Shown here one piece after another: positions 1 to 55,392 of a stretch of 55,392 nucleotides of DNA. This stretch comes from Mariniflexile sp. AS56 (GTDB taxonomy: Bacteria > Bacteroidota > Bacteroidia > Flavobacteriales > Flavobacteriaceae), in the NCBI RefSeq assembly GCF_030552475.1, contig NZ_JAUPED010000019.1, forward strand, positions 1 through 55,392, in the 5' to 3' direction. Each line of letters opens with the position of its first letter. The stretch's first letter is position 1. The position numbers and the translations under genes are program-made. The notes beneath the pieces were generated by a model, which saw nothing but the letters and a program-made list of their open reading frames with translations, did not search any database and was not told where the DNA came from.

Positions 1-293
1 CTTTTTCTCATAATACTGTTTAAAATTAATAATTATTTTACACTTTTAAACAGTTCGGTTATAGGGGAAGCTTACAATATGAATTCAAAAAATATCTCCC
101 ATAGATTTTAATTTTATAAGAGGAATCATGTAGTCTTTTTTAATTAGAAGTCAAAATTGAGCAGGACATGTTTATGTATGAGATTGTGTTAAGTAACTAA
201 TTTAGCAAATAGAAACTAGGAAAATAATCTCTTACATATTTAGGAATTAAGTTGCATCAAGTAGGGGTATCAAAATGGTCGCGTTATGTTGGT

Positions 294-632
294 TTATTCT
301 TCATTTTTGTCTCCACTAGGATAATAAAGTTCAAGTTCATGTTCGAGTTCAGTGACAGTTTCATCTTTAAAATTAATTCTAACGTATATAATAAAAGTAC
401 CCCAGCCTGAAGCTTTAAGTTTGAATTTATTTTCTCTTGTATTTATTATTCGTACTGGGTTAGGGAAGGTGTAATGTAAATTATAAATTACATTCTCAAT
501 TTTGTTAAGACCACTTTCACTGGAGTCAATCCAAATGCTCCAATCCCAATAATCATCGTCCTTATAGTGATAATCCTGTTTTACCCTATATTCCTCTTTA
601 GACCGGTGTATTTTGACAGTTTTAATTTGCAT
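294..632 (-). CDS. Stand-alone prokaryotic YEATS-like (pYEATS) protein
   Basis: About 112 residues. The core fits the YEATS-type beta-sandwich pattern as found in bacteria: a WSIWIDSS strand near residues 31-38, then a I-x-x-V-x-Y-x-L strand, the FPNPVR turn, K-F-K-L-K, the SGWGTF motif, a VRINFKD strand and a final LEHELELYYP strand. YEATS domains in eukaryotes read acylated lysines; the bacterial versions are known as parts of conflict systems and their ligand is not settled, so the role here is inferred. I use the ATG at 632, which lies one base after the stop of the upstream TIR-like gene; a longer frame from 659 would overlap that gene by 26 bases. The one-base spacing implies one mRNA. 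There is no signal peptide or membrane segment, so it should be cytoplasmic. It is the last gene before the window's left edge on this strand. Confidence 0.75.
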   Translation of the reverse strand: MQIKTVKIHRSKEEYRVKQDYHYKDDDYWDWSIWIDSSESGLNKIENVIYNLHYTFPNPVRIINTRENKFKLKASGWGTFIIYVRINFKDETVTELEHELELYYPSGDKNEE

Positions 633-633
633 A

Positions 634-1335
634 TTAGTTTTCTTTTTGAAGCTGTACATCCATTAATCCAATAGAGAAAAAACCAGAACTCCAAGTAATA
701 CCATTTGGTCCAGTTATCTTAATATCTATTTGAGCCTCTTCGCTAGGAATTTTTCTAACTATAATACCAAGTTCTCGTTGTCTAAGCTTCTCAAGTTTGG
801 TTTCTTCTTCTTCATAAAACTTCCCTTTATAAAGAAATCGATATAAGCACTTGGTATCTCTACTATTAAGGTGTGGTTTAATTTCATCTGTAAAGTCGGA
901 AGGTAAAAGTATAAAGGCTTTATGGGTTAATTTTGATTTTTCCTTACTGATAAATTTAGCAATTTCTAGCATTACCTTCGTTCTGTCATCAAAATCTAAT
1001 CTTTGCAAATGACCAAGAATTCCATTTTGTGTATTTACTCCGTTTTCTCTAATTTCAAATACAGCTTTATCTAGTCCTAGTGCTAAAGTTAGTTCTTCTA
1101 TTACCCATCTATGTGTCGAATAATGTCCATTGGCGTCAACAGGCCCTCTCCTAGTCAAAAAACCTATGCAGGCATCACTATTTGATATTCTGTCTTTAAC
1201 TCCAACTGATAACTGCTCTCCCTGCATGTCTTCTCCTGTTGATACCTCACAGCCTAATTCTTCAATAAATGGAATGATGATCTCACTTATCCAATTATCA
1301 TTGTCATTATATCCAAAGCCGACAAATACTTTCAT
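634..1335 (-). CDS. TIR-like domain protein
   Basis: A 233-residue soluble protein. Residues 1-130 look like a flavodoxin/TIR-type fold: a first strand KVFVGFGY, a helix ending in GCEVSTGEDM, then VKDRISNSDACIGFLTRR, where the glutamate/aspartate-rich loop and the D-A-C-I-G-F-L strand match the usual pattern of TIR-like and nucleotide-deoxyribosyltransferase-like effectors, and WVIEELTLAL with a conserved-looking glutamate. Residues 130-233 are an unassigned tail that ends in a beta-rich stretch (DIKITGPNGITW). Such proteins generally bind or cleave NAD-like nucleotides; that activity is inference here. It is translated immediately ahead of the pYEATS gene. What it senses is not visible. Confidence 0.6.
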   Translation of the reverse strand: MKVFVGFGYNDNDNWISEIIIPFIEELGCEVSTGEDMQGEQLSVGVKDRISNSDACIGFLTRRGPVDANGHYSTHRWVIEELTLALGLDKAVFEIRENGVNTQNGILGHLQRLDFDDRTKVMLEIAKFISKEKSKLTHKAFILLPSDFTDEIKPHLNSRDTKCLYRFLYKGKFYEEEETKLEKLRQRELGIIVRKIPSEEAQIDIKITGPNGITWSSGFFSIGLMDVQLQKEN

Positions 1336-1496
1336 ATTATTTCGTTTATATTTTTGTTGTCATGTTTTGCGACCTTATTAAAAAATAACTGCTATGATTA
1401 CAGTAATATTTCTGACATATTAAATATCGCCTTTGTCAATATTCATTCTTAATTTATATAGCCTTTATTTAGTACGTGGCAGTTTTGTTTATAATA

Positions 1497-3287
1497 TTAC
1501 TGCGGGTTATTTATCGGGATACCTGGTAAATTAAATGGTAAGTTAATTCCAAATGACCAATACGGCGTATCTAGGGTTACATTATAATTAATGCCAAGAC
1601 TTAAAATATCTTTAAAGGCAGTTAGCATAAAGCCTGCACCAAATTCTGGTGTACCATCTGTATTAAAATCGGGAGTAGACACGGCTAAGCCAAATCCCAA
1701 ATCAATAAAGTCATTGTATAATTTAGAGTTACGCGAACCAATTTTTAATAATAAAGCAGCTGTAGGTGCATATAAAAAGCGTTTGTCGGTTACAGGTGTG
1801 AAGCCTTTTTCATTAAAAGAATCAGCCATAATAATACCAACTACGGTTTCAGAACGCAAGCCTATTAATTGCATGGTCATTTGACGTGATTCGATGGTCT
1901 CATTTTTTACAGCCGATGCCTGAATAGTGGGATCAATAGCGGTTTCTTTTTGCGGCAGTCTTAAAACTAAAACAACTTCTAGTTCATCACCTTTCTGTCT
2001 TGGTCCTGATCGTAATAATTTAATATAACCCGTACTTGGCAGATCATTTAGGGTGAATTTATCGATTTCGGTACCAATCTCATCATTATCGTTAAATCTA
2101 TCGTGTTGATTTTTTAGAATGCTTAAGGCTTGTGTGAAGCCATTAATTTCTTTTGAGACTGTATTGTAACAATCAGAGTAAGTTTCGCTTAACATAGAAA
2201 CCTGGGATTTTATAGTAACAAATGCAGTTGTTGTTTTTTTAAACTTAGCAAAAATAATGTCTATATTATCTACACTTTTCGCTAATGTATTGGTTTGGGT
2301 AATAATTTCAAAGGGAGTGTCTATCTTCCAGTCTGCAATGTCCTTAGAAACTATACTTACTAGGGATGTTAAATCATTAATTTCAGTTATCAAAGCCTCT
2401 ACATCTTCTTTTAATGCGGTTTTTATAGTACTTCTTAAATTTGTGCTATTATTGAAATTTTGAATCTCTGATTTTAGGTTCACTATACAGGAAAGATCTG
2501 GTAATTTTGATAACAGAGCAGCTTTAAAACTAGCGAAATATTTTGGGGCCTCTTTATTATAAGCCTCTGCTCTTTTTTGAAGTTCTTGAAGTTGTTTCGA
2601 TTGTTTTTGTGACAAAGTAGTTACCCAGCGAGGTATACTATAAATTTCTCTTTCATTTATGATATCAAAATTCTCAATATGCACCCGATTTTTTCCTAAG
2701 TCGTTATAAACATAAGCAATCATGCTAACTTTAAAAGATTTACCAGTTGCATTGGCAAGATTCTGCTTGATGAGACTTAAATCTTTGTTGAAATTACTTA
2801 GAATATAGACTTCTTTTTTTAATCCTGAATTTGGGTTGCTACTTCGTGGTCCGTAATTTACTCTCCATTCTTCAAATAGGGCATTGGCCTGATAACGGAG
2901 ACCTTCATTGTTAGGGTCTAATAATGATTTGTAAAAGGCGTCTAAGTCTTCGTAAAATGACTTCTTATCGTCCGCATTTAAGGTTTGAAGTTGAAGCCGT
3001 TTTAATAAAGTTTCTTGATTTGTTAGGACTTTTTCTAAGGCGTCGATACGTTCTTGAAAATCCAATTGGTCATTAAAATCGGAATGGTTTGAACGTAACT
3101 TTTTTATAAGTTCGGACTTAGAAATCTTAATTTCAAGAGAACTGTTAATATCAATAATTTGAGCACTATTAATTTTTACAGTATCTACCCTTTTACTTTC
3201 TTTTTCAATAATGGTCAATACTTGTCCATACCCTAAAAAGAGGCTACAAAAAAGAACTAAAAAACTAAGTAAATAACGTTTTCTCAT
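1497..3287 (-). CDS. Exported protein with coiled coil and outer-membrane-like C-terminus, unknown family
   Basis: About 596 residues, starting at the ATG at 3287 (a TTG two codons earlier is less likely). The N-terminus MRKRYLLSFLVLFCSLFLG followed by YGQ is a clear Sec signal peptide. Residues about 70-250 and 270-390 are heptad-like and helical (runs such as QERIDALEKVL and LQELQKRAEAYNKE), which suggests coiled coils. The last 110 residues alternate polar and hydrophobic residues with many glycines (FGLAVST, FGAGFMLT, SLGINYNV, SFGINLPF), as in outer-membrane beta strands, and the protein ends in NPQ rather than a T9SS domain. I do not recognise a family. It begins 23 bases after the small unknown gene at 3316-3720 and probably shares its transcript. 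An exported protein among TIR, patatin and STAND genes is unusual and could be the surface part of a system. Confidence 0.65.
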   Translation of the reverse strand: MRKRYLLSFLVLFCSLFLGYGQVLTIIEKESKRVDTVKINSAQIIDINSSLEIKISKSELIKKLRSNHSDFNDQLDFQERIDALEKVLTNQETLLKRLQLQTLNADDKKSFYEDLDAFYKSLLDPNNEGLRYQANALFEEWRVNYGPRSSNPNSGLKKEVYILSNFNKDLSLIKQNLANATGKSFKVSMIAYVYNDLGKNRVHIENFDIINEREIYSIPRWVTTLSQKQSKQLQELQKRAEAYNKEAPKYFASFKAALLSKLPDLSCIVNLKSEIQNFNNSTNLRSTIKTALKEDVEALITEINDLTSLVSIVSKDIADWKIDTPFEIITQTNTLAKSVDNIDIIFAKFKKTTTAFVTIKSQVSMLSETYSDCYNTVSKEINGFTQALSILKNQHDRFNDNDEIGTEIDKFTLNDLPSTGYIKLLRSGPRQKGDELEVVLVLRLPQKETAIDPTIQASAVKNETIESRQMTMQLIGLRSETVVGIIMADSFNEKGFTPVTDKRFLYAPTAALLLKIGSRNSKLYNDFIDLGFGLAVSTPDFNTDGTPEFGAGFMLTAFKDILSLGINYNVTLDTPYWSFGINLPFNLPGIPINNPQ

Positions 3288-3315
3288 GGTCAATTAGTTT
3301 TGTGGTTATCGGTTA

Positions 3316-3720
3316 TCAAATGCTCGCTTTTTCAGCTTCAACGAAAAGACTTTCAAGTCGTGTAAAGTCCATTTCGCCGTTTTTATGGATTCTTGAAAGT
3401 GCCTTTCGGTTTGGTCGTGTCAAGCAAAATGTTTTAATTTCTTCGTAAGGGGTACCGTCTTGAATAATTTGAGCTTCTATTAATATAGATTGCAGCTGGG
3501 GTTTAAGAACCGTATGGTTTTTTATCCACATAACCCAACGATTCTCGTTAGTAGGTGAGGTGTCTGTGAGTTCATCAGCTAGATTAACACCTTTTTTTAT
3601 AGATTCAGAATCACCTAAGATGACCATTAAAATCTTATCACTTTGGGTAAGTTCTTGATACATTTGTTGGGCAAGAACATCATCGTTTAATGGGATTTCG
3701 GTCGTTTTTAATAGAGGCAT
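3316..3720 (-). CDS. Small unknown protein preceding the exported protein
   Basis: A 134-residue, mostly helical, soluble protein starting at ATG 3720. It has no signal peptide, membrane segment or motif that I recognise. The first half (LAQQMYQELTQSDKILMVI) looks like an alpha/beta unit, the second half is charged and helical. It ends 29 bases before the start of the exported protein on the same strand, so the two are likely co-transcribed. In size and position it could be an adaptor or effector-associated domain, but nothing in the sequence proves this. Confidence 0.55.
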   Translation of the reverse strand: MPLLKTTEIPLNDDVLAQQMYQELTQSDKILMVILGDSESIKKGVNLADELTDTSPTNENRWVMWIKNHTVLKPQLQSILIEAQIIQDGTPYEEIKTFCLTRPNRKALSRIHKNGEMDFTRLESLFVEAEKASI

Positions 3721-3980
3721 GTTTGTATGGTTTTAGCATAAATTATTAATAACTTCAAAAGGAAGTCGCCATTTATAGATTTCAAAGGATTAAGAAGTCT
3801 ATGTAATTTGCTATTAAAAAGAATACTTAGAGAGATACTAAGTGTATTAAAGATACATATTTTTTTTCAAAAAGTTATTATACTGAAAAAATTTATGCAG
3901 TGTTATTATGAAAAGTAATACTTACGTATGATGAGATTTTATTATTTTAAGACTAAACTAATTATGCATTATTTTTCTAG

Positions 3981-4091
3981 TTGAAAGATGCCGTTCCTTT
4001 AATTTATCAGGGTTATGCTCATCTTGAAATCAACGAAGAAACCAATTTTATTGAATTTCCAGCAGTTGAATTACTTGTAGACATATCTTGA
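3981..4091 (+). pseudogene. Possible C-terminal relic of a decayed gene
   Basis: Thirty-six open codons with no start, directly after a TAG stop. They read like a genuine protein tail: VPLIYQGYAHLEINEETN, then FIEFPAVELLVDIS and a stop. The run sits in a 432-base gap between two genes on the opposite strand. I could not name the parent family. The rest of this gap (3721-3980 and 4092-4152) shows nothing else; the part near 3900 probably holds the promoter of the gene at 3720. Confidence 0.3.
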
Positions 4092-4152
4092 AAATAAGTC
4101 ATTGAATTAACCTCATTTAATATCGCAATCATTTTAACGTTTATTCTAAAAA

Positions 4153-5286
4153 CTAATCAAAATGTGATTTTAAAACACTGTTGGAAGCTGCAACTCCTAT
4201 GTCATAAAGTTCTTGTCTGTTTTCAGCATTACTCATTTCAATTAGACTTTCTACATCTTTACTATTGAATGTTTTTCCTAAGCCTAATCCATTTAAATCA
4301 TTTTCGGTAATAGGAAAGTTATATCGTAAATATTTAAGTAGTGCCTTACCTCCTATAAAATCATCCTTTAAAGATTCGATTTCCATGTCAATATATTGCG
4401 CTGTTGGTGAGTTAGAAAGCCATTGTAAAAGAATTTGGTTTTGCCAACTGGCATCTTGCATCAACATATCGGGAACATTTGTTGCCCAAGTTTTTAACCA
4501 AGCTTCCTCAATTTCACTTGTTTGTTTTTTAAATACACTGTAACCTGTACCTACAGAAACTATGGTTAAATTATCTTCACCCATATCCCATCTAAATGGG
4601 AAACCTTTTAAGGTAGCCACCATCAATAAGGTAAGGGCAGGGTTGTTGGCCATACTAACGCCTCCATCTACAAAGGCTGCCCTTTGTCCATCACCAACAT
4701 CAATCATTTGTGGCGCAAAATAAGTAGGGGCGGCACTGCTAGCTCTTACGGCTTGCCAAAGGGCTATGTTTTTATTCTTACCCATATTGGTATCATAAAA
4801 TTTCCCTTTTGGATGATTAATAATGGGCCAAACACTATTGGTGTCGGCTCTTTTTGCAACAATACAAAGGCCTGTTTTTATTTCATCACTTTCTAATGTT
4901 ATGTCTCCAAAAGCACCCTTTAAACTTTGCTCCAATGCTTTGTAATCGTATCCTGCTTTTAAAAATTTCCATGTTTCCAAAGGATTCCAGAAACTTCTTT
5001 TTTTACCAAAAATTTTGCCACCTAAGTCCATATAGAGATCTACAATCTCATCAACCGATTTTCCTACAGCTAAAGCAGCGGCAATAATAGAACCTGTGGA
5101 TGTGCCCCCAATTAAGTCAAAATGGTCACAAAGCAAATAGTCCTTACCATGTTTTTCGCGTAAAATGGTTTCAATTTTTTTTAAATAGCCTAAGGTTAAT
5201 GCGCCTCTAATTCCCCCACCATCTAAGGAAAGTATGTTTTTAGAGCCAAAATTAGGATCTAGGTGTTCTTGGAATGTTTTTTTCAT
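4153..5286 (-). CDS. Patatin-like phospholipase
   Basis: A 377-residue protein with all the patatin signatures: the oxyanion-hole loop DGGGIRG at residues 22-28, the nucleophile elbow GGTSTGS with Ser63, and the second catalytic residue in DGGVSMANNP (Asp207). Members are Ser-Asp hydrolases that remove acyl chains from phospholipids. There is no signal peptide, so it acts from the cytoplasm, as do the membrane-degrading patatin effectors (CapV type) of antiphage systems. It starts 11 bases after the stop of the TIR-like/TPR gene at 5298-6584, so the two form an operon in which that protein is translated first. No cyclic-nucleotide synthase lies nearby, so if this is an immune effector its trigger must be something other than a locally encoded second messenger. 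A housekeeping lipid role is the alternative. Confidence 0.88.
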   Translation of the reverse strand: MKKTFQEHLDPNFGSKNILSLDGGGIRGALTLGYLKKIETILREKHGKDYLLCDHFDLIGGTSTGSIIAAALAVGKSVDEIVDLYMDLGGKIFGKKRSFWNPLETWKFLKAGYDYKALEQSLKGAFGDITLESDEIKTGLCIVAKRADTNSVWPIINHPKGKFYDTNMGKNKNIALWQAVRASSAAPTYFAPQMIDVGDGQRAAFVDGGVSMANNPALTLLMVATLKGFPFRWDMGEDNLTIVSVGTGYSVFKKQTSEIEEAWLKTWATNVPDMLMQDASWQNQILLQWLSNSPTAQYIDMEIESLKDDFIGGKALLKYLRYNFPITENDLNGLGLGKTFNSKDVESLIEMSNAENRQELYDIGVAASNSVLKSHFD

Positions 5287-5297
5287 TTAAGTTTTCA

Positions 5298-6584
5298 TTA
5301 ACGGGTTTGCAATACATTAATAGCTTCAATTTTTTGTTTTTGTTCTTGGTATGAGCTCATAGCGAAGGTGTCATTTGCGGCTTTAGCCATGTCTTGTGCT
5401 TTGTTCTCATACGTGCTCATTTTTTCATTATTTGCTTTGTAATTGTAGGCTTCAGCAATGGTAAGCAGAATCCAAATGGCATCTTGTTTTTCATTAAAAT
5501 CAGGTTCAAGTTCCAATTTCAGTGCAATTTCTAACACATTATTTCGAATGTAGTCTGCTTTCAACTTAATGTCTTCCCAATCTTTATGTTGTGTTTTAAG
5601 TAACTCTGTTTTTTTGTAGAGCATAAAGGCCGCGTTGATGCCATTGTAGTAATCTTGTTTGAGGAGAAACCCTTTTTCATATGAATTAATAGCAGCATCT
5701 AAATAGCTGATGTTGTCTGTTAATTCATAAAGTCTTTTGTTTATTGCACCCGTTAAGCCTAGAACCTCAGTGTCTTGACTTTGTTGTGGGTCTAGTTCTT
5801 CCATGATAATTTTCGCATTAACCAGGGCTTCTAGTTCATTCGGATTTTTAGATTTGTAAGTACACAACGCCTGTCGTGAAATAATATAGGGTAAGCTGTC
5901 TTTCAAAGTCATATTTTCCAAAGCGTATTCTTTAGATTTACTAAATAATTTGAGAGCTGTTATAAAGTCTTTTTTGTTTTTTGCTTCTTCAGCACTTTCG
6001 ATTAATTCAGAAAAAGACATTTTATTAGATTCGGACGCTTCAATATTTGAAACTGCATTCATTTTTAAGCTGTTATTAAGTTCTTCTTGTAGAAAGGTGA
6101 AAACGGGGCTGTCATTTATTCTAGGAGTCTGGTTTAATACACCATCTATAATTTTGGTAAGATGGGCTCTAAATCGCTCTACTTCTTTATATGGGATACC
6201 TTCTTCCGAATGTGCATATTGGTGTATCACAAAATGTCCAACATCAAAAGGAATACTTCCCATTTGTTCTTTTTCACAAATCATGATGGTATGATGTGGT
6301 TTTAAAGCATGTCTAACACCAAGTTCCCACATGACATTGGCGTTTAGTGTAGAAATATCAACCAAGGCAATATCTGCGTTTTTAATTTCCTGAAGCATGA
6401 GCTTATCTATGCTTCCAGAAAGGTTTTTATCGATGGCTCTGTAACATGAAATGCCTAAACTTTCAAACACTGGTTTTATTAAGACGGAATAAGTTTCATC
6501 TAAATCTAAAATACGAAGTTTTCCGTTGGCATGACTTGGCTTTTTACCAAACCCGATTATTACAAAACAAGTTAAATCTTCCAT
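5298..6584 (-). CDS. TIR/deoxyribosyltransferase-like domain fused to a TPR-like (DUF4071-like) tail
   Basis: A 428-residue soluble protein. Residues 1-145 form a Rossmann-like domain with the features shared by TIR-like and nucleoside 2-deoxyribosyltransferase-like domains: CFVIIGFG at the start, a helix-loop GISCYRAID, the strand NADIALVDIS, and VMWELGVRHAL, whose glutamate would be the catalytic one. Residues about 195-420 are helical and repeat-like (EEAKNKKDFITALKLFSKSKEYA, ISYLDAAINSYEKGF), in the manner of the TPR-type TRAFs-binding/DUF4071 region found with such N-termini. Expected role: a sensor or scaffold arm coupled to a nucleotide-acting domain. It lies directly upstream of the patatin gene in the same operon, which suggests that it controls or complements that enzyme. 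Domain naming is by eye only. Confidence 0.65.
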   Translation of the reverse strand: MEDLTCFVIIGFGKKPSHANGKLRILDLDETYSVLIKPVFESLGISCYRAIDKNLSGSIDKLMLQEIKNADIALVDISTLNANVMWELGVRHALKPHHTIMICEKEQMGSIPFDVGHFVIHQYAHSEEGIPYKEVERFRAHLTKIIDGVLNQTPRINDSPVFTFLQEELNNSLKMNAVSNIEASESNKMSFSELIESAEEAKNKKDFITALKLFSKSKEYALENMTLKDSLPYIISRQALCTYKSKNPNELEALVNAKIIMEELDPQQSQDTEVLGLTGAINKRLYELTDNISYLDAAINSYEKGFLLKQDYYNGINAAFMLYKKTELLKTQHKDWEDIKLKADYIRNNVLEIALKLELEPDFNEKQDAIWILLTIAEAYNYKANNEKMSTYENKAQDMAKAANDTFAMSSYQEQKQKIEAINVLQTR

Positions 6585-6827
6585 GTTTATTGGTTTTGTG
6601 GTATTACTTATCCTTTATTAATGATATGTATGCTAAAGCATTGTAAAATAAACGGCTATCCAATTCATTTTTAATGCTGATGTTAGCTCTGTTGTAGGGG
6701 GAGAAATTATTTGATTTTACTAATTTAGTAAAAAAAGGTTTACGGTTTATATTGAAAACCTGAATTTTTTAAAATGAATTATCTATTTATTTCAATTTTA
6801 TAATATGAAATTTGATTATAAGTGAAC

Positions 6828-7835
6828 TTATTGTATTTTTAATACTCTTCCTTGATTGGTAGCTATTTGTTGAACTCTTTTTAGTAATTCTTGTTTTAAT
6901 ACTTTTTGAGATTCCCAAAATAGAATAGGAAAATCTTTTGCGTCGAAATGAATTATTGTTTCTTTTCTAGCCGTGACTATGATAGGTTTTTCAAGGGCAT
7001 CAGCATAACCTAATTCATAATAGACATTTGGTCTTTCAAAAGTTAAATCTACAATAACGAAAGCGCTGTTCCTTATATTATTCAACATTTCAGGTGTGAT
7101 TTTTTTAATATCTGTTATTTCGTCCATTCTCTGGCAGTTATATTTTGGAGAAAAGCGATTACAGACAGTTTTAAACGAATCAAAAGCATCTTCTAAATTT
7201 GGGTCATCGTTAAAAGACATAATAACAAAAGCATTTTTTGAAAGGTTAATTCTTTCAGCAAGACTTAAAACAGTTTTCGCCAAGTCAATGTCTTCAATAG
7301 TAGTTTGAGATAGATCCTCGAAGTCACCAATACTAATGTTACTAGACATTGATTTTTTTAAATTAATTTTCTCTTCTCTATAAATTTCTTTTGATGATCC
7401 TCCAAATTTAACAAGAGGTAAAATTGGTTTTTTTGCGATTCTCGCCCAATTAGCAGCCCTTTGAACACCATTAAAACCGCAAACGATTATTACAACGTCT
7501 GCTATATCTATTGGTTCTGGAATTCTAAGGTTGGAACCTCCTAACTCCCAATCCTTTAGTTCGGAACTTCTTATTTTACCAAAATTATGGGATGGTTTTT
7601 TTCCATCGGCAACGTACCCAATTATCCTGTCTTTAGAATCGTCATTAGTATATTTTAAAGCATTAAAAGCACTTTCTGCCAACACTGCATCAAATTCCGA
7701 TACACATGCATTAATAAGAGTATGTCCTTGTTTTATTATTTCTTCACCCAAAGTTTTAGTAAAATCAACTGTTTTCGAATATAATTTTGGATCTTCTTTA
7801 CTATCGTAGAACCCTCCTGCTACTAGAATTTTCAT
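6828..7835 (-). CDS. SLOG-like plus TIR/deoxyribosyltransferase-like fusion protein
   Basis: A 335-residue two-domain protein. Residues 1-150 look like a SLOG/LOG-type nucleotide-binding Rossmann domain: MKILVAGGF at the start, DVVIIVCGFNGVQRAANWA in place of the GGxxGT loop, then KPILPLVKFGG. Residues about 205-325 form a second alpha/beta domain beginning NAFVIMSFNDD, with SAFVIVDLTFERPNVYYELG, whose glutamate is in the place expected for the catalytic residue of TIR-like and deoxyribosyltransferase-like folds. The ATG overlaps the last codon of the TIR gene at 7832-8644 by four bases, so the two are translationally coupled. SLOG domains are predicted sensors of NAD/ADP-ribose-type nucleotides, as in Thoeris ThsA-like and TRPM-like proteins; pairing with a TIR protein makes a nucleotide-signal circuit plausible. 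Confidence 0.65.
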   Translation of the reverse strand: MKILVAGGFYDSKEDPKLYSKTVDFTKTLGEEIIKQGHTLINACVSEFDAVLAESAFNALKYTNDDSKDRIIGYVADGKKPSHNFGKIRSSELKDWELGGSNLRIPEPIDIADVVIIVCGFNGVQRAANWARIAKKPILPLVKFGGSSKEIYREEKINLKKSMSSNISIGDFEDLSQTTIEDIDLAKTVLSLAERINLSKNAFVIMSFNDDPNLEDAFDSFKTVCNRFSPKYNCQRMDEITDIKKITPEMLNNIRNSAFVIVDLTFERPNVYYELGYADALEKPIIVTARKETIIHFDAKDFPILFWESQKVLKQELLKRVQQIATNQGRVLKIQ

Positions 7836-8644
7836 ATGTTTAGTTTAATTTTTGTTACCAATTTGTTTTGTCTTTTGAAATAATCCCAATTTACTATGAA
7901 ATCTTGATTTACTAAATTTGAATTTACATCATTTGCAGATTTAGGATGAAATAGAAACTTAACTTGAGGATGATTATCAAAAAATCTCTTAAAAATTTCT
8001 TGGCTTATTTTAGTACCTGCTGAAGTAGAAGAGTTTTCAATAATGTCTATTGAATCTAAATTTTTAGTATCAATAATTCCTATTACTTCTTTATCGCTTC
8101 TTAAAGCAAAATCAATTTCTTTTGCAGACCATACAGAATTGATTAAATTTTTGGAAATAAGAACACAAAAAAAAGGTAGCTTTTCTATCGCATTCTTTAC
8201 TGATTGATTAATGTGGCTATGTTTTAAAATTTCAATCTCTGCTAACCAAGTAAATATATTTTGGTCAATAAGTTTTTTTGATATTTCAATTGCTAATTTA
8301 GAATCCTTAAAACTATGAGATAAAAACATGTTTTTATTTTGCACCCGATCCAGTTCTTCAATTAAAATCTGTTCATCTTGTCTATAAATATCCAAAATCG
8401 CCTTTTGTTTGATTCGATTTACACTTCCCCATAAAACATCAAGGTTATTTTGTGATGGTAGTGAAGAGAATCTAATGTCACAATTTATTTTTTTTTGAAA
8501 ATACTTAAGTAGAACATCATCTAATTCTAAATGATTTAAATGTTGAATGTTTAGTTTGTCTAATAAAGTTTTGGAGGTAGTCCATTTGTAGTTCTTCTCG
8601 TCATGTAGATAATCTTTTACTTGTGAAATTATTTTATCAGACAT
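7832..8644 (-). CDS. TIR domain protein
   Basis: About 270 residues from the ATG at 8644 (an upstream TTG at 8668 is possible). The first 100 residues are charged and helical and may be a winged-helix or oligomerisation domain. A TIR domain begins near residue 105: NMFLSHSFKDSKLA, the helix ending NIFTWLAEIEIL, then LPFFCVLISKNLINSVWSAKE and VIGIID. The glutamates in W-L-A-E-I-E are candidates for the catalytic residue of NADase TIRs. It is followed by the SLOG fusion (4-base overlap) and preceded by a GH19 gene 67 bases away, all on one strand. Known TIR proteins of antiphage systems make signalling molecules from NAD or deplete NAD; which applies here is not visible. Confidence 0.8.
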   Translation of the reverse strand: MSDKIISQVKDYLHDEKNYKWTTSKTLLDKLNIQHLNHLELDDVLLKYFQKKINCDIRFSSLPSQNNLDVLWGSVNRIKQKAILDIYRQDEQILIEELDRVQNKNMFLSHSFKDSKLAIEISKKLIDQNIFTWLAEIEILKHSHINQSVKNAIEKLPFFCVLISKNLINSVWSAKEIDFALRSDKEVIGIIDTKNLDSIDIIENSSTSAGTKISQEIFKRFFDNHPQVKFLFHPKSANDVNSNLVNQDFIVNWDYFKRQNKLVTKIKLNI

Positions 8645-8711
8645 TTTCTGCTTAATATTCAGATCCAACTGTTTGAATTTTCATCATTACTTGTTTAATT
8701 CTTTTTATTTC

Positions 8712-9338
8712 TCAGGCACCCAAAACCTCATAAAGTCGTTTAAATGAATCAAGGTAATGTTGACGATGAAGTAGGCCATTAGTGCCACCGTTTATTCTTT
8801 TGGTTACCATATGAATATCATCAGCATCAGCGTAAACGTTAATGTTGTTCTTTTTCCAAAACCAGCAGGCAGAAGTAAGTGCTAATTCTGGATCAAGAAT
8901 CGAATCTGGGTTGTTCACACAGTCAACACCATGATCGTGACCAAATTTTTGATAATTCTCTTTACCAGTAAGCTGTATTAAACCTCGACCTCTAAATTTC
9001 CAACCGTCACCACTTTCTTCACTGCCATTTCCCATTCTGTTAGCATAAACCCTATTCGCAATCTTTTCAGGTTTACGTGCATAGTCTCGAGCTATTTCAT
9101 TTGTTTTAAAATACTTCCCAAAAACATTTCTTAGGCCTTCAGCGGAATAATTTAGATTTTCTTGAGTATACTTAAGACCACCACTTTCATGTGCAAGTTG
9201 AGATAGAAAGTGAGCTTTTCTGAGCGGGGTATCTATACCAAAGTTAGGTAACACTGTATCTACATGTGGTAGATAGGTTACTGCTTTTTCCCAGTTCATG
9301 TCGGGAATAATTGTCTGCATTTGCTCTGTTGTTACCAT
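8712..9338 (-). CDS. GH19 chitinase/lysozyme-like hydrolase
   Basis: A 208-residue protein of the glycoside hydrolase 19 family as found in phage endolysins and bacterial lysozyme-like proteins. Seen: the catalytic-Glu motif SQLAHESGGL, ENLNYSAEGLRNVFGKYF, the FRGRGLIQLTGKENYQKFG block and the aromatic ACWFWKKNNIN near the end. There is no signal peptide, so export would need a holin or lysis, as for phage endolysins. It is the first gene of the operon with the TIR and SLOG genes, starts 234 bases from the divergent gene at 9573, and may have come from a phage or contractile-tail cluster. A role in peptidoglycan or chitin-like polymer cleavage is well supported; why it sits among signalling genes is not. 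Confidence 0.85.
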   Translation of the reverse strand: MVTTEQMQTIIPDMNWEKAVTYLPHVDTVLPNFGIDTPLRKAHFLSQLAHESGGLKYTQENLNYSAEGLRNVFGKYFKTNEIARDYARKPEKIANRVYANRMGNGSEESGDGWKFRGRGLIQLTGKENYQKFGHDHGVDCVNNPDSILDPELALTSACWFWKKNNINVYADADDIHMVTKRINGGTNGLLHRQHYLDSFKRLYEVLGA

Positions 9339-9572
9339 AAGTTTTGTTTTTAGTTGTTTTTTTTGATGGCCGCTTAAAGATAACGAAATTTCCCATTATT
9401 AAATAGTTTTGTAAGTTTAAATTTCATGAGTGCTTTAAATATAAATCATTGAGGTTTAGGTTAATGATTAACGATGTGTAGGTGTATTTCTATTTAGTTT
9501 ATAGAAAAGAAGAAAAGAAATACGATTATAAAGCCGATAAAAAAGTTTATATTTAGTAAATAGAATTATTGT

Positions 9573-11255
9573 ATGAAAACAATCCGAATTTTTATAGCTT
9601 CTTCATCTGAATTGAAAGAGGACCGAGATCAGTTTCGAATGTTTATTAGTAAGGAAAATGATAGGTTACATACCAAAGGTATCTATTTGGAAATTGTACA
9701 ATGGGAAAGTTTTCTTGATGCCATATCCGATACTAGACTTCAGGATGAATATAATAATGCTATTAGTACTTGCGATATTGTTCTCTGTCTATTCTTTACA
9801 AAAGTAGGTAAGTATTCCTCTGAAGAATTTGATACGGCCTATCAGGTTTTTAAAGACAAAGGGAAACCAAAAATATGGACCTATTTTAAAAATGCACAGA
9901 TAAATACAGGTTCCATTACCGATGAAATAAATACGCTCTTAACTTTTAAGAAAAAGATTGGAGGCCTTGGACATTTTTATACGGAATACACTAATATTGA
10001 TAACCTTATAAATCAATACAGATCACAATTAGATAAATATCTTCCTCCATTTGAAACGATTGTAGTTAATCCCCCCAAAACACCTCCCGAAGAACCCATA
10101 GAAAATACCTTTAACGATTTACTCACTAAAAAATTAATTCAAGCTATCAAACCTTACGATAGAAAAGCTAACGATTTTTTAGAAACTTATGGGGATTGGG
10201 AAACAAATATCGATTTAAAACCAACAGTAAAGCGTATTATTATTGCTGGTTATGTGGGAGTTGTGGGAATTCAACTGCGTAAATTGATGTCGATTGGCGA
10301 GGAAGACTTTTTAGATAATAAAATGAAACGGTATTTGGAGAATTGTCAATTAACAGCGGTAAGAGCTTTTCAACTTATTTGTTATGCGCTCATCTCAACT
10401 TTATGGGATAATCAGTTAAATAATAAAGTCAAACTTTCAAATGAGCAAAGTACTGTTTTAATTAAATTTTTTAAAAATGCAACAGATGAAAGTATAAATG
10501 GTTTTTCGAACTTGTTAAGAGCGCTAATAGAAACTTTTCTTGATAATAAATTAGAACTCCCTATTGCCCAATTGATGGAGCTTTTGCCCAAATTGCAATC
10601 TGGTAGTGATTTGTTAAAATCTTGTGATTATTTAACATCAATAACAGAATTGCTGCATGGAGCTTCTTATACCGCAAAAGATTGTACTGATGCCGAAAAA
10701 AACCTAGCGATTTTGTTGGAGAACCTAAATTTCTTGGCAGAATATAAAATGATTTCTATAAAGGACATTGATTATAATTTTCAAAGGAATGATGCAGTAG
10801 GTTTATATCTGCATCACTATACTTTATTGGAAGGTGATACGCAAGCCAACAATAATAACAGCGGGAAAATTAGAAAGGACACCACGCCAGTATCTTCATA
10901 TGCGGTTTTATTATTTAAAGAAAACTACCAGCAAAACATAAATATGGTGCCTTTCATTATTGATTATAATGGATTGGCAGATTCTGGTGGATCAAAAATT
11001 TGTTTTTATTCCTTTTGCAATACGTTTGATGATATGAACCTTAATTATAATTTTATTGAGGACAATAGTAAAGTAACCATCAAAAAATCGGGTAATTTAA
11101 AGCCTGATGATAATGATGTTCGTGCCATTAATGGTTGGTTGTCAAATAAAGAAAATAGGAAGGATATGAATTTTGATAATATGTTTGACTTGTTCTACAA
11201 AGCAAAAAAAGCTCTAGTAGGTATTGAAGAAGATACCACAATAGATGAATTTTAA
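9573..11255 (+). CDS. DUF4062-like (TIR-like) N-terminal domain protein
   Basis: A 560-residue soluble protein. Residues 1-115 match the DUF4062/TIR-like pattern: TIRIFIASSSELKEDRDQF, the YLEIVQWESF strand, the STCDIVLCLFFTKVG strand, and SSEEFDTAY, with a glutamate in the catalytic position, then PKIWTYFKNA. Residues 150-560 are not recognised; they are mainly helical in 190-420 and more beta-like at the end (NMVPFIIDYNG, ICFYSFCNTF). It is the first gene of a two-gene operon: the STAND NTPase follows 27 bases later. DUF4062 proteins usually occur as N-terminal effector or adaptor domains of NLR-like proteins; here the effector-like and NTPase parts are on separate chains. Confidence 0.65.
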   Translation: MKTIRIFIASSSELKEDRDQFRMFISKENDRLHTKGIYLEIVQWESFLDAISDTRLQDEYNNAISTCDIVLCLFFTKVGKYSSEEFDTAYQVFKDKGKPKIWTYFKNAQINTGSITDEINTLLTFKKKIGGLGHFYTEYTNIDNLINQYRSQLDKYLPPFETIVVNPPKTPPEEPIENTFNDLLTKKLIQAIKPYDRKANDFLETYGDWETNIDLKPTVKRIIIAGYVGVVGIQLRKLMSIGEEDFLDNKMKRYLENCQLTAVRAFQLICYALISTLWDNQLNNKVKLSNEQSTVLIKFFKNATDESINGFSNLLRALIETFLDNKLELPIAQLMELLPKLQSGSDLLKSCDYLTSITELLHGASYTAKDCTDAEKNLAILLENLNFLAEYKMISIKDIDYNFQRNDAVGLYLHHYTLLEGDTQANNNNSGKIRKDTTPVSSYAVLLFKENYQQNINMVPFIIDYNGLADSGGSKICFYSFCNTFDDMNLNYNFIEDNSKVTIKKSGNLKPDDNDVRAINGWLSNKENRKDMNFDNMFDLFYKAKKALVGIEEDTTIDEF

Positions 11256-11282
11256 GTTGGTTTTTATTAATAATTGATTGTT

Positions 11283-13253
11283 ATGAAAAAATATCCCTTT
11301 AAATTTTTAGACTCTTATAAAAGGGAAGATAGGGGTGTGTTTTTTGGGCGCGACGAAGAGATTAACGCGCTTTACGAAATGGTTTTTCAGTCGTCAATTA
11401 TTCTTATCTATGGAGCGTCTGGTACTGGTAAAACAAGCTTAATTAATTGTGGGTTAGCTGGTAAGTTCCAACCTCACGATTGGCTAGCTTTGATGATTCG
11501 TAGAGGGAGTAACATTAATGAATCTCTAGAAAAAGCACTAAATGAAGCCGGAGGAAAAGTAAAAGATTCAGCTGTTGGAATGGATTGGTTTGATAACTGG
11601 ACTGATGAATCTGAAAAAAATACAACTCGCTTAAGTCCCATAGGGAAATCTATTAATGCGGTTTATGAAAAGTCGTTTAAACCTATTTATTTAATTTTTG
11701 ATCAGTTTGAAGAACTTTTTATACTTGGTTCCATTTCAGAACAAGAATTGTTTATCAAAACAGTTCAAGATATTCTACAATCTCAACAACCAGTAAAACT
11801 AATTTTTTCTATAAGGGAAGAATACCTTGGGCATTTATCAGGGTTCGAACGGGCTGTACCTCAACTACTACGGAAGAAGTTACGTATAGAACCTATGAAT
11901 CTTGAAAAAGTAAAACAGGTTATTATAGGTGCTGCAGCGTATAAAGATTCTAATGTTAGTTTGCAATTGGGAGAATCAGATTTGGTTGCCGAGGGGATTT
12001 TTGACAAAATAAAAGGAGAAGAAAAATCATTAACCATTCAATTACCATTTCTTCAGGTTTTTTTGGACAAATTTTATCTCAAAATTACAGGCGATGAAAG
12101 TCGGACAGCCGACGCCAAGTTTAATATGCAATCCCTTAACGAAATGGGAGAAATTGGCGATGTCTTAATCGATTTCTTGGAAGAGCAAGTTTCTGGAATT
12201 TCGAATAAACTTAAAGTAAAACATCCTGTTTTAACACCGGATATGATTTGGAAAATCTTATCACCATTTTCAACATTGGAAGGCACTAAGGATCCTATTA
12301 GTAAACAAGATTTGTATGAACGGTTGCCTAATACAGACATAGCTTTAATTGATTATGTAGTAGGGGCTTTCATTAATAGCCGAATACTTCGATATAACGA
12401 AAGTAGTGATAGGTTCGAAATTGCACATGATGCCCTTGCTAAACCCATTGCGGAGAAACGTAGTGTTGAAGAAACAGCCCAATTGGAAATAAAACGACTT
12501 ATAAAAAGTCAGGTAGCTGTAAAAGAGCAGGGGCGGGAATACTTTACCGAAAAGCAATTATTGTTCATTGAACCTTACCTAGAGAAGTATTCTATAAGTG
12601 AAGAAGAAAAGGAATGGATTTCTAAAAGTAAGTCTCATGTTACTAAAGAGAAGCTTAAAAATATAGACCAGCAATATGCAGAATTGCAGAAAAAGAGACG
12701 AATAAACATACTTTCTTTTACTATTTTGGGACTTTTAATTTTAATAGCTTCCACTGTTTCTTTAGGAATGCTAGCAAGAAAAAAAGGGATTATTGCAGAG
12801 CAAGAAAAAGTTAAATCCAAAATTGCTGAAGATAGAACAAAGGAGTTATTAAAATTAGTGTTGCAGGGTAGAGGGGAACAATATAAAAATCAAAACGATA
12901 GTTTAATTGTTGAAAGGCTACGGATTGAGCAAACTTACCCGATAGATAGTTTGATTGTTCCAAGAGCATCTGTAAGTGCTTCTAATAAAGGTAGTAATAA
13001 CCGGAATTTCATGCTTTGGATTGATGTGCCGTCATTCAGAAAGTATGAAATTAAAGAAGTTAATTACAAGCTTTGTAAAGGGTTTGTGGATCGTTTAAGA
13101 GTTTCAAATGAACCATCGTCTTCTTTTTCCATAGGGTATCTTGGTTATGGCTATTGTCCCACCGTAGATATTGATGTTGTTCTTAAAACAGGAGATACCA
13201 TTAGAAAATCGTTTTCATTTGAAGATTTTTTAAATAAAAACCCATTGCACTAA
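11283..13253 (+). CDS. STAND-type NTPase with membrane anchor and YEATS-like C-terminus
   Basis: About 656 residues from ATG 11283 (a TTG three codons earlier is possible). The start KYPFKFLDSYKREDRGVFFG followed by RDEE is typical of nSTAND1-type NTPases. Walker A is GASGTGKT at residues 44-51, Walker B YLIFDQFEEL with Asp140, followed by LIFSIREEYLG and a helical winged-helix region with AHDALAKPIAEKR. A single membrane span lies near residues 474-497 (SFTILGLLILIASTVSLGML), flanked by basic coiled-coil segments. The C-terminal 75 residues (from about 574) have a strand pattern close to pYEATS: FMLWIDVPSF, EIKEVNYKL, LGYGYCP, VDIDVVLKTGD. So the NTPase should be cytoplasmic and the C-terminal sensor possibly on the other side of the membrane. 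STAND proteins oligomerise on ligand binding and switch on a partner; the DUF4062-like protein just upstream is the obvious partner. Confidence 0.78.
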   Translation: MKKYPFKFLDSYKREDRGVFFGRDEEINALYEMVFQSSIILIYGASGTGKTSLINCGLAGKFQPHDWLALMIRRGSNINESLEKALNEAGGKVKDSAVGMDWFDNWTDESEKNTTRLSPIGKSINAVYEKSFKPIYLIFDQFEELFILGSISEQELFIKTVQDILQSQQPVKLIFSIREEYLGHLSGFERAVPQLLRKKLRIEPMNLEKVKQVIIGAAAYKDSNVSLQLGESDLVAEGIFDKIKGEEKSLTIQLPFLQVFLDKFYLKITGDESRTADAKFNMQSLNEMGEIGDVLIDFLEEQVSGISNKLKVKHPVLTPDMIWKILSPFSTLEGTKDPISKQDLYERLPNTDIALIDYVVGAFINSRILRYNESSDRFEIAHDALAKPIAEKRSVEETAQLEIKRLIKSQVAVKEQGREYFTEKQLLFIEPYLEKYSISEEEKEWISKSKSHVTKEKLKNIDQQYAELQKKRRINILSFTILGLLILIASTVSLGMLARKKGIIAEQEKVKSKIAEDRTKELLKLVLQGRGEQYKNQNDSLIVERLRIEQTYPIDSLIVPRASVSASNKGSNNRNFMLWIDVPSFRKYEIKEVNYKLCKGFVDRLRVSNEPSSSFSIGYLGYGYCPTVDIDVVLKTGDTIRKSFSFEDFLNKNPLH

Positions 13254-13285
13254 TAATACAATCTGTGTTAAATTTTATTATACAC

Positions 13286-14875
13286 TTAGTTCTTAATAAG
13301 GTTACTTAACCCTGCATTTTTTAAATAATCTTTCACTGTTAATTTTCTGCTTAAATCAAGCATAGGTACTTCACCAATATCGTTTTGATGAAAATGATAA
13401 ACCAATACAGTAAGGTTTTTATCAGGCAGAGTTTTGTTTTTTAGGTCATTTGGAAGTGATGGATGGCTGTTTTTTATCAAATCTTGTGCGCCACCTGGTG
13501 ATAGTCCAACATGACTTAGCGTAACTTCTTTTGAAGCAATTACGAGTGCAAACATTCTAAATTCAGACTCTGTTTCGAAGAAAAGAGATTTAAATATTTC
13601 ATAATATGAAAATTTGCCGTCTCCTCCCAAGTTTTTCACCCAACGTTTATCACCTTCAATAGGAGAGCCATTTATGTTATATTTCTCTAAACTTGTTGTC
13701 ATGGCATATCCGTCCAAGTCATAATAATAGTGTAATTTATTCTTATAGCCTGCACTGATAAATAGGTTGCTTATATATGTGTCTAGCTTCCCTAAGGTTG
13801 TCAATTCTGGCTTGAATTTATTAAATGTCTCGTTAGTAGAAGGTAAGGGAGCGGGATTGGGGAAAAAATATTGTTTGATTTCAATAGGCACCGCTCCGGA
13901 CTCAATGCGAGAGAGAACACCACTGGGACCACGTCCTATTTTCCTAAATGGGAATTTTGTTTGCAGTTCGTTATACAAGACTTTACATACTTTAGGATTC
14001 AATTCTTCCTTAATAAAAGCATCTTCTCTAACTTTTGCATTGCTATCAATAATATCATTATAAAAACTATCATATGAATCATACAACTGTTCTACATCAA
14101 AGGGTGTTAAATCTTTGGTGTACTGGTCTGAGGCCATATATTTAAGTTGAATATATCTAGCAATTAAATCCAGTTTCATATCCAGTTCATAAGTTTGATC
14201 GATTGATGAATAGGGTTTCAATACACTATGAGTACGATTTCCGATAATTGATAGGTTTAATGACAAATCATAAAGCGATGCATAATGTAAAAGTCTTCTA
14301 AAATCGTATTTTTTAGAACGCTTTGAGGCATAAAATATTTTTTTAAAATCTGGATAAACATCATTGTTAAAGCGTGGAGTGAATTCATTTTTTAAATCCT
14401 GAATATTCCTGCCTAATTGGCTATAGGTGTTTCCGTCGAATTTGATGAGGTCATAAAATACATTTTCTTCCCAAATATCATAATTGGTGGATTTATAGTG
14501 CTCTATAGCTTTTTTTAAAGTATCATGCCACTCTATTAAAATACTTCTTTGGATAGTATTTGGTGAATTTCTAAAAAGTAATTTCACCTCATTAAAGTAT
14601 AATAATGAATAGGTGAAATTATAGAGTGTGGCGTTTTTTCTGGTAAAAAGCGAGTCTATTATCGTTTCCAATTCACTTGTTTCAAAAGGGAGTATTTTAG
14701 AAAGTCGTTCATCACTTAATTTATCAAAATAATCTTTGGTTAAAGATAAGTTTATAAAAGCTTGAGCAAGAGTCATAGAATCATTCGGGAATACTTGCGG
14801 AGATTCTTGCGCATTTAATTGAGATGAACCAATTAAAAAAAAACAATAGGCCATTAATAGTTTGTAAGTTTTCAT
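13286..14875 (-). CDS. Exported protein of unknown family
   Basis: A 529-residue protein with a signal peptide (MKTYKLLMAYCFFLIGSSQL followed by NAQ, a signal peptidase I-type end). The mature part is rich in Tyr, Asp, Lys and Phe, with helical stretches in the first 300 residues (YFDKLSDERLSKILPFETSE, LYDLSLNLSIIG) and no motif that I recognise. The C-terminus does not look like a T9SS sorting domain. It is convergent with the STAND gene, 32 bases between stops. It is the second large exported unknown in the TIR/STAND/patatin region, besides the one at 1497-3287; whether it belongs to those systems is open. Confidence 0.6.
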   Translation of the reverse strand: MKTYKLLMAYCFFLIGSSQLNAQESPQVFPNDSMTLAQAFINLSLTKDYFDKLSDERLSKILPFETSELETIIDSLFTRKNATLYNFTYSLLYFNEVKLLFRNSPNTIQRSILIEWHDTLKKAIEHYKSTNYDIWEENVFYDLIKFDGNTYSQLGRNIQDLKNEFTPRFNNDVYPDFKKIFYASKRSKKYDFRRLLHYASLYDLSLNLSIIGNRTHSVLKPYSSIDQTYELDMKLDLIARYIQLKYMASDQYTKDLTPFDVEQLYDSYDSFYNDIIDSNAKVREDAFIKEELNPKVCKVLYNELQTKFPFRKIGRGPSGVLSRIESGAVPIEIKQYFFPNPAPLPSTNETFNKFKPELTTLGKLDTYISNLFISAGYKNKLHYYYDLDGYAMTTSLEKYNINGSPIEGDKRWVKNLGGDGKFSYYEIFKSLFFETESEFRMFALVIASKEVTLSHVGLSPGGAQDLIKNSHPSLPNDLKNKTLPDKNLTVLVYHFHQNDIGEVPMLDLSRKLTVKDYLKNAGLSNLIKN

Positions 14876-15308
14876 TCTAAACCAATTAAATTTTAAACAG
14901 TAATTATAGTAGTTGTTTCATTATGAATAATGATTTTTTTTTTATAACTATAGTTACCAATTAATTTTAGGGAGTAAAAATTAAAGAAAACCGTAAAATC
15001 CAAATTATATGTTTATGAATCTTTAGTATTGATACTAAGATAGTTAAAAAGTGTGAATTATAGGGGTAATATGTTAAATTAATAGTGAATAAGATGAGGA
15101 GTAACCGTTTATGCATCTAGTCTTTCTTTAAATTATGGAATGAAACGGTTCACATTTTAAATCGATGTTAAATGTATAAGAGTATTTGTGAATAATTCTA
15201 ATACTCTTTTTCTAAAAATTGTACAGTTCAATAATTAGAAGTTCTTCTTTACTTCAGAAGTTTTTACTATTATAAGCGAAATAAATTTTAATAGTAAAGA
15301 AATAAAGT
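14876..15308. other. Intergenic region without visible gene
   Basis: An AT-rich gap between the divergent exported-protein gene and the first alginate lyase gene. No open frame of interest, no RNA gene and no clear hairpin was seen. It must contain the promoter of the gene at 14875; the promoter of the lyase gene lies at its right end and is listed separately. Confidence 0.4.
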
Positions 15309-15337
15309 TATATTTGGTGCACCAATTTGGTTAACCA
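15309..15337 (+). promoter_or_regulatory. Promoter -7 box with two FadR/GntR-like operators (first PL7 gene)
   Basis: TATATTTG at 15309-15316 fits the Bacteroidota -7 consensus TAnnTTTG. Two perfect palindromes follow: TGGTGCACCA (15315-15324) and TGGTTAACCA (15328-15337), 13 bp apart start to start. The first overlaps the -7 box, so a bound protein would block transcription. FadR-subfamily regulators commonly recognise TGGT-spacer-ACCA palindromes, and a member is encoded at 28160. The same arrangement occurs before susC and before the regulator gene. The second site also covers the TTG at 15327, which argues against that codon as the start of the lyase gene. Confidence 0.65.
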
Positions 15338-15353
15338 GATGATTATGATTGAA

Positions 15354-16415
15354 ATGAATGCGAAAAATATTAAATTACTATTACGGCCTGTTATCATGAT
15401 GATACTTGTTTTATTCTTAAATAGTTGTTTTAATACGAATAAAAAATCTAAGGATAATGATGCTATTATTGCCACATACCCAAGTGATGTTATTCCATTT
15501 ATTGATTCATGGAGTATTCTTTTAGGTGATGGAACAAGTACTAAAGAATTGATAAACTATGAGAAAAAATATTTTTTTTATGTTTCAAACGATGGGAAAA
15601 CGGATTGGGTAGTATATAAAACACCTAATTCTGGTGTTACTTCACGAACTTCTAGCAATACACGAACCGAATTAGGGCAATTGCAACATTGGGTACCAGA
15701 AACAGGAGGTAAGTTAACAGGTAAATTAAAAGTAATGCATGTTTCAACCTCTGGTGATGCTAGAGTCGCTGCATCATATTCGGTAGTCGTAGGACAAATT
15801 CATAGTGATGAAGGACATGAAAATGAACCTTTAAAAATATTTTATAAAAAATTCCCTGGGCACACAAAAGGGTCCGTTTTTTGGAATTATGAAATTAATA
15901 CTGAAGGTGATAATTCTAAAAGATGGGATTATTCAACAGCCGTTTGGGGTCATGATATGTCTGTTATAGGGTCTAGTTCAACTTCATTTCCTGAAGAGCC
16001 TAAAGATGGTATTGAATTAGGGGAAGAATTTAGCTATGAAGTAAATGTTCATAAAGGTATCATGTATCTTACTTTTACAAGTGAAGGTCACGAGACATTA
16101 AAGTTTACAAAAAACTTATTGGAATCAGAATTTGAAACATATTCAAAGATTCCTCAACAAATATTAACATTATACGCGTCCATAGGTCGTGATGGTGTAG
16201 AACGTAAAAATGCTTATGCTGGTGAAATACAGTATTTTAAGCTTGGAGCCTATAACCAAACCAATGGGAAATCCCCAGAAGAAAATATAGTTTGGAGTAC
16301 GGGATCAGAAACTTATGGAGGTGATATAGCGAAACAATATGCTAATGGCAGCTATGCAGAAGTGTGGTTTAAAGAAGTTACTTTAGGTGCTGGTACATTG
16401 CCAAATAATGATTAA
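15354..16415 (+). CDS. PL7 alginate lyase, lipoprotein
   Basis: About 353 residues. I place the start at ATG 15354, giving a lipoprotein signal with hydrophobic core PVIMMILVLFLNSC; ATGs at 15339 and 15345 are alternatives, and the TTG at 15327 lies inside an operator. All three family-7 polysaccharide lyase motifs are present: RTELGQ (the R-x-E-L-R block), VVVGQIHS with the catalytic QIH, and YFKLGAYNQ with the catalytic Tyr. The family cuts alginate by beta-elimination, leaving unsaturated uronate ends; the Ile in QIH is usually linked to activity on guluronate-containing stretches. As a lipoprotein it should be anchored to the periplasmic or outer-membrane surface and feed the SusC/D system. 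It is closely similar to the second PL7 gene at 19818. Confidence 0.92.
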   Translation: MNAKNIKLLLRPVIMMILVLFLNSCFNTNKKSKDNDAIIATYPSDVIPFIDSWSILLGDGTSTKELINYEKKYFFYVSNDGKTDWVVYKTPNSGVTSRTSSNTRTELGQLQHWVPETGGKLTGKLKVMHVSTSGDARVAASYSVVVGQIHSDEGHENEPLKIFYKKFPGHTKGSVFWNYEINTEGDNSKRWDYSTAVWGHDMSVIGSSSTSFPEEPKDGIELGEEFSYEVNVHKGIMYLTFTSEGHETLKFTKNLLESEFETYSKIPQQILTLYASIGRDGVERKNAYAGEIQYFKLGAYNQTNGKSPEENIVWSTGSETYGGDIAKQYANGSYAEVWFKEVTLGAGTLPNND

Positions 16416-16585
16416 ATTCCACAAAGCTTATATTAGATTGAAAGCATAATCAAAATGAAAGGTAAATTCTTAACTAAAAAGTTAATGGATAAATAGTACT
16501 ACTATTCAAACATAATACGGTTAGTGCAATCATAGAATAATAATGAATACGGCTCACAATTTTGATTAATAATAATAAAATTTAT

Positions 16586-18475
16586 ATGAATTTTAATAAT
16601 GTAATCTTTTTAATGGGAGTTTCAGGTTGCGGAAAGAGCGCTATTGGTGAACTATTATCTCAACGCTTAAAAATTCCATTTTTTGATGGTGATGATTTTC
16701 ATCCGCAGTCTAATATTGATAAAATGAGTCTTGGAGAGCCTCTGAATGACCAAGACCGCTATGGTTGGTTGGTAACACTTAATAAATTAGCTAAGCAACA
16801 GTTGCTAAATAATAGTTGCATTATTGCGTGTTCAGCCTTAAAGAATTCGTACAGAGAACTTTTAAGTACGGATATTAAAAATCAAGTTAAATGGATTCAT
16901 CTGGCAGGAAGTTTTAATCAAATTTTAGAGCGTGTAAATAAAAGAGAAAATCATTTTATGTCTTCCAATTTATTGCAATCTCAGTTTGATACTTTAGAGT
17001 TACCGGAGGATGCATTCGAAGTGAATATTAGTATGACACCAGAAGATATTGTAATAAAAACAGAAGAATTTTTAGAAATGAAATCAGAATTTGGATTATT
17101 TGGTTTAGGAGTAATGGGGAAGAGTTTAAGTCGAAACTTGGCTCAAAAAGGGTTTAATATTTCCATATTTAATAGAGAAGAAAAAGGAACAGAGGAGGAT
17201 GTGGCCATCAAATTCAAGGGTGCTCATAAAGAACTTGAATCGGCGCAACCATTTTCAGATATCAAAGCATTTGTAAATTCATTACAAACACCTCGAAGAA
17301 TTATGCTTATGGTAAATGCAGGTAAGATTACAGACATGGTTATAGAGGATTTAATTCCACATTTATCAGATGGTGATATTTTGATTGATGGTGGTAATTC
17401 TAATTATTTAAAAACAAAAGAGCGCTACGATTATTTGAAAACAAAACAAGTCCATTTTATTGGAGTTGGGGTTTCTGGAGGAGAAGAAGGCGCGCTTAAA
17501 GGTCCTTCCATTATGCCAGGGGGAAATAAAGAAATTTATAACTTAGTAAAACCTTATTTAGAAAGTATTGCAGCCAAAGACGCTAACAATTTACCATGCT
17601 GTACTTATATAGGTGAAGAGGGTAGTGGGCATTTTGTAAAGATGGTTCATAATGGTATTGAATATGTAGAAATGCAATTATTGGCAGAAGTTTACACCAT
17701 TCTTAAACTTTTAGGAAACAACCCAGATAACATTGCAGACATATTAAAATCGTATAAAACCAAAGTAAATAGCTACTTATTGGGAATTACTATTGATATT
17801 CTTAGAAAAAAAGATGGAGAAGATTGGTTGGTAAATAAAATAGTAGATAAAGCAGGCAATAAAGGAACGGGGAATTGGACAACTATTGCTACGGCAGAAT
17901 TAGGAATTCCAAGTACCTTAATTGCATCAGCATTATTTGCACGTTATACATCTTTTTATAAGGAAGAACGACTTCTAGCAAGTGGAAATTTTAATATAAA
18001 ACCATCAGCTTTAAACCTAGAAGTAGACGCTGTTTTAAATGCGTATCAGTTTGCAAGAATTATAAATCATTATCAAGGACTTAAATTAATTTCTCAGGCA
18101 GGAAAAGCTTATGGGTGGCATTTAAACCTTAGTGAAATAGCTAGAATTTGGACGAATGGGTGTATTATTAAATCTGATTTCATGATTGATTTAATTCCTG
18201 TCTTAAAGGAAGATGACAATATTTTAAATCATAAAAGTATTATTGATCAAGTCCAGTTCTTGAAGCCATCCATAAACCAAGTTGTTTCTGAATGTGTTTT
18301 GAAGGAATTAGCAGTTCCTTGCTTAAGTGAATCTGTTAATTTTCTAAACACTTATAGCACAGCGAATTCTTCAGCAAACATATTACAAGCCCAACGCGAT
18401 TATTTTGGCGCCCACACGTATCAACGCACCGATGATGCTTCAGGGAAATACCACCACACAAACTGGCAGGAATAA
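16586..18475 (+). CDS. Gluconokinase / 6-phosphogluconate dehydrogenase fusion
   Basis: About 629 residues from ATG 16586 (a TTG at 16562 is possible). Residues 1-165 are a GntK-type gluconokinase: FLMGVSGCGKSAIG (Walker A), FFDGDDFHP, ACSALKNSYRE, and HFMSSNLLQSQFDTLELP. Residues 170-629 are a decarboxylating 6-phosphogluconate dehydrogenase: GLFGLGVMGKSLSRNLA nucleotide-binding loop, FIGVGVSGGEEGALKGPS, and HFVKMVHNGIEYVEMQ with the catalytic Lys/Asn/Glu. The C-terminus RDYFGAHTYQRTD is that of a full-length dehydrogenase. Together the two activities turn gluconate into 6-phosphogluconate and then ribulose 5-phosphate plus CO2 and NAD(P)H in one polypeptide. It stands between two alginate lyase genes, with a transporter gene 45 bases downstream. 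Confidence 0.9.
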   Translation: MNFNNVIFLMGVSGCGKSAIGELLSQRLKIPFFDGDDFHPQSNIDKMSLGEPLNDQDRYGWLVTLNKLAKQQLLNNSCIIACSALKNSYRELLSTDIKNQVKWIHLAGSFNQILERVNKRENHFMSSNLLQSQFDTLELPEDAFEVNISMTPEDIVIKTEEFLEMKSEFGLFGLGVMGKSLSRNLAQKGFNISIFNREEKGTEEDVAIKFKGAHKELESAQPFSDIKAFVNSLQTPRRIMLMVNAGKITDMVIEDLIPHLSDGDILIDGGNSNYLKTKERYDYLKTKQVHFIGVGVSGGEEGALKGPSIMPGGNKEIYNLVKPYLESIAAKDANNLPCCTYIGEEGSGHFVKMVHNGIEYVEMQLLAEVYTILKLLGNNPDNIADILKSYKTKVNSYLLGITIDILRKKDGEDWLVNKIVDKAGNKGTGNWTTIATAELGIPSTLIASALFARYTSFYKEERLLASGNFNIKPSALNLEVDAVLNAYQFARIINHYQGLKLISQAGKAYGWHLNLSEIARIWTNGCIIKSDFMIDLIPVLKEDDNILNHKSIIDQVQFLKPSINQVVSECVLKELAVPCLSESVNFLNTYSTANSSANILQAQRDYFGAHTYQRTDDASGKYHHTNWQE

Positions 18476-18520
18476 ATAAAGAACCAACGAACCAACATTA
18501 ACTAACTAAGCACCGAAATA

Positions 18521-19795
18521 ATGTCAGAATCAATAAATAAGAAATCCATACTAAAGAAAATTATTGCTATAGTTTTAGGTTTTGGACCTGGAATTTTTGC
18601 TATTGGGTATACCATTGGTACTGGTAGTGTAACCTCTATGATTGTTGCAGGAAGTAAATTTAATATGCAATTACTCTGGGTACTTTTATTGAGTTGTCTT
18701 TTTTCGGGAATTTTAATGTTTGCATATGGTAATTATGCTTTGATTACTGGTGAAACTGCACTATATGGATTTAAAAAACATTTAAAATATGGTAAAATTT
18801 TAGCCATATTAATTATTGTTGGTATTACGTTTGGTCAATGGAATTCGCTAATGGGTATTTTGGGGATTTCATCCAATATTATTTTTGAGATATTAGTTGT
18901 GAATTTTGAGGGATTAAGTGCGTTTAAATATGAAACTGTTTTAATAACTGCAATTGTAATAATTGTTACTTTTTACTTATTAATGTTAGTTGGTAAATAT
19001 ACTTTTTTTGAAAAAATACTAGTCATATTCGTAACCTTAATGGGCTTCTCGTTTGTATTGTCATTATGTTTTGTACAGCCACTCCCTATAGATGTAGTTA
19101 AGGGATTAATACCAACCATACCTGATGTAGTTGGTGGTAAAATGTTGGTTGCGGCATTTGTTGGTACTACTATGGCCTCAGCTACTTTTTTATCACGTCC
19201 ATTATTTGTAAAAGGCAAAGGATGGACCATTAAAAACTTAGATCAACAAAGAAAGGATTCGATAACAGCTGCCATTTTAATATTTGTAATTAGTGGTACT
19301 ATAATGGCAGTAGCTGCTGGCGCTTTATTTTATCAAGGTAAAGAAGTTACTCAGGTGCTAGATATGGCAAATACTTTAGAGCCTGTTGCTGGTAAATGGG
19401 CAGTTTCTATTTTCTTTTTTGGAGCATTAAGTGCTGGATTATCATCTATTTTTCCTTGTTTATTAATAGCTCCACTTTTGGTTGCCGATTTCCAATCTGG
19501 TGAGTTAGATACTAATTCGCGTCAGTTTAGAATTATTACAGCTATAGCTTGTTTAGTGGCTTTAATTGGTCCTGCATTTGGTGCAAACCCTATTGAGATT
19601 CAAATTCTATCACAAGTATTTAATGTATTTGTGTTGCCAATTGTTATACTGGGTATTATTCTTATGTTAAGTAGTAAAAAAGTAATGAAAGGCACTAAGA
19701 CTAGTCTAGGTGTTTATATTGGAATGTATGCGGCGTTGTTCTTTTCTTTAGTGATTTCATACAATGGTATAATAGCCCTTTTGAATTATTTCTAA
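18521..19795 (+). CDS. Nramp-related membrane transporter with non-canonical substrate site
   Basis: A 424-residue integral membrane protein with about 11 hydrophobic segments. The N-terminus FGPGIFAIGYTIGTGSV aligns with TM1 of the Nramp family and VAAFVGTTMASATFLSR with TM6. In metal-transporting Nramps these carry DPGN and the Met of MPH; here TM1 has GPGI and TM6 has TTMAS, so the metal-binding Asp, Asn and the Met-Pro-His triad are missing. It is therefore unlikely to carry manganese or iron. Its place between gluconokinase/6PGDH and a PL7 gene suggests an organic acid or sugar-acid substrate; that is inference. Confidence 0.75.
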   Translation: MSESINKKSILKKIIAIVLGFGPGIFAIGYTIGTGSVTSMIVAGSKFNMQLLWVLLLSCLFSGILMFAYGNYALITGETALYGFKKHLKYGKILAILIIVGITFGQWNSLMGILGISSNIIFEILVVNFEGLSAFKYETVLITAIVIIVTFYLLMLVGKYTFFEKILVIFVTLMGFSFVLSLCFVQPLPIDVVKGLIPTIPDVVGGKMLVAAFVGTTMASATFLSRPLFVKGKGWTIKNLDQQRKDSITAAILIFVISGTIMAVAAGALFYQGKEVTQVLDMANTLEPVAGKWAVSIFFFGALSAGLSSIFPCLLIAPLLVADFQSGELDTNSRQFRIITAIACLVALIGPAFGANPIEIQILSQVFNVFVLPIVILGIILMLSSKKVMKGTKTSLGVYIGMYAALFFSLVISYNGIIALLNYF

Positions 19796-19817
19796 TAATT
19801 AATTCATATCAAAATAA

Positions 19818-20927
19818 ATGAAACTAAATAATAAAAAAATGAATAAATTAATAATCAAATCAGTATCAAAGCTCTTAATCTTAGTTGTATTCTTAACATT
19901 TAATAGCTGTAAGAATACGGATAAAAAAAGGGATAAAGAGGAAGTCCAAAAAACCGTTTTCGCAAGTGACGTTATTCCGTTTTTTGATGATTGGAAATTG
20001 ATTTTAGGTGATGGTTCAAATGCTGGTTTTGCAAATAATTTTGAAAATAAAAATTTCTTTTATACTGCGAATGATGACAATAGTGATTGGGTTGTTTTTA
20101 AGGCTCCAAATGGAGGAGACACACATGGAACGTCAAACAATACAAGAACGGAATTGGCGCAAGTGAAAAAATGGTATCCAAAAACGGCTAATGATAAATT
20201 AACGGCAACACTTAAAGTTATGAATGTTTCTTCTACTGGAGATGCACGAGTAGCAGCTTCGTATGCAGTAGTGGTGGGTCAAATTCATAGTGCAGATAAA
20301 CATGAAAACGAACCACTTAAAATATTTTACAAAAAATTTCCTGGTCATACAAAAGGCTCTGTTTTCTGGCATTATGAAATTAATACTGCAGGTGACGATA
20401 ATTCAGGAAGATGGGATTATTCTTCAGCAGTTTGGGGAAATGACTTTTCTGTAGTTGGTGATTCAGCAAACACGTATCCAGAAGAACCTAATGATGGTAT
20501 AGAGTTAGGTGAAGAGTTTAGTTATGAAATCGAAGTCAAGAATGGTATCATGAACTTAAAATTTACTAGTAAAGGACACGAAACTAAAACGTTTACAAAA
20601 AACTTAATAGAATCAGAATACACAACGTATGCAGATATACCAGAACAAACACAAAAATTATTTGTACCAATTGGTCAAGATGGCGTTGAACGTAAAGATG
20701 CTTATTCTGGTGAAGGTTGTTTTTTTAAACTAGGTGCTTATAACCAAACTAACGGAAAATCACCTGAAGTAAATAAAAACTGGTGCTCTGGTGCAGAAAC
20801 TCATGGTGGCGACATTAAAAAACAGTATGCAGATGGAAATTATGCTGAAGTTTGGTTTAAAACAGGAAGCATATTTGTTAGTGAGGCTGCTGTATCCAAT
20901 GAGGGCTATTTTTCTAAAAATGATTAA
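19818..20927 (+). CDS. PL7 alginate lyase, lipoprotein (second copy)
   Basis: A 369-residue paralogue of the lyase at 15354. The first ATG is used; ATG 19839 would give a shorter signal of the same type. The lipobox is LTFNSC. Motifs: RTELAQ, VVVGQIHS, and FFKLGAYNQ, so the catalytic Gln, His and Tyr are all kept. The two proteins share long blocks (for example LKIFYKKFPGHTKGSVFW), which suggests a local duplication around the kinase fusion and the transporter. The C-terminus is some 20 residues longer than in the first copy. Expected to act at the cell surface or periplasm on alginate oligomers; differences in substrate length or block type between the two copies cannot be read from the sequence. 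It starts 22 bases after the transporter gene. Confidence 0.9.
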   Translation: MKLNNKKMNKLIIKSVSKLLILVVFLTFNSCKNTDKKRDKEEVQKTVFASDVIPFFDDWKLILGDGSNAGFANNFENKNFFYTANDDNSDWVVFKAPNGGDTHGTSNNTRTELAQVKKWYPKTANDKLTATLKVMNVSSTGDARVAASYAVVVGQIHSADKHENEPLKIFYKKFPGHTKGSVFWHYEINTAGDDNSGRWDYSSAVWGNDFSVVGDSANTYPEEPNDGIELGEEFSYEIEVKNGIMNLKFTSKGHETKTFTKNLIESEYTTYADIPEQTQKLFVPIGQDGVERKDAYSGEGCFFKLGAYNQTNGKSPEVNKNWCSGAETHGGDIKKQYADGNYAEVWFKTGSIFVSEAAVSNEGYFSKND

Positions 20928-21647
20928 ACCTCATAATTAATAAATGATATAGCCAAGTTTCGATTCTCATGCAAATGGCAATATGGAAACTAATTGTAGC
21001 CAATAAACAATTAAGAGGTAGATATTATAATAATTTCAGGTTTCAAGGAATTGAAGAATAAATCACCAGATTATACTTGTGATTATCTGATTAGCACAAG
21101 TGAAAACTCCATGATTGAAACCTATAAATTGTTTATAGGTAATAGTCTGTGCCTAAAATGATTTTTTAGATTTCGTCTAGGATTCAAAATATAACTTTGA
21201 AAAATATATTTGGTCACATTATAGTGTTAGATAATTAAAAATACCGTATTTTCCCACTATAAAGGCGCTGTATTGCGTTTATATAGAAGAGGTAAAGAAG
21301 TAAGCACGATTGGTCCATTCTTTTAACTAGACCATGCCGTAATTGATAATCTTGTGTATAGGAATAAAAATAAATACAAACCTGCTATATCTTTTAATGG
21401 TGGTTAGGTAAATAATTTAAAAGGAATTAATATATATTTATTGGAGAACCTTTTGTTAAATATTTTTAATAATAATTTATATAAATCAGATAAGCGTAAT
21501 GTTGCTAGAGTCTAAAATATAATGTAAAAAATCTTTAGCCATTTTATACAGCGTTTATCAAGGAATCATTTGAACGAGTAAACAATTCGCCATTATTAGG
21601 TAATGGAACCGATACTTCGGATTTAGGAAATTTAAATTAAGAATAAA
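20928..21647. other. 720-base gap with two hairpins and a possible gene relic
   Basis: No intact gene was seen. Two inverted repeats stand out: ACTTGTG (21075-21081) with CACAAGT (21095-21101), and ACCTATAAA (21120-21128) with TTTATAGGT (21132-21140), a 9-bp stem with a 3-base loop. They may end the transcript of the second lyase or regulate the dehydratase gene. Close to the dehydratase start, about 21541-21639, an open + strand frame without a start codon reads like a protein tail (FIKESFERVNNSPLLGNG, then [10 protein letters not shown] and a stop); it may be what is left of a lost gene. I could not name its family. Confidence 0.4.
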
Positions 21648-22865
21648 ATGAAAATAACAGAAATAAAAGTCTTCGTTTGTTGTCCTGGTCGAAATTTTGT
21701 TACCGTTAAAGTATTAACTGACGCGGGTGTCTATGGAGTAGGAGATGCTACTTTAAACGGCAGAGAGTTAGCTGTTGTTGCTTATTTGGAAGAGCACGTT
21801 ATTCCATGTTTAATAGGTAAAGATGCACATCAAATAGAAGATATTTGGCAGTATTTATTTAAAGGAGCCTATTGGCAAAATGGTGCTGTTAGTATGGCGG
21901 CAATTGGAGCCATTGATGTAGCCCTTTGGGATATTAAAGGAAAAGTTGCTGGTTTACCTGTTTACCAATTACTAGGAGGTAAGAGTAGAAGCGCTGTTAC
22001 TGTTTATGCACATGTTAATGGTGAAACTATTGAAGAAGTGCTTAGTAATTTAGAAGTCGCTATTAAGGAAGGGTATAAGGTTGTTAGGTTACAATGCACT
22101 ATTCCTGGAACTAAAGGTACTTATGGAACTTTAGGAGATAAAAAAAATTATTATGAGTTACAAGGCAATAGACCATTACCACCAGAGCATAGTTGGTCTA
22201 CAACAAAATATCTAAACTTTATTCCAGGATTATTTAAAAAGGCAAGGGAGAAATTTGGTTTTGATATTGAACTGTGCCATGATGTCCATAGCAGATTAAC
22301 ACCTATTGAAGCTGCGCAGTTAGGTAAAATGTTAGAGCCTTACCGGTTAATGTTTCTAGAAGACGCCGTAACTTATGATAATGCTGAAGGTTATAAAATA
22401 ATAAGAGATCACACCACCACACCATTGGCTTTAGGTGAAAAATTTAATACTATCTGGGATGCAAAACCCTTAATTGAAAATCAATATATCGATTATGTGA
22501 GAACGGCCGTAACCCATGGTGGTGGTTTGACGCCATTAAAGAAATTGGCCGATTTCGCCTCGCTTTATCATGTAAGAATGGCTCCTCACGGTGCACCTGA
22601 TCTTTCTCCTATTTGTTTTATGGCACATATGCATTTAGATTTATGGGCACCCAACTTCGGGGTTCAAGAATTTATTGGCTTCGGAACACCAGAATTAAAT
22701 GAGGTTTTCAGTTTTAATGCGAAATTAAAAGATGGAGAAATATATATAGAAGACAAACCCGGTTTGGGGGTTGATTTTAATGAAGAAGTTTCAAGAAAAT
22801 ATCCATATAAAAGGTCCTACCTCCCGGTTTCTAGATTGGAAGATGGTACTTTATGGAGTTGGTAA
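21648..22865 (+). CDS. manD: ManD-type mannonate/sugar-acid dehydratase (enolase superfamily)
   Basis: A 405-residue enolase-superfamily enzyme of the ManD/RspA group. Seen: [17 protein letters not shown] near the N-terminus (capping domain), [10 protein letters not shown], the metal-binding strands [24 protein letters not shown] and [11 protein letters not shown], then [15 protein letters not shown] and the [12 protein letters not shown] block with its His, ending with LEDGTLWSW, typical of the group. ManD enzymes dehydrate D-mannonate to 2-keto-3-deoxygluconate; some relatives accept D-gluconate or have low activity on either. In this locus it offers a route from an aldonate to 2-keto-3-deoxygluconate, the same intermediate reached from alginate. 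It is cytoplasmic, with no signal peptide. It stands apart from its neighbours, with long gaps on both sides, and so is probably transcribed from its own promoter. Confidence 0.88.
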
Positions 22866-23075
22866 ATGGGATTTAGTATTTGAGCATAACTTTATTTAAA
22901 AGATTTTTTTTCTTGTAACTTAATGTAATTATAAAAAATAGAGAACTAAAGTTTTCTTTCAAAATAGATTATAATATTTATATACTAATTGAACTTTAGT
23001 TAGTTACATGATTTACAAATTCAAAGGGTTTTAGATTTATGGCAAGAAATATTTTGCTATAACATTTAATTAACA

Positions 23076-23131
23076 TATATTTGGAAAACCAGTTTGGAAA
23101 ACCAGTTTGGAAAACCAGTTTGGTGCGCCAG
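23076..23131 (+). promoter_or_regulatory. susC promoter -7 box with four tandem 13-bp operator-like repeats
   Basis: TATATTTG at 23076-23083 fits TAnnTTTG. Overlapping it begins a run of four 13-bp units (23080-23092, 23093-23105, 23106-23118, 23119-23131): three identical TTTGGAAAACCAG and one TTTGGTGCGCCAG. Each contains a TGGNNNNCCA palindrome, and the first starts six bases after the start of the -7 box, exactly as before the first PL7 gene. The last unit is closest to the TGGTGCACCA form. A tandem array on one helical face or wrapped around the DNA could bind several regulator dimers. Confidence 0.65.
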
Positions 23132-23445
23132 AACAAAAAGCCAATAAAACATTTTTACAACTCTAATTAATACAAACTAAACTATATATGAGACTAAAAC
23201 CAAAGTAAAAAAAAGGTGTGAACCTATCTTATCGCTTAAATACTTCCTGTGAAAACGAAGTAAATACAAAATATGTTATACTATGCATAATCATGCTTCT
23301 ATAAAAACACTAAATAAGTTGTTCTTTAAAGAAGGATGTTATTTATGTAAGGTAATGGAAGAGATTTTCTTTTCTAAAACAATGTATGTTAAGACATTGT
23401 TTCTAATACTAATTATATAATATTAATTAACAAAAAAATTCACAA
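23132..23445 (+). promoter_or_regulatory. Long susC leader with hairpin
   Basis: If the promoter at 23076-23083 is right, susC has a leader of about 350 bases. It contains no gene of note. An inverted repeat AAACAATGT (23377-23385) with ACATTGTTT (23394-23402) would form a 9-bp stem ending 43 bases before the ATG. A leader with such a structure could allow post-transcriptional control of the SusC/D pair. The remaining part (22866-23075), upstream of the promoter, shows nothing. Confidence 0.35.
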
Positions 23446-26400
23446 ATGAATTTAAAAACTAAACTAATTTTAATGCTAGTATTGATATTTAATATATCAT
23501 TATTTGCACAAGACGGATATCAATTGTCCGGAACAGTAACAGATGGTACAAACATGCCTATACCAGGTGTTAATGTTATTGTAGCCAAAACCACAAGAGG
23601 TACGGCCACAGACTTCGATGGAAAATTTCAATTGCAAGTTAAAAAAGGAGATGTTATCAACTTTTCATACTTAGGTTATATTTCACAATCTATTACGATA
23701 ACAAATCAAAAAACGCTTGAAGTTATTTTGGCGGAAGATGCTGCTAAATTAGATGAAGTAGTTGTAGTGGGTTATGGTACTCGTAAAAAATCACATCTTA
23801 CAGGAGCCATAGCAAAAATTGGTGGTGATGATGTTGCAGCCGTACAAGCAGCGCGTGTAGATGAAGCCTTAGCAGGTAAATTAGCAGGTGTTAATATTCA
23901 AAATCAAAGTGGTGAACCTGGTGCTGATTTAAAAGTTCAAATTAGAACGGGGTCTTCTCTTTCAAGTAACTCAGATCCCTTGATTGTTGTTGATGGATTT
24001 CCAATTTCAGGAAATTTAGCAACGGTTAATCCAAATGATATTGAAAGCATGGAGGTGTTGAAAGATGCTGCTTCTGCTGCAATTTATGGCTCTTTGGGAG
24101 CAAATGGTGTTATTCTGGTTACTACCAAAAAAGGAAAATCTGGAAAATTAAATTTCAGTTATAACGCCTATACAAGTACTTCAAGAAAGTATGTAAAAGA
24201 TATTGAAATGCTTAAAACTGCAGGAGAGTGGGCAGAAGATTTACAATCAGGAGATTATGATCTTTCTAATACTGATCCAGGATTATTAAAATACAGACTA
24301 GATGCATACACAAATGCTCCAGATGTAGTGAGTATTGAAGATTGGCTTTTTCAAAGTGGTAATTCTAACAGCCATGACTTTAGTGTGAGCGGAGGGTCTG
24401 AAAATATTAAAGCATTTGCTTCACTTGGCTATTTAAATACTGATGGTGTTGTAAGAGGACAAGGATATGAAAGATATAACGGACGTATGAATATCGATGC
24501 TACTTTGAATGACAAGTTCACGGCAGGTTTAAGTATGAATGGATTCTATGGTAATCAAGATATTGTGCCTTGGGAAATGCGAGATCTTTTAAGAGCTTAT
24601 AGCATAAGCCCTATTTATCATACACAAGCGTCTATCGATTTCGTTCAGCAATTGGATGCTAATAGGCAAGCGTTGTTCAATTCAGGATTTACAGGAAATA
24701 ATATTGGTCGTACATTTGATCAAGATTATAGAGGTGAGGGGTTAGATCCTACAAGTATCTATGATTTACAACCAGGTGATATTGCTCACGATTGGCAATA
24801 CGGAAGAAATCAAAATGGTATTGGAGGAACTGGAGATGCTGGTGTAGCCGCTAAATTTGACAATTCACAAAGGTATAAGAAAACGTATTATGGAAACGTA
24901 AGCTCTTATTTACAATACGAATTGATAGACGGGTTAAACCTAAAAACCATTTTTGGAGCAGATTTACGTGATGTTAATGAGTACGAATATCATGGAGTGT
25001 TATCGGATGGTCAACAACGTTCTACCGCATCTGAATTGGATATATCAAACATAAAAAAATCTACCGTGTTAAGTACAACTACAGTGGATTATTCAACTGT
25101 TATTAATGATAAGCATGATATTAATGCTGTGGTTGGTATGGAGTTTGTAAATACTAAATTCCAAGGGCTTGAATCAGATGGAACAAATGTACCTTTTGGT
25201 TTACCTTTAAATTATTCTTTATTCAACGCTGAAGATGTTATTTCAAACAGAATTGATGAGAAGCAGTCAAGAAGAGGTGTTTTTGGTAGAGTTGCCTATG
25301 CGTACGACAATAAATATTTATTATCAGCATCAATTAGAAGAGATGGTGATTCACGTTTTGGGGCAAATGAAAGATTTGCAGTATTTCCAGCATTATCTTT
25401 AGGTTGGAATATGCATAAAGAAGCTTTTCTTCAAGATAATGAAGTGTTAAGTTTATTGAAACTTAGATTTAGTACAGGTTCTTTAGGGACGTCCTCAGAT
25501 TTAGGATCTTATAGTTCATTGAGTATTTTGGGGACTTCTCCAACCGCTTTTGGAACAGGATTTTTAATTCCTGAAGATGTGGCAAATGCAGATTTAACTT
25601 GGCAAACAAATAAAGAAACCAACTTTGGTTTGGATACTGGGTTTTTAAATAATCGTTTCAGATTAAGTGTAGATTATTATACATCAGACGTAAATGATAT
25701 GTTAATTAATCAAAGCGTTTCTGAAGTTCTTGGGACAGCTCAAATTAGACTTAATCGTGGAGACATAACGAGTTCTGGTTTAGAGTTTGAACTAAATGGA
25801 AATATAATTCAAAAGGAGGATTTTTCTTGGAGTATGAATGCCAACTTATCTACAGTTAAATCAGAAATTACAAGTCTAGGTTCTCTTGACGAACTGCCTC
25901 GACAAATTTACGGCGGACCGTCAGGTAGAGGTGCTGAGTTTAGAAATTATGTAGGTGGTGAACTTGGTGAAATGTGGGGTTATGAAAGCGCTGGTATAGT
26001 TGAAAACATATATATGGCAGATCCAACTAGAAATGTTGGAAATAATAGTGGTTTAGCTTATATAGTAGATCAAAATAATGATGGTAACATTACTTATGAA
26101 GATGATTATGTTAAATTAGGATCCGCTACTCCAGATTTTTATTGGGGATTATCAAGTAATATGAACTATAAGGAATTTGATTTATCATTCCAGTTCCAAG
26201 GATCTCAAGGTGCTGAAGTTTATAATATTGATCCTATTTACTGGCAATCGCAATTTCGCGACTCTACAACAGATGCTTTTGACCTTAACGATGATGGTAT
26301 TGCCGATAATAATGGGCTGCATTATCAATTAACCCGAGATGTACATGGTTCAATGGTTCAAGATGCATCATACATTGCTTTAAGAAATATAACTTTAGGT

Positions 26401-26628
26401 TATACACTTAAACCAGATTTTATTAGCAAAATGGGTATAGGTTCTTTGAGAGTATATGCTGCAGCTACTAATTTACTATATGTAATGGGGAAAGATTATA
26501 CGTCATTTAACCCAGAAGGTGTTGAGATTGAAAATAGTAATTATGGAGGTCCTACCACATACGGGTATCAAGAAGGTGCGAGCCCTATTGTTAGAAGTTT
26601 TACTTTCGGTGTAAATGTTAATTTTTAA
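23446..26628 (+). CDS. susC: SusC-type TonB-dependent outer-membrane transporter
   Basis: A 1060-residue protein: signal peptide (MNLKTKLILMLVLIFNISLF, then AQ), a carboxypeptidase-like regulatory domain (about 25-95; LSGTVTDGTNMPIPGVNVIV, FSYLGYIS), a TonB box-like LDEVVVVGYGTRKK, a plug domain (DPLIVVDGFPISG, IESMEVLKDAASAAIYGSLG, ANGVILVTTKKG) and a long beta-barrel region ending in FGVNVNF. It imports oligosaccharides across the outer membrane using TonB energy, with the SusD lipoprotein (10 bases downstream) as the lid. With PL7 lyases in the same locus, alginate oligomers are the expected cargo. Expression is probably under the operator array at 23076-23131. Confidence 0.96.
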   Translation: MNLKTKLILMLVLIFNISLFAQDGYQLSGTVTDGTNMPIPGVNVIVAKTTRGTATDFDGKFQLQVKKGDVINFSYLGYISQSITITNQKTLEVILAEDAAKLDEVVVVGYGTRKKSHLTGAIAKIGGDDVAAVQAARVDEALAGKLAGVNIQNQSGEPGADLKVQIRTGSSLSSNSDPLIVVDGFPISGNLATVNPNDIESMEVLKDAASAAIYGSLGANGVILVTTKKGKSGKLNFSYNAYTSTSRKYVKDIEMLKTAGEWAEDLQSGDYDLSNTDPGLLKYRLDAYTNAPDVVSIEDWLFQSGNSNSHDFSVSGGSENIKAFASLGYLNTDGVVRGQGYERYNGRMNIDATLNDKFTAGLSMNGFYGNQDIVPWEMRDLLRAYSISPIYHTQASIDFVQQLDANRQALFNSGFTGNNIGRTFDQDYRGEGLDPTSIYDLQPGDIAHDWQYGRNQNGIGGTGDAGVAAKFDNSQRYKKTYYGNVSSYLQYELIDGLNLKTIFGADLRDVNEYEYHGVLSDGQQRSTASELDISNIKKSTVLSTTTVDYSTVINDKHDINAVVGMEFVNTKFQGLESDGTNVPFGLPLNYSLFNAEDVISNRIDEKQSRRGVFGRVAYAYDNKYLLSASIRRDGDSRFGANERFAVFPALSLGWNMHKEAFLQDNEVLSLLKLRFSTGSLGTSSDLGSYSSLSILGTSPTAFGTGFLIPEDVANADLTWQTNKETNFGLDTGFLNNRFRLSVDYYTSDVNDMLINQSVSEVLGTAQIRLNRGDITSSGLEFELNGNIIQKEDFSWSMNANLSTVKSEITSLGSLDELPRQIYGGPSGRGAEFRNYVGGELGEMWGYESAGIVENIYMADPTRNVGNNSGLAYIVDQNNDGNITYEDDYVKLGSATPDFYWGLSSNMNYKEFDLSFQFQGSQGAEVYNIDPIYWQSQFRDSTTDAFDLNDDGIADNNGLHYQLTRDVHGSMVQDASYIALRNITLGYTLKPDFISKMGIGSLRVYAAATNLLYVMGKDYTSFNPEGVEIENSNYGGPTTYGYQEGASPIVRSFTFGVNVNF

Positions 26629-26638
26629 ATAAGAAATA

Positions 26639-27988
26639 ATGAAAAAAATGAAATATATATATATAGCATTTGTCTCTATGTTGTTGATGACAGCATGTGA
26701 TAATGATTTGGAACAATCGCCTGTTTTAGAATTAGAATCCATTAATTTGGTGGAATTTGGGCCGGTTTTAAATGCAGCATACTATTATCAAACAGGAGTT
26801 GCAATGCCACAAGCGGTTTTGGGAGATTTTAGAGCAGACAATATGTTGATGTTAGAAGATCCGTTTACATCAATAGATACATATAACGCAGATTTAGCGG
26901 GTGGAGATATGACAGGGGCATTTTTTACCCCAGTTTATCGTAATTTGTATAAGGCGATATTAAGTACTAATAACGTTATTGAAAATTCATCAGATGCAAA
27001 CGAAGTTGCTGAGGCGAAATTTTTAAGAGGTTTGTCTTACTTTAAATTAGTATTGATTTTTGGTGATGTTCCTGTTAACTTATCGGCTGCGCCAAGTACT
27101 TCCGATTTATCTATTTTCGTGAAACAACCGGTGGCAAACGTGTATACTGATGTAATTATTCCAGACTTACTAGATGCCATTTCAGGATTAACTAATTCTG
27201 GATTAGCAACAGGACGTGCGTCTCAAATTGCTGCACGTGCATTACTGGGAAAAGTGTATATGCACAGAGGTGATTTTGGATTGGCTGCAACTACGCTTGG
27301 AACTGTTGTAAGCGGTGCTACTGCTGCAGGTATAACTTTAGAGCCTAACTTTGCTGATGTTGTAACCGATATTAGTTCAGAAATTATTTTTGCAACTAAA
27401 ATGTCTGGTTCTATTTCTGTTGCCGATGGTTCTACGTCTTCATCTACTTTTTCAGGCTGGTTTTCTGGAGGTGACACCAAATCGAGTACACCTTTAGATC
27501 CTCGCTTAACCGATGCTTTTGATGCTAGTGGTGCTGCTGGTGGTGGTACAGATTTAAGAAAAGCATTGACTATTGATGCTGCTGGTGGAAAAGGCGCGAA
27601 ATATTCTGGAGGTGCCGATCAGGACTTTATAGAAATAAGATTGTCTGATGTTATTCTGTTGTATGCAGAAGCGTTAAATGAAACTACAAATGCAACAGGA
27701 GCAGAATCTGCAACGATCTTAAATGGATTAAATGCTATTAGAACTAGAGCAGGATTAAATAGCTTAAGTGGTACTGCATCAACACAAGCTGCAGTTAGAA
27801 CTGCAATTGCTAAAGAAAGAAGAGTAGAGTTGGCTTTAGAAGGACATAGGTGGTTTGATTTGGTAAGAACAGGTACAGTTGATGCTGAAATGGGCTTAAC
27901 GGTTAATAGTAATTATTACGTGTTTCCAATTCCAAACTCAGAAATCCTTGCAACCAATGGAGTAATCACTCAAAACCCTGGTTACTAA
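26639..27988 (+). CDS. susD: SusD-type glycan-binding lipoprotein
   Basis: A 449-residue lipoprotein; the signal ends at LLMTAC with several acidic residues after the cysteine, which fits surface export. Family marks: the RNLYKAILSTNNVIENS helix, AEAKFLRGLSYFKLVLIFGD, ARALLGKVYMHRGD (TPR-like), LRLSDVILLYAEALNET-like block (written EIRLSDVILLYAEALNE here), and KERRVELALEGHRWFDLVRTG near the end. It caps SusC and binds the oligosaccharide at the cell surface. At 449 residues it is a little short for the family but complete. Confidence 0.95.
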   Translation: MKKMKYIYIAFVSMLLMTACDNDLEQSPVLELESINLVEFGPVLNAAYYYQTGVAMPQAVLGDFRADNMLMLEDPFTSIDTYNADLAGGDMTGAFFTPVYRNLYKAILSTNNVIENSSDANEVAEAKFLRGLSYFKLVLIFGDVPVNLSAAPSTSDLSIFVKQPVANVYTDVIIPDLLDAISGLTNSGLATGRASQIAARALLGKVYMHRGDFGLAATTLGTVVSGATAAGITLEPNFADVVTDISSEIIFATKMSGSISVADGSTSSSTFSGWFSGGDTKSSTPLDPRLTDAFDASGAAGGGTDLRKALTIDAAGGKGAKYSGGADQDFIEIRLSDVILLYAEALNETTNATGAESATILNGLNAIRTRAGLNSLSGTASTQAAVRTAIAKERRVELALEGHRWFDLVRTGTVDAEMGLTVNSNYYVFPIPNSEILATNGVITQNPGY

Positions 27989-28022
27989 TTAAATATAGTT
28001 TGAGTTAGTTTAGTTTTTTATA

Positions 28023-28058
28023 GGTTAACCGACCCCAAGTAAAGTAGGTCGGTTAACC
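28023..28058. terminator. Perfect 12-bp inverted repeat after susD
   Basis: GGTTAACCGACC (28023-28034) and GGTCGGTTAACC (28047-28058) with a 12-base loop. It lies 35 bases after the susD stop and could end that transcript, though only a short AT-rich run follows. Each arm also contains GGTTAACC, the core of one operator before the first lyase gene, so it might equally be a regulator-binding site between susD and the regulator gene. Confidence 0.5.
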
Positions 28059-28115
28059 ATTTAAAAATCTGATAGGTAATAAAAATGTTTGTTCTTGGAA
28101 ATGAAATAAATTTAA

Positions 28116-28144
28116 TATGTTTACCGAACCAATCTGGTGTGCCA
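28116..28144 (+). promoter_or_regulatory. Probable autoregulated promoter of the FadR-type regulator gene
   Basis: TATGTTTA at 28116-28123 resembles the -7 consensus with one mismatch. A weak site TACCGAACCA (28122-28131) begins six bases after the box start, and TGGTGTGCCA (28135-28144) follows 13 bp later. Box, first site and second site have the same spacing as before the first PL7 gene and susC. The second site ends 15 bases before the ATG, so binding would also block ribosome loading on nascent mRNA or early transcription. This suggests that the regulator controls itself. Confidence 0.55.
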
Positions 28145-28159
28145 ATTTAAATTATTTAT

Positions 28160-28870
28160 ATGAACTTAGAAGTCCTTTCAAAAAATGAAAATCAGGAAAT
28201 TAATAGTCGAGTTAAAAAATTAATTTCTCAAATAAGTAATTTAATCAGTGAAAAGCATCTAGAACCAGGAGATAAATTACCTTCAGAACGCATATTGGCA
28301 GAAAAGTTTGTTGTAAGTAGAAGAAGTATTCGAACGGCTATTCTAAAATTAGAATCATATGGCATATTAATATCAATGCCTCAAAGCGGAACATTTATTG
28401 CAAATATAGGTCCAGTTGCCATGAATGGTATGGTTAAAGATATTATAAGTCTGGGACTGCCTGATTTTAAATCGTTGGTTGAAACCAGAATTTTACTAGA
28501 ACTAAAAGCTGTTAGATTAGCAGCTAAAAGACGTACTGAATTAGATTTAGAACGGATTAAAGAAGCATTAGACGCTCATGAAACTAAATTATTGTTAGGA
28601 GAAGATGCTGTGCAGGAAGATTTATTGTTTCATTTGGCAATAGCGAAAGCGAGTGGTAATGTCACGATGAATCAAATTATGATAGGTATTACACCTCAAA
28701 TAATTGTAGATTTTAAAAAATATCATAAGGACTATAATTCTTTAGATAATTTACGGATAAGTGAGCATACCGAAATTTACGAAGCAATTAAAAGTCAAAA
28801 TCCAAAATTAGCAAAAAAAAGAATGAAAGTGCATTTTAAGTTATTGTACGAATATTGTGGTGTTTGCTAG
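28160..28870 (+). CDS. FadR-subfamily GntR transcriptional regulator
   Basis: A 236-residue DNA-binding protein. Residues 15-85 form the GntR winged helix: ISQISNLISEKHLEPGDKLP, then SERILAEKFVVSRRSIRTAI and the wing YGILISMPQSGTFIA. Residues 100-230 are an all-helical FCD-type ligand domain (VETRILLELKAVRLAAKRRT, EDLLFHLAIAKASGN, and HTEIYEAIKSQNPKLAKKRM with His residues that could hold a metal and ligand). Regulators of this group in uronate loci usually sense aldonates, uronates or their ketodeoxy derivatives and leave the DNA when bound. The operators at 15309, 23076 and 28116 are its likely targets. Confidence 0.88.
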   Translation: MNLEVLSKNENQEINSRVKKLISQISNLISEKHLEPGDKLPSERILAEKFVVSRRSIRTAILKLESYGILISMPQSGTFIANIGPVAMNGMVKDIISLGLPDFKSLVETRILLELKAVRLAAKRRTELDLERIKEALDAHETKLLLGEDAVQEDLLFHLAIAKASGNVTMNQIMIGITPQIIVDFKKYHKDYNSLDNLRISEHTEIYEAIKSQNPKLAKKRMKVHFKLLYEYCGVC

Positions 28871-29115
28871 TATTAAATTGGTGAGTAAAAAAACACCTAT
28901 TTGAATTTAGTTAAACTTTGATTGCTATGGTTTCTAAAAGGGCATTGAATAACTAGAATAAAAGAATAAAGGGAACTGTTGATTTTTAAAACTAAAGATT
29001 ATCAACGTAATTCACACAAGAATAAATTTAAGCTTCTGTAGAGCAATGTCAAAACTTAGTGTTTTTGATTAGGTGTTGTTTACAGGTGTTGTTAAGAAAT
29101 AATAGATACGAACTC

Positions 29116-29886
29116 ATGAATAATAATACTAAATTAACTGGGAAAAATGTGCTAATTACCGCTGGTGCTCAAGGAATTGGAGAGTCAATAACGAAACACT
29201 TTATTGATAGTGGAGCCAATGTTGCAATTCACTATTTTTCTAGTGCTGATACCTCTAACCAATTACAAGAATACGCAATTAGTAAAGGTCAAAAAGCGAT
29301 TACTATAAGTGGTGATTTAACAAAAGAAGCCGATGCAAATACATTGGTTGAAAAGACGGTAGAAGCTTTTGGAGGTCTGGATATCCTAATCAACAATGCA
29401 GGTTCACTCGTTGCTCGTAAAATGCTTAGTGAAATGGAGACTGAGTTCTGGCACAAGGTAATGGACATTAATCTAACATCGATGATGTTTGTAACGCGGG
29501 CTGCATCTCCTTATCTAGCAAAAAATGAAAATAGCAGTATTGTTAATTTAGCATCACTAGCTGGGCGCAAAGGAGGCCATCCAGGTTCTCTAGCTTATTC
29601 TACAAGCAAAGGCGCTATTTTAACACTAACACGAGCACTTTCTGCAGAATTGGGGCCTCAAGGCACCAGGGTAAACGCGGTGGCTCCAGGTCTTATCTTA
29701 GGCACTTCATTTCACAACACACATACCACAAAAGAATCCGCAGCTGCAACAACGGCTGGTATTCCAATCCAACGAGCAGGTAACGCAGATGATGTAGCAC
29801 GAGCCGTTTTATATCTGGCTTCAGAATATGATGGTTTTATTACTGGTGCAACACTAGATATCAATGGCGGTGTTTACAATATGTAG
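29116..29886 (+). CDS. SDR-family dehydrogenase, probably of the alginate monomer or an aldonate
   Basis: About 256 residues from ATG 29116; an upstream frame from 29059 lacks family similarity. Classic short-chain dehydrogenase marks: NVLITAGAQGIGES (nucleotide loop), DILINNAGS, catalytic Ser in VNLASLAGRKGGHPGS, YSTSKGA (Tyr-x-x-x-Lys), VNAVAPGLILGT and ITGATLDINGGVYN. In alginate loci an SDR reduces the unsaturated-uronate product DEH to 2-keto-3-deoxygluconate with NAD(P)H. That is the most likely job, but gluconate 5-dehydrogenase-like or sugar dehydrogenase activity is possible. It starts 245 bases after the regulator gene and is followed by a strong hairpin. Confidence 0.85.
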   Translation: MNNNTKLTGKNVLITAGAQGIGESITKHFIDSGANVAIHYFSSADTSNQLQEYAISKGQKAITISGDLTKEADANTLVEKTVEAFGGLDILINNAGSLVARKMLSEMETEFWHKVMDINLTSMMFVTRAASPYLAKNENSSIVNLASLAGRKGGHPGSLAYSTSKGAILTLTRALSAELGPQGTRVNAVAPGLILGTSFHNTHTTKESAAATTAGIPIQRAGNADDVARAVLYLASEYDGFITGATLDINGGVYNM

Positions 29887-29948
29887 TCCCTTGTTAAGTT
29901 TTATAGTCTTGATTAACAGGGTGTAATATGTTAATTGTTAAAAAATAT

Positions 29949-29984
29949 AAAAACACTAGAAGCTATTAAGCTTCTAGTGTTTTG
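29949..29984 (+). terminator. Strong hairpin between the SDR and mutarotase genes
   Basis: AAAACACTAGAAGC pairs with GCTTCTAGTGTTTT (29949-29962 region with 29970-29984), giving a stem of about 12-15 bp with a six-base loop and a T-run built into the right arm. It fits a rho-independent terminator for the SDR gene. The next gene begins only 20 bases later, leaving no room for a promoter after it, so either read-through occurs or the hairpin is a processing or stability element inside a longer mRNA. Confidence 0.7.
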
Positions 29985-30004
29985 CATTTACTAAATATAA
30001 ATTT

Positions 30005-30439
30005 ATGTTAAAGACTCCGGTAATACACCCAACAATTATGGAAGCGCTTGCTCGTTCAGGCCATTTTGCTCAAGTTGTCATTGCAGACGGTAACTTACCC
30101 GTTGGTGCTATGACAGGACCTAATTCCAAAACCGTGCACCTTAACTTTCGTCCAGGACTTTTAGATGCGCTAACAGTGCTTGAAGGCATACTGGAAGTTT
30201 GCCCTATTCAAGGTGCAATCGTTATGGAAAAGCCTGCTGAAGCAAATGCAGACATACACGATGCTTATAAAAAATTACTTGGGGATGTAACCTGGGACGA
30301 GATGGAGCGCTGGGCTTTTTACGACAAAATAAGAGAACCGGCCACCACATTAATTATTCAAACAGGTGAACAGCGTCGTTTCGCTAATTTAATACTAACT
30401 GTCGGTGTAGTAAAAATGGCAGAAGAAAGTGGTTTTTAA
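30005..30439 (+). CDS. RbsD/FucU-family sugar mutarotase
   Basis: A 144-residue protein of the ribose pyranase / fucose mutarotase family. Seen: GHFAQVVIADGNLP with the conserved catalytic His20, LNFRPGLLDALTVLEGI, the MERWAFYDKIR helix and IIQTGEQRRFANLILTVGVV at the C-terminus, which is of the FucU type. Such enzymes speed the interconversion of ring forms (alpha/beta or pyranose/furanose) so that the next enzyme gets the right anomer. Its neighbour, a Gfo/Idh/MocA dehydrogenase, oxidises sugars in ring form. The natural sugar is not evident; nothing else here is specific for fucose or ribose. Confidence 0.85.
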   Translation: MLKTPVIHPTIMEALARSGHFAQVVIADGNLPVGAMTGPNSKTVHLNFRPGLLDALTVLEGILEVCPIQGAIVMEKPAEANADIHDAYKKLLGDVTWDEMERWAFYDKIREPATTLIIQTGEQRRFANLILTVGVVKMAEESGF

Positions 30440-30690
30440 AATATTGAAGTTCATTTTATGAAAGTTGAGGTGTAGGTTTTATATCCTAAAAGGTTGAATT
30501 AATTCAATTTCACACAAACATTATGATATTGTTCTAATATGCTTTATATGAAAAATATATAGGCATGATGAATTAATTTATTTGTATCAAATTAATCGAT
30601 AATAGTTCTCAACGGTTGCAAATTATGAAAAAATTTGTAGTTAACCCTGATTAGGCCAATAGTTGAAACAGTCAGTCAAATAGTGAAAAA

Positions 30691-31830
30691 ATGAATGATA
30701 AGTTAAAAGTATTAATTTCTGGATCTGGCTTTGCAGGACAAGGTCATGCGGTTGCGTTTCGAGCAGCAGGAGTTGAAGTTGTTGGCATTGTAGGCAGAAC
30801 AGCTAGCGTTGTTAATGAAGTAGCAAATAAAATGGGTATTCCTTACTCTGGTACAGATTGGGAACAAGCATTAATAGATTGTCAACCTGATATCGTTTCT
30901 ATCGCAACACCTGGTGGTGCACATTATGAGCCTATAAAACAAGCAATCCATTTTGGCTGTCATGTATTTAGCGATAAACCATTGACTGATAGTGGAAATT
31001 CAGCATCAGAATTGTATGAACTTTCAGAACAAAGAAAAATTAAAACAGCGTTTGCGTCTAGTTTTCGTTATATGCCATGTATTCAACATGCGAAACAACT
31101 TGTAGCAGAAGGTGTTATTGGTGAACCAACTGAAGTGGAATGTATATCGCACTTCAATCTAGAACGCGATATTCCATTTGGATGGTCGCACCGAAAAGAA
31201 GATGGTGGTGGTCGACTTAATAACAATTTCACCCACATGATGTCTATTGTAACATCTGTAATAGGTGAAAAGATTTTATCAATAATAGGTGAAGTACGTG
31301 ATGATTTGGGAAAAGCACCTATAGTTGAAGGCGTGCATAATTTCAAAACGAGAAGAGATTTTATTCCTAAAGATCTTAATGACCCATCTCTTAAATGGGG
31401 AGAAAGTAATGTGGAGTGGTCGTATACCGTGCTAGCACAGCTAGAAAGTCCAATAGCCACTAAACCAGTTTCCGTAATGTTCAAACATGGTGGACTTAAT
31501 CCTAAATTTCAAGAAAACCATATTGTGTTTTATGGCACAAAGGGAGCCGTGTATATTGAAGGTCACTATGGCATGGGGCCATTATATTTGTGGGATCAAA
31601 ACAAAACATGGCAAGAATTGCCACTTCCTCAAAATATTGTCGATAATCAGCCTAATATAGAGGGTGATACTGAACGAAATTGGCATTATCTAGTTAGAGA
31701 ATTTGTAAAGGACATTAAAGGTGAAAAAGTAGAACCCTACCAAACTTTTAAGGAAGGTAGTTTATACCAAAAACTTATTGACTTAATTAGGAAAAACAAT
31801 AACTGGACAGATGTTCGTCATCTTCAATAA
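30691..31830 (+). CDS. Gfo/Idh/MocA-family dehydrogenase
   Basis: A 379-residue NAD(P)-dependent oxidoreductase. N-terminal Rossmann domain: KVLISGSGFAGQGHAVAFRA, EVVGIVGRT, DIVSIATPGGAHYEP, CHVFSDKPLT (the E/D-K-P motif with the catalytic Lys). The C-terminal domain has DGGGRLNNNFTHMMSIV, with the His in the position of the second catalytic residue. Members oxidise or reduce sugars, inositols or sugar acids. The asparagine-rich NNNFTH replaces the more usual D-x-G-x-H, so the substrate may differ from well-known members. It starts 251 bases after the mutarotase gene and 14 bases before the symporter gene, with which it is surely co-transcribed. Confidence 0.85.
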   Translation: MNDKLKVLISGSGFAGQGHAVAFRAAGVEVVGIVGRTASVVNEVANKMGIPYSGTDWEQALIDCQPDIVSIATPGGAHYEPIKQAIHFGCHVFSDKPLTDSGNSASELYELSEQRKIKTAFASSFRYMPCIQHAKQLVAEGVIGEPTEVECISHFNLERDIPFGWSHRKEDGGGRLNNNFTHMMSIVTSVIGEKILSIIGEVRDDLGKAPIVEGVHNFKTRRDFIPKDLNDPSLKWGESNVEWSYTVLAQLESPIATKPVSVMFKHGGLNPKFQENHIVFYGTKGAVYIEGHYGMGPLYLWDQNKTWQELPLPQNIVDNQPNIEGDTERNWHYLVREFVKDIKGEKVEPYQTFKEGSLYQKLIDLIRKNNNWTDVRHLQ

Positions 31831-31844
31831 AAAAAGGCAATACT

Positions 31845-33599
31845 ATGTTTTATGACTATATTGTTATTGGTCTCTATTTTATATTAATACTAGCAATTGG
31901 TATTATATTTTCACGAATGGCAAGTAAATCTACTAGCGATTATTTTCGTGGTGGTGGTCGAATGTTATGGTGGATGGTTGGTTCAAGTGCTTTTATGGCT
32001 CAGTTTTCAGCCGTAACTTTCACTGGGGCGGCAGGTAAGGCTTTTACAGATGGTTTCGCCATTGTTGCCGTGTATATTGGTAATACTTTTGCATTCTTTT
32101 GTGCATGGGCATTCTTCGCGCATCGATTTAGACAGATGCGAGTGGATACACCCACAGAAGCAATAAAACGACGATTTGGTTCACAAAATGAGCTTTTCTT
32201 CGCTTGGGCATTAATTATGTTTTCATTTCTAAATGCAGGTGTTTGGTTAAATGCATTAGGTGTTTTTACTAGTGCTGTTTTCGATGCAGATATTTCAATT
32301 ACCATTATTGCAATTGGTTTGACGGTACTTTTTGTATCGGTACTTTCAGGAGCCTGGGGAGTGGTTGCGTCAGACTTTGTTCAAACTTTGGTCGTGGCTG
32401 TTGTTTCAGTGGCCTGTGCTGTGGTCGCATTGGTGAAAGTTGGTGGACCTGTAAAAATGATTGAAAATTTCCCAGGTGGTTTTCTTATAGGTCCAAACAT
32501 GAATTACCCTTTGATTTTATTTGGAACTTTCATCTTCTTTTTACCGAAGCAGATTATAACTATGATGAATCTTCATGATTCATTTCGATGGCTTAATGCA
32601 AAAGATTCTTTCAACGCTCGTAAAGCGGCCTTATTGGCAATGATTCTAATGGGAGTGGGGTCTATTATTTGGTTTATCCCACCATGGGCAGCTGCTACGT
32701 TATACCCTGATGCAGCAGCAGATTATTTACAACTAGGCAACAAGGCGGCAGATGCCGTATACCTTGTGTTCGCTAGAAATGCCATGCCTATAGGTACCGT
32801 TGGATTACTTATGGCTGGTCTTTTTGCAGCAACTATGTCTTCTATGGACTCGGCACTTAATAAAAATGCAGGGATCTTTGTTCGAAGTATTTATCAACCT
32901 TTTCTGGCTAAAAGAAATAGGCATAAATGTGATGATAAGTTATTGAAAATAAGTCGATTAGTTAGCTTCGTAACAGGTGTAGGTGTTATTACAGCTGCGC
33001 TATATTTCGCATCGCTTAAAGAACTCAGTTTATTTGAACTGATGATGTCAGTTTCAACAATGGTTCAAGTCCCAATGATGGTGCCGTTAGTAGTTGGAGT
33101 AATAGTAAAAAAGACGCCACAGTGGGCACCGTGGGCTACAATTGTTATTGGTTTTTTTGTGTCTTGGTTTGTAATGAATGTATTTACTGCAGACGTTTTT
33201 GCTTCATTATTTGGTATAGGATTACTTACTGATAGAGAAATTATAGACTTGAATATAATTATGATAGTTGGTGGACATGTATTTATCACGTCTAGTTTTT
33301 TCTGGGCAACGTCTATATTTTATAATGAAGCTAAGGATAAAAATAAACTCGAAACTGATCGTTTTTTCGAAGATTTAGAATCTCCCTTTAGTGCAGATGA
33401 CCAACAAGACGGAGTCGACAGTCAGCAAAGAAATAAATTGGGTAATATGGTAATTACAATGAGCGTTGGTATTTTGCTGATGGCTTTAATTCCCAACCCG
33501 CTTTGGGGCCGGTTCATCTTTGCAATGTGTGCACTTATCATTTTCGGAATTGGTTATTTGTTAAAGCGTAGTTCTAAAAGTAAAACGTATTCACGCTAG
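31845..33599 (+). CDS. Sodium:solute symporter (SSS family)
   Basis: A 584-residue membrane protein with about 13-14 spans. Family marks: SKSTSDYFRGGGRMLWWMVG near the N-terminus, FMAQFSAVTFTGAAGKAFTDG-type TM with small residues (seen as QFSAVTFTGAAGKA), RVDTPTEAIKRRFG, GAWGVVASDFVQTLV, and LFAATMSSMDSALNKNAGIF, the sodium-site segment. A charged cytoplasmic loop (about residues 500-530) precedes the last two spans. It takes up a small solute with Na+; in alginate loci such symporters carry the unsaturated uronate monomer or short oligomers over the inner membrane. The last gene of the locus. Confidence 0.92.
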   Translation: MFYDYIVIGLYFILILAIGIIFSRMASKSTSDYFRGGGRMLWWMVGSSAFMAQFSAVTFTGAAGKAFTDGFAIVAVYIGNTFAFFCAWAFFAHRFRQMRVDTPTEAIKRRFGSQNELFFAWALIMFSFLNAGVWLNALGVFTSAVFDADISITIIAIGLTVLFVSVLSGAWGVVASDFVQTLVVAVVSVACAVVALVKVGGPVKMIENFPGGFLIGPNMNYPLILFGTFIFFLPKQIITMMNLHDSFRWLNAKDSFNARKAALLAMILMGVGSIIWFIPPWAAATLYPDAAADYLQLGNKAADAVYLVFARNAMPIGTVGLLMAGLFAATMSSMDSALNKNAGIFVRSIYQPFLAKRNRHKCDDKLLKISRLVSFVTGVGVITAALYFASLKELSLFELMMSVSTMVQVPMMVPLVVGVIVKKTPQWAPWATIVIGFFVSWFVMNVFTADVFASLFGIGLLTDREIIDLNIIMIVGGHVFITSSFFWATSIFYNEAKDKNKLETDRFFEDLESPFSADDQQDGVDSQQRNKLGNMVITMSVGILLMALIPNPLWGRFIFAMCALIIFGIGYLLKRSSKSKTYSR

Positions 33600-33623
33600 T
33601 TTGAGAATATAAGTGTGTGTCTA

Positions 33624-33772
33624 GATGGGGCGGATGATGAGAACCATTAAAATCAGATAATTTGAACCAGATCATTTACGGCTTTAAACTAATACAATAC
33701 AATGAGTTATTGATAATTTAACTATGCTTACTTTTTTCCGCCGAGGGTGGTATTGTCTTGCTGTTTTTTACA
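33624..33772 (+). repeat. 149-bp direct repeat, left copy
   Basis: This stretch matches 39092-39240 over 149 bases with five substitutions and no gaps (both begin GATGGGGCGGATGATGAGAA and end GTTTTTTACA). It occupies half of the 309-base gap between the symporter and the CstB-like gene; the rest of the gap shows nothing. It has no clear coding frame. It could be an insertion-sequence end, a MITE or the scar of an element. Confidence 0.85.
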
Positions 33773-33908
33773 ATTTGTTGATCTATGAAAGGGTAATAGA
33801 GGAAATTAAATAAATCAAATGAGATAATATTACATTTAAATGAGATAATTTTACCTAAAACAGCTTATTATATTGGATTGATGAAACCATAAATTTCTTA
33901 AAACCAAT

Positions 33909-35237
33909 ATGAAGATTAAACAATTTGAATATCAGCCTTTATCTCATTACTCTTATGCCATCATCAGCAAGGGGCAAATGGCTATTATTGATCCTCAACG
34001 CAATCCTAAGGCCTATTATGAATTTGCAAAAGCAAACAATGCAAACATAATAGCAGTAATTGAAACACATTCACATGCTGATTTTATAAGTTCACATTTG
34101 CAAATACACAAAGAAACTGGAGCGACCATTTATAACAGTAAGAAATTAGGTGCTATGTATCCGCATACTAACTTCGACGAAGGTGATGTTATACCATTGG
34201 GAACTATTAATCTTTCAACCTTAAATACTCCAGGGCACTCTCCAGACAGTATTACTGTTGTGGCTAAAGAGGGTAATAAAACGGTACTTTTTACGGGAGA
34301 TACACTTTTTGTGGGGGATGTTGGCAGACCAGATTTGAGAGAAGACGGTAGTAATAAAAAGGAGAAGCAACAAGAACTTGCCGAAGCCATGTTCGAGAGC
34401 ATCCAAACAAAATTCAATCACCTTCCCGATGATGCCATCGTGTATCCTGCGCATGGGGCTGGCTCACTTTGCGGTAAAAGCATGGGTGATGCCAGTAGTA
34501 GTACTTTGGGAGATGAACGCAAGCAAAATTGGGCCTTTAAAACTACTTCTAAAAAAGAATTTGTGAAAGAATTATTGGATAGGCAGCCTTTCGTTCCTTC
34601 ATATTTTGGATACAATGTGGATGTTAATAAAAAAGGAGCCGAAACCATGCGTAAAGCCACGGCGAAGGTGGCTTTTAAAATGAGTAGCAATTTACGCGGA
34701 CTAATTGTAGATATGCGTGAGGAAAGCGAATTTAAAAAAGGCCATATCAAGGGGAGTATCAATATTCAAGGAGCATCAGAAACAGCCAAGTTCGAAACAT
34801 GGTTAGGTGCCATAATTAAACCTAAAGAAAGATTCAATATTGTTATTGACCATCCAAAAGATTTGGAAACAGTTTTAGAACGTGTTGCTAAAATTGGTTA
34901 TGAAAATCAACTTCAAAAAGTTGTAACGCTGCCAAGTGTTAAGCTAAAAGAAACCAGTAAGTTGGATATTGAGAACTTTAAAAAAAATCAAAAAGATTAT
35001 ACCATTATAGATGTCCGCAACACCAGCGAGGTGGAAAAAGGCAAAATATTTGAAAGTGCCCTTTCAATGCCCTTAAATACGTTGCGAGATAATGTCAATA
35101 AGCTTCCGGCAGACAAACCTATTGTAGTTCATTGTGCCGGAGGTTACAGAAGTGCGGCAGGTAGCAGTATTATTGAAAAGCACTTAAATAACGCCAAAGT
35201 TTATGATTTGGGCGAAAAAGTAAAAGATTTTAAGTAG
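33909..35237 (+). CDS. CstB-like persulfide dioxygenase/rhodanese fusion
   Basis: A 442-residue cytoplasmic protein. Residues 1-240 are a metallo-beta-lactamase-fold persulfide dioxygenase: ETHSHADFISSH (His54, His56, Asp58), NTPGHSPDS, FTGDTLFVGDVGRPD and YPAHGAGSLC. Residues 250-345 are a rhodanese-like domain without a catalytic cysteine (IVIDHPKD at that place). Residues 355-442 are a second rhodanese domain with HCAGGYRSA and catalytic Cys409. This order is that of CstB, which oxidises persulfides and moves sulfane sulfur, producing thiosulfate or sulfite. Two YeeE/YedE-type genes follow directly, as in other sulfide-detoxification operons. Confidence 0.9.
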   Translation: MKIKQFEYQPLSHYSYAIISKGQMAIIDPQRNPKAYYEFAKANNANIIAVIETHSHADFISSHLQIHKETGATIYNSKKLGAMYPHTNFDEGDVIPLGTINLSTLNTPGHSPDSITVVAKEGNKTVLFTGDTLFVGDVGRPDLREDGSNKKEKQQELAEAMFESIQTKFNHLPDDAIVYPAHGAGSLCGKSMGDASSSTLGDERKQNWAFKTTSKKEFVKELLDRQPFVPSYFGYNVDVNKKGAETMRKATAKVAFKMSSNLRGLIVDMREESEFKKGHIKGSINIQGASETAKFETWLGAIIKPKERFNIVIDHPKDLETVLERVAKIGYENQLQKVVTLPSVKLKETSKLDIENFKKNQKDYTIIDVRNTSEVEKGKIFESALSMPLNTLRDNVNKLPADKPIVVHCAGGYRSAAGSSIIEKHLNNAKVYDLGEKVKDFK

Positions 35238-35261
35238 TTATAAACTTAATAAATTTCTATT

Positions 35262-35822
35262 ATGAATGTTATTTATGAACCTTGGCCATGGTATGTAGGA
35301 GGCCCATTAATAGCCTTAATCCTATTTCTATTATTGTTTGCAGGCAAAAAATTTGGAATGTCCTCAAATTTACGTACGACTTGCGCAGCCATGGGTGCGG
35401 AGAAAGTGGCAGATTATTTTAATTATGACTGGAAGTCGAAACGCTGGAATTTAATGGTGGTATTAGGGGCCGCCATTGGTGGTTTTATAGCTTCAAATTA
35501 TATGGGTAATTCCAATGTGGAAATTAATCCAGATGTGGCAGAACAGCTTGCAAAAGATTATAAAATTACAAGTGCTGGTGAATATTATATGCCTCCAGAG
35601 ATTTTTTCAATTGAGAATTTAGGCGATCCATTTAACATTGCCGTTCTATTATTGGGAGGCATATTGGTAGGGTTTGGTGCTCGATATGGAGGTGGTTGTA
35701 CATCAGGGCACGGGATATCTGGCTTGAGTAATTTACAATTACCATCGTTAATTGCTGTGATTGGCTTTTTTATAGGTGGTATTATCATGGTTCATTTATT
35801 GTACCCTCTAATTTTTGCATAG
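35262..35822 (+). CDS. YeeE/YedE-family membrane protein
   Basis: A 186-residue protein with about four to five spans. The family signature GGGCTSGHGISGLS lies near residues 144-157, with the conserved cysteine that handles thiosulfate or sulfur in the YeeE/TsuA group; a further cysteine is in LRTTCAAMGAEKV. It starts 24 bases after the CstB-like gene and its stop is followed one base later by the ATG of the next gene, so both half-size proteins are made together and probably form one complex for sulfur-compound transport. Confidence 0.9.
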   Translation: MNVIYEPWPWYVGGPLIALILFLLLFAGKKFGMSSNLRTTCAAMGAEKVADYFNYDWKSKRWNLMVVLGAAIGGFIASNYMGNSNVEINPDVAEQLAKDYKITSAGEYYMPPEIFSIENLGDPFNIAVLLLGGILVGFGARYGGGCTSGHGISGLSNLQLPSLIAVIGFFIGGIIMVHLLYPLIFA

Positions 35823-35823
35823 T

Positions 35824-36237
35824 ATGAGATATATAACGTATTTACTTATCGGTATTTTATTCGGAATTACAATGTATAAGTCCGAAGCTGCGTCGTGGTT
35901 TCGCATTTATGAAATGTTTCACTTTGGCTCTTTTCACATGTATGGACTCATGGGGTCTGCGGTGTTACTTGGTATCATTGGGATACAAGTCATCAAAAAA
36001 AATAATATTAAACCACTTGACGGAGATAAAATGCATTTAAAGCCCAAAAAGAAAAGTGTGACACGCTATTTAGTGGGCGGTACTGTATTTGGATTGGGTT
36101 GGGCGCTAGCAGGTGTCTGTCCTGGGCCTATGTACGTGCTGGCAGGGGCAGGTTATATTTCAATAGCGGTTGTTATAGTTGGTGCGTTAATTGGAACACT
36201 TATTTATGGCGTTTTAAAAAAGAAATTACCTCATTAA
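35824..36237 (+). CDS. YeeE/YedE-family membrane protein (second half, DUF6691-like)
   Basis: A 137-residue protein with four spans, starting at ATG 35824 (a TTG at 35815 would overlap the previous gene). It has GWALAGVCPGPMYVLAG, the counterpart of the cysteine signature in the first YeeE protein, and SEAASWFRIYEMFHFGSFHM at the start. Such paired half-proteins together correspond to one full-length YeeE. It completes the predicted persulfide/thiosulfate operon. Export of thiosulfate or uptake of a sulfur compound cannot be told apart from the sequence. Confidence 0.88.
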   Translation: MRYITYLLIGILFGITMYKSEAASWFRIYEMFHFGSFHMYGLMGSAVLLGIIGIQVIKKNNIKPLDGDKMHLKPKKKSVTRYLVGGTVFGLGWALAGVCPGPMYVLAGAGYISIAVVIVGALIGTLIYGVLKKKLPH

Positions 36238-36299
36238 TCTACTCTAAAAGTGTCAGCATTTTTAGAAGTGGATTAAATTGTTTCCGTTTGTTGGATATA

Positions 36300-37727
36300 T
36301 TAAACCAACCTAAATACGGCGCTGTTGCTCGGTTTAAAATCTGGACGTTCCTGTAAATACTCCTTCATAGCTTCTATAGCTTTTTTATCATGTTCTTTTC
36401 GGTTTTTGCCATATTTTTTTGGCACTCCTTGCATGGTAACAAAACTTACTAAATAGGTGCTTTTGGGGTCTATATGTTTTCCTTTAAAAAATAATTCCTG
36501 TATACGATGCCCTGTTGGATTTTCAATACGCATATTTACCTGAATTCCCACACAGCGTTTTACATAGCCTCCCATTTGTCCAAAAGGGTCGCTGCAAAAA
36601 GTGCGTTCAAGGTTTTCTTCGAGCATATCCCTTATCTCACTTCCTGTTAGCTCCACCGTTGAGATGGGTGGATTCATAGGCGTTATATTATACAAATCAT
36701 TTTCAGTAATAGGACCTTTTGGTATGGGTGCACCATAGCGCCATCCATTAGAGAACGCTATGTTGGTATTTGTACTATGTGCAATAGCCTCTAAAAGCAG
36801 CTCATCCATAGTGGAATTTAAAGTAGTATATCTATGCAACGTTTGGTTACTGCTTCCCACTATATGTTCCTTAATATCTTTAAATGGTTTTAGGGCTTCG
36901 TTCACCAGTTGCAACACTTTCTCGTTTTTGGGAGTAGAGGCATCCACTTTTATCAATTCGTAATTGATATGTTTGATTTGTTTGTTTTCCAGTTCTAGTT
37001 TGAGGTTTCCTACAAAAGCACCATGGCAACCACATTGTATCATTTGTGCGCCATTCACTTCAATGGGTTTGTATATGCGGTTGTGGGTGTGTGCACTTAA
37101 ACAAATATCCACACCATTAATTTCTTTTAGAAGTTGAAAATCCTGAGGAAATCCATTATGGGAAAGGAGTACAATAATATCAGCACCTTCGGCTTTCAAT
37201 TCCTTAATATACATTTGCACTTCCTCTTTACCAGTAGTGAATTTCAAACCTTCAGACATCTTTTCTGGCATCACCTTATCCACAATCATCGCACAAATAC
37301 CAATAACGCCAATTTTTATTCCTCCTTGTTCCAACATTAAAGAAGGTTTTAAAAAATGCATACCTTCTTTATTATAAACATTGCAACCCAATATGGGAAA
37401 CTCAAGGTATTTCTCAAGATGTTTTAGATGGTTAGGGCTAAAGGCAAAATCCCAATGGCCTACCAAAGCATTTATTTTTAAAGCATTTAAAATAGGGACT
37501 ACCGCTTCCCCCTTAGATGCTACTAGCGGTTTTGTGCCATGGAGCGTGTCGCCACCATCAAACAGCAGGGTGTTGGGGTTGTCCTTTCTAATCGCATCTA
37601 CAATGCCGGCAATATGTGCATAGCCTCCAGCAGTTTCCACAACTTCACCTGTTTCATCATAAAATAGTTCGGGGTGTGCTTCCAAATAACCGTGTACATC
37701 GTTGATAAATAGGATATTTAATTTCAT
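36300..37727 (-). CDS. 5'-nucleotidase/SoxB-like metallophosphatase
   Basis: A 475-residue two-domain enzyme. Metal motifs: INDVHG (Asp10, His12), LLFDGGDTLHG, LVGHWDFAF (residues 89-96), LLSHNG and SAHTHNR. The C-terminal domain (about 290-475) is of the 5_nucleotid_C type, with SNGWRYGAPIPKGPIT and VELTGSEIRDM. UshA-type nucleotidases have GNHE at the third motif; here it is GHWD, which is what SoxB thiosulfohydrolases show (GHWEF). There is no signal peptide, unlike periplasmic SoxB or UshA. It converges on the CstB/YeeE operon. Either a cytoplasmic nucleotidase with a divergent motif, or an enzyme acting on sulfur compounds; the first is the default, the second is suggested by motif and neighbours. 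Confidence 0.8.
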   Translation of the reverse strand: MKLNILFINDVHGYLEAHPELFYDETGEVVETAGGYAHIAGIVDAIRKDNPNTLLFDGGDTLHGTKPLVASKGEAVVPILNALKINALVGHWDFAFSPNHLKHLEKYLEFPILGCNVYNKEGMHFLKPSLMLEQGGIKIGVIGICAMIVDKVMPEKMSEGLKFTTGKEEVQMYIKELKAEGADIIVLLSHNGFPQDFQLLKEINGVDICLSAHTHNRIYKPIEVNGAQMIQCGCHGAFVGNLKLELENKQIKHINYELIKVDASTPKNEKVLQLVNEALKPFKDIKEHIVGSSNQTLHRYTTLNSTMDELLLEAIAHSTNTNIAFSNGWRYGAPIPKGPITENDLYNITPMNPPISTVELTGSEIRDMLEENLERTFCSDPFGQMGGYVKRCVGIQVNMRIENPTGHRIQELFFKGKHIDPKSTYLVSFVTMQGVPKKYGKNRKEHDKKAIEAMKEYLQERPDFKPSNSAVFRLV

Positions 37728-37857
37728 AATGTATTGTTTTTTGAATTTATTTTATGATTGTCATATCACTAAAACCATGGATTTTAATTACGGTAAATGA
37801 CCTAAAGAACATTCTAAGTATCGCATTTCGTTTTATTTGATGTGCGTTATAAAAAAT

Positions 37858-37888
37858 GGGTAAATTTATATGCTCTATAAATTTACCC
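37858..37888 (-). terminator. Rho-independent terminator of the hibernation-factor/VOC transcript
   Basis: GGGTAAATTTATA (37858-37870) and TATAAATTTACCC (37876-37888) form a perfect 13-bp stem with a five-base loop. On the minus strand a T-run (complement of AAAAAAT at 37851-37857) follows directly. It lies eight bases after the stop of the gene at 37896. Confidence 0.8.
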
Positions 37889-37895
37889 GTTTATT

Positions 37896-38198
37896 TTAAT
37901 AACTTTTCATCTGGTCTTTACGCTTGCTCAATTGGCGTTCTAGCTCATTAATAGATTCTGAAATGGAATCAGGAAAGTTGTCATGGCTTGCCTCGGCGAA
38001 TAATCGAGGACCAGGTAAACTCAATCTGATATTACAAATTTTTCCTGTCTCGTCAGAACTTGTATTTTCTTCTTTAAAAAACACATCGGCTCTAATTACC
38101 ATATTATATTTTACCCCTAATTTTTCTAATTTTTCCGTGGCCATGTTTTCTAAATGCTCACTGCTAGATACATCGTGATATTCAAATATTATTTGCAT
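37896..38198 (-). CDS. hpf: Ribosome hibernation-promoting factor family protein
   Basis: A 100-residue protein of the HPF/RaiA (ribosomal subunit interface) family, short form. Seen: IIFEYHDVSSSEHLENMATE at the start, the RADVFFKEE strand, CNIRLSLPGPRLFAEASHDN, and SISESINELERQLSKRKDQM at the end. These proteins bind the small subunit and hold ribosomes inactive in stationary phase or stress. It follows the VOC gene by 18 bases and is followed by a strong terminator. Confidence 0.88.
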   Translation of the reverse strand: MQIIFEYHDVSSSEHLENMATEKLEKLGVKYNMVIRADVFFKEENTSSDETGKICNIRLSLPGPRLFAEASHDNFPDSISESINELERQLSKRKDQMKSY

Positions 38199-38216
38199 AC
38201 TGTTATTTTTTTTATA

Positions 38217-38615
38217 TTATTTATTACAATTAACCATCCAACCAATACCGAATTTATCAGAGCATCTTCCAAAATGCCCCCATTCTCTTTCTCGGAAATT
38301 GTGATGTATTTGACCACCTTCTGATAGTTGATTAAATAGTTGTTCTGCCTCCTCAACCGAGCTTAGATCGACACTCATATGAATTTGGTTCCCATGGTTA
38401 ATAGGCGTATCGGGTGATGCATCATAGGCCATGAAATGAATGCCTTTTCCTTTTAATTCGGCATGCTGCCATTTTTGGCGGTAGTTAGATGGTACATCTA
38501 TTTCTCTATCTTCATAGGTTTGAAGGTTTTTTATTTCAGCGTTGAAAATCTCACTATAAAATTTAAGTGCTTCTTGACAGTTACCTCGAAAGGCAAGATA
38601 TGCTTGTACATTCAT
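38217..38615 (-). CDS. VOC-fold protein (PhnB/glyoxalase-like)
   Basis: A 132-residue protein of the vicinal-oxygen-chelate superfamily, PhnB-like branch: YLAFRGNCQEALKFYSEIFN at the start, GIHFMAYDASPD, HMSVDLSSVEEAEQLFNQLS and the typical end WGHFGRCSDKFGIGWMVNC. The exact reaction of this branch is not known; members are often called 3-demethylubiquinone-type or bleomycin-resistance-like. Cytoplasmic. First gene of a two-gene transcript with the hibernation factor. Confidence 0.85.
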   Translation of the reverse strand: MNVQAYLAFRGNCQEALKFYSEIFNAEIKNLQTYEDREIDVPSNYRQKWQHAELKGKGIHFMAYDASPDTPINHGNQIHMSVDLSSVEEAEQLFNQLSEGGQIHHNFREREWGHFGRCSDKFGIGWMVNCNK

Positions 38616-38925
38616 AATATTTTGTTTTTTACGAATTTATACTTCTTGTAAAACTTAGCTTAACTCAATAACTTTAACTTTTGTCTCTAAAACTAACCCT
38701 ATGATAAAACGACGATTCTAATATTGATAACCGTTACCTAATACTTATAGCTGAAAATTTTCCATATAATCAAATACATACATCAATTTTCAATTTGATG
38801 ATTAGGGGTTATTTTTAATCATTAATTAATTTATAAACATGAAAACGTTTAAAATTATTTGAGTCAATCTTATACTTAGAATTAGTAATATATTAGCTGT
38901 ATTATGTGTTTATTTATGCCTTTAA

Positions 38926-39039
38926 ATAAATTGTGATTTTTTTTGTTTGCTTATTTCTGGGATTTGTTGTTGCAAGTCCAATGATCCACTTATTGAAAAA
39001 GAAGATGAATTGTTTAAGGATATTGATAGAGATTCTTAA
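38926..39039 (+). pseudogene. Possible small lipoprotein relic
   Basis: In an otherwise gene-free stretch (38616-39558), an open frame without an ATG reads FFCLLISGICCCKSNDPLIE followed by acidic residues and a stop. The pattern of a hydrophobic run, Gly, Cys and then polar residues resembles a lipoprotein signal. A TTG at 38947 is the only start. It may be the remains of a small lipoprotein gene that has lost its beginning. The rest of the gap holds the repeat, terminator and tRNA scar listed separately. Confidence 0.25.
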
Positions 39040-39091
39040 ACTATAAAAAAGTATTGGTAGATTAACTTAATGAGATTAATCTGCATAATTG

Positions 39092-39240
39092 GATGGGGCG
39101 GATGATGAGAACCATTAAAATCGGATAATTTGAACCAGATCATTTACGGCCTTAAACTAATACAATTCAATGAGTTATTGATAATTTAACTATGCTTACT
39201 TTTTTCCGTCGAGGGTGGTATTGTCTTGCCGTTTTTTACA
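39092..39240 (+). repeat. 149-bp direct repeat, right copy
   Basis: Second copy of the repeat at 33624-33772, same orientation, five substitutions over 149 bases. The two copies bracket the sulfur, nucleotidase, hibernation-factor and VOC genes (about 5.3 kb between them). No flanking target-site duplication is obvious. Confidence 0.85.
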
Positions 39241-39377
39241 TTCTGGTAATAAATAACGGGCTAATTCTATATTCAAAATCTAAACACTTTTTATTCAAAG
39301 ATAACATTCTCCCCAACTTTTATGTTTGACCCAAATAAACTTTGAACCGTACAGGAATCGTACAATTCATAAAAACA

Positions 39378-39420
39378 AAAAACCGTAACATATTGATTTT
39401 CAATATAATTACGGTTTTTT
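39378..39420 (-). terminator. Terminator hairpin beside a tRNA-Ser 3' end remnant
   Basis: AAAAACCGTAA and TTACGGTTTTTT pair around an inner ATATTGA/TCAATAT stem, giving a long two-part hairpin with T-runs on both sides. On the minus strand it would directly follow the tRNA-Ser-like 3' end at 39424-39436. Terminators of this form typically sit behind tRNA genes in Flavobacteriaceae. Confidence 0.7.
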
Positions 39421-39423
39421 TAA

Positions 39424-39436
39424 GCGGAGAAAGAGG
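39424..39436 (-). other. Probable tRNA-Ser 3'-end remnant (integration attachment site scar)
   Basis: GCGGAGAAAGAGG, read on the minus strand as CCTCTTTCTCCGC, matches the 3' end of flavobacterial tRNA-Ser genes (T-arm and acceptor side). The T-loop sequence TTCGAATC and the tRNA body that should precede it on the minus strand are absent. A tRNA tail with its terminator but no tRNA is the usual mark left by a site-specific integration into a tRNA gene. No integrase or second copy was seen in the window. Confidence 0.45.
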
Positions 39437-39558
39437 AACTATCCAAAATTTCATTTTTGTAGCGTTTACAGGGACTAAAACTACTATTAAAATTTACTGA
39501 CCCCGAATTAGCCCCTTTTTAACAAAAGCTTAAGAGTTTTTAGTAATTATGTTATCAT

Positions 39559-39825
39559 TTGATTGCATATAAAGAGCATTTTGATAGACAAGCAATTATT
39601 GAAAAGTTAACAAAAGCAGGATATGTTGAAACAGATTGGAAAAATGACCAGTATTGGGTTTTATACAGTTATGATGTGAATTTTGGAGACATAGAAGTGC
39701 GTTCAAAATTATTTGATGACAACCAACGAAAGGAATTAGAAGTACAGGTTGCCCATAAATTAATTGAAGTGTGCAGACTTTGTGATGTACCGCTTCAGGA
39801 TTTTACAGCAATTCAAAAATCGTAA
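39559..39825 (+). CDS. Small unknown protein, possibly truncated
   Basis: An 88-residue soluble protein with a TTG start at 39559; no ATG is available and an ATG 10 bases earlier runs into a stop after seven codons in another frame. It reads YKEHFDRQAIIEKLTKAGYV, then YWVLYSYDVNFGDIEVRSKL and LIEVCRLCDVPLQDFTAIQ. I do not recognise it. The lack of a good start and the position next to a tRNA scar and decayed genes suggest that it may have lost its N-terminus. Confidence 0.4.
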   Translation: MIAYKEHFDRQAIIEKLTKAGYVETDWKNDQYWVLYSYDVNFGDIEVRSKLFDDNQRKELEVQVAHKLIEVCRLCDVPLQDFTAIQKS

Positions 39826-40014
39826 TTTATAAAATTGTGGAGCAGTCAATCTGAAGTCATAATTGTAAATTCTTTAAATTTACAAACATAGGATGATTTA
39901 AAGAATAACCAGCATACACACAACACAACCAGAACACTACAAAAACAATTGTAAAAAAGCAATGGAAATAACTAGTTATTCAAAAATTATGAGAGGATGG
40001 CGCACGTTTTTACA

Positions 40015-40229
40015 CCTATTTTTCCATTAATAATTAAAATAAAACCTTAAATGTCATTTTAAAACCTAATAATCCAAAAACACAAAAAAACCCATTTTTC
40101 CATAAATAATAAAAATAAAACCCATTTTTCCAAAAACAAACCCGTTTTTCCATTATATTTGAAATAACTGTTTTTCACCTAAACCCATGAATACGAATCG
40201 TTTTTCACATAAAATAACCGTTTTTCACG
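40015..40229 (+). repeat. Degenerate tandem repeat (about 77-bp period) upstream of and inside the Fic gene start
   Basis: The 12-base word CCCATTTTTCCA or variants occurs at 40015, 40091, 40121, 40141, 40168, 40198 and 40218. Spacings of 30, 20 and 27 bases recur, so the unit is about 77 bp. In the first units the word is CCCATTTTTCCA; around the gene start it is CYGTTTTTCAC, and the last two copies are inside the coding region, where they encode FSH and FHG. The remaining part of the gap (39826-40014) shows nothing. Promoter or operator iteration, or slippage-driven growth, are both possible. Confidence 0.6.
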
Positions 40230-41725
40230 GTATAAAAGCACCAGAAGAAGGTGTGTTAGTGGGTTATAGTGCTATTATAGAAGGCTTGCAATTACAAATG
40301 CCTTTCCCCGAACAATTAACAATTATAAGCGCCAAAAGACGCAGCTATAGCACAGAAAACTGGAACGTGTTTTCTTCAAGAAATGCGTTTGATGATACTT
40401 TGTACAAACATTTAGTTTTCGCATTAAAATATGAAGGTGTTAACCTTTTGTTCTTTAAAAAGCTATTTGATAAACTATCTGAAAAAGACATTACTACATT
40501 ATTACAATTAGAACCCACAGGACAATACAGTCGGAAAATATGGTTTCTTTACGAATGTCTTTTGCAAAAGCAACTTGATATTAAAGATTTAACCATTAAA
40601 AATTTTGTGCCTTTAATTGACGACAAAATGCAGTATGCCATTAAAGGCAGTCGCTCATCAAGACACCGCATTATTAACAACCTTCCAGGAACCATCGCTT
40701 TTTGTCCGTTAATTTTTAAAACCAAAAAGCTAGAAACCTATATTAATGGCAATATAGCTGCTAAGAAAAACACATTCCTTAATGGTATCCATAAAGATGT
40801 ATTACAACGCGCATCTTCTTTTTTATTGCTAAAAGATTCTAAAGCCTCATTTACTATAGAAGGAGAAAACCCTGGAAACAATAGAGCCATGCGTTGGGGA
40901 AAAGCTATTGGGCAAGCGGGGCAAAAACCATTAAGCATAGAAGAGTTAATTCGCTTACAACAAATAGTCATAGAAAACAGTCGGTTTTTAGAGATGGGTA
41001 TGCGAAAAAAAGGTGGATTTGTTGGCGAACATGATCGCACCACAGGAGAACCTATTCCAGACCATATATCGGCGAAAGCAGATGATGTTGAACCACTATT
41101 AAAAGGATTAATAGCAACAAATGAAGCGTTGCAAGACCAAACCTATGATGCGGTGTTGGCAGCAGCAACCATAGCATTCGGGTTTGTATTTATACATCCT
41201 TTTGTTGATGGAAATGGACGCTTACATCGCTATATTATTCATCATATTTTAGCAAAAAAAGAATTTACACAACAAGGTGTTATTTTCCCTGTGTCCTCAT
41301 CCATACTGGACCACATCGATGATTATAAAACCGTTTTAGAATCGTATTCACACCCCTTGTTGGACCATATGGTTTGGAAAGAAACCGACGACCATAATGT
41401 GGAGGTTACCAATAATACCATCGATTTTTATCGTTATTTCGACGCTACAAAACTAGCAGAGTTTTTATACGACTGCGTACAAGATACTTTAGAGCGCGTT
41501 ATTCCTCAAGAAGTAAGCTATCTTCAGTACTATGATGCCTTTAAAAAACATATAGATAACAACTTCGAAATGCCAGATAAAATGGTTGCTAATTTGGTTC
41601 GTTTTTTAGAACAAAATAATGGGGTATTATCAAAAAGGGCGTTAAAAAGGGAATTTTCGGGATTAAATGAACCAGAAATTAAAGAGATAGAAGCAAATTA
41701 TAAACATATTTTTCTAGAAAATTAA
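40187..41725 (+). CDS. Fic-domain protein (AMP-transferase-like)
   Basis: A 512-residue protein with the Fic motif HPFVDGNGRLHR (His337 the catalytic base) and, ahead of the core, the inhibitory motif SFTIEG (Ser221 to Glu225-Gly226), which holds the active site closed until relieved. The N-terminal 200 residues are of unknown fold; the C-terminus after the Fic core (about 430-512) is probably a winged helix with KRALKREFSGL. Most Fic enzymes attach AMP to a hydroxyl of a target protein. The hsdR remnant begins at the base after its stop codon, so Fic belonged to a type I restriction operon, as is common in Bacteroidota. No hsdM or hsdS remains here. Confidence 0.9.
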   Translation: MNTNRFSHKITVFHGIKAPEEGVLVGYSAIIEGLQLQMPFPEQLTIISAKRRSYSTENWNVFSSRNAFDDTLYKHLVFALKYEGVNLLFFKKLFDKLSEKDITTLLQLEPTGQYSRKIWFLYECLLQKQLDIKDLTIKNFVPLIDDKMQYAIKGSRSSRHRIINNLPGTIAFCPLIFKTKKLETYINGNIAAKKNTFLNGIHKDVLQRASSFLLLKDSKASFTIEGENPGNNRAMRWGKAIGQAGQKPLSIEELIRLQQIVIENSRFLEMGMRKKGGFVGEHDRTTGEPIPDHISAKADDVEPLLKGLIATNEALQDQTYDAVLAAATIAFGFVFIHPFVDGNGRLHRYIIHHILAKKEFTQQGVIFPVSSSILDHIDDYKTVLESYSHPLLDHMVWKETDDHNVEVTNNTIDFYRYFDATKLAEFLYDCVQDTLERVIPQEVSYLQYYDAFKKHIDNNFEMPDKMVANLVRFLEQNNGVLSKRALKREFSGLNEPEIKEIEANYKHIFLEN

Positions 41726-42532
41726 ATGAGTCATCAATCTGAAGCGATATTAGAAAACAACCTGATTAAACAATTAGTTGGTTCGGGGTATGCATCTGTA
41801 AAAATACCAGATGGTACTGCATTTATTTCAAATTTAAAAAGCCAATTGGAAGCCTTTAATGGCGAAGTTTATGCAGCTAAAGAGTTTGATGCCATTTTAA
41901 ACCATTTAGCCAAAGGTAATGTGTTTGAAAAAGCCAAAACCCTAAGAGACCGTTTTAGTTTTACCAGAGAAAATGATGAGGTGTGCTATGTGCGCTTTTA
42001 TGATTCTGAAAATAATAACAACAATCTGTTTCAAGTCACAAACCAAATAGAACAGGAGGGACGCTATAAAAACCGTTATGATGTTACCTTGTTGGTAAAT
42101 GGCTTGCCGCTGGTACAAATAGAATTAAAGCGTCGTGGTCTTGAAATTAAGGAGGCGTTTAATCAAATTAACAGGTATCAACTGCATTCGTTTTGGTCTA
42201 ATCATGGGTTGTTTCAATATGTGCAACTGTTCGTAGTAAGCAATGGGATAAACACCAAGTATTTAGCAAATAACAGATTGCAATCGGTGAAACAAACTTT
42301 CTTTTGGGCAGATAAAAACAATAAAAACATTACAGAACTTACCGATTTTACTGCTCAATTTTTAAACCCCAACCACTTAGGAACCATGATTGCCCACTAC
42401 GTGGTAATGAATGAAACCTATAAAAATATGATGGTGTTGCGCCCGTATCAATATTTTGCTACCTAAGCCATTATAAACCAGGTAAAAACGAGTAAAGAAA
42501 ACGGATATATTTGGCATACTTGTAAGGCTTGA
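41726..42532 (+). pseudogene. hsdR: Type I restriction endonuclease HsdR, nonsense-stopped and truncated
   Basis: The intact part (246 codons to the stop at 42464-42466) is the N-terminal nuclease region of HsdR: KNRYDVTLLVNGLPLVQIEL with the E-x-K-type catalytic residues (IELKRRG) and the end NMMVLRPYQYFAT, which in full proteins is followed directly by the helicase domain. In the same frame after the TAA the reading continues AIINQVKTSKENGYIWHT, as in intact HsdR, and then breaks at CKA and TGA just where the Walker A motif TTGSGKT should come. So a nonsense codon and a deletion or junction have removed the motor domain. The fragment could still be made but cannot translocate DNA. Confidence 0.85.
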
Positions 42533-42542
42533 TTAAAAAAAA

Positions 42543-42665
42543 ATGAAACTTAATAAAGATGGGGATTCTAAAATGTCCAATTTGTTTAATGGGTCGACTT
42601 TAAGCAACGTAGATGATATAGCAACCTCAGAAGTGAAATTGCTTGAATTATATGAAAACCATTAG
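42543..42665 (+). CDS. Tiny open frame of doubtful coding status
   Basis: Forty residues starting MKLNKDGDSKMSNLFNGSTL and ending in LLELYENH, directly after the hsdR break point. No family is recognised. It may be a fragment of a gene joined to the broken hsdR, or not coding at all. Confidence 0.2.
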   Translation: MKLNKDGDSKMSNLFNGSTLSNVDDIATSEVKLLELYENH

Positions 42666-42673
42666 ATAAATAA

Positions 42674-42865
42674 CTATTGAATCAAAACAAATGATGCCCA
42701 GAAATAAGGATCGGGATGCTTCTTGGCTATTTCCCTTTGCGTTTTTAAGTAGACCATTTGTAAGGGTGATTTCTTGTCGATAAGATTTTCATAAAATAAA
42801 ACCGTAAACTCAGCCGTAACATTGTTATTTCCTTTCGATAATGACAGTAAGAAGTTTTTGCTAAA
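42674..42865 (-). pseudogene. C-terminal fragment of a CHAT-domain protease-like protein
   Basis: About 63 open codons without a start, limited upstream by a TAA (42866-42868). They read FSKNFLLSLSKGNNNV, then FTVLFYENLIDKKSPLQMVY and end with KTQREIAKKHPDPYFWASF and VLIQ. This is the end of a CHAT (caspase-HetF) domain, whose last part typically has a helix with AL.AQ.E and a H/DPYYWAGFVLIG strand. The rest of the domain, including the His-Cys dyad, is gone. CHAT proteins are caspase-like proteases of bacterial immunity, often next to STAND proteins such as the one at 43505. Confidence 0.65.
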
Positions 42866-42950
42866 TTATCTTCCATTTTGGGAGAAAAAAGCAAAAGATT
42901 TGAGATTTTGAAGATATTGTCTATAAAGAAATAGGTTACTATATAAAAGA

Positions 42951-42983
42951 TTTCCCTAACTTCAAAAATTGAAGTTAGGGAAA
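42951..42983 (-). terminator. Perfect 15-bp hairpin after the small lipoprotein gene
   Basis: TTTCCCTAACTTCAA (42951-42965) and TTGAAGTTAGGGAAA (42969-42983) pair perfectly around a three-base loop. It lies 43 bases beyond the stop of the small lipoprotein gene on the minus strand, where TCTTTTAT follows, so it probably ends that transcript. Confidence 0.65.
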
Positions 42984-43026
42984 TTATACACTGTCAATCT
43001 ATCTCAAATATGAGATAACTTAAATC

Positions 43027-43173
43027 TCATTCTGGAGTTTCTTTATGTCTAGCATCTTCCCCATTTGTGCTCACGGGGTCAACCGATTGCTTATGCAAAT
43101 CTTCTGGTGTACAGGAGTTTAACGTGCAAAGCCCTATGGCAATAATTGCCATTAATCTGAAAAAATTTCTCAT
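43027..43173 (-). CDS. Small lipoprotein
   Basis: A 48-residue protein from ATG 43173 (an ATG 36 bases further upstream adds a hydrophilic stretch that spoils the signal). The signal is MRNFFRLMAIIAIGLCTLNS with Cys21, followed by TPEDLHKQSVDPVSTNGED and a charged end. After processing only about 28 residues remain, anchored by the lipid. Small lipoproteins with this kind of tail occur in Flavobacteriaceae; their function is unknown to me. Divergent from the NACHT gene, and followed by a strong hairpin. Confidence 0.6.
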   Translation of the reverse strand: MRNFFRLMAIIAIGLCTLNSCTPEDLHKQSVDPVSTNGEDARHKETPE

Positions 43174-43504
43174 CCTATTAAAATTATTATGCGATGAGTT
43201 ACCGCCCATAAAGAGGCCAACCGTTTATGGGCAAGCAACTCATTGCTGTTAATGGTTAACAGGTGAGGTCAAAAGACAGTGGGCATCAAAAAGCTATCTT
43301 CACCAATTACATTCTGATGCTTTTCACCACTTTTGATTAGTGATCAATCAAAAACTTTTTTTATATTTAGTTCTGCAGAATAAAAAGTTTTCAAAGTAAA
43401 AATAGTTTAACTCCAATAGGATTTGTGTACAAGTTGTGGACTTGTTCTGGACATATAGAAGACACAGTAACCACGGGGGATGACAGCCGAAAAAAATAGT
43501 ACTT
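43174..43504. other. Divergent promoter region
   Basis: A 331-base gap between the small lipoprotein gene and the NACHT gene. A short inverted repeat ACAAGT (43429-43434) with ACTTGT (43440-43445) stands 60 bases before the NACHT start and could be an operator. No gene or RNA was seen. Confidence 0.35.
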
Positions 43505-46500
43505 ATGATAGCGAACAATGAAGATCCTCAATTTGAATGTATAAGAGAGCTTCTTAAAATGGTCTATGAAATAGTCACTCCCAAAGCTCGCAATACGGAT
43601 CAAGCCAGAGCTATGGAGATTGTTTTTAAGGTAGAAAGATTGGGTTTTGAAGTTTGTGGATGGAAAACCATTAACCGTGCAAGAAAACGTTACCTGCTTA
43701 ATGATGAAAACAAACCAAATCCTTACCCAATTACACTTGACACTTTAGCTAGGTATATGGAGTATGAGGATTTTAAAGATTACAATCAAAAATATTGGCA
43801 GGGAAAAGAAAGCAAGCATAAAACTAGTATTGAAACAGAAATTATTTCCTTAAGCCCAGAGCATAGTGAAAAAGTGTATTCAAGGTATATCGCTTTTATT
43901 GTAGATGCGCTTTCTAAGGAAAGTAGCGCAAGATTGGATAAAATACAACAACTTGCCGATTCAAAAATAGAGCCTGAAATTTTACCTTTCATTGAGTCTA
44001 TTGGTCAAGGTTATCAAGATATCAGCTCATATTTAGAAAAACTGTGGAAGGAAAACCCTGTAAACCCAAACCTTTTCTTGGTTGCGGAAGGAGGAGGCGG
44101 TAAAACCTTTTCTCTTTATAAGATTTGGCAGGATTATATAAATGGTCCGCAGAGTGTCGTTCCTGTTTATTTGACTTTAAAAGACGTGTTAATTGATGAA
44201 TCCAGTCGTTTATCGGTAGAAATTGCCAATTTCGCTCTCAGTCATTTAGCTTTAACCGAAGATGAAGGTGAAAGGGCGAATAGCATTAACAAAATTTTTT
44301 CCAAAGCTCCCGATAAAAGTGGATACAGATTTTTGATTTTGTTGGATGCGCTAAATGAAGTTGCAGACCCCAAGTTTATTGACAATTTTCTTAGGGGAAC
44401 AAAATTATGGCGATCTGTCCAAATTATTATTACATCCAAAAACCAATATTATAATGAGGTGCTTGAATATTATAATTACAGTAATTTGTCCTCATTGGAT
44501 ATAAATACAATCGAAAAATTCCTTGAAACCAAAAACGTAGCTTTTAACAAGAGCATGCTAAAATTGCTATCAAACCCATTTCGGCTAACCATGTTTGCAA
44601 AAACTACTGGTGTGATAGAACAACAGAAACGCACTTTAAGTGATAGGCTAGAGTCTAAAACAGTCAGATTGATTAAAGAAAATACATCGTATACATTTAA
44701 AAAAGACGATAAATATTTTTATTTAGAGGACGAATTTTATTCAGGTGGAGAACTTATTTTCAATTATATCCAAAGTATTTCGATAAAGGAAATATTAAAA
44801 GTAAAAGAAGATGAATTTTCAAATGAAATAATCGCTAAATTCAAGTTTGCAATAGAAGAGCTTTTACCCGCCATTGCTTATCGTTGTTATGCTGAAGTTA
44901 AATTTAGTATCGATTTGCAGGAGATTGTCGAGCTTGTAAATGCCGTTATTGCACCTGATATTACTAAAAAATATATTACTGAAACGGTTGATTTATGTGA
45001 GGAAAAATTAACGCTCCTAAAAAGAAACCCCATAAATTCGTATTATGAATTTTATCATCAGGAAATCCGTGATTTTTTTGTAGCCTGCAATATCTTATCC
45101 CAACTAAATTTTTGGTGTTATGGTCAGAAATCAAAGAAATGGAAATCACAACATCTCCCAATAACTATTAAAGAAACAATTCTTCCTAAAACAATTTTAC
45201 GATATATGGGGGAAATAGACAGCCAGCACCGAAATGTAGCTGTTATCGAAAATAATTCTTGGACTTATGGTCACTATAGAAAATATATTATAGCTGAAAC
45301 ACTAGAAAATTTACGAGGTATTTTCGATACTAAACTTTTAGGTAACGCCCCTAAGAATATGGTAAATACCTTATTAACTGTAAAAAATGATTTAAGTGGC
45401 GATAATTTAAATAATCTTAATTTGAAAGGGATTGACTTTAGTAATGTGATTTTTTCGAGGAGGGATGAAAACTATGTTAAGGAATTTTACAGTTGCAGTT
45501 TTGAAGACAGTAAAATTGATTTGAGCTCTTTTTTCCCAAGAGGTCATAGACCAGCACGTATAAACTCCTATATATATCTGGACAGCTATGATAACAAAAT
45601 ATTGAGGTTAGAGGCGAAAGACGGAATTCTTACAAGTGGAACTAAATCTGAATTAATTAAATGGAATATAGATGATGGCAGTTATATAGAGAAGTTAAGT
45701 GTCCCTTACTTATTTGATGAAGCTCTTCATAGCATTTTAGGTGGTAATATTCAAAACAAGGAAATCGCTAATTGCCCAATTGACGTCTACTTTAATACCC
45801 ATGAAGCAATTACCGTCACAAGATCTAATGTTAATAAAACCCTTTTCAAGTATTTTATCAAAGCCAATGAAAATCTTCTACACCATGGATATTCTAACTA
45901 TGATGATAATAATTTTGGTTTATTATGTGTTTGGGATTTAACAACGGCAGATAGAAATAGGATTTATTATATATTCGAGGGAGGATGGTATGATCATTCT
46001 AAAAAACTTCAAATTTTAGCTATTACGAATCCCGATGGGAAATCCCTCAGTATTTTTGACGATCAAAGAAGAAAAAAATCTTGGGATGAGATTGCAAAAG
46101 TGAATGGGAATACTCGCGGTATATGGTATTTAATTGAAGATGTTGGCCTATTGTCTAAAATTGAATATTCTGGACTTATTAAATGTGTTGCCATAAATCC
46201 CAATGAAAATAGCCCAACACTCATTACGGCATCCTACGATAATAAAATCATAGAATGGAATTATTTGACAGGTGAAAAAGTCCGAAACTTCGAAAATATC
46301 CACGCAGATAAGGATTTCGTTCTCGGTTATACCAATGACTCAAAATATTTGGTTACTTCCAACTGTGAAATGGACTATGTCTCTGAATTCTCAACCGTTC
46401 ACGAAATTGAGAACTTGTCTAACTACAAGGGCATATCTTATGGGAACCTCCGGTTTTGGAGTATGGAAGATAAAAAATTATCGAGAGAATTGGTAACCAA

Positions 46501-48046
46501 CGATGACGAATTGATAAGAAAAGTTATTTTTCTTAATAAAGAACTTGAAGAAACAGACCATGATATTAAATATTTTGTAACTGGCGGACAACATGGTAGT
46601 ATTAAATTGTGGGATTATGAAACTTTAGAGAACGTGTACACGTTTTCATTGGCAAGTAAAAAACTCATTCCCAATGTAATTAAAGCGAGACCATTTGATA
46701 ATACTTTTATGGTAGCCTATGACGGTGGACTCTTAAAATTGTTTACTCTTGGAGCCCATTCATGCAAAGCGGTATCAAAAGGTTCTATACAGCATCCAAG
46801 CTATATTGAATTCTTTGGGCCTAAGCTAGTCATAGTGAGTGATATTAGAAATGGAGAATGTGAGGTCTGGGATTTAAATCTATTCCGTCGCAGAGGTACT
46901 AAATTTTCAATAATTGAAAATTCTGAGTTTTCTTGTTTTAAAATTACCCCTTGTCTCGATAGGCTTTATGTTTGTGTTAGAAATCCACAAAGTCACGTTT
47001 CAAAGTTTACATTGAAAATTTTCGATATCGATTCAAACAAAAACATCAAAAATTATGATATAAATGAAACTATCGACACACAGAATATATACCTATCGTC
47101 GAATAACAAATATTTTATATCCTGGAACAAGAGTAAGAAATCAATTATAATTTATGATTTAGATGGAAATAAATCAATTAGAGAGTTACCATTTGAAGGA
47201 ATAAATGGATTGCATTTTTTAAATGAGCTGGAATATTTGAATAAAGATTATAAACTCCTACATTTTTTAATAAGATTGAAGCAAGGTGATTTTTACATGA
47301 TTGACTTTGACGAAGATTCCGTAAATTTTACCTGTATGAAGGGAGAGGGACTTCCTCAATTTGATAAAATAGAACGCTTTATTACAACAAATAACGAGCC
47401 AAGATATGGGCTTATTAATACAATATATGGAGATGATCATAAAAGTCCCACTATTAGAGAGGTTTACGAATGGAATGGCCAAAGATCAATAAATAAGATT
47501 GAAACATTTAAAGATGCTTGGGTACAGGAAAAATATTTTCAATATTGGCTGAATACAGAAAAATCATTTGACTATAGTTTTTACAATGATTGCCAAATAT
47601 CCTTAATGAAAAATAGGGAGGATGAAATATGGACTTTCGAGATGTGCCCAAAAGACAAAAGAATTCAAAGAAGTACCTATCACGAAGATGAAATAATTTT
47701 AGCTGTCCAAGGGTGTAAATTTCCAAGTGTAAAAACTCATTTCGATTCGTATCTACAGGAAATAGCTATGAATTTGGAAGAAAATTTAGCAGAGTTTCCG
47801 CCAATCTATCATTTTTATAATTATCCAGATACATACCAACATAGAAAAATGTTTCAGCAATCAACAAAAATCCCTTTTAAACTTATATTTGTTTTAGCAT
47901 ACAAGCTGCGCAAGTTTCAGAGGAAAATAAAATTCGCAACTAATTCTTCAAAAAAATCGGGAATTAAACAAAACCCAGATACGCCTTATCCATTTAAACT
48001 AGGAGGCACTGAAAACAAATATTATCCTCCAGTTAAATATCTATAG
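43505..48046 (+). CDS. Large NACHT/STAND NTPase with WD40-like repeats
   Basis: A 1513-residue soluble protein. Residues 1-100 are a small helical domain with a basic patch (TINRARKRYLLND), perhaps a DNA-binding or effector-associated domain. The NTPase has Walker A VAEGGGGKTFS (Lys200) and Walker B FLILLDALNEV (Asp281), with LNE as in NACHT-type proteins, followed by IIITSKNQYYNEVL (sensor) and an HQEIRDFFVACNIL block typical of NLR helical domains. Near residues 630-645 is a short pentapeptide-like stretch (LNNLNLKGIDFSNVIFSR). From about 700 to 1400 there are WD40-like beta repeats (LWDYETLENVYTFSL, IIEWNYLTGEKV, CEVWDLNLFRR). Such a sensor-NTPase layout is that of bacterial NLR-like antiphage proteins: repeats bind a ligand, the NTPase oligomerises. 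I see no nuclease or protease effector in the chain, so a partner may be needed; the CHAT remnant nearby is a candidate lost partner. Confidence 0.8.
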   Translation: MIANNEDPQFECIRELLKMVYEIVTPKARNTDQARAMEIVFKVERLGFEVCGWKTINRARKRYLLNDENKPNPYPITLDTLARYMEYEDFKDYNQKYWQGKESKHKTSIETEIISLSPEHSEKVYSRYIAFIVDALSKESSARLDKIQQLADSKIEPEILPFIESIGQGYQDISSYLEKLWKENPVNPNLFLVAEGGGGKTFSLYKIWQDYINGPQSVVPVYLTLKDVLIDESSRLSVEIANFALSHLALTEDEGERANSINKIFSKAPDKSGYRFLILLDALNEVADPKFIDNFLRGTKLWRSVQIIITSKNQYYNEVLEYYNYSNLSSLDINTIEKFLETKNVAFNKSMLKLLSNPFRLTMFAKTTGVIEQQKRTLSDRLESKTVRLIKENTSYTFKKDDKYFYLEDEFYSGGELIFNYIQSISIKEILKVKEDEFSNEIIAKFKFAIEELLPAIAYRCYAEVKFSIDLQEIVELVNAVIAPDITKKYITETVDLCEEKLTLLKRNPINSYYEFYHQEIRDFFVACNILSQLNFWCYGQKSKKWKSQHLPITIKETILPKTILRYMGEIDSQHRNVAVIENNSWTYGHYRKYIIAETLENLRGIFDTKLLGNAPKNMVNTLLTVKNDLSGDNLNNLNLKGIDFSNVIFSRRDENYVKEFYSCSFEDSKIDLSSFFPRGHRPARINSYIYLDSYDNKILRLEAKDGILTSGTKSELIKWNIDDGSYIEKLSVPYLFDEALHSILGGNIQNKEIANCPIDVYFNTHEAITVTRSNVNKTLFKYFIKANENLLHHGYSNYDDNNFGLLCVWDLTTADRNRIYYIFEGGWYDHSKKLQILAITNPDGKSLSIFDDQRRKKSWDEIAKVNGNTRGIWYLIEDVGLLSKIEYSGLIKCVAINPNENSPTLITASYDNKIIEWNYLTGEKVRNFENIHADKDFVLGYTNDSKYLVTSNCEMDYVSEFSTVHEIENLSNYKGISYGNLRFWSMEDKKLSRELVTNDDELIRKVIFLNKELEETDHDIKYFVTGGQHGSIKLWDYETLENVYTFSLASKKLIPNVIKARPFDNTFMVAYDGGLLKLFTLGAHSCKAVSKGSIQHPSYIEFFGPKLVIVSDIRNGECEVWDLNLFRRRGTKFSIIENSEFSCFKITPCLDRLYVCVRNPQSHVSKFTLKIFDIDSNKNIKNYDINETIDTQNIYLSSNNKYFISWNKSKKSIIIYDLDGNKSIRELPFEGINGLHFLNELEYLNKDYKLLHFLIRLKQGDFYMIDFDEDSVNFTCMKGEGLPQFDKIERFITTNNEPRYGLINTIYGDDHKSPTIREVYEWNGQRSINKIETFKDAWVQEKYFQYWLNTEKSFDYSFYNDCQISLMKNREDEIWTFEMCPKDKRIQRSTYHEDEIILAVQGCKFPSVKTHFDSYLQEIAMNLEENLAEFPPIYHFYNYPDTYQHRKMFQQSTKIPFKLIFVLAYKLRKFQRKIKFATNSSKKSGIKQNPDTPYPFKLGGTENKYYPPVKYL

Positions 48047-48126
48047 AGAATATAAAAGTCATGTGTATATATAATTATAGAATTAAATTACAAATAATAT
48101 GAAATTTTTAAGGTACAATCATTGGA

Positions 48127-48155
48127 GACCTTATAAGTTATAAAGGGTCTTTTTC
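48127..48155 (+). terminator. Probable terminator after the NACHT gene
   Basis: GACCTTATAA pairs with TTATAAAGGGTC with one bulge, followed by TTTTTC. It lies 80 bases after the stop. The rest of the gap up to 48433 shows nothing apart from the expected promoter of the sensor kinase gene. Confidence 0.55.
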
Positions 48156-48433
48156 AAATCTATAAATAACGACAGGTCAACAGTGCTGATAGATTAAACA
48201 TATTGACAAAAAACAATCTTATGTCTTCAAAAATTTAAAACATCGAAAAATTCTTTTTATAGATTTTATTACAAAGTAGCATTATGTGAAACTTTAGACG
48301 GTACAAGAACTATTGTACTTAAATATAGTCTAATACTTAAATAATTTTCGTTTGAAAGAAATCATAACAATATTAAAGTTAAATTAGCTCAAAGGCTATG
48401 AGTGTAGTGAAAACGCCATCTTAATTTTTAGAA

Positions 48434-50368
48434 ATGCGAAATATTTATTTTTTGATTTTAATACTTGCAAATATTTTTATATGGGGCTGTAAAGAGAATA
48501 ATGATACGATACCGTTTGAAAATATTTACCATAAAACTACAAGTCTTTTTAGTATCGCTCAGGACAAAACCAATCCTATAGAAGAAAGATACCTTGCTAT
48601 AAATAGAGCCTATTCTATTGTGAAAGACATTGATGATACTCTATATGATAAAATATTATACCAAAAAAGTGCTATCCACTATGTAAAAGGTCAAATAGAT
48701 AGTGTTAAACAATATAATAGAGTTGCATTTTCCACTTTAAATAACCCATATTACTTGGGAAAATTCCATTATCTGGAAGGATATGTTCAAGAAATTGACA
48801 AACATCAAGTTGATAGTGCCTTTTATCACTATCATTTATCTAAAGACTATTTTATTCAAGCAAAAGATAGTACTGAAATTGGAAAGAAAATTTTATTAAT
48901 AGGACAGTTAGAGATAGATACAGGACAATTTCATCAGGGCATAGAAACACTTACGGAAGGGATTGTTTTTTTGGAAACTAAAAATACTGACTCCATTTAT
49001 CTGGCCTCTACTTATAATAACCTTGGCATTGCCAACAAATTTCTACTAAATTTTGAGGATGCAATTAAAAATTATCAATACGCGCAAAAAATAACTCCAA
49101 ATAAACAGCACAAAATATTATACCAAAATAACATAGCCGTTGCATATAAAGAAATGGGGGAGTTTTCTAAAGCGGAATCAATTCTTGAAACCTTGTTAAA
49201 AGACTCCTTAACCATCAATTCTGAAATTGAAAAGGCTAGAATTCTAGACAATTGGGCATATGCAAGATGGAAATCGGGGATAACGGATTCCATTGAGCAA
49301 TTTTTTATTCGCGCCATGCATCTCAGGGAAAAGCAAGGCGATGAAAATGGATTACAGGCCAGCTACATGCATTTAGGCGAGTATTATCAGGACAATAATA
49401 AGACACTTTCAAATACTTGGTTCGATAAAAAAATAGAGTTATCCAAGCTTCTAAACAATCCCAAAGAAGAACTTGAAGCCCTTAAAATAAAGCTGAAGAA
49501 TATACCCCATGACGTGGACGTGAGAGACCGTTATATTGAACTTCAGGATAGCATTTTGAATGAAGAACTCAAAGTAAGTACACGCTTTGCAAAAATAAAA
49601 TACGATTTTACCCGCAAACAAAACGAACTGGATGCCATCACTATTGAAAATCTGGCACAAAAGAATGCGCTTGTGGTTAAGGAGAACCAGAATATTACCT
49701 ATTTATCCCTCGCTGCACTGCTCCTAATACTTGTCATATTCACTGCCTTATACTTAAAAAATAAAATAAAGGTAAAAAGTGCTCTCAGCCGTTATGAAAC
49801 AGAGTCTGAAATCTCAAAGAAAATTCATGATACTGTAGGCAATGACCTATCCGGAATATTGAGCTATATTTCCATTTCCAAAGATATTAACAGGCCTGAA
49901 AACAAGTCCATAATAATGCAAGGCTTAAATAAGGCTTATCAGAGGGCAAGGATCATGTCGAGGGATATTGCTCCAATAGATACAACCAACTTTAACCAAA
50001 CCCTAGAATACCTTTTCCAACATTATCGATCTACGGAAACGACGTTGCAGACTAACCTTACGGCGTGCAATTGGGCAGGTATTCCAGATTATAAACTAAT
50101 AGCCCTGTATCGGGTTTTGCAGGAGTTGCTTTCTAACACGAACAACCATGCGAATGCCAGCACCATAACCATCTTCCGAAACACCTCTACAAAAGATGTG
50201 GAAGTGACCTATACAGATAACGGCGTAGGGTGTGATTTGGGGAGTGTAAGGCGCAATGGTCTCATTAGTGCGGAAAACCGCATTGAGAATATACAGGGTA
50301 ACATTAACTTTAGATCCAATGTTGGAGAAGGTTTTAAAGCCCGTATAAATCTCCATCTTAAAACGTGA
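48434..50368 (+). CDS. TPR-containing sensor histidine kinase
   Basis: A 644-residue membrane kinase. The N-terminus MRNIYFLILILANIFIWGC is a lipoprotein-type signal. Residues 40-370 are TPR-like helical repeats (LASTYNNLGIANKFLLNFED, YQNNIAVAYKEMGEFSKAE), placed outside the inner membrane. A span near 423-442 (SLAALLLILVIFTALYL) is followed by a short coiled coil and the phosphoacceptor KKIHDTVGNDLSGIL with His465, of the HisKA_3-like kind, and an HATPase domain (LIALYRVLQELLSNTNNHAN, VTYTDNGVGCDL, ENRIENIQGNINFRSNVGEG). It senses an envelope or extracellular signal and phosphorylates the regulator encoded five bases downstream. Confidence 0.88.
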   Translation: MRNIYFLILILANIFIWGCKENNDTIPFENIYHKTTSLFSIAQDKTNPIEERYLAINRAYSIVKDIDDTLYDKILYQKSAIHYVKGQIDSVKQYNRVAFSTLNNPYYLGKFHYLEGYVQEIDKHQVDSAFYHYHLSKDYFIQAKDSTEIGKKILLIGQLEIDTGQFHQGIETLTEGIVFLETKNTDSIYLASTYNNLGIANKFLLNFEDAIKNYQYAQKITPNKQHKILYQNNIAVAYKEMGEFSKAESILETLLKDSLTINSEIEKARILDNWAYARWKSGITDSIEQFFIRAMHLREKQGDENGLQASYMHLGEYYQDNNKTLSNTWFDKKIELSKLLNNPKEELEALKIKLKNIPHDVDVRDRYIELQDSILNEELKVSTRFAKIKYDFTRKQNELDAITIENLAQKNALVVKENQNITYLSLAALLLILVIFTALYLKNKIKVKSALSRYETESEISKKIHDTVGNDLSGILSYISISKDINRPENKSIIMQGLNKAYQRARIMSRDIAPIDTTNFNQTLEYLFQHYRSTETTLQTNLTACNWAGIPDYKLIALYRVLQELLSNTNNHANASTITIFRNTSTKDVEVTYTDNGVGCDLGSVRRNGLISAENRIENIQGNINFRSNVGEGFKARINLHLKT

Positions 50369-50372
50369 TGTG

Positions 50373-51044
50373 ATGTTCAAAAAAGTTTTAATAGTTGATG
50401 ATCAATCCAGTATAGGAAGAAGCCTAAATACCATCCTTCCCCAAAATCAATTGATTGGTGACGTATTCACTACCAATTACTGCGACGATGCCCTTTTTAA
50501 GATAAAAGCTGAAAATACCAAAGGCAGTAACTATGATTTATTGATATCTGATCTTTCCTTTAAAACCAATGGAGTTTACCAAACATTAAAGTCTGGCTCA
50601 GAACTGATTGCCGCTGTGCGCAAATTGGACATTGAAATAAAGATTGTGGTCTTTTCAATAGAGCCCCGCATCGCATTTATCAAAAATCTTTATGATGTTT
50701 ATGGAATTGATGGATTTGTAGAAAAAGGGCCCAATGAGATTAACGATTTACTTAGTGCAATTAAAACAATACACAATGGGACAATCTACAAGTCTATTAG
50801 TATTGTTTCTCAACTCAAACAGAATCAAAATCTTATAGAGATTGACGCATATCAAATACATTTATTAAGGTTATTGGCAGACGGCTATACAAATTCTGAA
50901 ATATCCACCTATTTAAGCAATAAAAATATTAAACCTTCTGGTCTAAGGAGTATAGAATACCACTTTAATGAGCTGAGAGAAATTTTTGAAGTTAAAACCA
51001 CGGTTCACCTCATTGCTAAAGTGAAAGATTTAGGCTTGATCTGA
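50373..51044 (+). CDS. Response regulator with helix-turn-helix output
   Basis: About 223 residues from ATG 50373 (a GTG directly before it is possible). Receiver domain: KKVLIVDDQSSIG with the acidic pair, phosphoacceptor Asp60 in LLISDLSF, KIVVFSIEPR and the VEKGPNEIN end with Lys. The C-terminal domain (about 155-223) has a LuxR-like layout: QIHLLRLLADGYTNSEIST, then YHFNELREIFEVKTTVHLIA. The partner of the TPR kinase, five bases between genes. Its likely targets are the exported-protein genes that follow. Confidence 0.85.
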   Translation: MFKKVLIVDDQSSIGRSLNTILPQNQLIGDVFTTNYCDDALFKIKAENTKGSNYDLLISDLSFKTNGVYQTLKSGSELIAAVRKLDIEIKIVVFSIEPRIAFIKNLYDVYGIDGFVEKGPNEINDLLSAIKTIHNGTIYKSISIVSQLKQNQNLIEIDAYQIHLLRLLADGYTNSEISTYLSNKNIKPSGLRSIEYHFNELREIFEVKTTVHLIAKVKDLGLI

Positions 51045-51145
51045 AAATAATTCTAGGCACACATCCCATAATCATTTCCAAAAATTCTTTTAAAATTTAA
51101 TTCGGCATACACGAAATTTCGAAAATTCCATAAAAATTTCATATA

Positions 51146-51159
51146 TGCGGATTTCCGCA
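51146..51159 (+). promoter_or_regulatory. Palindrome upstream of the exported-protein genes
   Basis: TGCGGATTTCCGCA has 6-bp arms around TT, 65 bases before the start of the gene at 51224. It is a possible binding site for the response regulator encoded just upstream. Only one copy was seen. Confidence 0.35.
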
Positions 51160-51223
51160 ATTTTAAAGGGTTAAGGTTGAGTAGTTTTAAGAAACAATTT
51201 GTAATCTCTAAACTACGATTATT

Positions 51224-52042
51224 ATGAAGACAAATACAACCATCAAATTATTTGGGAAAACGCCGCTCAATTTCCCATGCCTCTATTTAAAAATTAAAAT
51301 AACAGCCCTTACCATATGCTTACTTGTTACGGGGACTTTAATGTCTCAAGATGAAATTAAAAGACCAAAAAATCCTGTAAAAGTTCCCCTAGTTGATAAT
51401 TTCGTTGGCCAAAGCTTTGATCTTTACGATAATATGCGAACCATAAGAATGGCCTTGGATAACGGACAAACTCTGACAGTGGATCAAACAGATATCATTC
51501 AGTATCTTTCGGAAAATGGGGAGCAATTAATCGCTCAGGCCGCAGAATTAATAGAACATGCCGATAAAATGTCTTTGCTGCAACAAGCAAAATCACTTCT
51601 ACAAGTAGGCAGGGCAACCAAAGCGCTTGATCATTCATTGGCCGAGGCCACTAACATTTTATTGGCTTTGAACGGGGCGTCCCCCTCAATTCCACAAGAT
51701 ACTACTGGAACTTTAATGAATCCTATTGTAAATGAATCTTCAAATATTCTGTTGGTTAATGAAGATAGTGGCAATGAGGGCTTAAAGAAAGATAAAAAGG
51801 GGACATATGTTACCCTTTTCAAAACAGATTATACCAGTTTTAAGTCTCTTATCAATTTAGTTGAATCCAGAGGGCCTATTTCTGAAAAAAAAATACAGGA
51901 TGGGACTGGAATTTTTTTTATTGCCCATAACGACTCTTCGTATGATATAGCGGATCTTATCGTCACTCACCTAAGTAAATCTGGCTTTAAAATTGAATCG
52001 GTCTCAGACGAAGCGCTGACGGTTACAATAACACCAAAATAA
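51224..52042 (+). CDS. Exported protein of unknown family
   Basis: A 272-residue protein. A hydrophobic segment at about 28-44 (ITALTICLLVTGTLM, then SQ) is a signal peptide with an unusually long n-region; an internal start is possible but not obvious. The mature part is helical with repeated Ala/Leu (LIAQAAELIEHADKMSLLQQ, LLQVGRATKALDHSLAEAT) and ends in a domain with alternating beta/alpha pattern. No family is recognised. It is the first gene after the two-component pair and is followed by two further exported proteins. Confidence 0.6.
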   Translation: MKTNTTIKLFGKTPLNFPCLYLKIKITALTICLLVTGTLMSQDEIKRPKNPVKVPLVDNFVGQSFDLYDNMRTIRMALDNGQTLTVDQTDIIQYLSENGEQLIAQAAELIEHADKMSLLQQAKSLLQVGRATKALDHSLAEATNILLALNGASPSIPQDTTGTLMNPIVNESSNILLVNEDSGNEGLKKDKKGTYVTLFKTDYTSFKSLINLVESRGPISEKKIQDGTGIFFIAHNDSSYDIADLIVTHLSKSGFKIESVSDEALTVTITPK

Positions 52043-52095
52043 ACACATCGTAAAAAAAATCTAAAATTACAATACATTAATTTAAACTAAATTTC

Positions 52096-53121
52096 ATGAA
52101 AAAAATTACCTTATTCTCGTCCTTGTTCCTTATGTGCTTGCTTACTGGCAATGCACAGAATATCATCACCGTTGACAATGCGCCAGAAAGCAATGCACAG
52201 TACAAAAGTTTGACTGAAGCCCTCGATGCCGCCATGCCAGGTGATAGTCTCTATGTACAACCCTCTGCGACAAGTTATGGAGAAATTGTCATAACCAAAC
52301 CAGTAACTTTAATTGGTTTTTCACATAGTGATCCAATTATTCGAACAGTGGTTGAAGAAATTTTACTTCGCTCTGGGGCATCAAATGTGAATATTAATGG
52401 TTTTAAAGTAAATAAGACAATAAGCACCCCTCCAAGTAATAGCACCCAAATTACTAATCTTACAATTCTAAACTGCTATATCCTTGGTCAATTATATTTT
52501 GCCGGTTCAGGGGTTGAAGACTTGCTAGTACAGGGTAATGTATTACCTACTTTTGGATCTTCATCACAGGATTATAACAATTTCTCAGATGCCATAATTA
52601 TGAATAATGTCTTTTTTGGGCATTATTATGTAAAGAATCATCAATCTGTCACTTCAGCAAACAACCTTCATACTAATGGAAGAACCGTATATAATATGGA
52701 TACAGCTAATGGTATGCTCAGAATTCAGAATTCTATGTTTATTGTACATTGGAATGGTTCGGGCTCCTACAGTTACAATAATTCAGGAATGTTATATGAA
52801 AATTGTTTAAGCTTCAATTTTTATGGTAGTCGTGGTATTAACAATCTATCAGGAAACGACAATATCAATAATATTAATCCACAGTTCGTCAACGGTGATG
52901 ACATATGGTCATCAACGAGAAATTTCCATTTGAATACAAGCTCTCCGGCAATTGGTGCAGGTAAGGATGGAAATGACATTGGCATCTTTAATGCCGGTCC
53001 CTTTACATTCAACAATAACGGCTATGCTAATGGTATCCCCACGGTCAATATCACTTCTCTAACGCCCATCGTTCCCACTAATGGCGAATTGGAGGTCAAT
53101 ATATCAACCACGTCATACTAA
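52096..53121 (+). CDS. Exported right-handed beta-helix protein
   Basis: A 341-residue protein with signal peptide (MKKITLFSSLFLMCLLTGN, then AQN). The mature part begins IITVDNAPESNAQYKSLTEA and PGDSLYVQPSATSYGEIVIT, the usual start of pectate-lyase-like parallel beta-helices, and continues with repeated V-x-I-x-x-N rungs (TNLTILNCYILG, VEDLLVQGNVL, AIIMNNVFFG). The end has NFHLNTSSPAIGAGKDGNDI, a frequent last rung. Catalytic residues of pectate lyases are not evident, so it may bind or present rather than cut glycans. It has no sorting domain; it stops six bases before the next gene. Confidence 0.75.
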   Translation: MKKITLFSSLFLMCLLTGNAQNIITVDNAPESNAQYKSLTEALDAAMPGDSLYVQPSATSYGEIVITKPVTLIGFSHSDPIIRTVVEEILLRSGASNVNINGFKVNKTISTPPSNSTQITNLTILNCYILGQLYFAGSGVEDLLVQGNVLPTFGSSSQDYNNFSDAIIMNNVFFGHYYVKNHQSVTSANNLHTNGRTVYNMDTANGMLRIQNSMFIVHWNGSGSYSYNNSGMLYENCLSFNFYGSRGINNLSGNDNINNINPQFVNGDDIWSSTRNFHLNTSSPAIGAGKDGNDIGIFNAGPFTFNNNGYANGIPTVNITSLTPIVPTNGELEVNISTTSY

Positions 53122-53127
53122 ACCCTT

Positions 53128-54111
53128 ATGAAAAAGCTGATAACAATAAGCGTCCTGCTCTGCTTTCTTTTGGCACAGGCGCAGAACGAAGTGAAGACCG
53201 CAGAGTATTTTTATGACTCAGATCCTGGAGTGGGGAATGGCAATGCCATAACGCTCAATGCAAACACGGGCAGCCTGAATCAAAAGCTCACAATCCCTAC
53301 AACAACATTGTCTGCGGGTTTCCACAGCCTGCATATCAGGAGTCGGGACGCCCAAAACCAGTGGGGATTATATGACCGCGCCATCTTTTATAAAGGGATT
53401 TTTGATACCAGCAACACCATTGCCGCGGCAGAATATTATTTTGATACCATAGATCCTGGGGTAGGTAGTGCCACACTACTAGCAGTGAACACCAATACTG
53501 CTAGCCTGGTCCAGCAGTTCATGATTCCCATTACGAGCCTGGACACAGGATTTCACAGCATCCACATACGCACGAAGGATGGCGGTGGGCAATGGAGTCT
53601 TTATGAACGGCGCACCTTTTACTTGAATAATTTTGCGGCAAGGCCGGATATAGTCGCCGCCGAATACTTTGTGGATAGCGACCCAGGTGTGGGTAATGGG
53701 TTGCCCTTAAATTTTACCGAATCGGGAGATACCCAAATGGTCAATGCCCCAATTGAATCCTTCAACTTGGCCGATGGTGAGCACATTTTCTATATAAGGG
53801 TACAAAACAGTCAGGGCGTGTGGTCTATCTATGATACCCAAGCGTTTAATGTGGAGGGTGCGTTGGGGCTTGAAGAAAGTATTCTGAAGCAAGTTTCCAT
53901 ATTCCCAAATCCATTTAAAAACCATTTGAATATCAAATCCAGCGGTTTTAAAATTGATAAGCTTATTCTTTATGACAATCTCGGCCGCAAGGTATTTTCA
54001 TCTTTAGAAAACAGGGAGGTCTATGAACTTTCGAACCTGCAATCTGGAATATATATCCTAAACCTCCAGACCGATAAGGGGTCTGCATCGTATCGCATAA
54101 TAAAGAATTGA
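53128..54111 (+). CDS. Secreted repeat protein with T9SS type A sorting domain
   Basis: A 327-residue protein with signal peptide (MKKLITISVLLCFLLAQAQ). Three imperfect repeats of about 80 residues follow, each starting with AEYF/AEYYF and DPGVGNG or DPGVGSA, with HSLHIRSRD / HSIHIRTKD / EHIFYIRVQ and a W-x-x-Y-D/E ending, so probably three beta-sandwich modules. The last 75 residues are a type IX secretion sorting domain: VSIFPNPFKNHLNIKSS, KLILYDNLGRKVFSS, LQSGIYILNLQTDKGSASYR. It should be exported through T9SS to the surface. The DNA here is visibly richer in G and C than most of the window, which may point to a separate origin. Confidence 0.85.
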   Translation: MKKLITISVLLCFLLAQAQNEVKTAEYFYDSDPGVGNGNAITLNANTGSLNQKLTIPTTTLSAGFHSLHIRSRDAQNQWGLYDRAIFYKGIFDTSNTIAAAEYYFDTIDPGVGSATLLAVNTNTASLVQQFMIPITSLDTGFHSIHIRTKDGGGQWSLYERRTFYLNNFAARPDIVAAEYFVDSDPGVGNGLPLNFTESGDTQMVNAPIESFNLADGEHIFYIRVQNSQGVWSIYDTQAFNVEGALGLEESILKQVSIFPNPFKNHLNIKSSGFKIDKLILYDNLGRKVFSSLENREVYELSNLQSGIYILNLQTDKGSASYRIIKN

Positions 54112-54523
54112 TGACAATTATTTAAGAAAGGCTTTCGTTGCATGGTAAATTAAGGTTGAATATGATAATATTTTTAGTGCCTATGGATTTAATTTCTAAA
54201 CAATCTAACTTTATTATATTGTCGAAAAAAACATAATGGGACTACAGATGTGAGACTTTTTTGGGTAATTGGTTTGTATCAAAAATGACAGTTGTCAAGT
54301 TTGGTAGTCCAAGTTTAAGACGTTTATATTTAAAGGCTAGTTAGCCGTAAAATCTTGTATATAGTATGCCGCAATTCGTAATCAGGTTGTTAAAACTACA
54401 AGACGGAAAATATTTATGATTAGATGTTAGGTTATTTTTATTCAAAAGAACATATGTGTTGAATTTATGAAGATTTGTTTGCTCATAATTTATTAGGATA
54501 AAATTAAATTGAGAGTAAAACGA
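54112..54523. other. Gene-free gap
   Basis: No open frame, RNA gene or clear hairpin could be supported in this AT-rich stretch between the T9SS protein gene and the small genes to its right. Confidence 0.35.
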
Positions 54524-54721
54524 ATGTTGGAACTAGAAGATGAAAAAGTACATAAACTCATCATTGAAACTATGTGTGAAACTAAAGAGTTGATTGTGGT
54601 TGGAAAACATAAACATGGTAATGCCACCGAGCTAATAATTAGATTTATAATATGGAATGCAATCAGTTGGCCAAAAAAGGAGCAATACGGTAAGCTTTTG
54701 GAAGTTGACAAATATAAATAA
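54524..54721 (+). CDS. Small unknown protein
   Basis: About 65 residues from ATG 54524 (TTG 54509 would add five). It reads MLELEDEKVHKLIIETMCET, then a Lys/His-rich turn (VVGKHKHGN) and a hydrophobic IIRFIIWNAISWPKK. No family is recognised. Nine bases separate it from the next small gene on the same strand, so the two may form a pair; toxin-antitoxin is conceivable but unsupported. Confidence 0.4.
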   Translation: MLELEDEKVHKLIIETMCETKELIVVGKHKHGNATELIIRFIIWNAISWPKKEQYGKLLEVDKYK

Positions 54722-54730
54722 GAGGGTTCT

Positions 54731-54979
54731 ATGGGATTCCTAAAACGTCTTATGGAATTGACAAAAGATGAAATGGCAATCATCAGTAATGTAGGATTTG
54801 AATCATTTAAATCATCGTTACCTACATATAGCGAAGCTATAGCATTAAGATACCTTGCTGAAAGTTTCGGCAGTATTCCAACTGAGCATTATAAAAAAGA
54901 ACAAAAGGCTACTGCTAATATAAGAATAAGTCGACAGAAAGAGAGAGTTAATAAACTCAAAGATTCGATTAAGTTATAA
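54731..54979 (+). CDS. Small unknown protein
   Basis: Eighty-two residues, helical, with a basic C-terminus (NIRISRQKERVNKLKDSIKL) that could contact nucleic acid. No family is recognised. It follows the small gene at 54524-54721 by nine bases and is followed by a terminator, which supports real transcription of the pair. Confidence 0.45.
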   Translation: MGFLKRLMELTKDEMAIISNVGFESFKSSLPTYSEAIALRYLAESFGSIPTEHYKKEQKATANIRISRQKERVNKLKDSIKL

Positions 54980-54986
54980 TCGAAGA

Positions 54987-55022
54987 CACTAATTATCAAT
55001 TTCATGATTAGTGGTTTTTTTT
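54987..55022 (+). terminator. Terminator after the small gene pair
   Basis: CACTAAT (54987-54993) pairs with ATTAGTG (55007-55013) and is followed by GTTTTTTTT. It begins eight bases after the stop of the gene at 54731-54979. Confidence 0.65.
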
Positions 55023-55166
55023 AAGGATTCATTATTGCTACTTTGGGCAGTCTAACACCTAGTTTGTTAAATTTTGTTTGAAAAGTGGTAGAAAATCGAT
55101 ATAATTTAATTGGAGGTTTTGACACGGTATTATTTTTTCACGAAAATTAGGAGCTTACTTGTCTAG

Positions 55167-55340
55167 TTTACTGATGAAAAATTCAAGCTACATTCTCCTG
55201 ATTCAAAAATATGTACCGTAATCCTAATTATATTATCTATTAATTTTTTTAGATTACATGTGACTAAGAAAAAACAGGAAAAGAAGGCCGAAATTGATAA
55301 GTCAAAAGCTTATTACGACACTATCCTAAAATCTGTGTAA
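55167..55340 (+). other. Possible broken small membrane protein
   Basis: An open frame of 57 codons with no start codon at its beginning: after a short polar part comes CTVILIILSINFF and then a Lys-rich tail (VTKKKQEKKAEIDKSKAYYD) and a stop. A separate ATG frame (from 55174) begins MKNSSYILLIQKYVP. The pair looks like one small membrane protein with a frameshift, but it may not be coding. The remaining part of 55023-55392 shows nothing. Confidence 0.2.
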
Positions 55341-55392
55341 GTTCAAAATTTCAGGGTTAGATTATTTATAGTTTAATCCTGTTTTCAAATAT

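What the first reader, a model, noticed from the sequence alone, without database searches (positions are those of the whole stretch)
294..14875. Dense cluster of TIR, SLOG, patatin, STAND and YEATS-like genes without a second-messenger synthase
Within 14.6 kb there are three or four TIR/deoxyribosyltransferase-like domains, a SLOG domain, a patatin, a STAND NTPase, pYEATS-like domains, a GH19 enzyme and two exported unknowns. These classes are known individually from bacterial conflict systems, yet no cGAS/DncV-like gene, reverse transcriptase, restriction enzyme or Cas gene was seen. The combination does not match CBASS, Thoeris or Avs as I know them, so it could be several small systems side by side or one new composite system. 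The composite idea is inference.
Basis: partly seen in the sequence, partly recalled or inferred. Interest (0 to 1): 0.8.

Follow-up and report, generated by a model that had tools for sequence, protein, structure and literature searches.

The report
Two suicide-defence modules, side by side
A marine bacterium carries next to each other what look like two separate self-destruct virus-defence systems, one seemingly pairing a membrane-cutting enzyme with a borrowed phage wall-cutting enzyme and one seemingly spanning the cell membrane with an exported partner, and both remain to be tested.

Summary
The genes are there: 12 genes, five TIR/NDT/DUF4062-type domains, two pYEATS domains (one hidden at the end of the STAND protein). 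It is not one composite system. (B) 9573-14875, DUF4062 + nSTAND1-TM-pYEATS + exported protein, is a self-contained cassette: the same trio in the same arrangement in 3 of 3 full-length loci found, in otherwise unrelated neighbourhoods. (A) On the minus strand a CapV-like patatin and an NDT-TPR-S protein form a second unit: 4 of 4 such Flavobacteriaceae loci opened, plus a Rhizobium and a Rhodococcus plasmid; a TIR gene is near the NDT-TPR-S gene in 17 of 22 loci by BLAST (19 with annotation or reading). In a second genus the TIR/pYEATS pair lies in one run with patatin/NDT-TPR-S. No SMODS-type CD-NTase matched in the genome. Best reading: a TIR makes an NAD-derived signal, TPR-S senses it, patatin opens the membrane; a phage-type wall hydrolase (GH19 here and in a close cassette, N-acetylmuramidase in Rhizobium) may finish lysis. 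B may be a membrane-spanning STAND alarm driving a DUF4062 NADase. All mechanism is inference. Parts are known kinds; the combinations are new variants.

The parts
294..659 (-). g1: stand-alone pYEATS domain protein, 121 aa; overlaps the end of g2 by 26 bases
   Evidence: PF20305 8.9e-24; pYEATS in 4 of 299 family genomes
634..1335 (-). g2: TIR-like N-terminal domain with an unassigned C-terminal part, 233 aa
   Evidence: 2 of 299 family genomes, own included; relative in G129 is TIR_2; fold match to NDT/TIR
1497..3293 (-). g3: protein with a likely signal peptide (by eye), function unknown, 598 aa
   Evidence: relatives at 37-38% in 2 of the 5 other same-genus genomes searched
3316..3720 (-). 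g4: small protein, 134 aa, directly upstream of g3 here and in two relatives
   Evidence: 31-32% relatives before g3 in G680 and G681, followed there by a 1780-aa protein 33-34% identical to the CHAT/TPR-S-type protein of G129
4153..5286 (-). g5: patatin-like phospholipase, CapV-like, no TM segment flagged
   Evidence: PF01734 1.7e-35; PADLOC phospholipase effector 8.3e-58; CapV structure 8zr9 9.5e-23; NF041079 2.6e-43, below its cut-off
5298..6584 (-). g6: NDT-like domain fused to TPR-S sensor domain (DUF4071 / TRAFs-binding type)
   Evidence: PF20308 1e-17; E87 invariant in 10 aligned sequences
6828..7835 (-). g7: SLOG-like domain fused to NDT-like domain
   Evidence: weak Pfam hits; PADLOC PDLC00733 8.2e-15 over residues 105-315; no full-length match listed in 298 other family genomes
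7832..8668 (-). g8: TIR protein with unassigned N-terminal region; overlaps g7 by 4 bases
   Evidence: TIR_2 2.2e-10; ThsB model 3e-8
8712..9338 (-). g9: GH19 endolysin-type hydrolase, no TM segment flagged, no signal peptide by reading
   Evidence: PF00182 6.5e-10; 59-60% to Cellulophaga/Olleya phage endolysins; 89% in G209 beside the same patatin module
9573..11255 (+). g10: DUF4062 TIR-like domain plus a long C-terminal region
   Evidence: PF13271 8.9e-4, below cut-off; 65% and 81-82% identical relatives in the same trio
11274..13253 (+). g11: nSTAND1 NTPase, one TM segment, C-terminal pYEATS; likely start ATG at 11283
   Evidence: TM and charges
12708..12764 (+). predicted TM segment of g11 (residues 479-497)
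   Evidence: hydropathy 2.39, also in both relatives
13005..13208 (+). pYEATS domain of g11
   Evidence: PF20305 4.6e-15
13286..14875 (-). g12: protein with likely signal peptide (by eye), no known domain, convergent partner of g10-g11
   Evidence: present in 3 of 3 full-length trio loci; no match in 59 other relatives; dN/dS about 0.25

Best explanation
The region is a stretch of defence island with at least two independent cell-suicide systems. System A (minus strand, core 4153-9338): a TIR enzyme makes an NAD-derived nucleotide on infection; the NDT-TPR-S protein binds or processes it and switches on the CapV-like patatin, which degrades the inner membrane; the cytosolic GH19 endolysin then reaches the wall and completes lysis, as holin and endolysin do for a phage. 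The TIR/pYEATS pair (294-1335), the g4-g3 pair and the TIR/SLOG-NDT pair are exchangeable input or effector modules on the same strand. System B (9573-14875): an exported protein (g12) outside the inner membrane and the membrane-anchored nSTAND1-pYEATS protein form a sensor that, when triggered, assembles and activates the DUF4062 NADase (g10), which depletes NAD. Shown here: the domains, the linkages, signs of purifying selection, a hydrophobic segment. Inferred: defence function, signal chemistry, topology, order of events, lysis.
For: B: same three genes, same arrangement in Pareuzebyella sediminis (65/58/50%) and Subsaximicrobium wynnwilliamsii (82/82/67%), 3 of 3 full-length loci; the DNA match to the latter is nearly exactly the trio (window 9538-14876, 78%). 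g12: no match in 59 other relatives. Pairwise dN/dS 0.088, 0.081, 0.25 with dS 0.9-1.3. A: patatin beside NDT-TPR-S in 4 of 4 Flavobacteriaceae loci opened and on a Rhizobium and a Rhodococcus plasmid; of 22 NDT-TPR-S loci, TIR in 17 by BLAST (19 with annotation or reading), patatin in 6, SLATT in 8. In G129 TIR, pYEATS-TIR, patatin, NDT-TPR-S and SLATT are five same-strand genes with overlaps or gaps under 30 bases. Wall hydrolase in 3 of the 6 patatin loci and 0 of the other 16 by the test used (p 0.013, not independent), of two unrelated types: GH19 (window, G209) and N-acetylmuramidase (Rhizobium). DUF4062 is a reported NADase (PMC13174449).
Against: No function was tested. GH19: the window and G209 copies are one cassette by DNA; of the 6 copies at 61% or more in 299 genomes (own included) 4 sit elsewhere beside another gene; G129, G189 and Rhodococcus patatin loci show none. 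Five other plasmid patatin loci opened lack NDT-TPR-S. The g11 topology is ambiguous in the window copy (4 and 4 positive residues before/after; 7/4 and 5/3 in the relatives); other Bacteroidota pYEATS proteins have one to three segments before the domain, so its side of the membrane varies; the hydropathy script flagged a hydrophobic start of g12 only in Pareuzebyella. The g12 model is unusable (pLDDT 37.6). SLOG and DUF4062 hits are below Pfam cut-offs. G209 has a frame break in its NDT-TPR-S gene. Only two of 299 genomes carry the g2-type gene, so its link to A rests on two cases. Contig L099 holds an 86% identical 77-residue piece of g10 on 3.5 kb without g11 or g12.
Confidence: 0.55

Rival explanations
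1. One composite system: all 12 genes work together.
For: Tight packing; a pYEATS domain in each half; both halves use TIR-type enzymes.
Against: The trio occurs without relatives of the other genes in Subsaximicrobium and at a separate site from the patatin module in Pareuzebyella; opposite strands.
Confidence: 0.05
2. GH19 is a passenger: a phage-derived lysin that landed between two defence systems, and A kills by the patatin alone.
For: Closest named relatives are phage endolysins; 4 of the 6 close copies in 299 genomes lie in other contexts beside a 243-287 aa gene; 3 of 6 patatin loci show no wall hydrolase.
Against: 89% identical GH19 beside the module in another genus, dN/dS about 0.044; an unrelated muramidase beside patatin in the Rhizobium module.
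Confidence: 0.4
3. The TIR/SLOG-NDT pair (6828-8668) is a separate Thoeris-like two-gene system inserted into the patatin module.
For: 4-base overlap, 243-base gap before g6; in G209 the GH19, NDT-TPR-S, patatin block lacks both genes and has another TIR gene upstream; ThsB-model hits.
Against: No full-length g7 relative found elsewhere to show the pair alone; NDT-TPR-S loci usually have a TIR beside them.
Confidence: 0.4
4. The pYEATS end of g11 is cytosolic and g12 is an exported neighbour without a part in signalling; B is an ordinary STAND-NADase pair.
For: Ambiguous charge bias in the window copy; other pYEATS proteins with two segments would have the domain inside.
Against: g12 in 3 of 3 trio loci and no match in 59 relatives; the hydrophobic segment is in all three g11 copies, with more positive residues before than after it in two.
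Confidence: 0.3

Closest known systems
TPR-S / NAD-derived-signal conflict systems predicted by Burroughs and Aravind (J Bacteriol 2020; recalled, paper not held)
   Same: TPR-S domain with TIR and NDT (DrHyd) domains and a threshold-switched effector; caspase-TPR-S proteins with TIR-like neighbours are common in this family
   Different: patatin as effector, a phage-type wall hydrolase, and add-on TIR/pYEATS, g4-g3 and SLOG-NDT pairs; I could not check which of these that paper lists
CBASS with CapV patatin
   Same: g5 is CapV-like by sequence
   Different: no SMODS match in the genome; TIR and NDT-TPR-S in its place
Thoeris
   Same: ThsB-like TIR beside a SLOG-like protein
   Different: no SIR2, macro or caspase effector domain hit; SLOG is fused to an NDT-like domain
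Swarozyc (DUF4062 NADase, PMC13174449)
   Same: DUF4062 N-terminal domain with a long C-terminal region
   Different: partnered with an nSTAND1-pYEATS protein and an exported protein; Swarozyc as described binds the phage portal with its own auxiliary domain
Avs and other STAND defence proteins; membrane-proximal STAND conflict systems (PMC7159879 and PMC10907252, passages)
   Same: STAND NTPase as switch; periplasmic or membrane-near sensor positions were proposed there too
   Different: effector in a separate gene, single TM segment, C-terminal pYEATS, exported partner

Membership tests
TPR-S NAD-signal system | TPR-S domain over curated cut-off | tested here: met
   65 bits against 27.6
TPR-S NAD-signal system | neighbouring NAD-consuming signal enzyme (TIR type) | tested here: met
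   g8 TIR_2; 17 of 22 related loci by BLAST; activity not tested
TPR-S NAD-signal system | TPR-S binds an NAD-derived messenger | not testable with these tools
   needs biochemistry; prediction recalled from the literature
CBASS | CD-NTase (SMODS) | tested here: not met
   0 PF18144 matches in own genome; none among 10 proteins; other CD-NTase models not tried on the genome
CBASS | CapV-type patatin effector | tested here: met
   PADLOC phospholipase effector 8.3e-58, CapV structure 9.5e-23; NF041079 below cut-off
Thoeris | ThsB-type TIR | tested here: met
   g8, ThsB models to 3e-8; not proof of orthology
Thoeris | ThsA effector of a known type (SIR2-SLOG, macro) | tested here: not met
   g7 shows SLOG-like and NDT-like hits only
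Swarozyc | DUF4062 domain | tested here: inconclusive
   19.8 bits against 24.7, but 53.5% over 157 residues to an annotated DUF4062 protein
Swarozyc | portal-binding winged auxiliary domain | not tested
   C-terminal region of g10 was not modelled
Avs-type STAND | effector domain fused to the STAND protein | tested here: not met
   nSTAND1 begins at residue 8 of g11; DUF4062 is a separate gene

The most novel reading that the evidence does not exclude
The island holds two designs not described in the papers I could search: a membrane-spanning STAND alarm in which an exported protein and a periplasmic pYEATS domain report damage outside the inner membrane to a cytosolic DUF4062 NADase, and a TIR-signalled self-lysis pair in which a CapV-like phospholipase plays holin to a captured phage endolysin. 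At least one of the two is real.
Probability: 0.4. Interest if true: 0.8.

Novelty: new variant of a known kind. Interest (0 to 1): 0.6.

Why it matters
Bacterial STAND proteins are mostly studied as cytosolic sensors of phage parts; one that reads the envelope through an exported partner would be closer to animal and plant receptors and would open the question of what phage entry does to the periplasm. A patatin plus endolysin suicide pair would show bacteria using the phage's own exit route, holin then lysin, as a defence, and would explain why wall hydrolases without signal peptides sit in such loci. The linkages give two small cassettes (three and about five genes) that can be cloned and tested directly.

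Tried and rejected
One composite system: rejected by the separate trio loci. Random juxtaposition of single genes: rejected by the recurrent pairs. CBASS with a distant CD-NTase: no SMODS match in the genome (one family only, a 49-contig assembly). A Bacteroidota promoter-type motif (recalled) TANNTTTG was scanned and is not more frequent than chance. Viral-contig scans with the g2, g10, g11 and g12 alignments found no relative; with the NDT-TPR-S alignment they gave 37 loci, of which 3 with a complete NDT-TPR-S gene (L175, L176, L178) entered the tally, and L177 (cut) and 33 others (weaker matches, mostly shorter NDT proteins) did not. Plasmid searches with g2 and g3: none. The g12 structure model was too poor to search, so no fold search was run on it. 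pYEATS loci across 395 Bacteroidota genomes (9 with a match, own included; 8 opened) showed no constant partner by BLAST to the reference proteins and reading. Of six plasmid patatin loci opened, one (Rhodococcus) has NDT-TPR-S and five do not. A DNA search for more patatin-muramidase plasmid modules found only the Rhizobium one. Literature: all ten searches are in the held open library; five papers were seen as passages only, and PMC13174449 as abstract, passages and part 1 of 2 of Results. Passages in PMC12419801 and PMC11204291 held nothing on this combination.

Tally notes: the 22 NDT-TPR-S loci are 4 Flavobacteriaceae, 15 plasmid loci out of 59 plasmid records matched (chosen partly for variety), and 3 viral contigs. 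TIR by BLAST 17 of 22; in seven of the 17 (window, L076, L027, L085, L086, L088, L167) a TIR of the locus itself, known from Pfam, annotation or both, is in the reference set. L161 is added by its annotation and L169 by reading its N-terminus; L087, L165 and L168 (insertion sequence right after the gene) show none. L076 also gave a second weak TIR hit (4e-4) outside the module that I take as false. Wall hydrolases were sought only by similarity to GH19 and the muramidase and by annotation names; contig L175 also has an amidase-like and a holin-like ORF, read by eye, as prophages do. The count of 4 NDT-TPR-S genomes of 299 is a minimum: only the 30 best TPR-S loci plus some others were opened. 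dN/dS values are pairwise, with dS near or above 1.

Full report
What is there. The window is one whole contig of a Flavobacteriaceae-type genome, so it begins at a contig end (the family is inferred from the named relatives). The first 14.9 kb hold twelve genes. Nine lie on the minus strand, in transcription order g9 GH19, g8 TIR, g7 SLOG-NDT, g6 NDT-TPR-S, g5 patatin, g4 small, g3 exported, g2 TIR-like, g1 pYEATS; then g10 DUF4062 and g11 nSTAND1-pYEATS on the plus strand, and g12 exported on the minus strand. From 15.3 kb genes of alginate use follow (an alginate lyase by Pfam, others by reading). Gaps on the minus strand are 43, overlap 4, 243, 11, 432, 22, 161 and overlap 26 bases (coordinates).

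System B. A scan of 84,980 species genomes with the g10 alignment returned 10 loci, 2 of them full length. The other 8 match over 77-195 residues at the DUF4062 end; none shows a g12 relative and only L095 a weak P-loop hit to g11 (5e-4), but several are short contigs, among them L099, 3.5 kb with an 86% identical 77-residue piece. With the window that makes 3 full-length loci, and 3 of 3 have g10, g11 and a convergent g12: Subsaximicrobium at 82/82/67% and Pareuzebyella at 65/58/50% identity. The nucleotide match to Subsaximicrobium runs from 9538 to 14876 of the window in one piece at 78%, nearly exactly the trio. By BLAST to the window and G129 proteins neither neighbourhood has patatin, TPR-S or SLOG genes; Pareuzebyella has a patatin module on another contig. 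g12 has no match in 59 other relatives and only itself in its own genome. All three genes look to be under purifying selection, g12 least. g11 has one hydrophobic segment between nSTAND1 and pYEATS in all three copies; positive residues before/after are 4/4, 7/4 and 5/3. With the signal-peptide-like start of g12 (by eye; the script flagged only the Pareuzebyella copy) this suggests but does not show a periplasmic pYEATS end. In 8 of 8 other Bacteroidota pYEATS proteins opened one to three hydrophobic segments precede the domain; three other family copies, g1 included, have none.

System A. The 30 best TPR-S loci of 299 family genomes are 25 caspase-TPR-S, 2 CHAT-type and 3 NDT-TPR-S by BLAST; G129 has a fourth NDT-TPR-S. 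All 4 NDT-TPR-S loci have a patatin next to them. Full-length relatives lie on plasmids of Proteobacteria, lactobacilli and others and in viral contigs. In 22 loci opened, TIR is near in 17 by BLAST, 19 with annotation or reading, patatin in 6, SLATT in 8. The NDT Glu (E87) is invariant in 10 aligned sequences. Patatin g5 is closest to CapV among solved structures. The reverse is not true of patatins: five other plasmid patatin loci opened have no NDT-TPR-S.

Wall hydrolase. G209, another genus, has TIR, GH19 (89%), NDT-TPR-S (broken frame, 85 and 72%) and patatin (92%) in a row, the same cassette as in the window by DNA without g7 and g8. A Rhizobium leguminosarum plasmid has SLATT, N-acetylmuramidase, patatin, NDT-TPR-S and a gene that is DUF4062-like by BLAST (24%, 3.6e-8; no Pfam DUF4062 hit) in a row. 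So two unrelated phage-type wall hydrolases, neither with a signal peptide by reading, occur with patatin plus NDT-TPR-S: 3 of 6 patatin loci, 0 of 16 others by the limited test used (p 0.013, not independent). Against it, 4 of the 6 GH19 copies at 61% or more in 299 genomes lie apart from such modules, beside a 243-287 aa gene. I hold the lysis-pair idea as plausible, not shown.

Linked pairs. The g2-type gene occurs in 2 of 299 family genomes, and both have patatin/NDT-TPR-S within 5 kb; if independent, both falling among the 4 NDT-TPR-S genomes has chance 1.3e-4, though a shared preference for defence islands would raise this. In G129 the five genes form one tight run. pYEATS occurs in 4 of 299 genomes: window, G129, Pareuzebyella (the g11 relative) and G156, where a membrane protein and no TIR is next to it. 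The g4-g3 pair recurs in two same-genus genomes directly before a 1780-aa protein related to the CHAT/TPR-S type; the window's own genome has such a locus without the pair. I read both pairs as add-ons to TPR-S proteins. g7 has no full-length relative found, so its pairing with g8 rests on the 4-base overlap.

Known background. DUF4062 was reported in 2026 as a TIR-like NADase domain with antiphage activity (PMC13174449: abstract, passages and part 1 of 2 of Results). Passages in PMC7159879 and PMC10907252 place some STAND conflict systems at the membrane or sensors in the periplasm. Passages in PMC9503650 describe TIR, DrHyd and SLOG as one clade of NAD-related enzymes and sensors. TPR-S as a predicted sensor of NAD-derived signals is recalled from a paper not held. 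The listings of searches show no paper that joins DUF4062, nSTAND1 and pYEATS, and that of one search none on a patatin plus endolysin suicide pair; listings are capped and the library is open-access only.

Verdict. Observation confirmed; interpretation partly supported: at least two systems, one with several linked modules. Parts and logic are known kinds; the trio with an exported partner and the patatin plus wall hydrolase are new variants.

Noticed in passing
window 40187-42466: Fic protein (PADLOC candidate PDC-S24, 2.7e-195) directly followed by an HsdR N-terminal fragment of 246 aa matching positions 1-248 of a 976-position model.
   Followed up: partly
window 43505-48046: 1513-aa protein with a Walker-like motif by reading and weak WD40-type hits near its end, possibly another STAND sensor; no PADLOC hit.
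   Followed up: partly
L145, L146, L147, L148: GH19 relatives in four other genera each directly follow, in reading direction, a 243-287 aa gene (similar by eye; the one tested has no Pfam hit), among other genes: a different two-gene unit.
   Followed up: partly
L027 6752-9488, L075 7035-9760: A TIR protein with a weak CHASE2 hit and a TPR protein with a likely signal peptide form a conserved pair (64-69%) divergent from the patatin module in two genera, another hint of envelope sensing.
   Followed up: partly
L040-L067: Caspase-TPR-S proteins are common in this family; 15 of 25 loci opened have a TIR-like ORF within 1.5 kb by N-terminal reading, and one (L048) has a patatin 62% identical to g5.
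   Followed up: partly
L113 5586-7366: N-acetylmuramidase gene (3.5e-61) directly next to, and on the same strand as, the membrane pYEATS gene of genome G500.
   Followed up: partly
L161 4815-5852: Protein DUF4062-like by BLAST to g10 (24%, 3.6e-8), with a weak HEAT hit, directly after the NDT-TPR-S gene of Rhizobium leguminosarum: a possible signal enzyme in place of TIR.
   Followed up: partly
window 3721-4152: 432-base gap between patatin and g4 without a listed ORF of 60 aa; may hold a decayed gene or a promoter.
   Followed up: no
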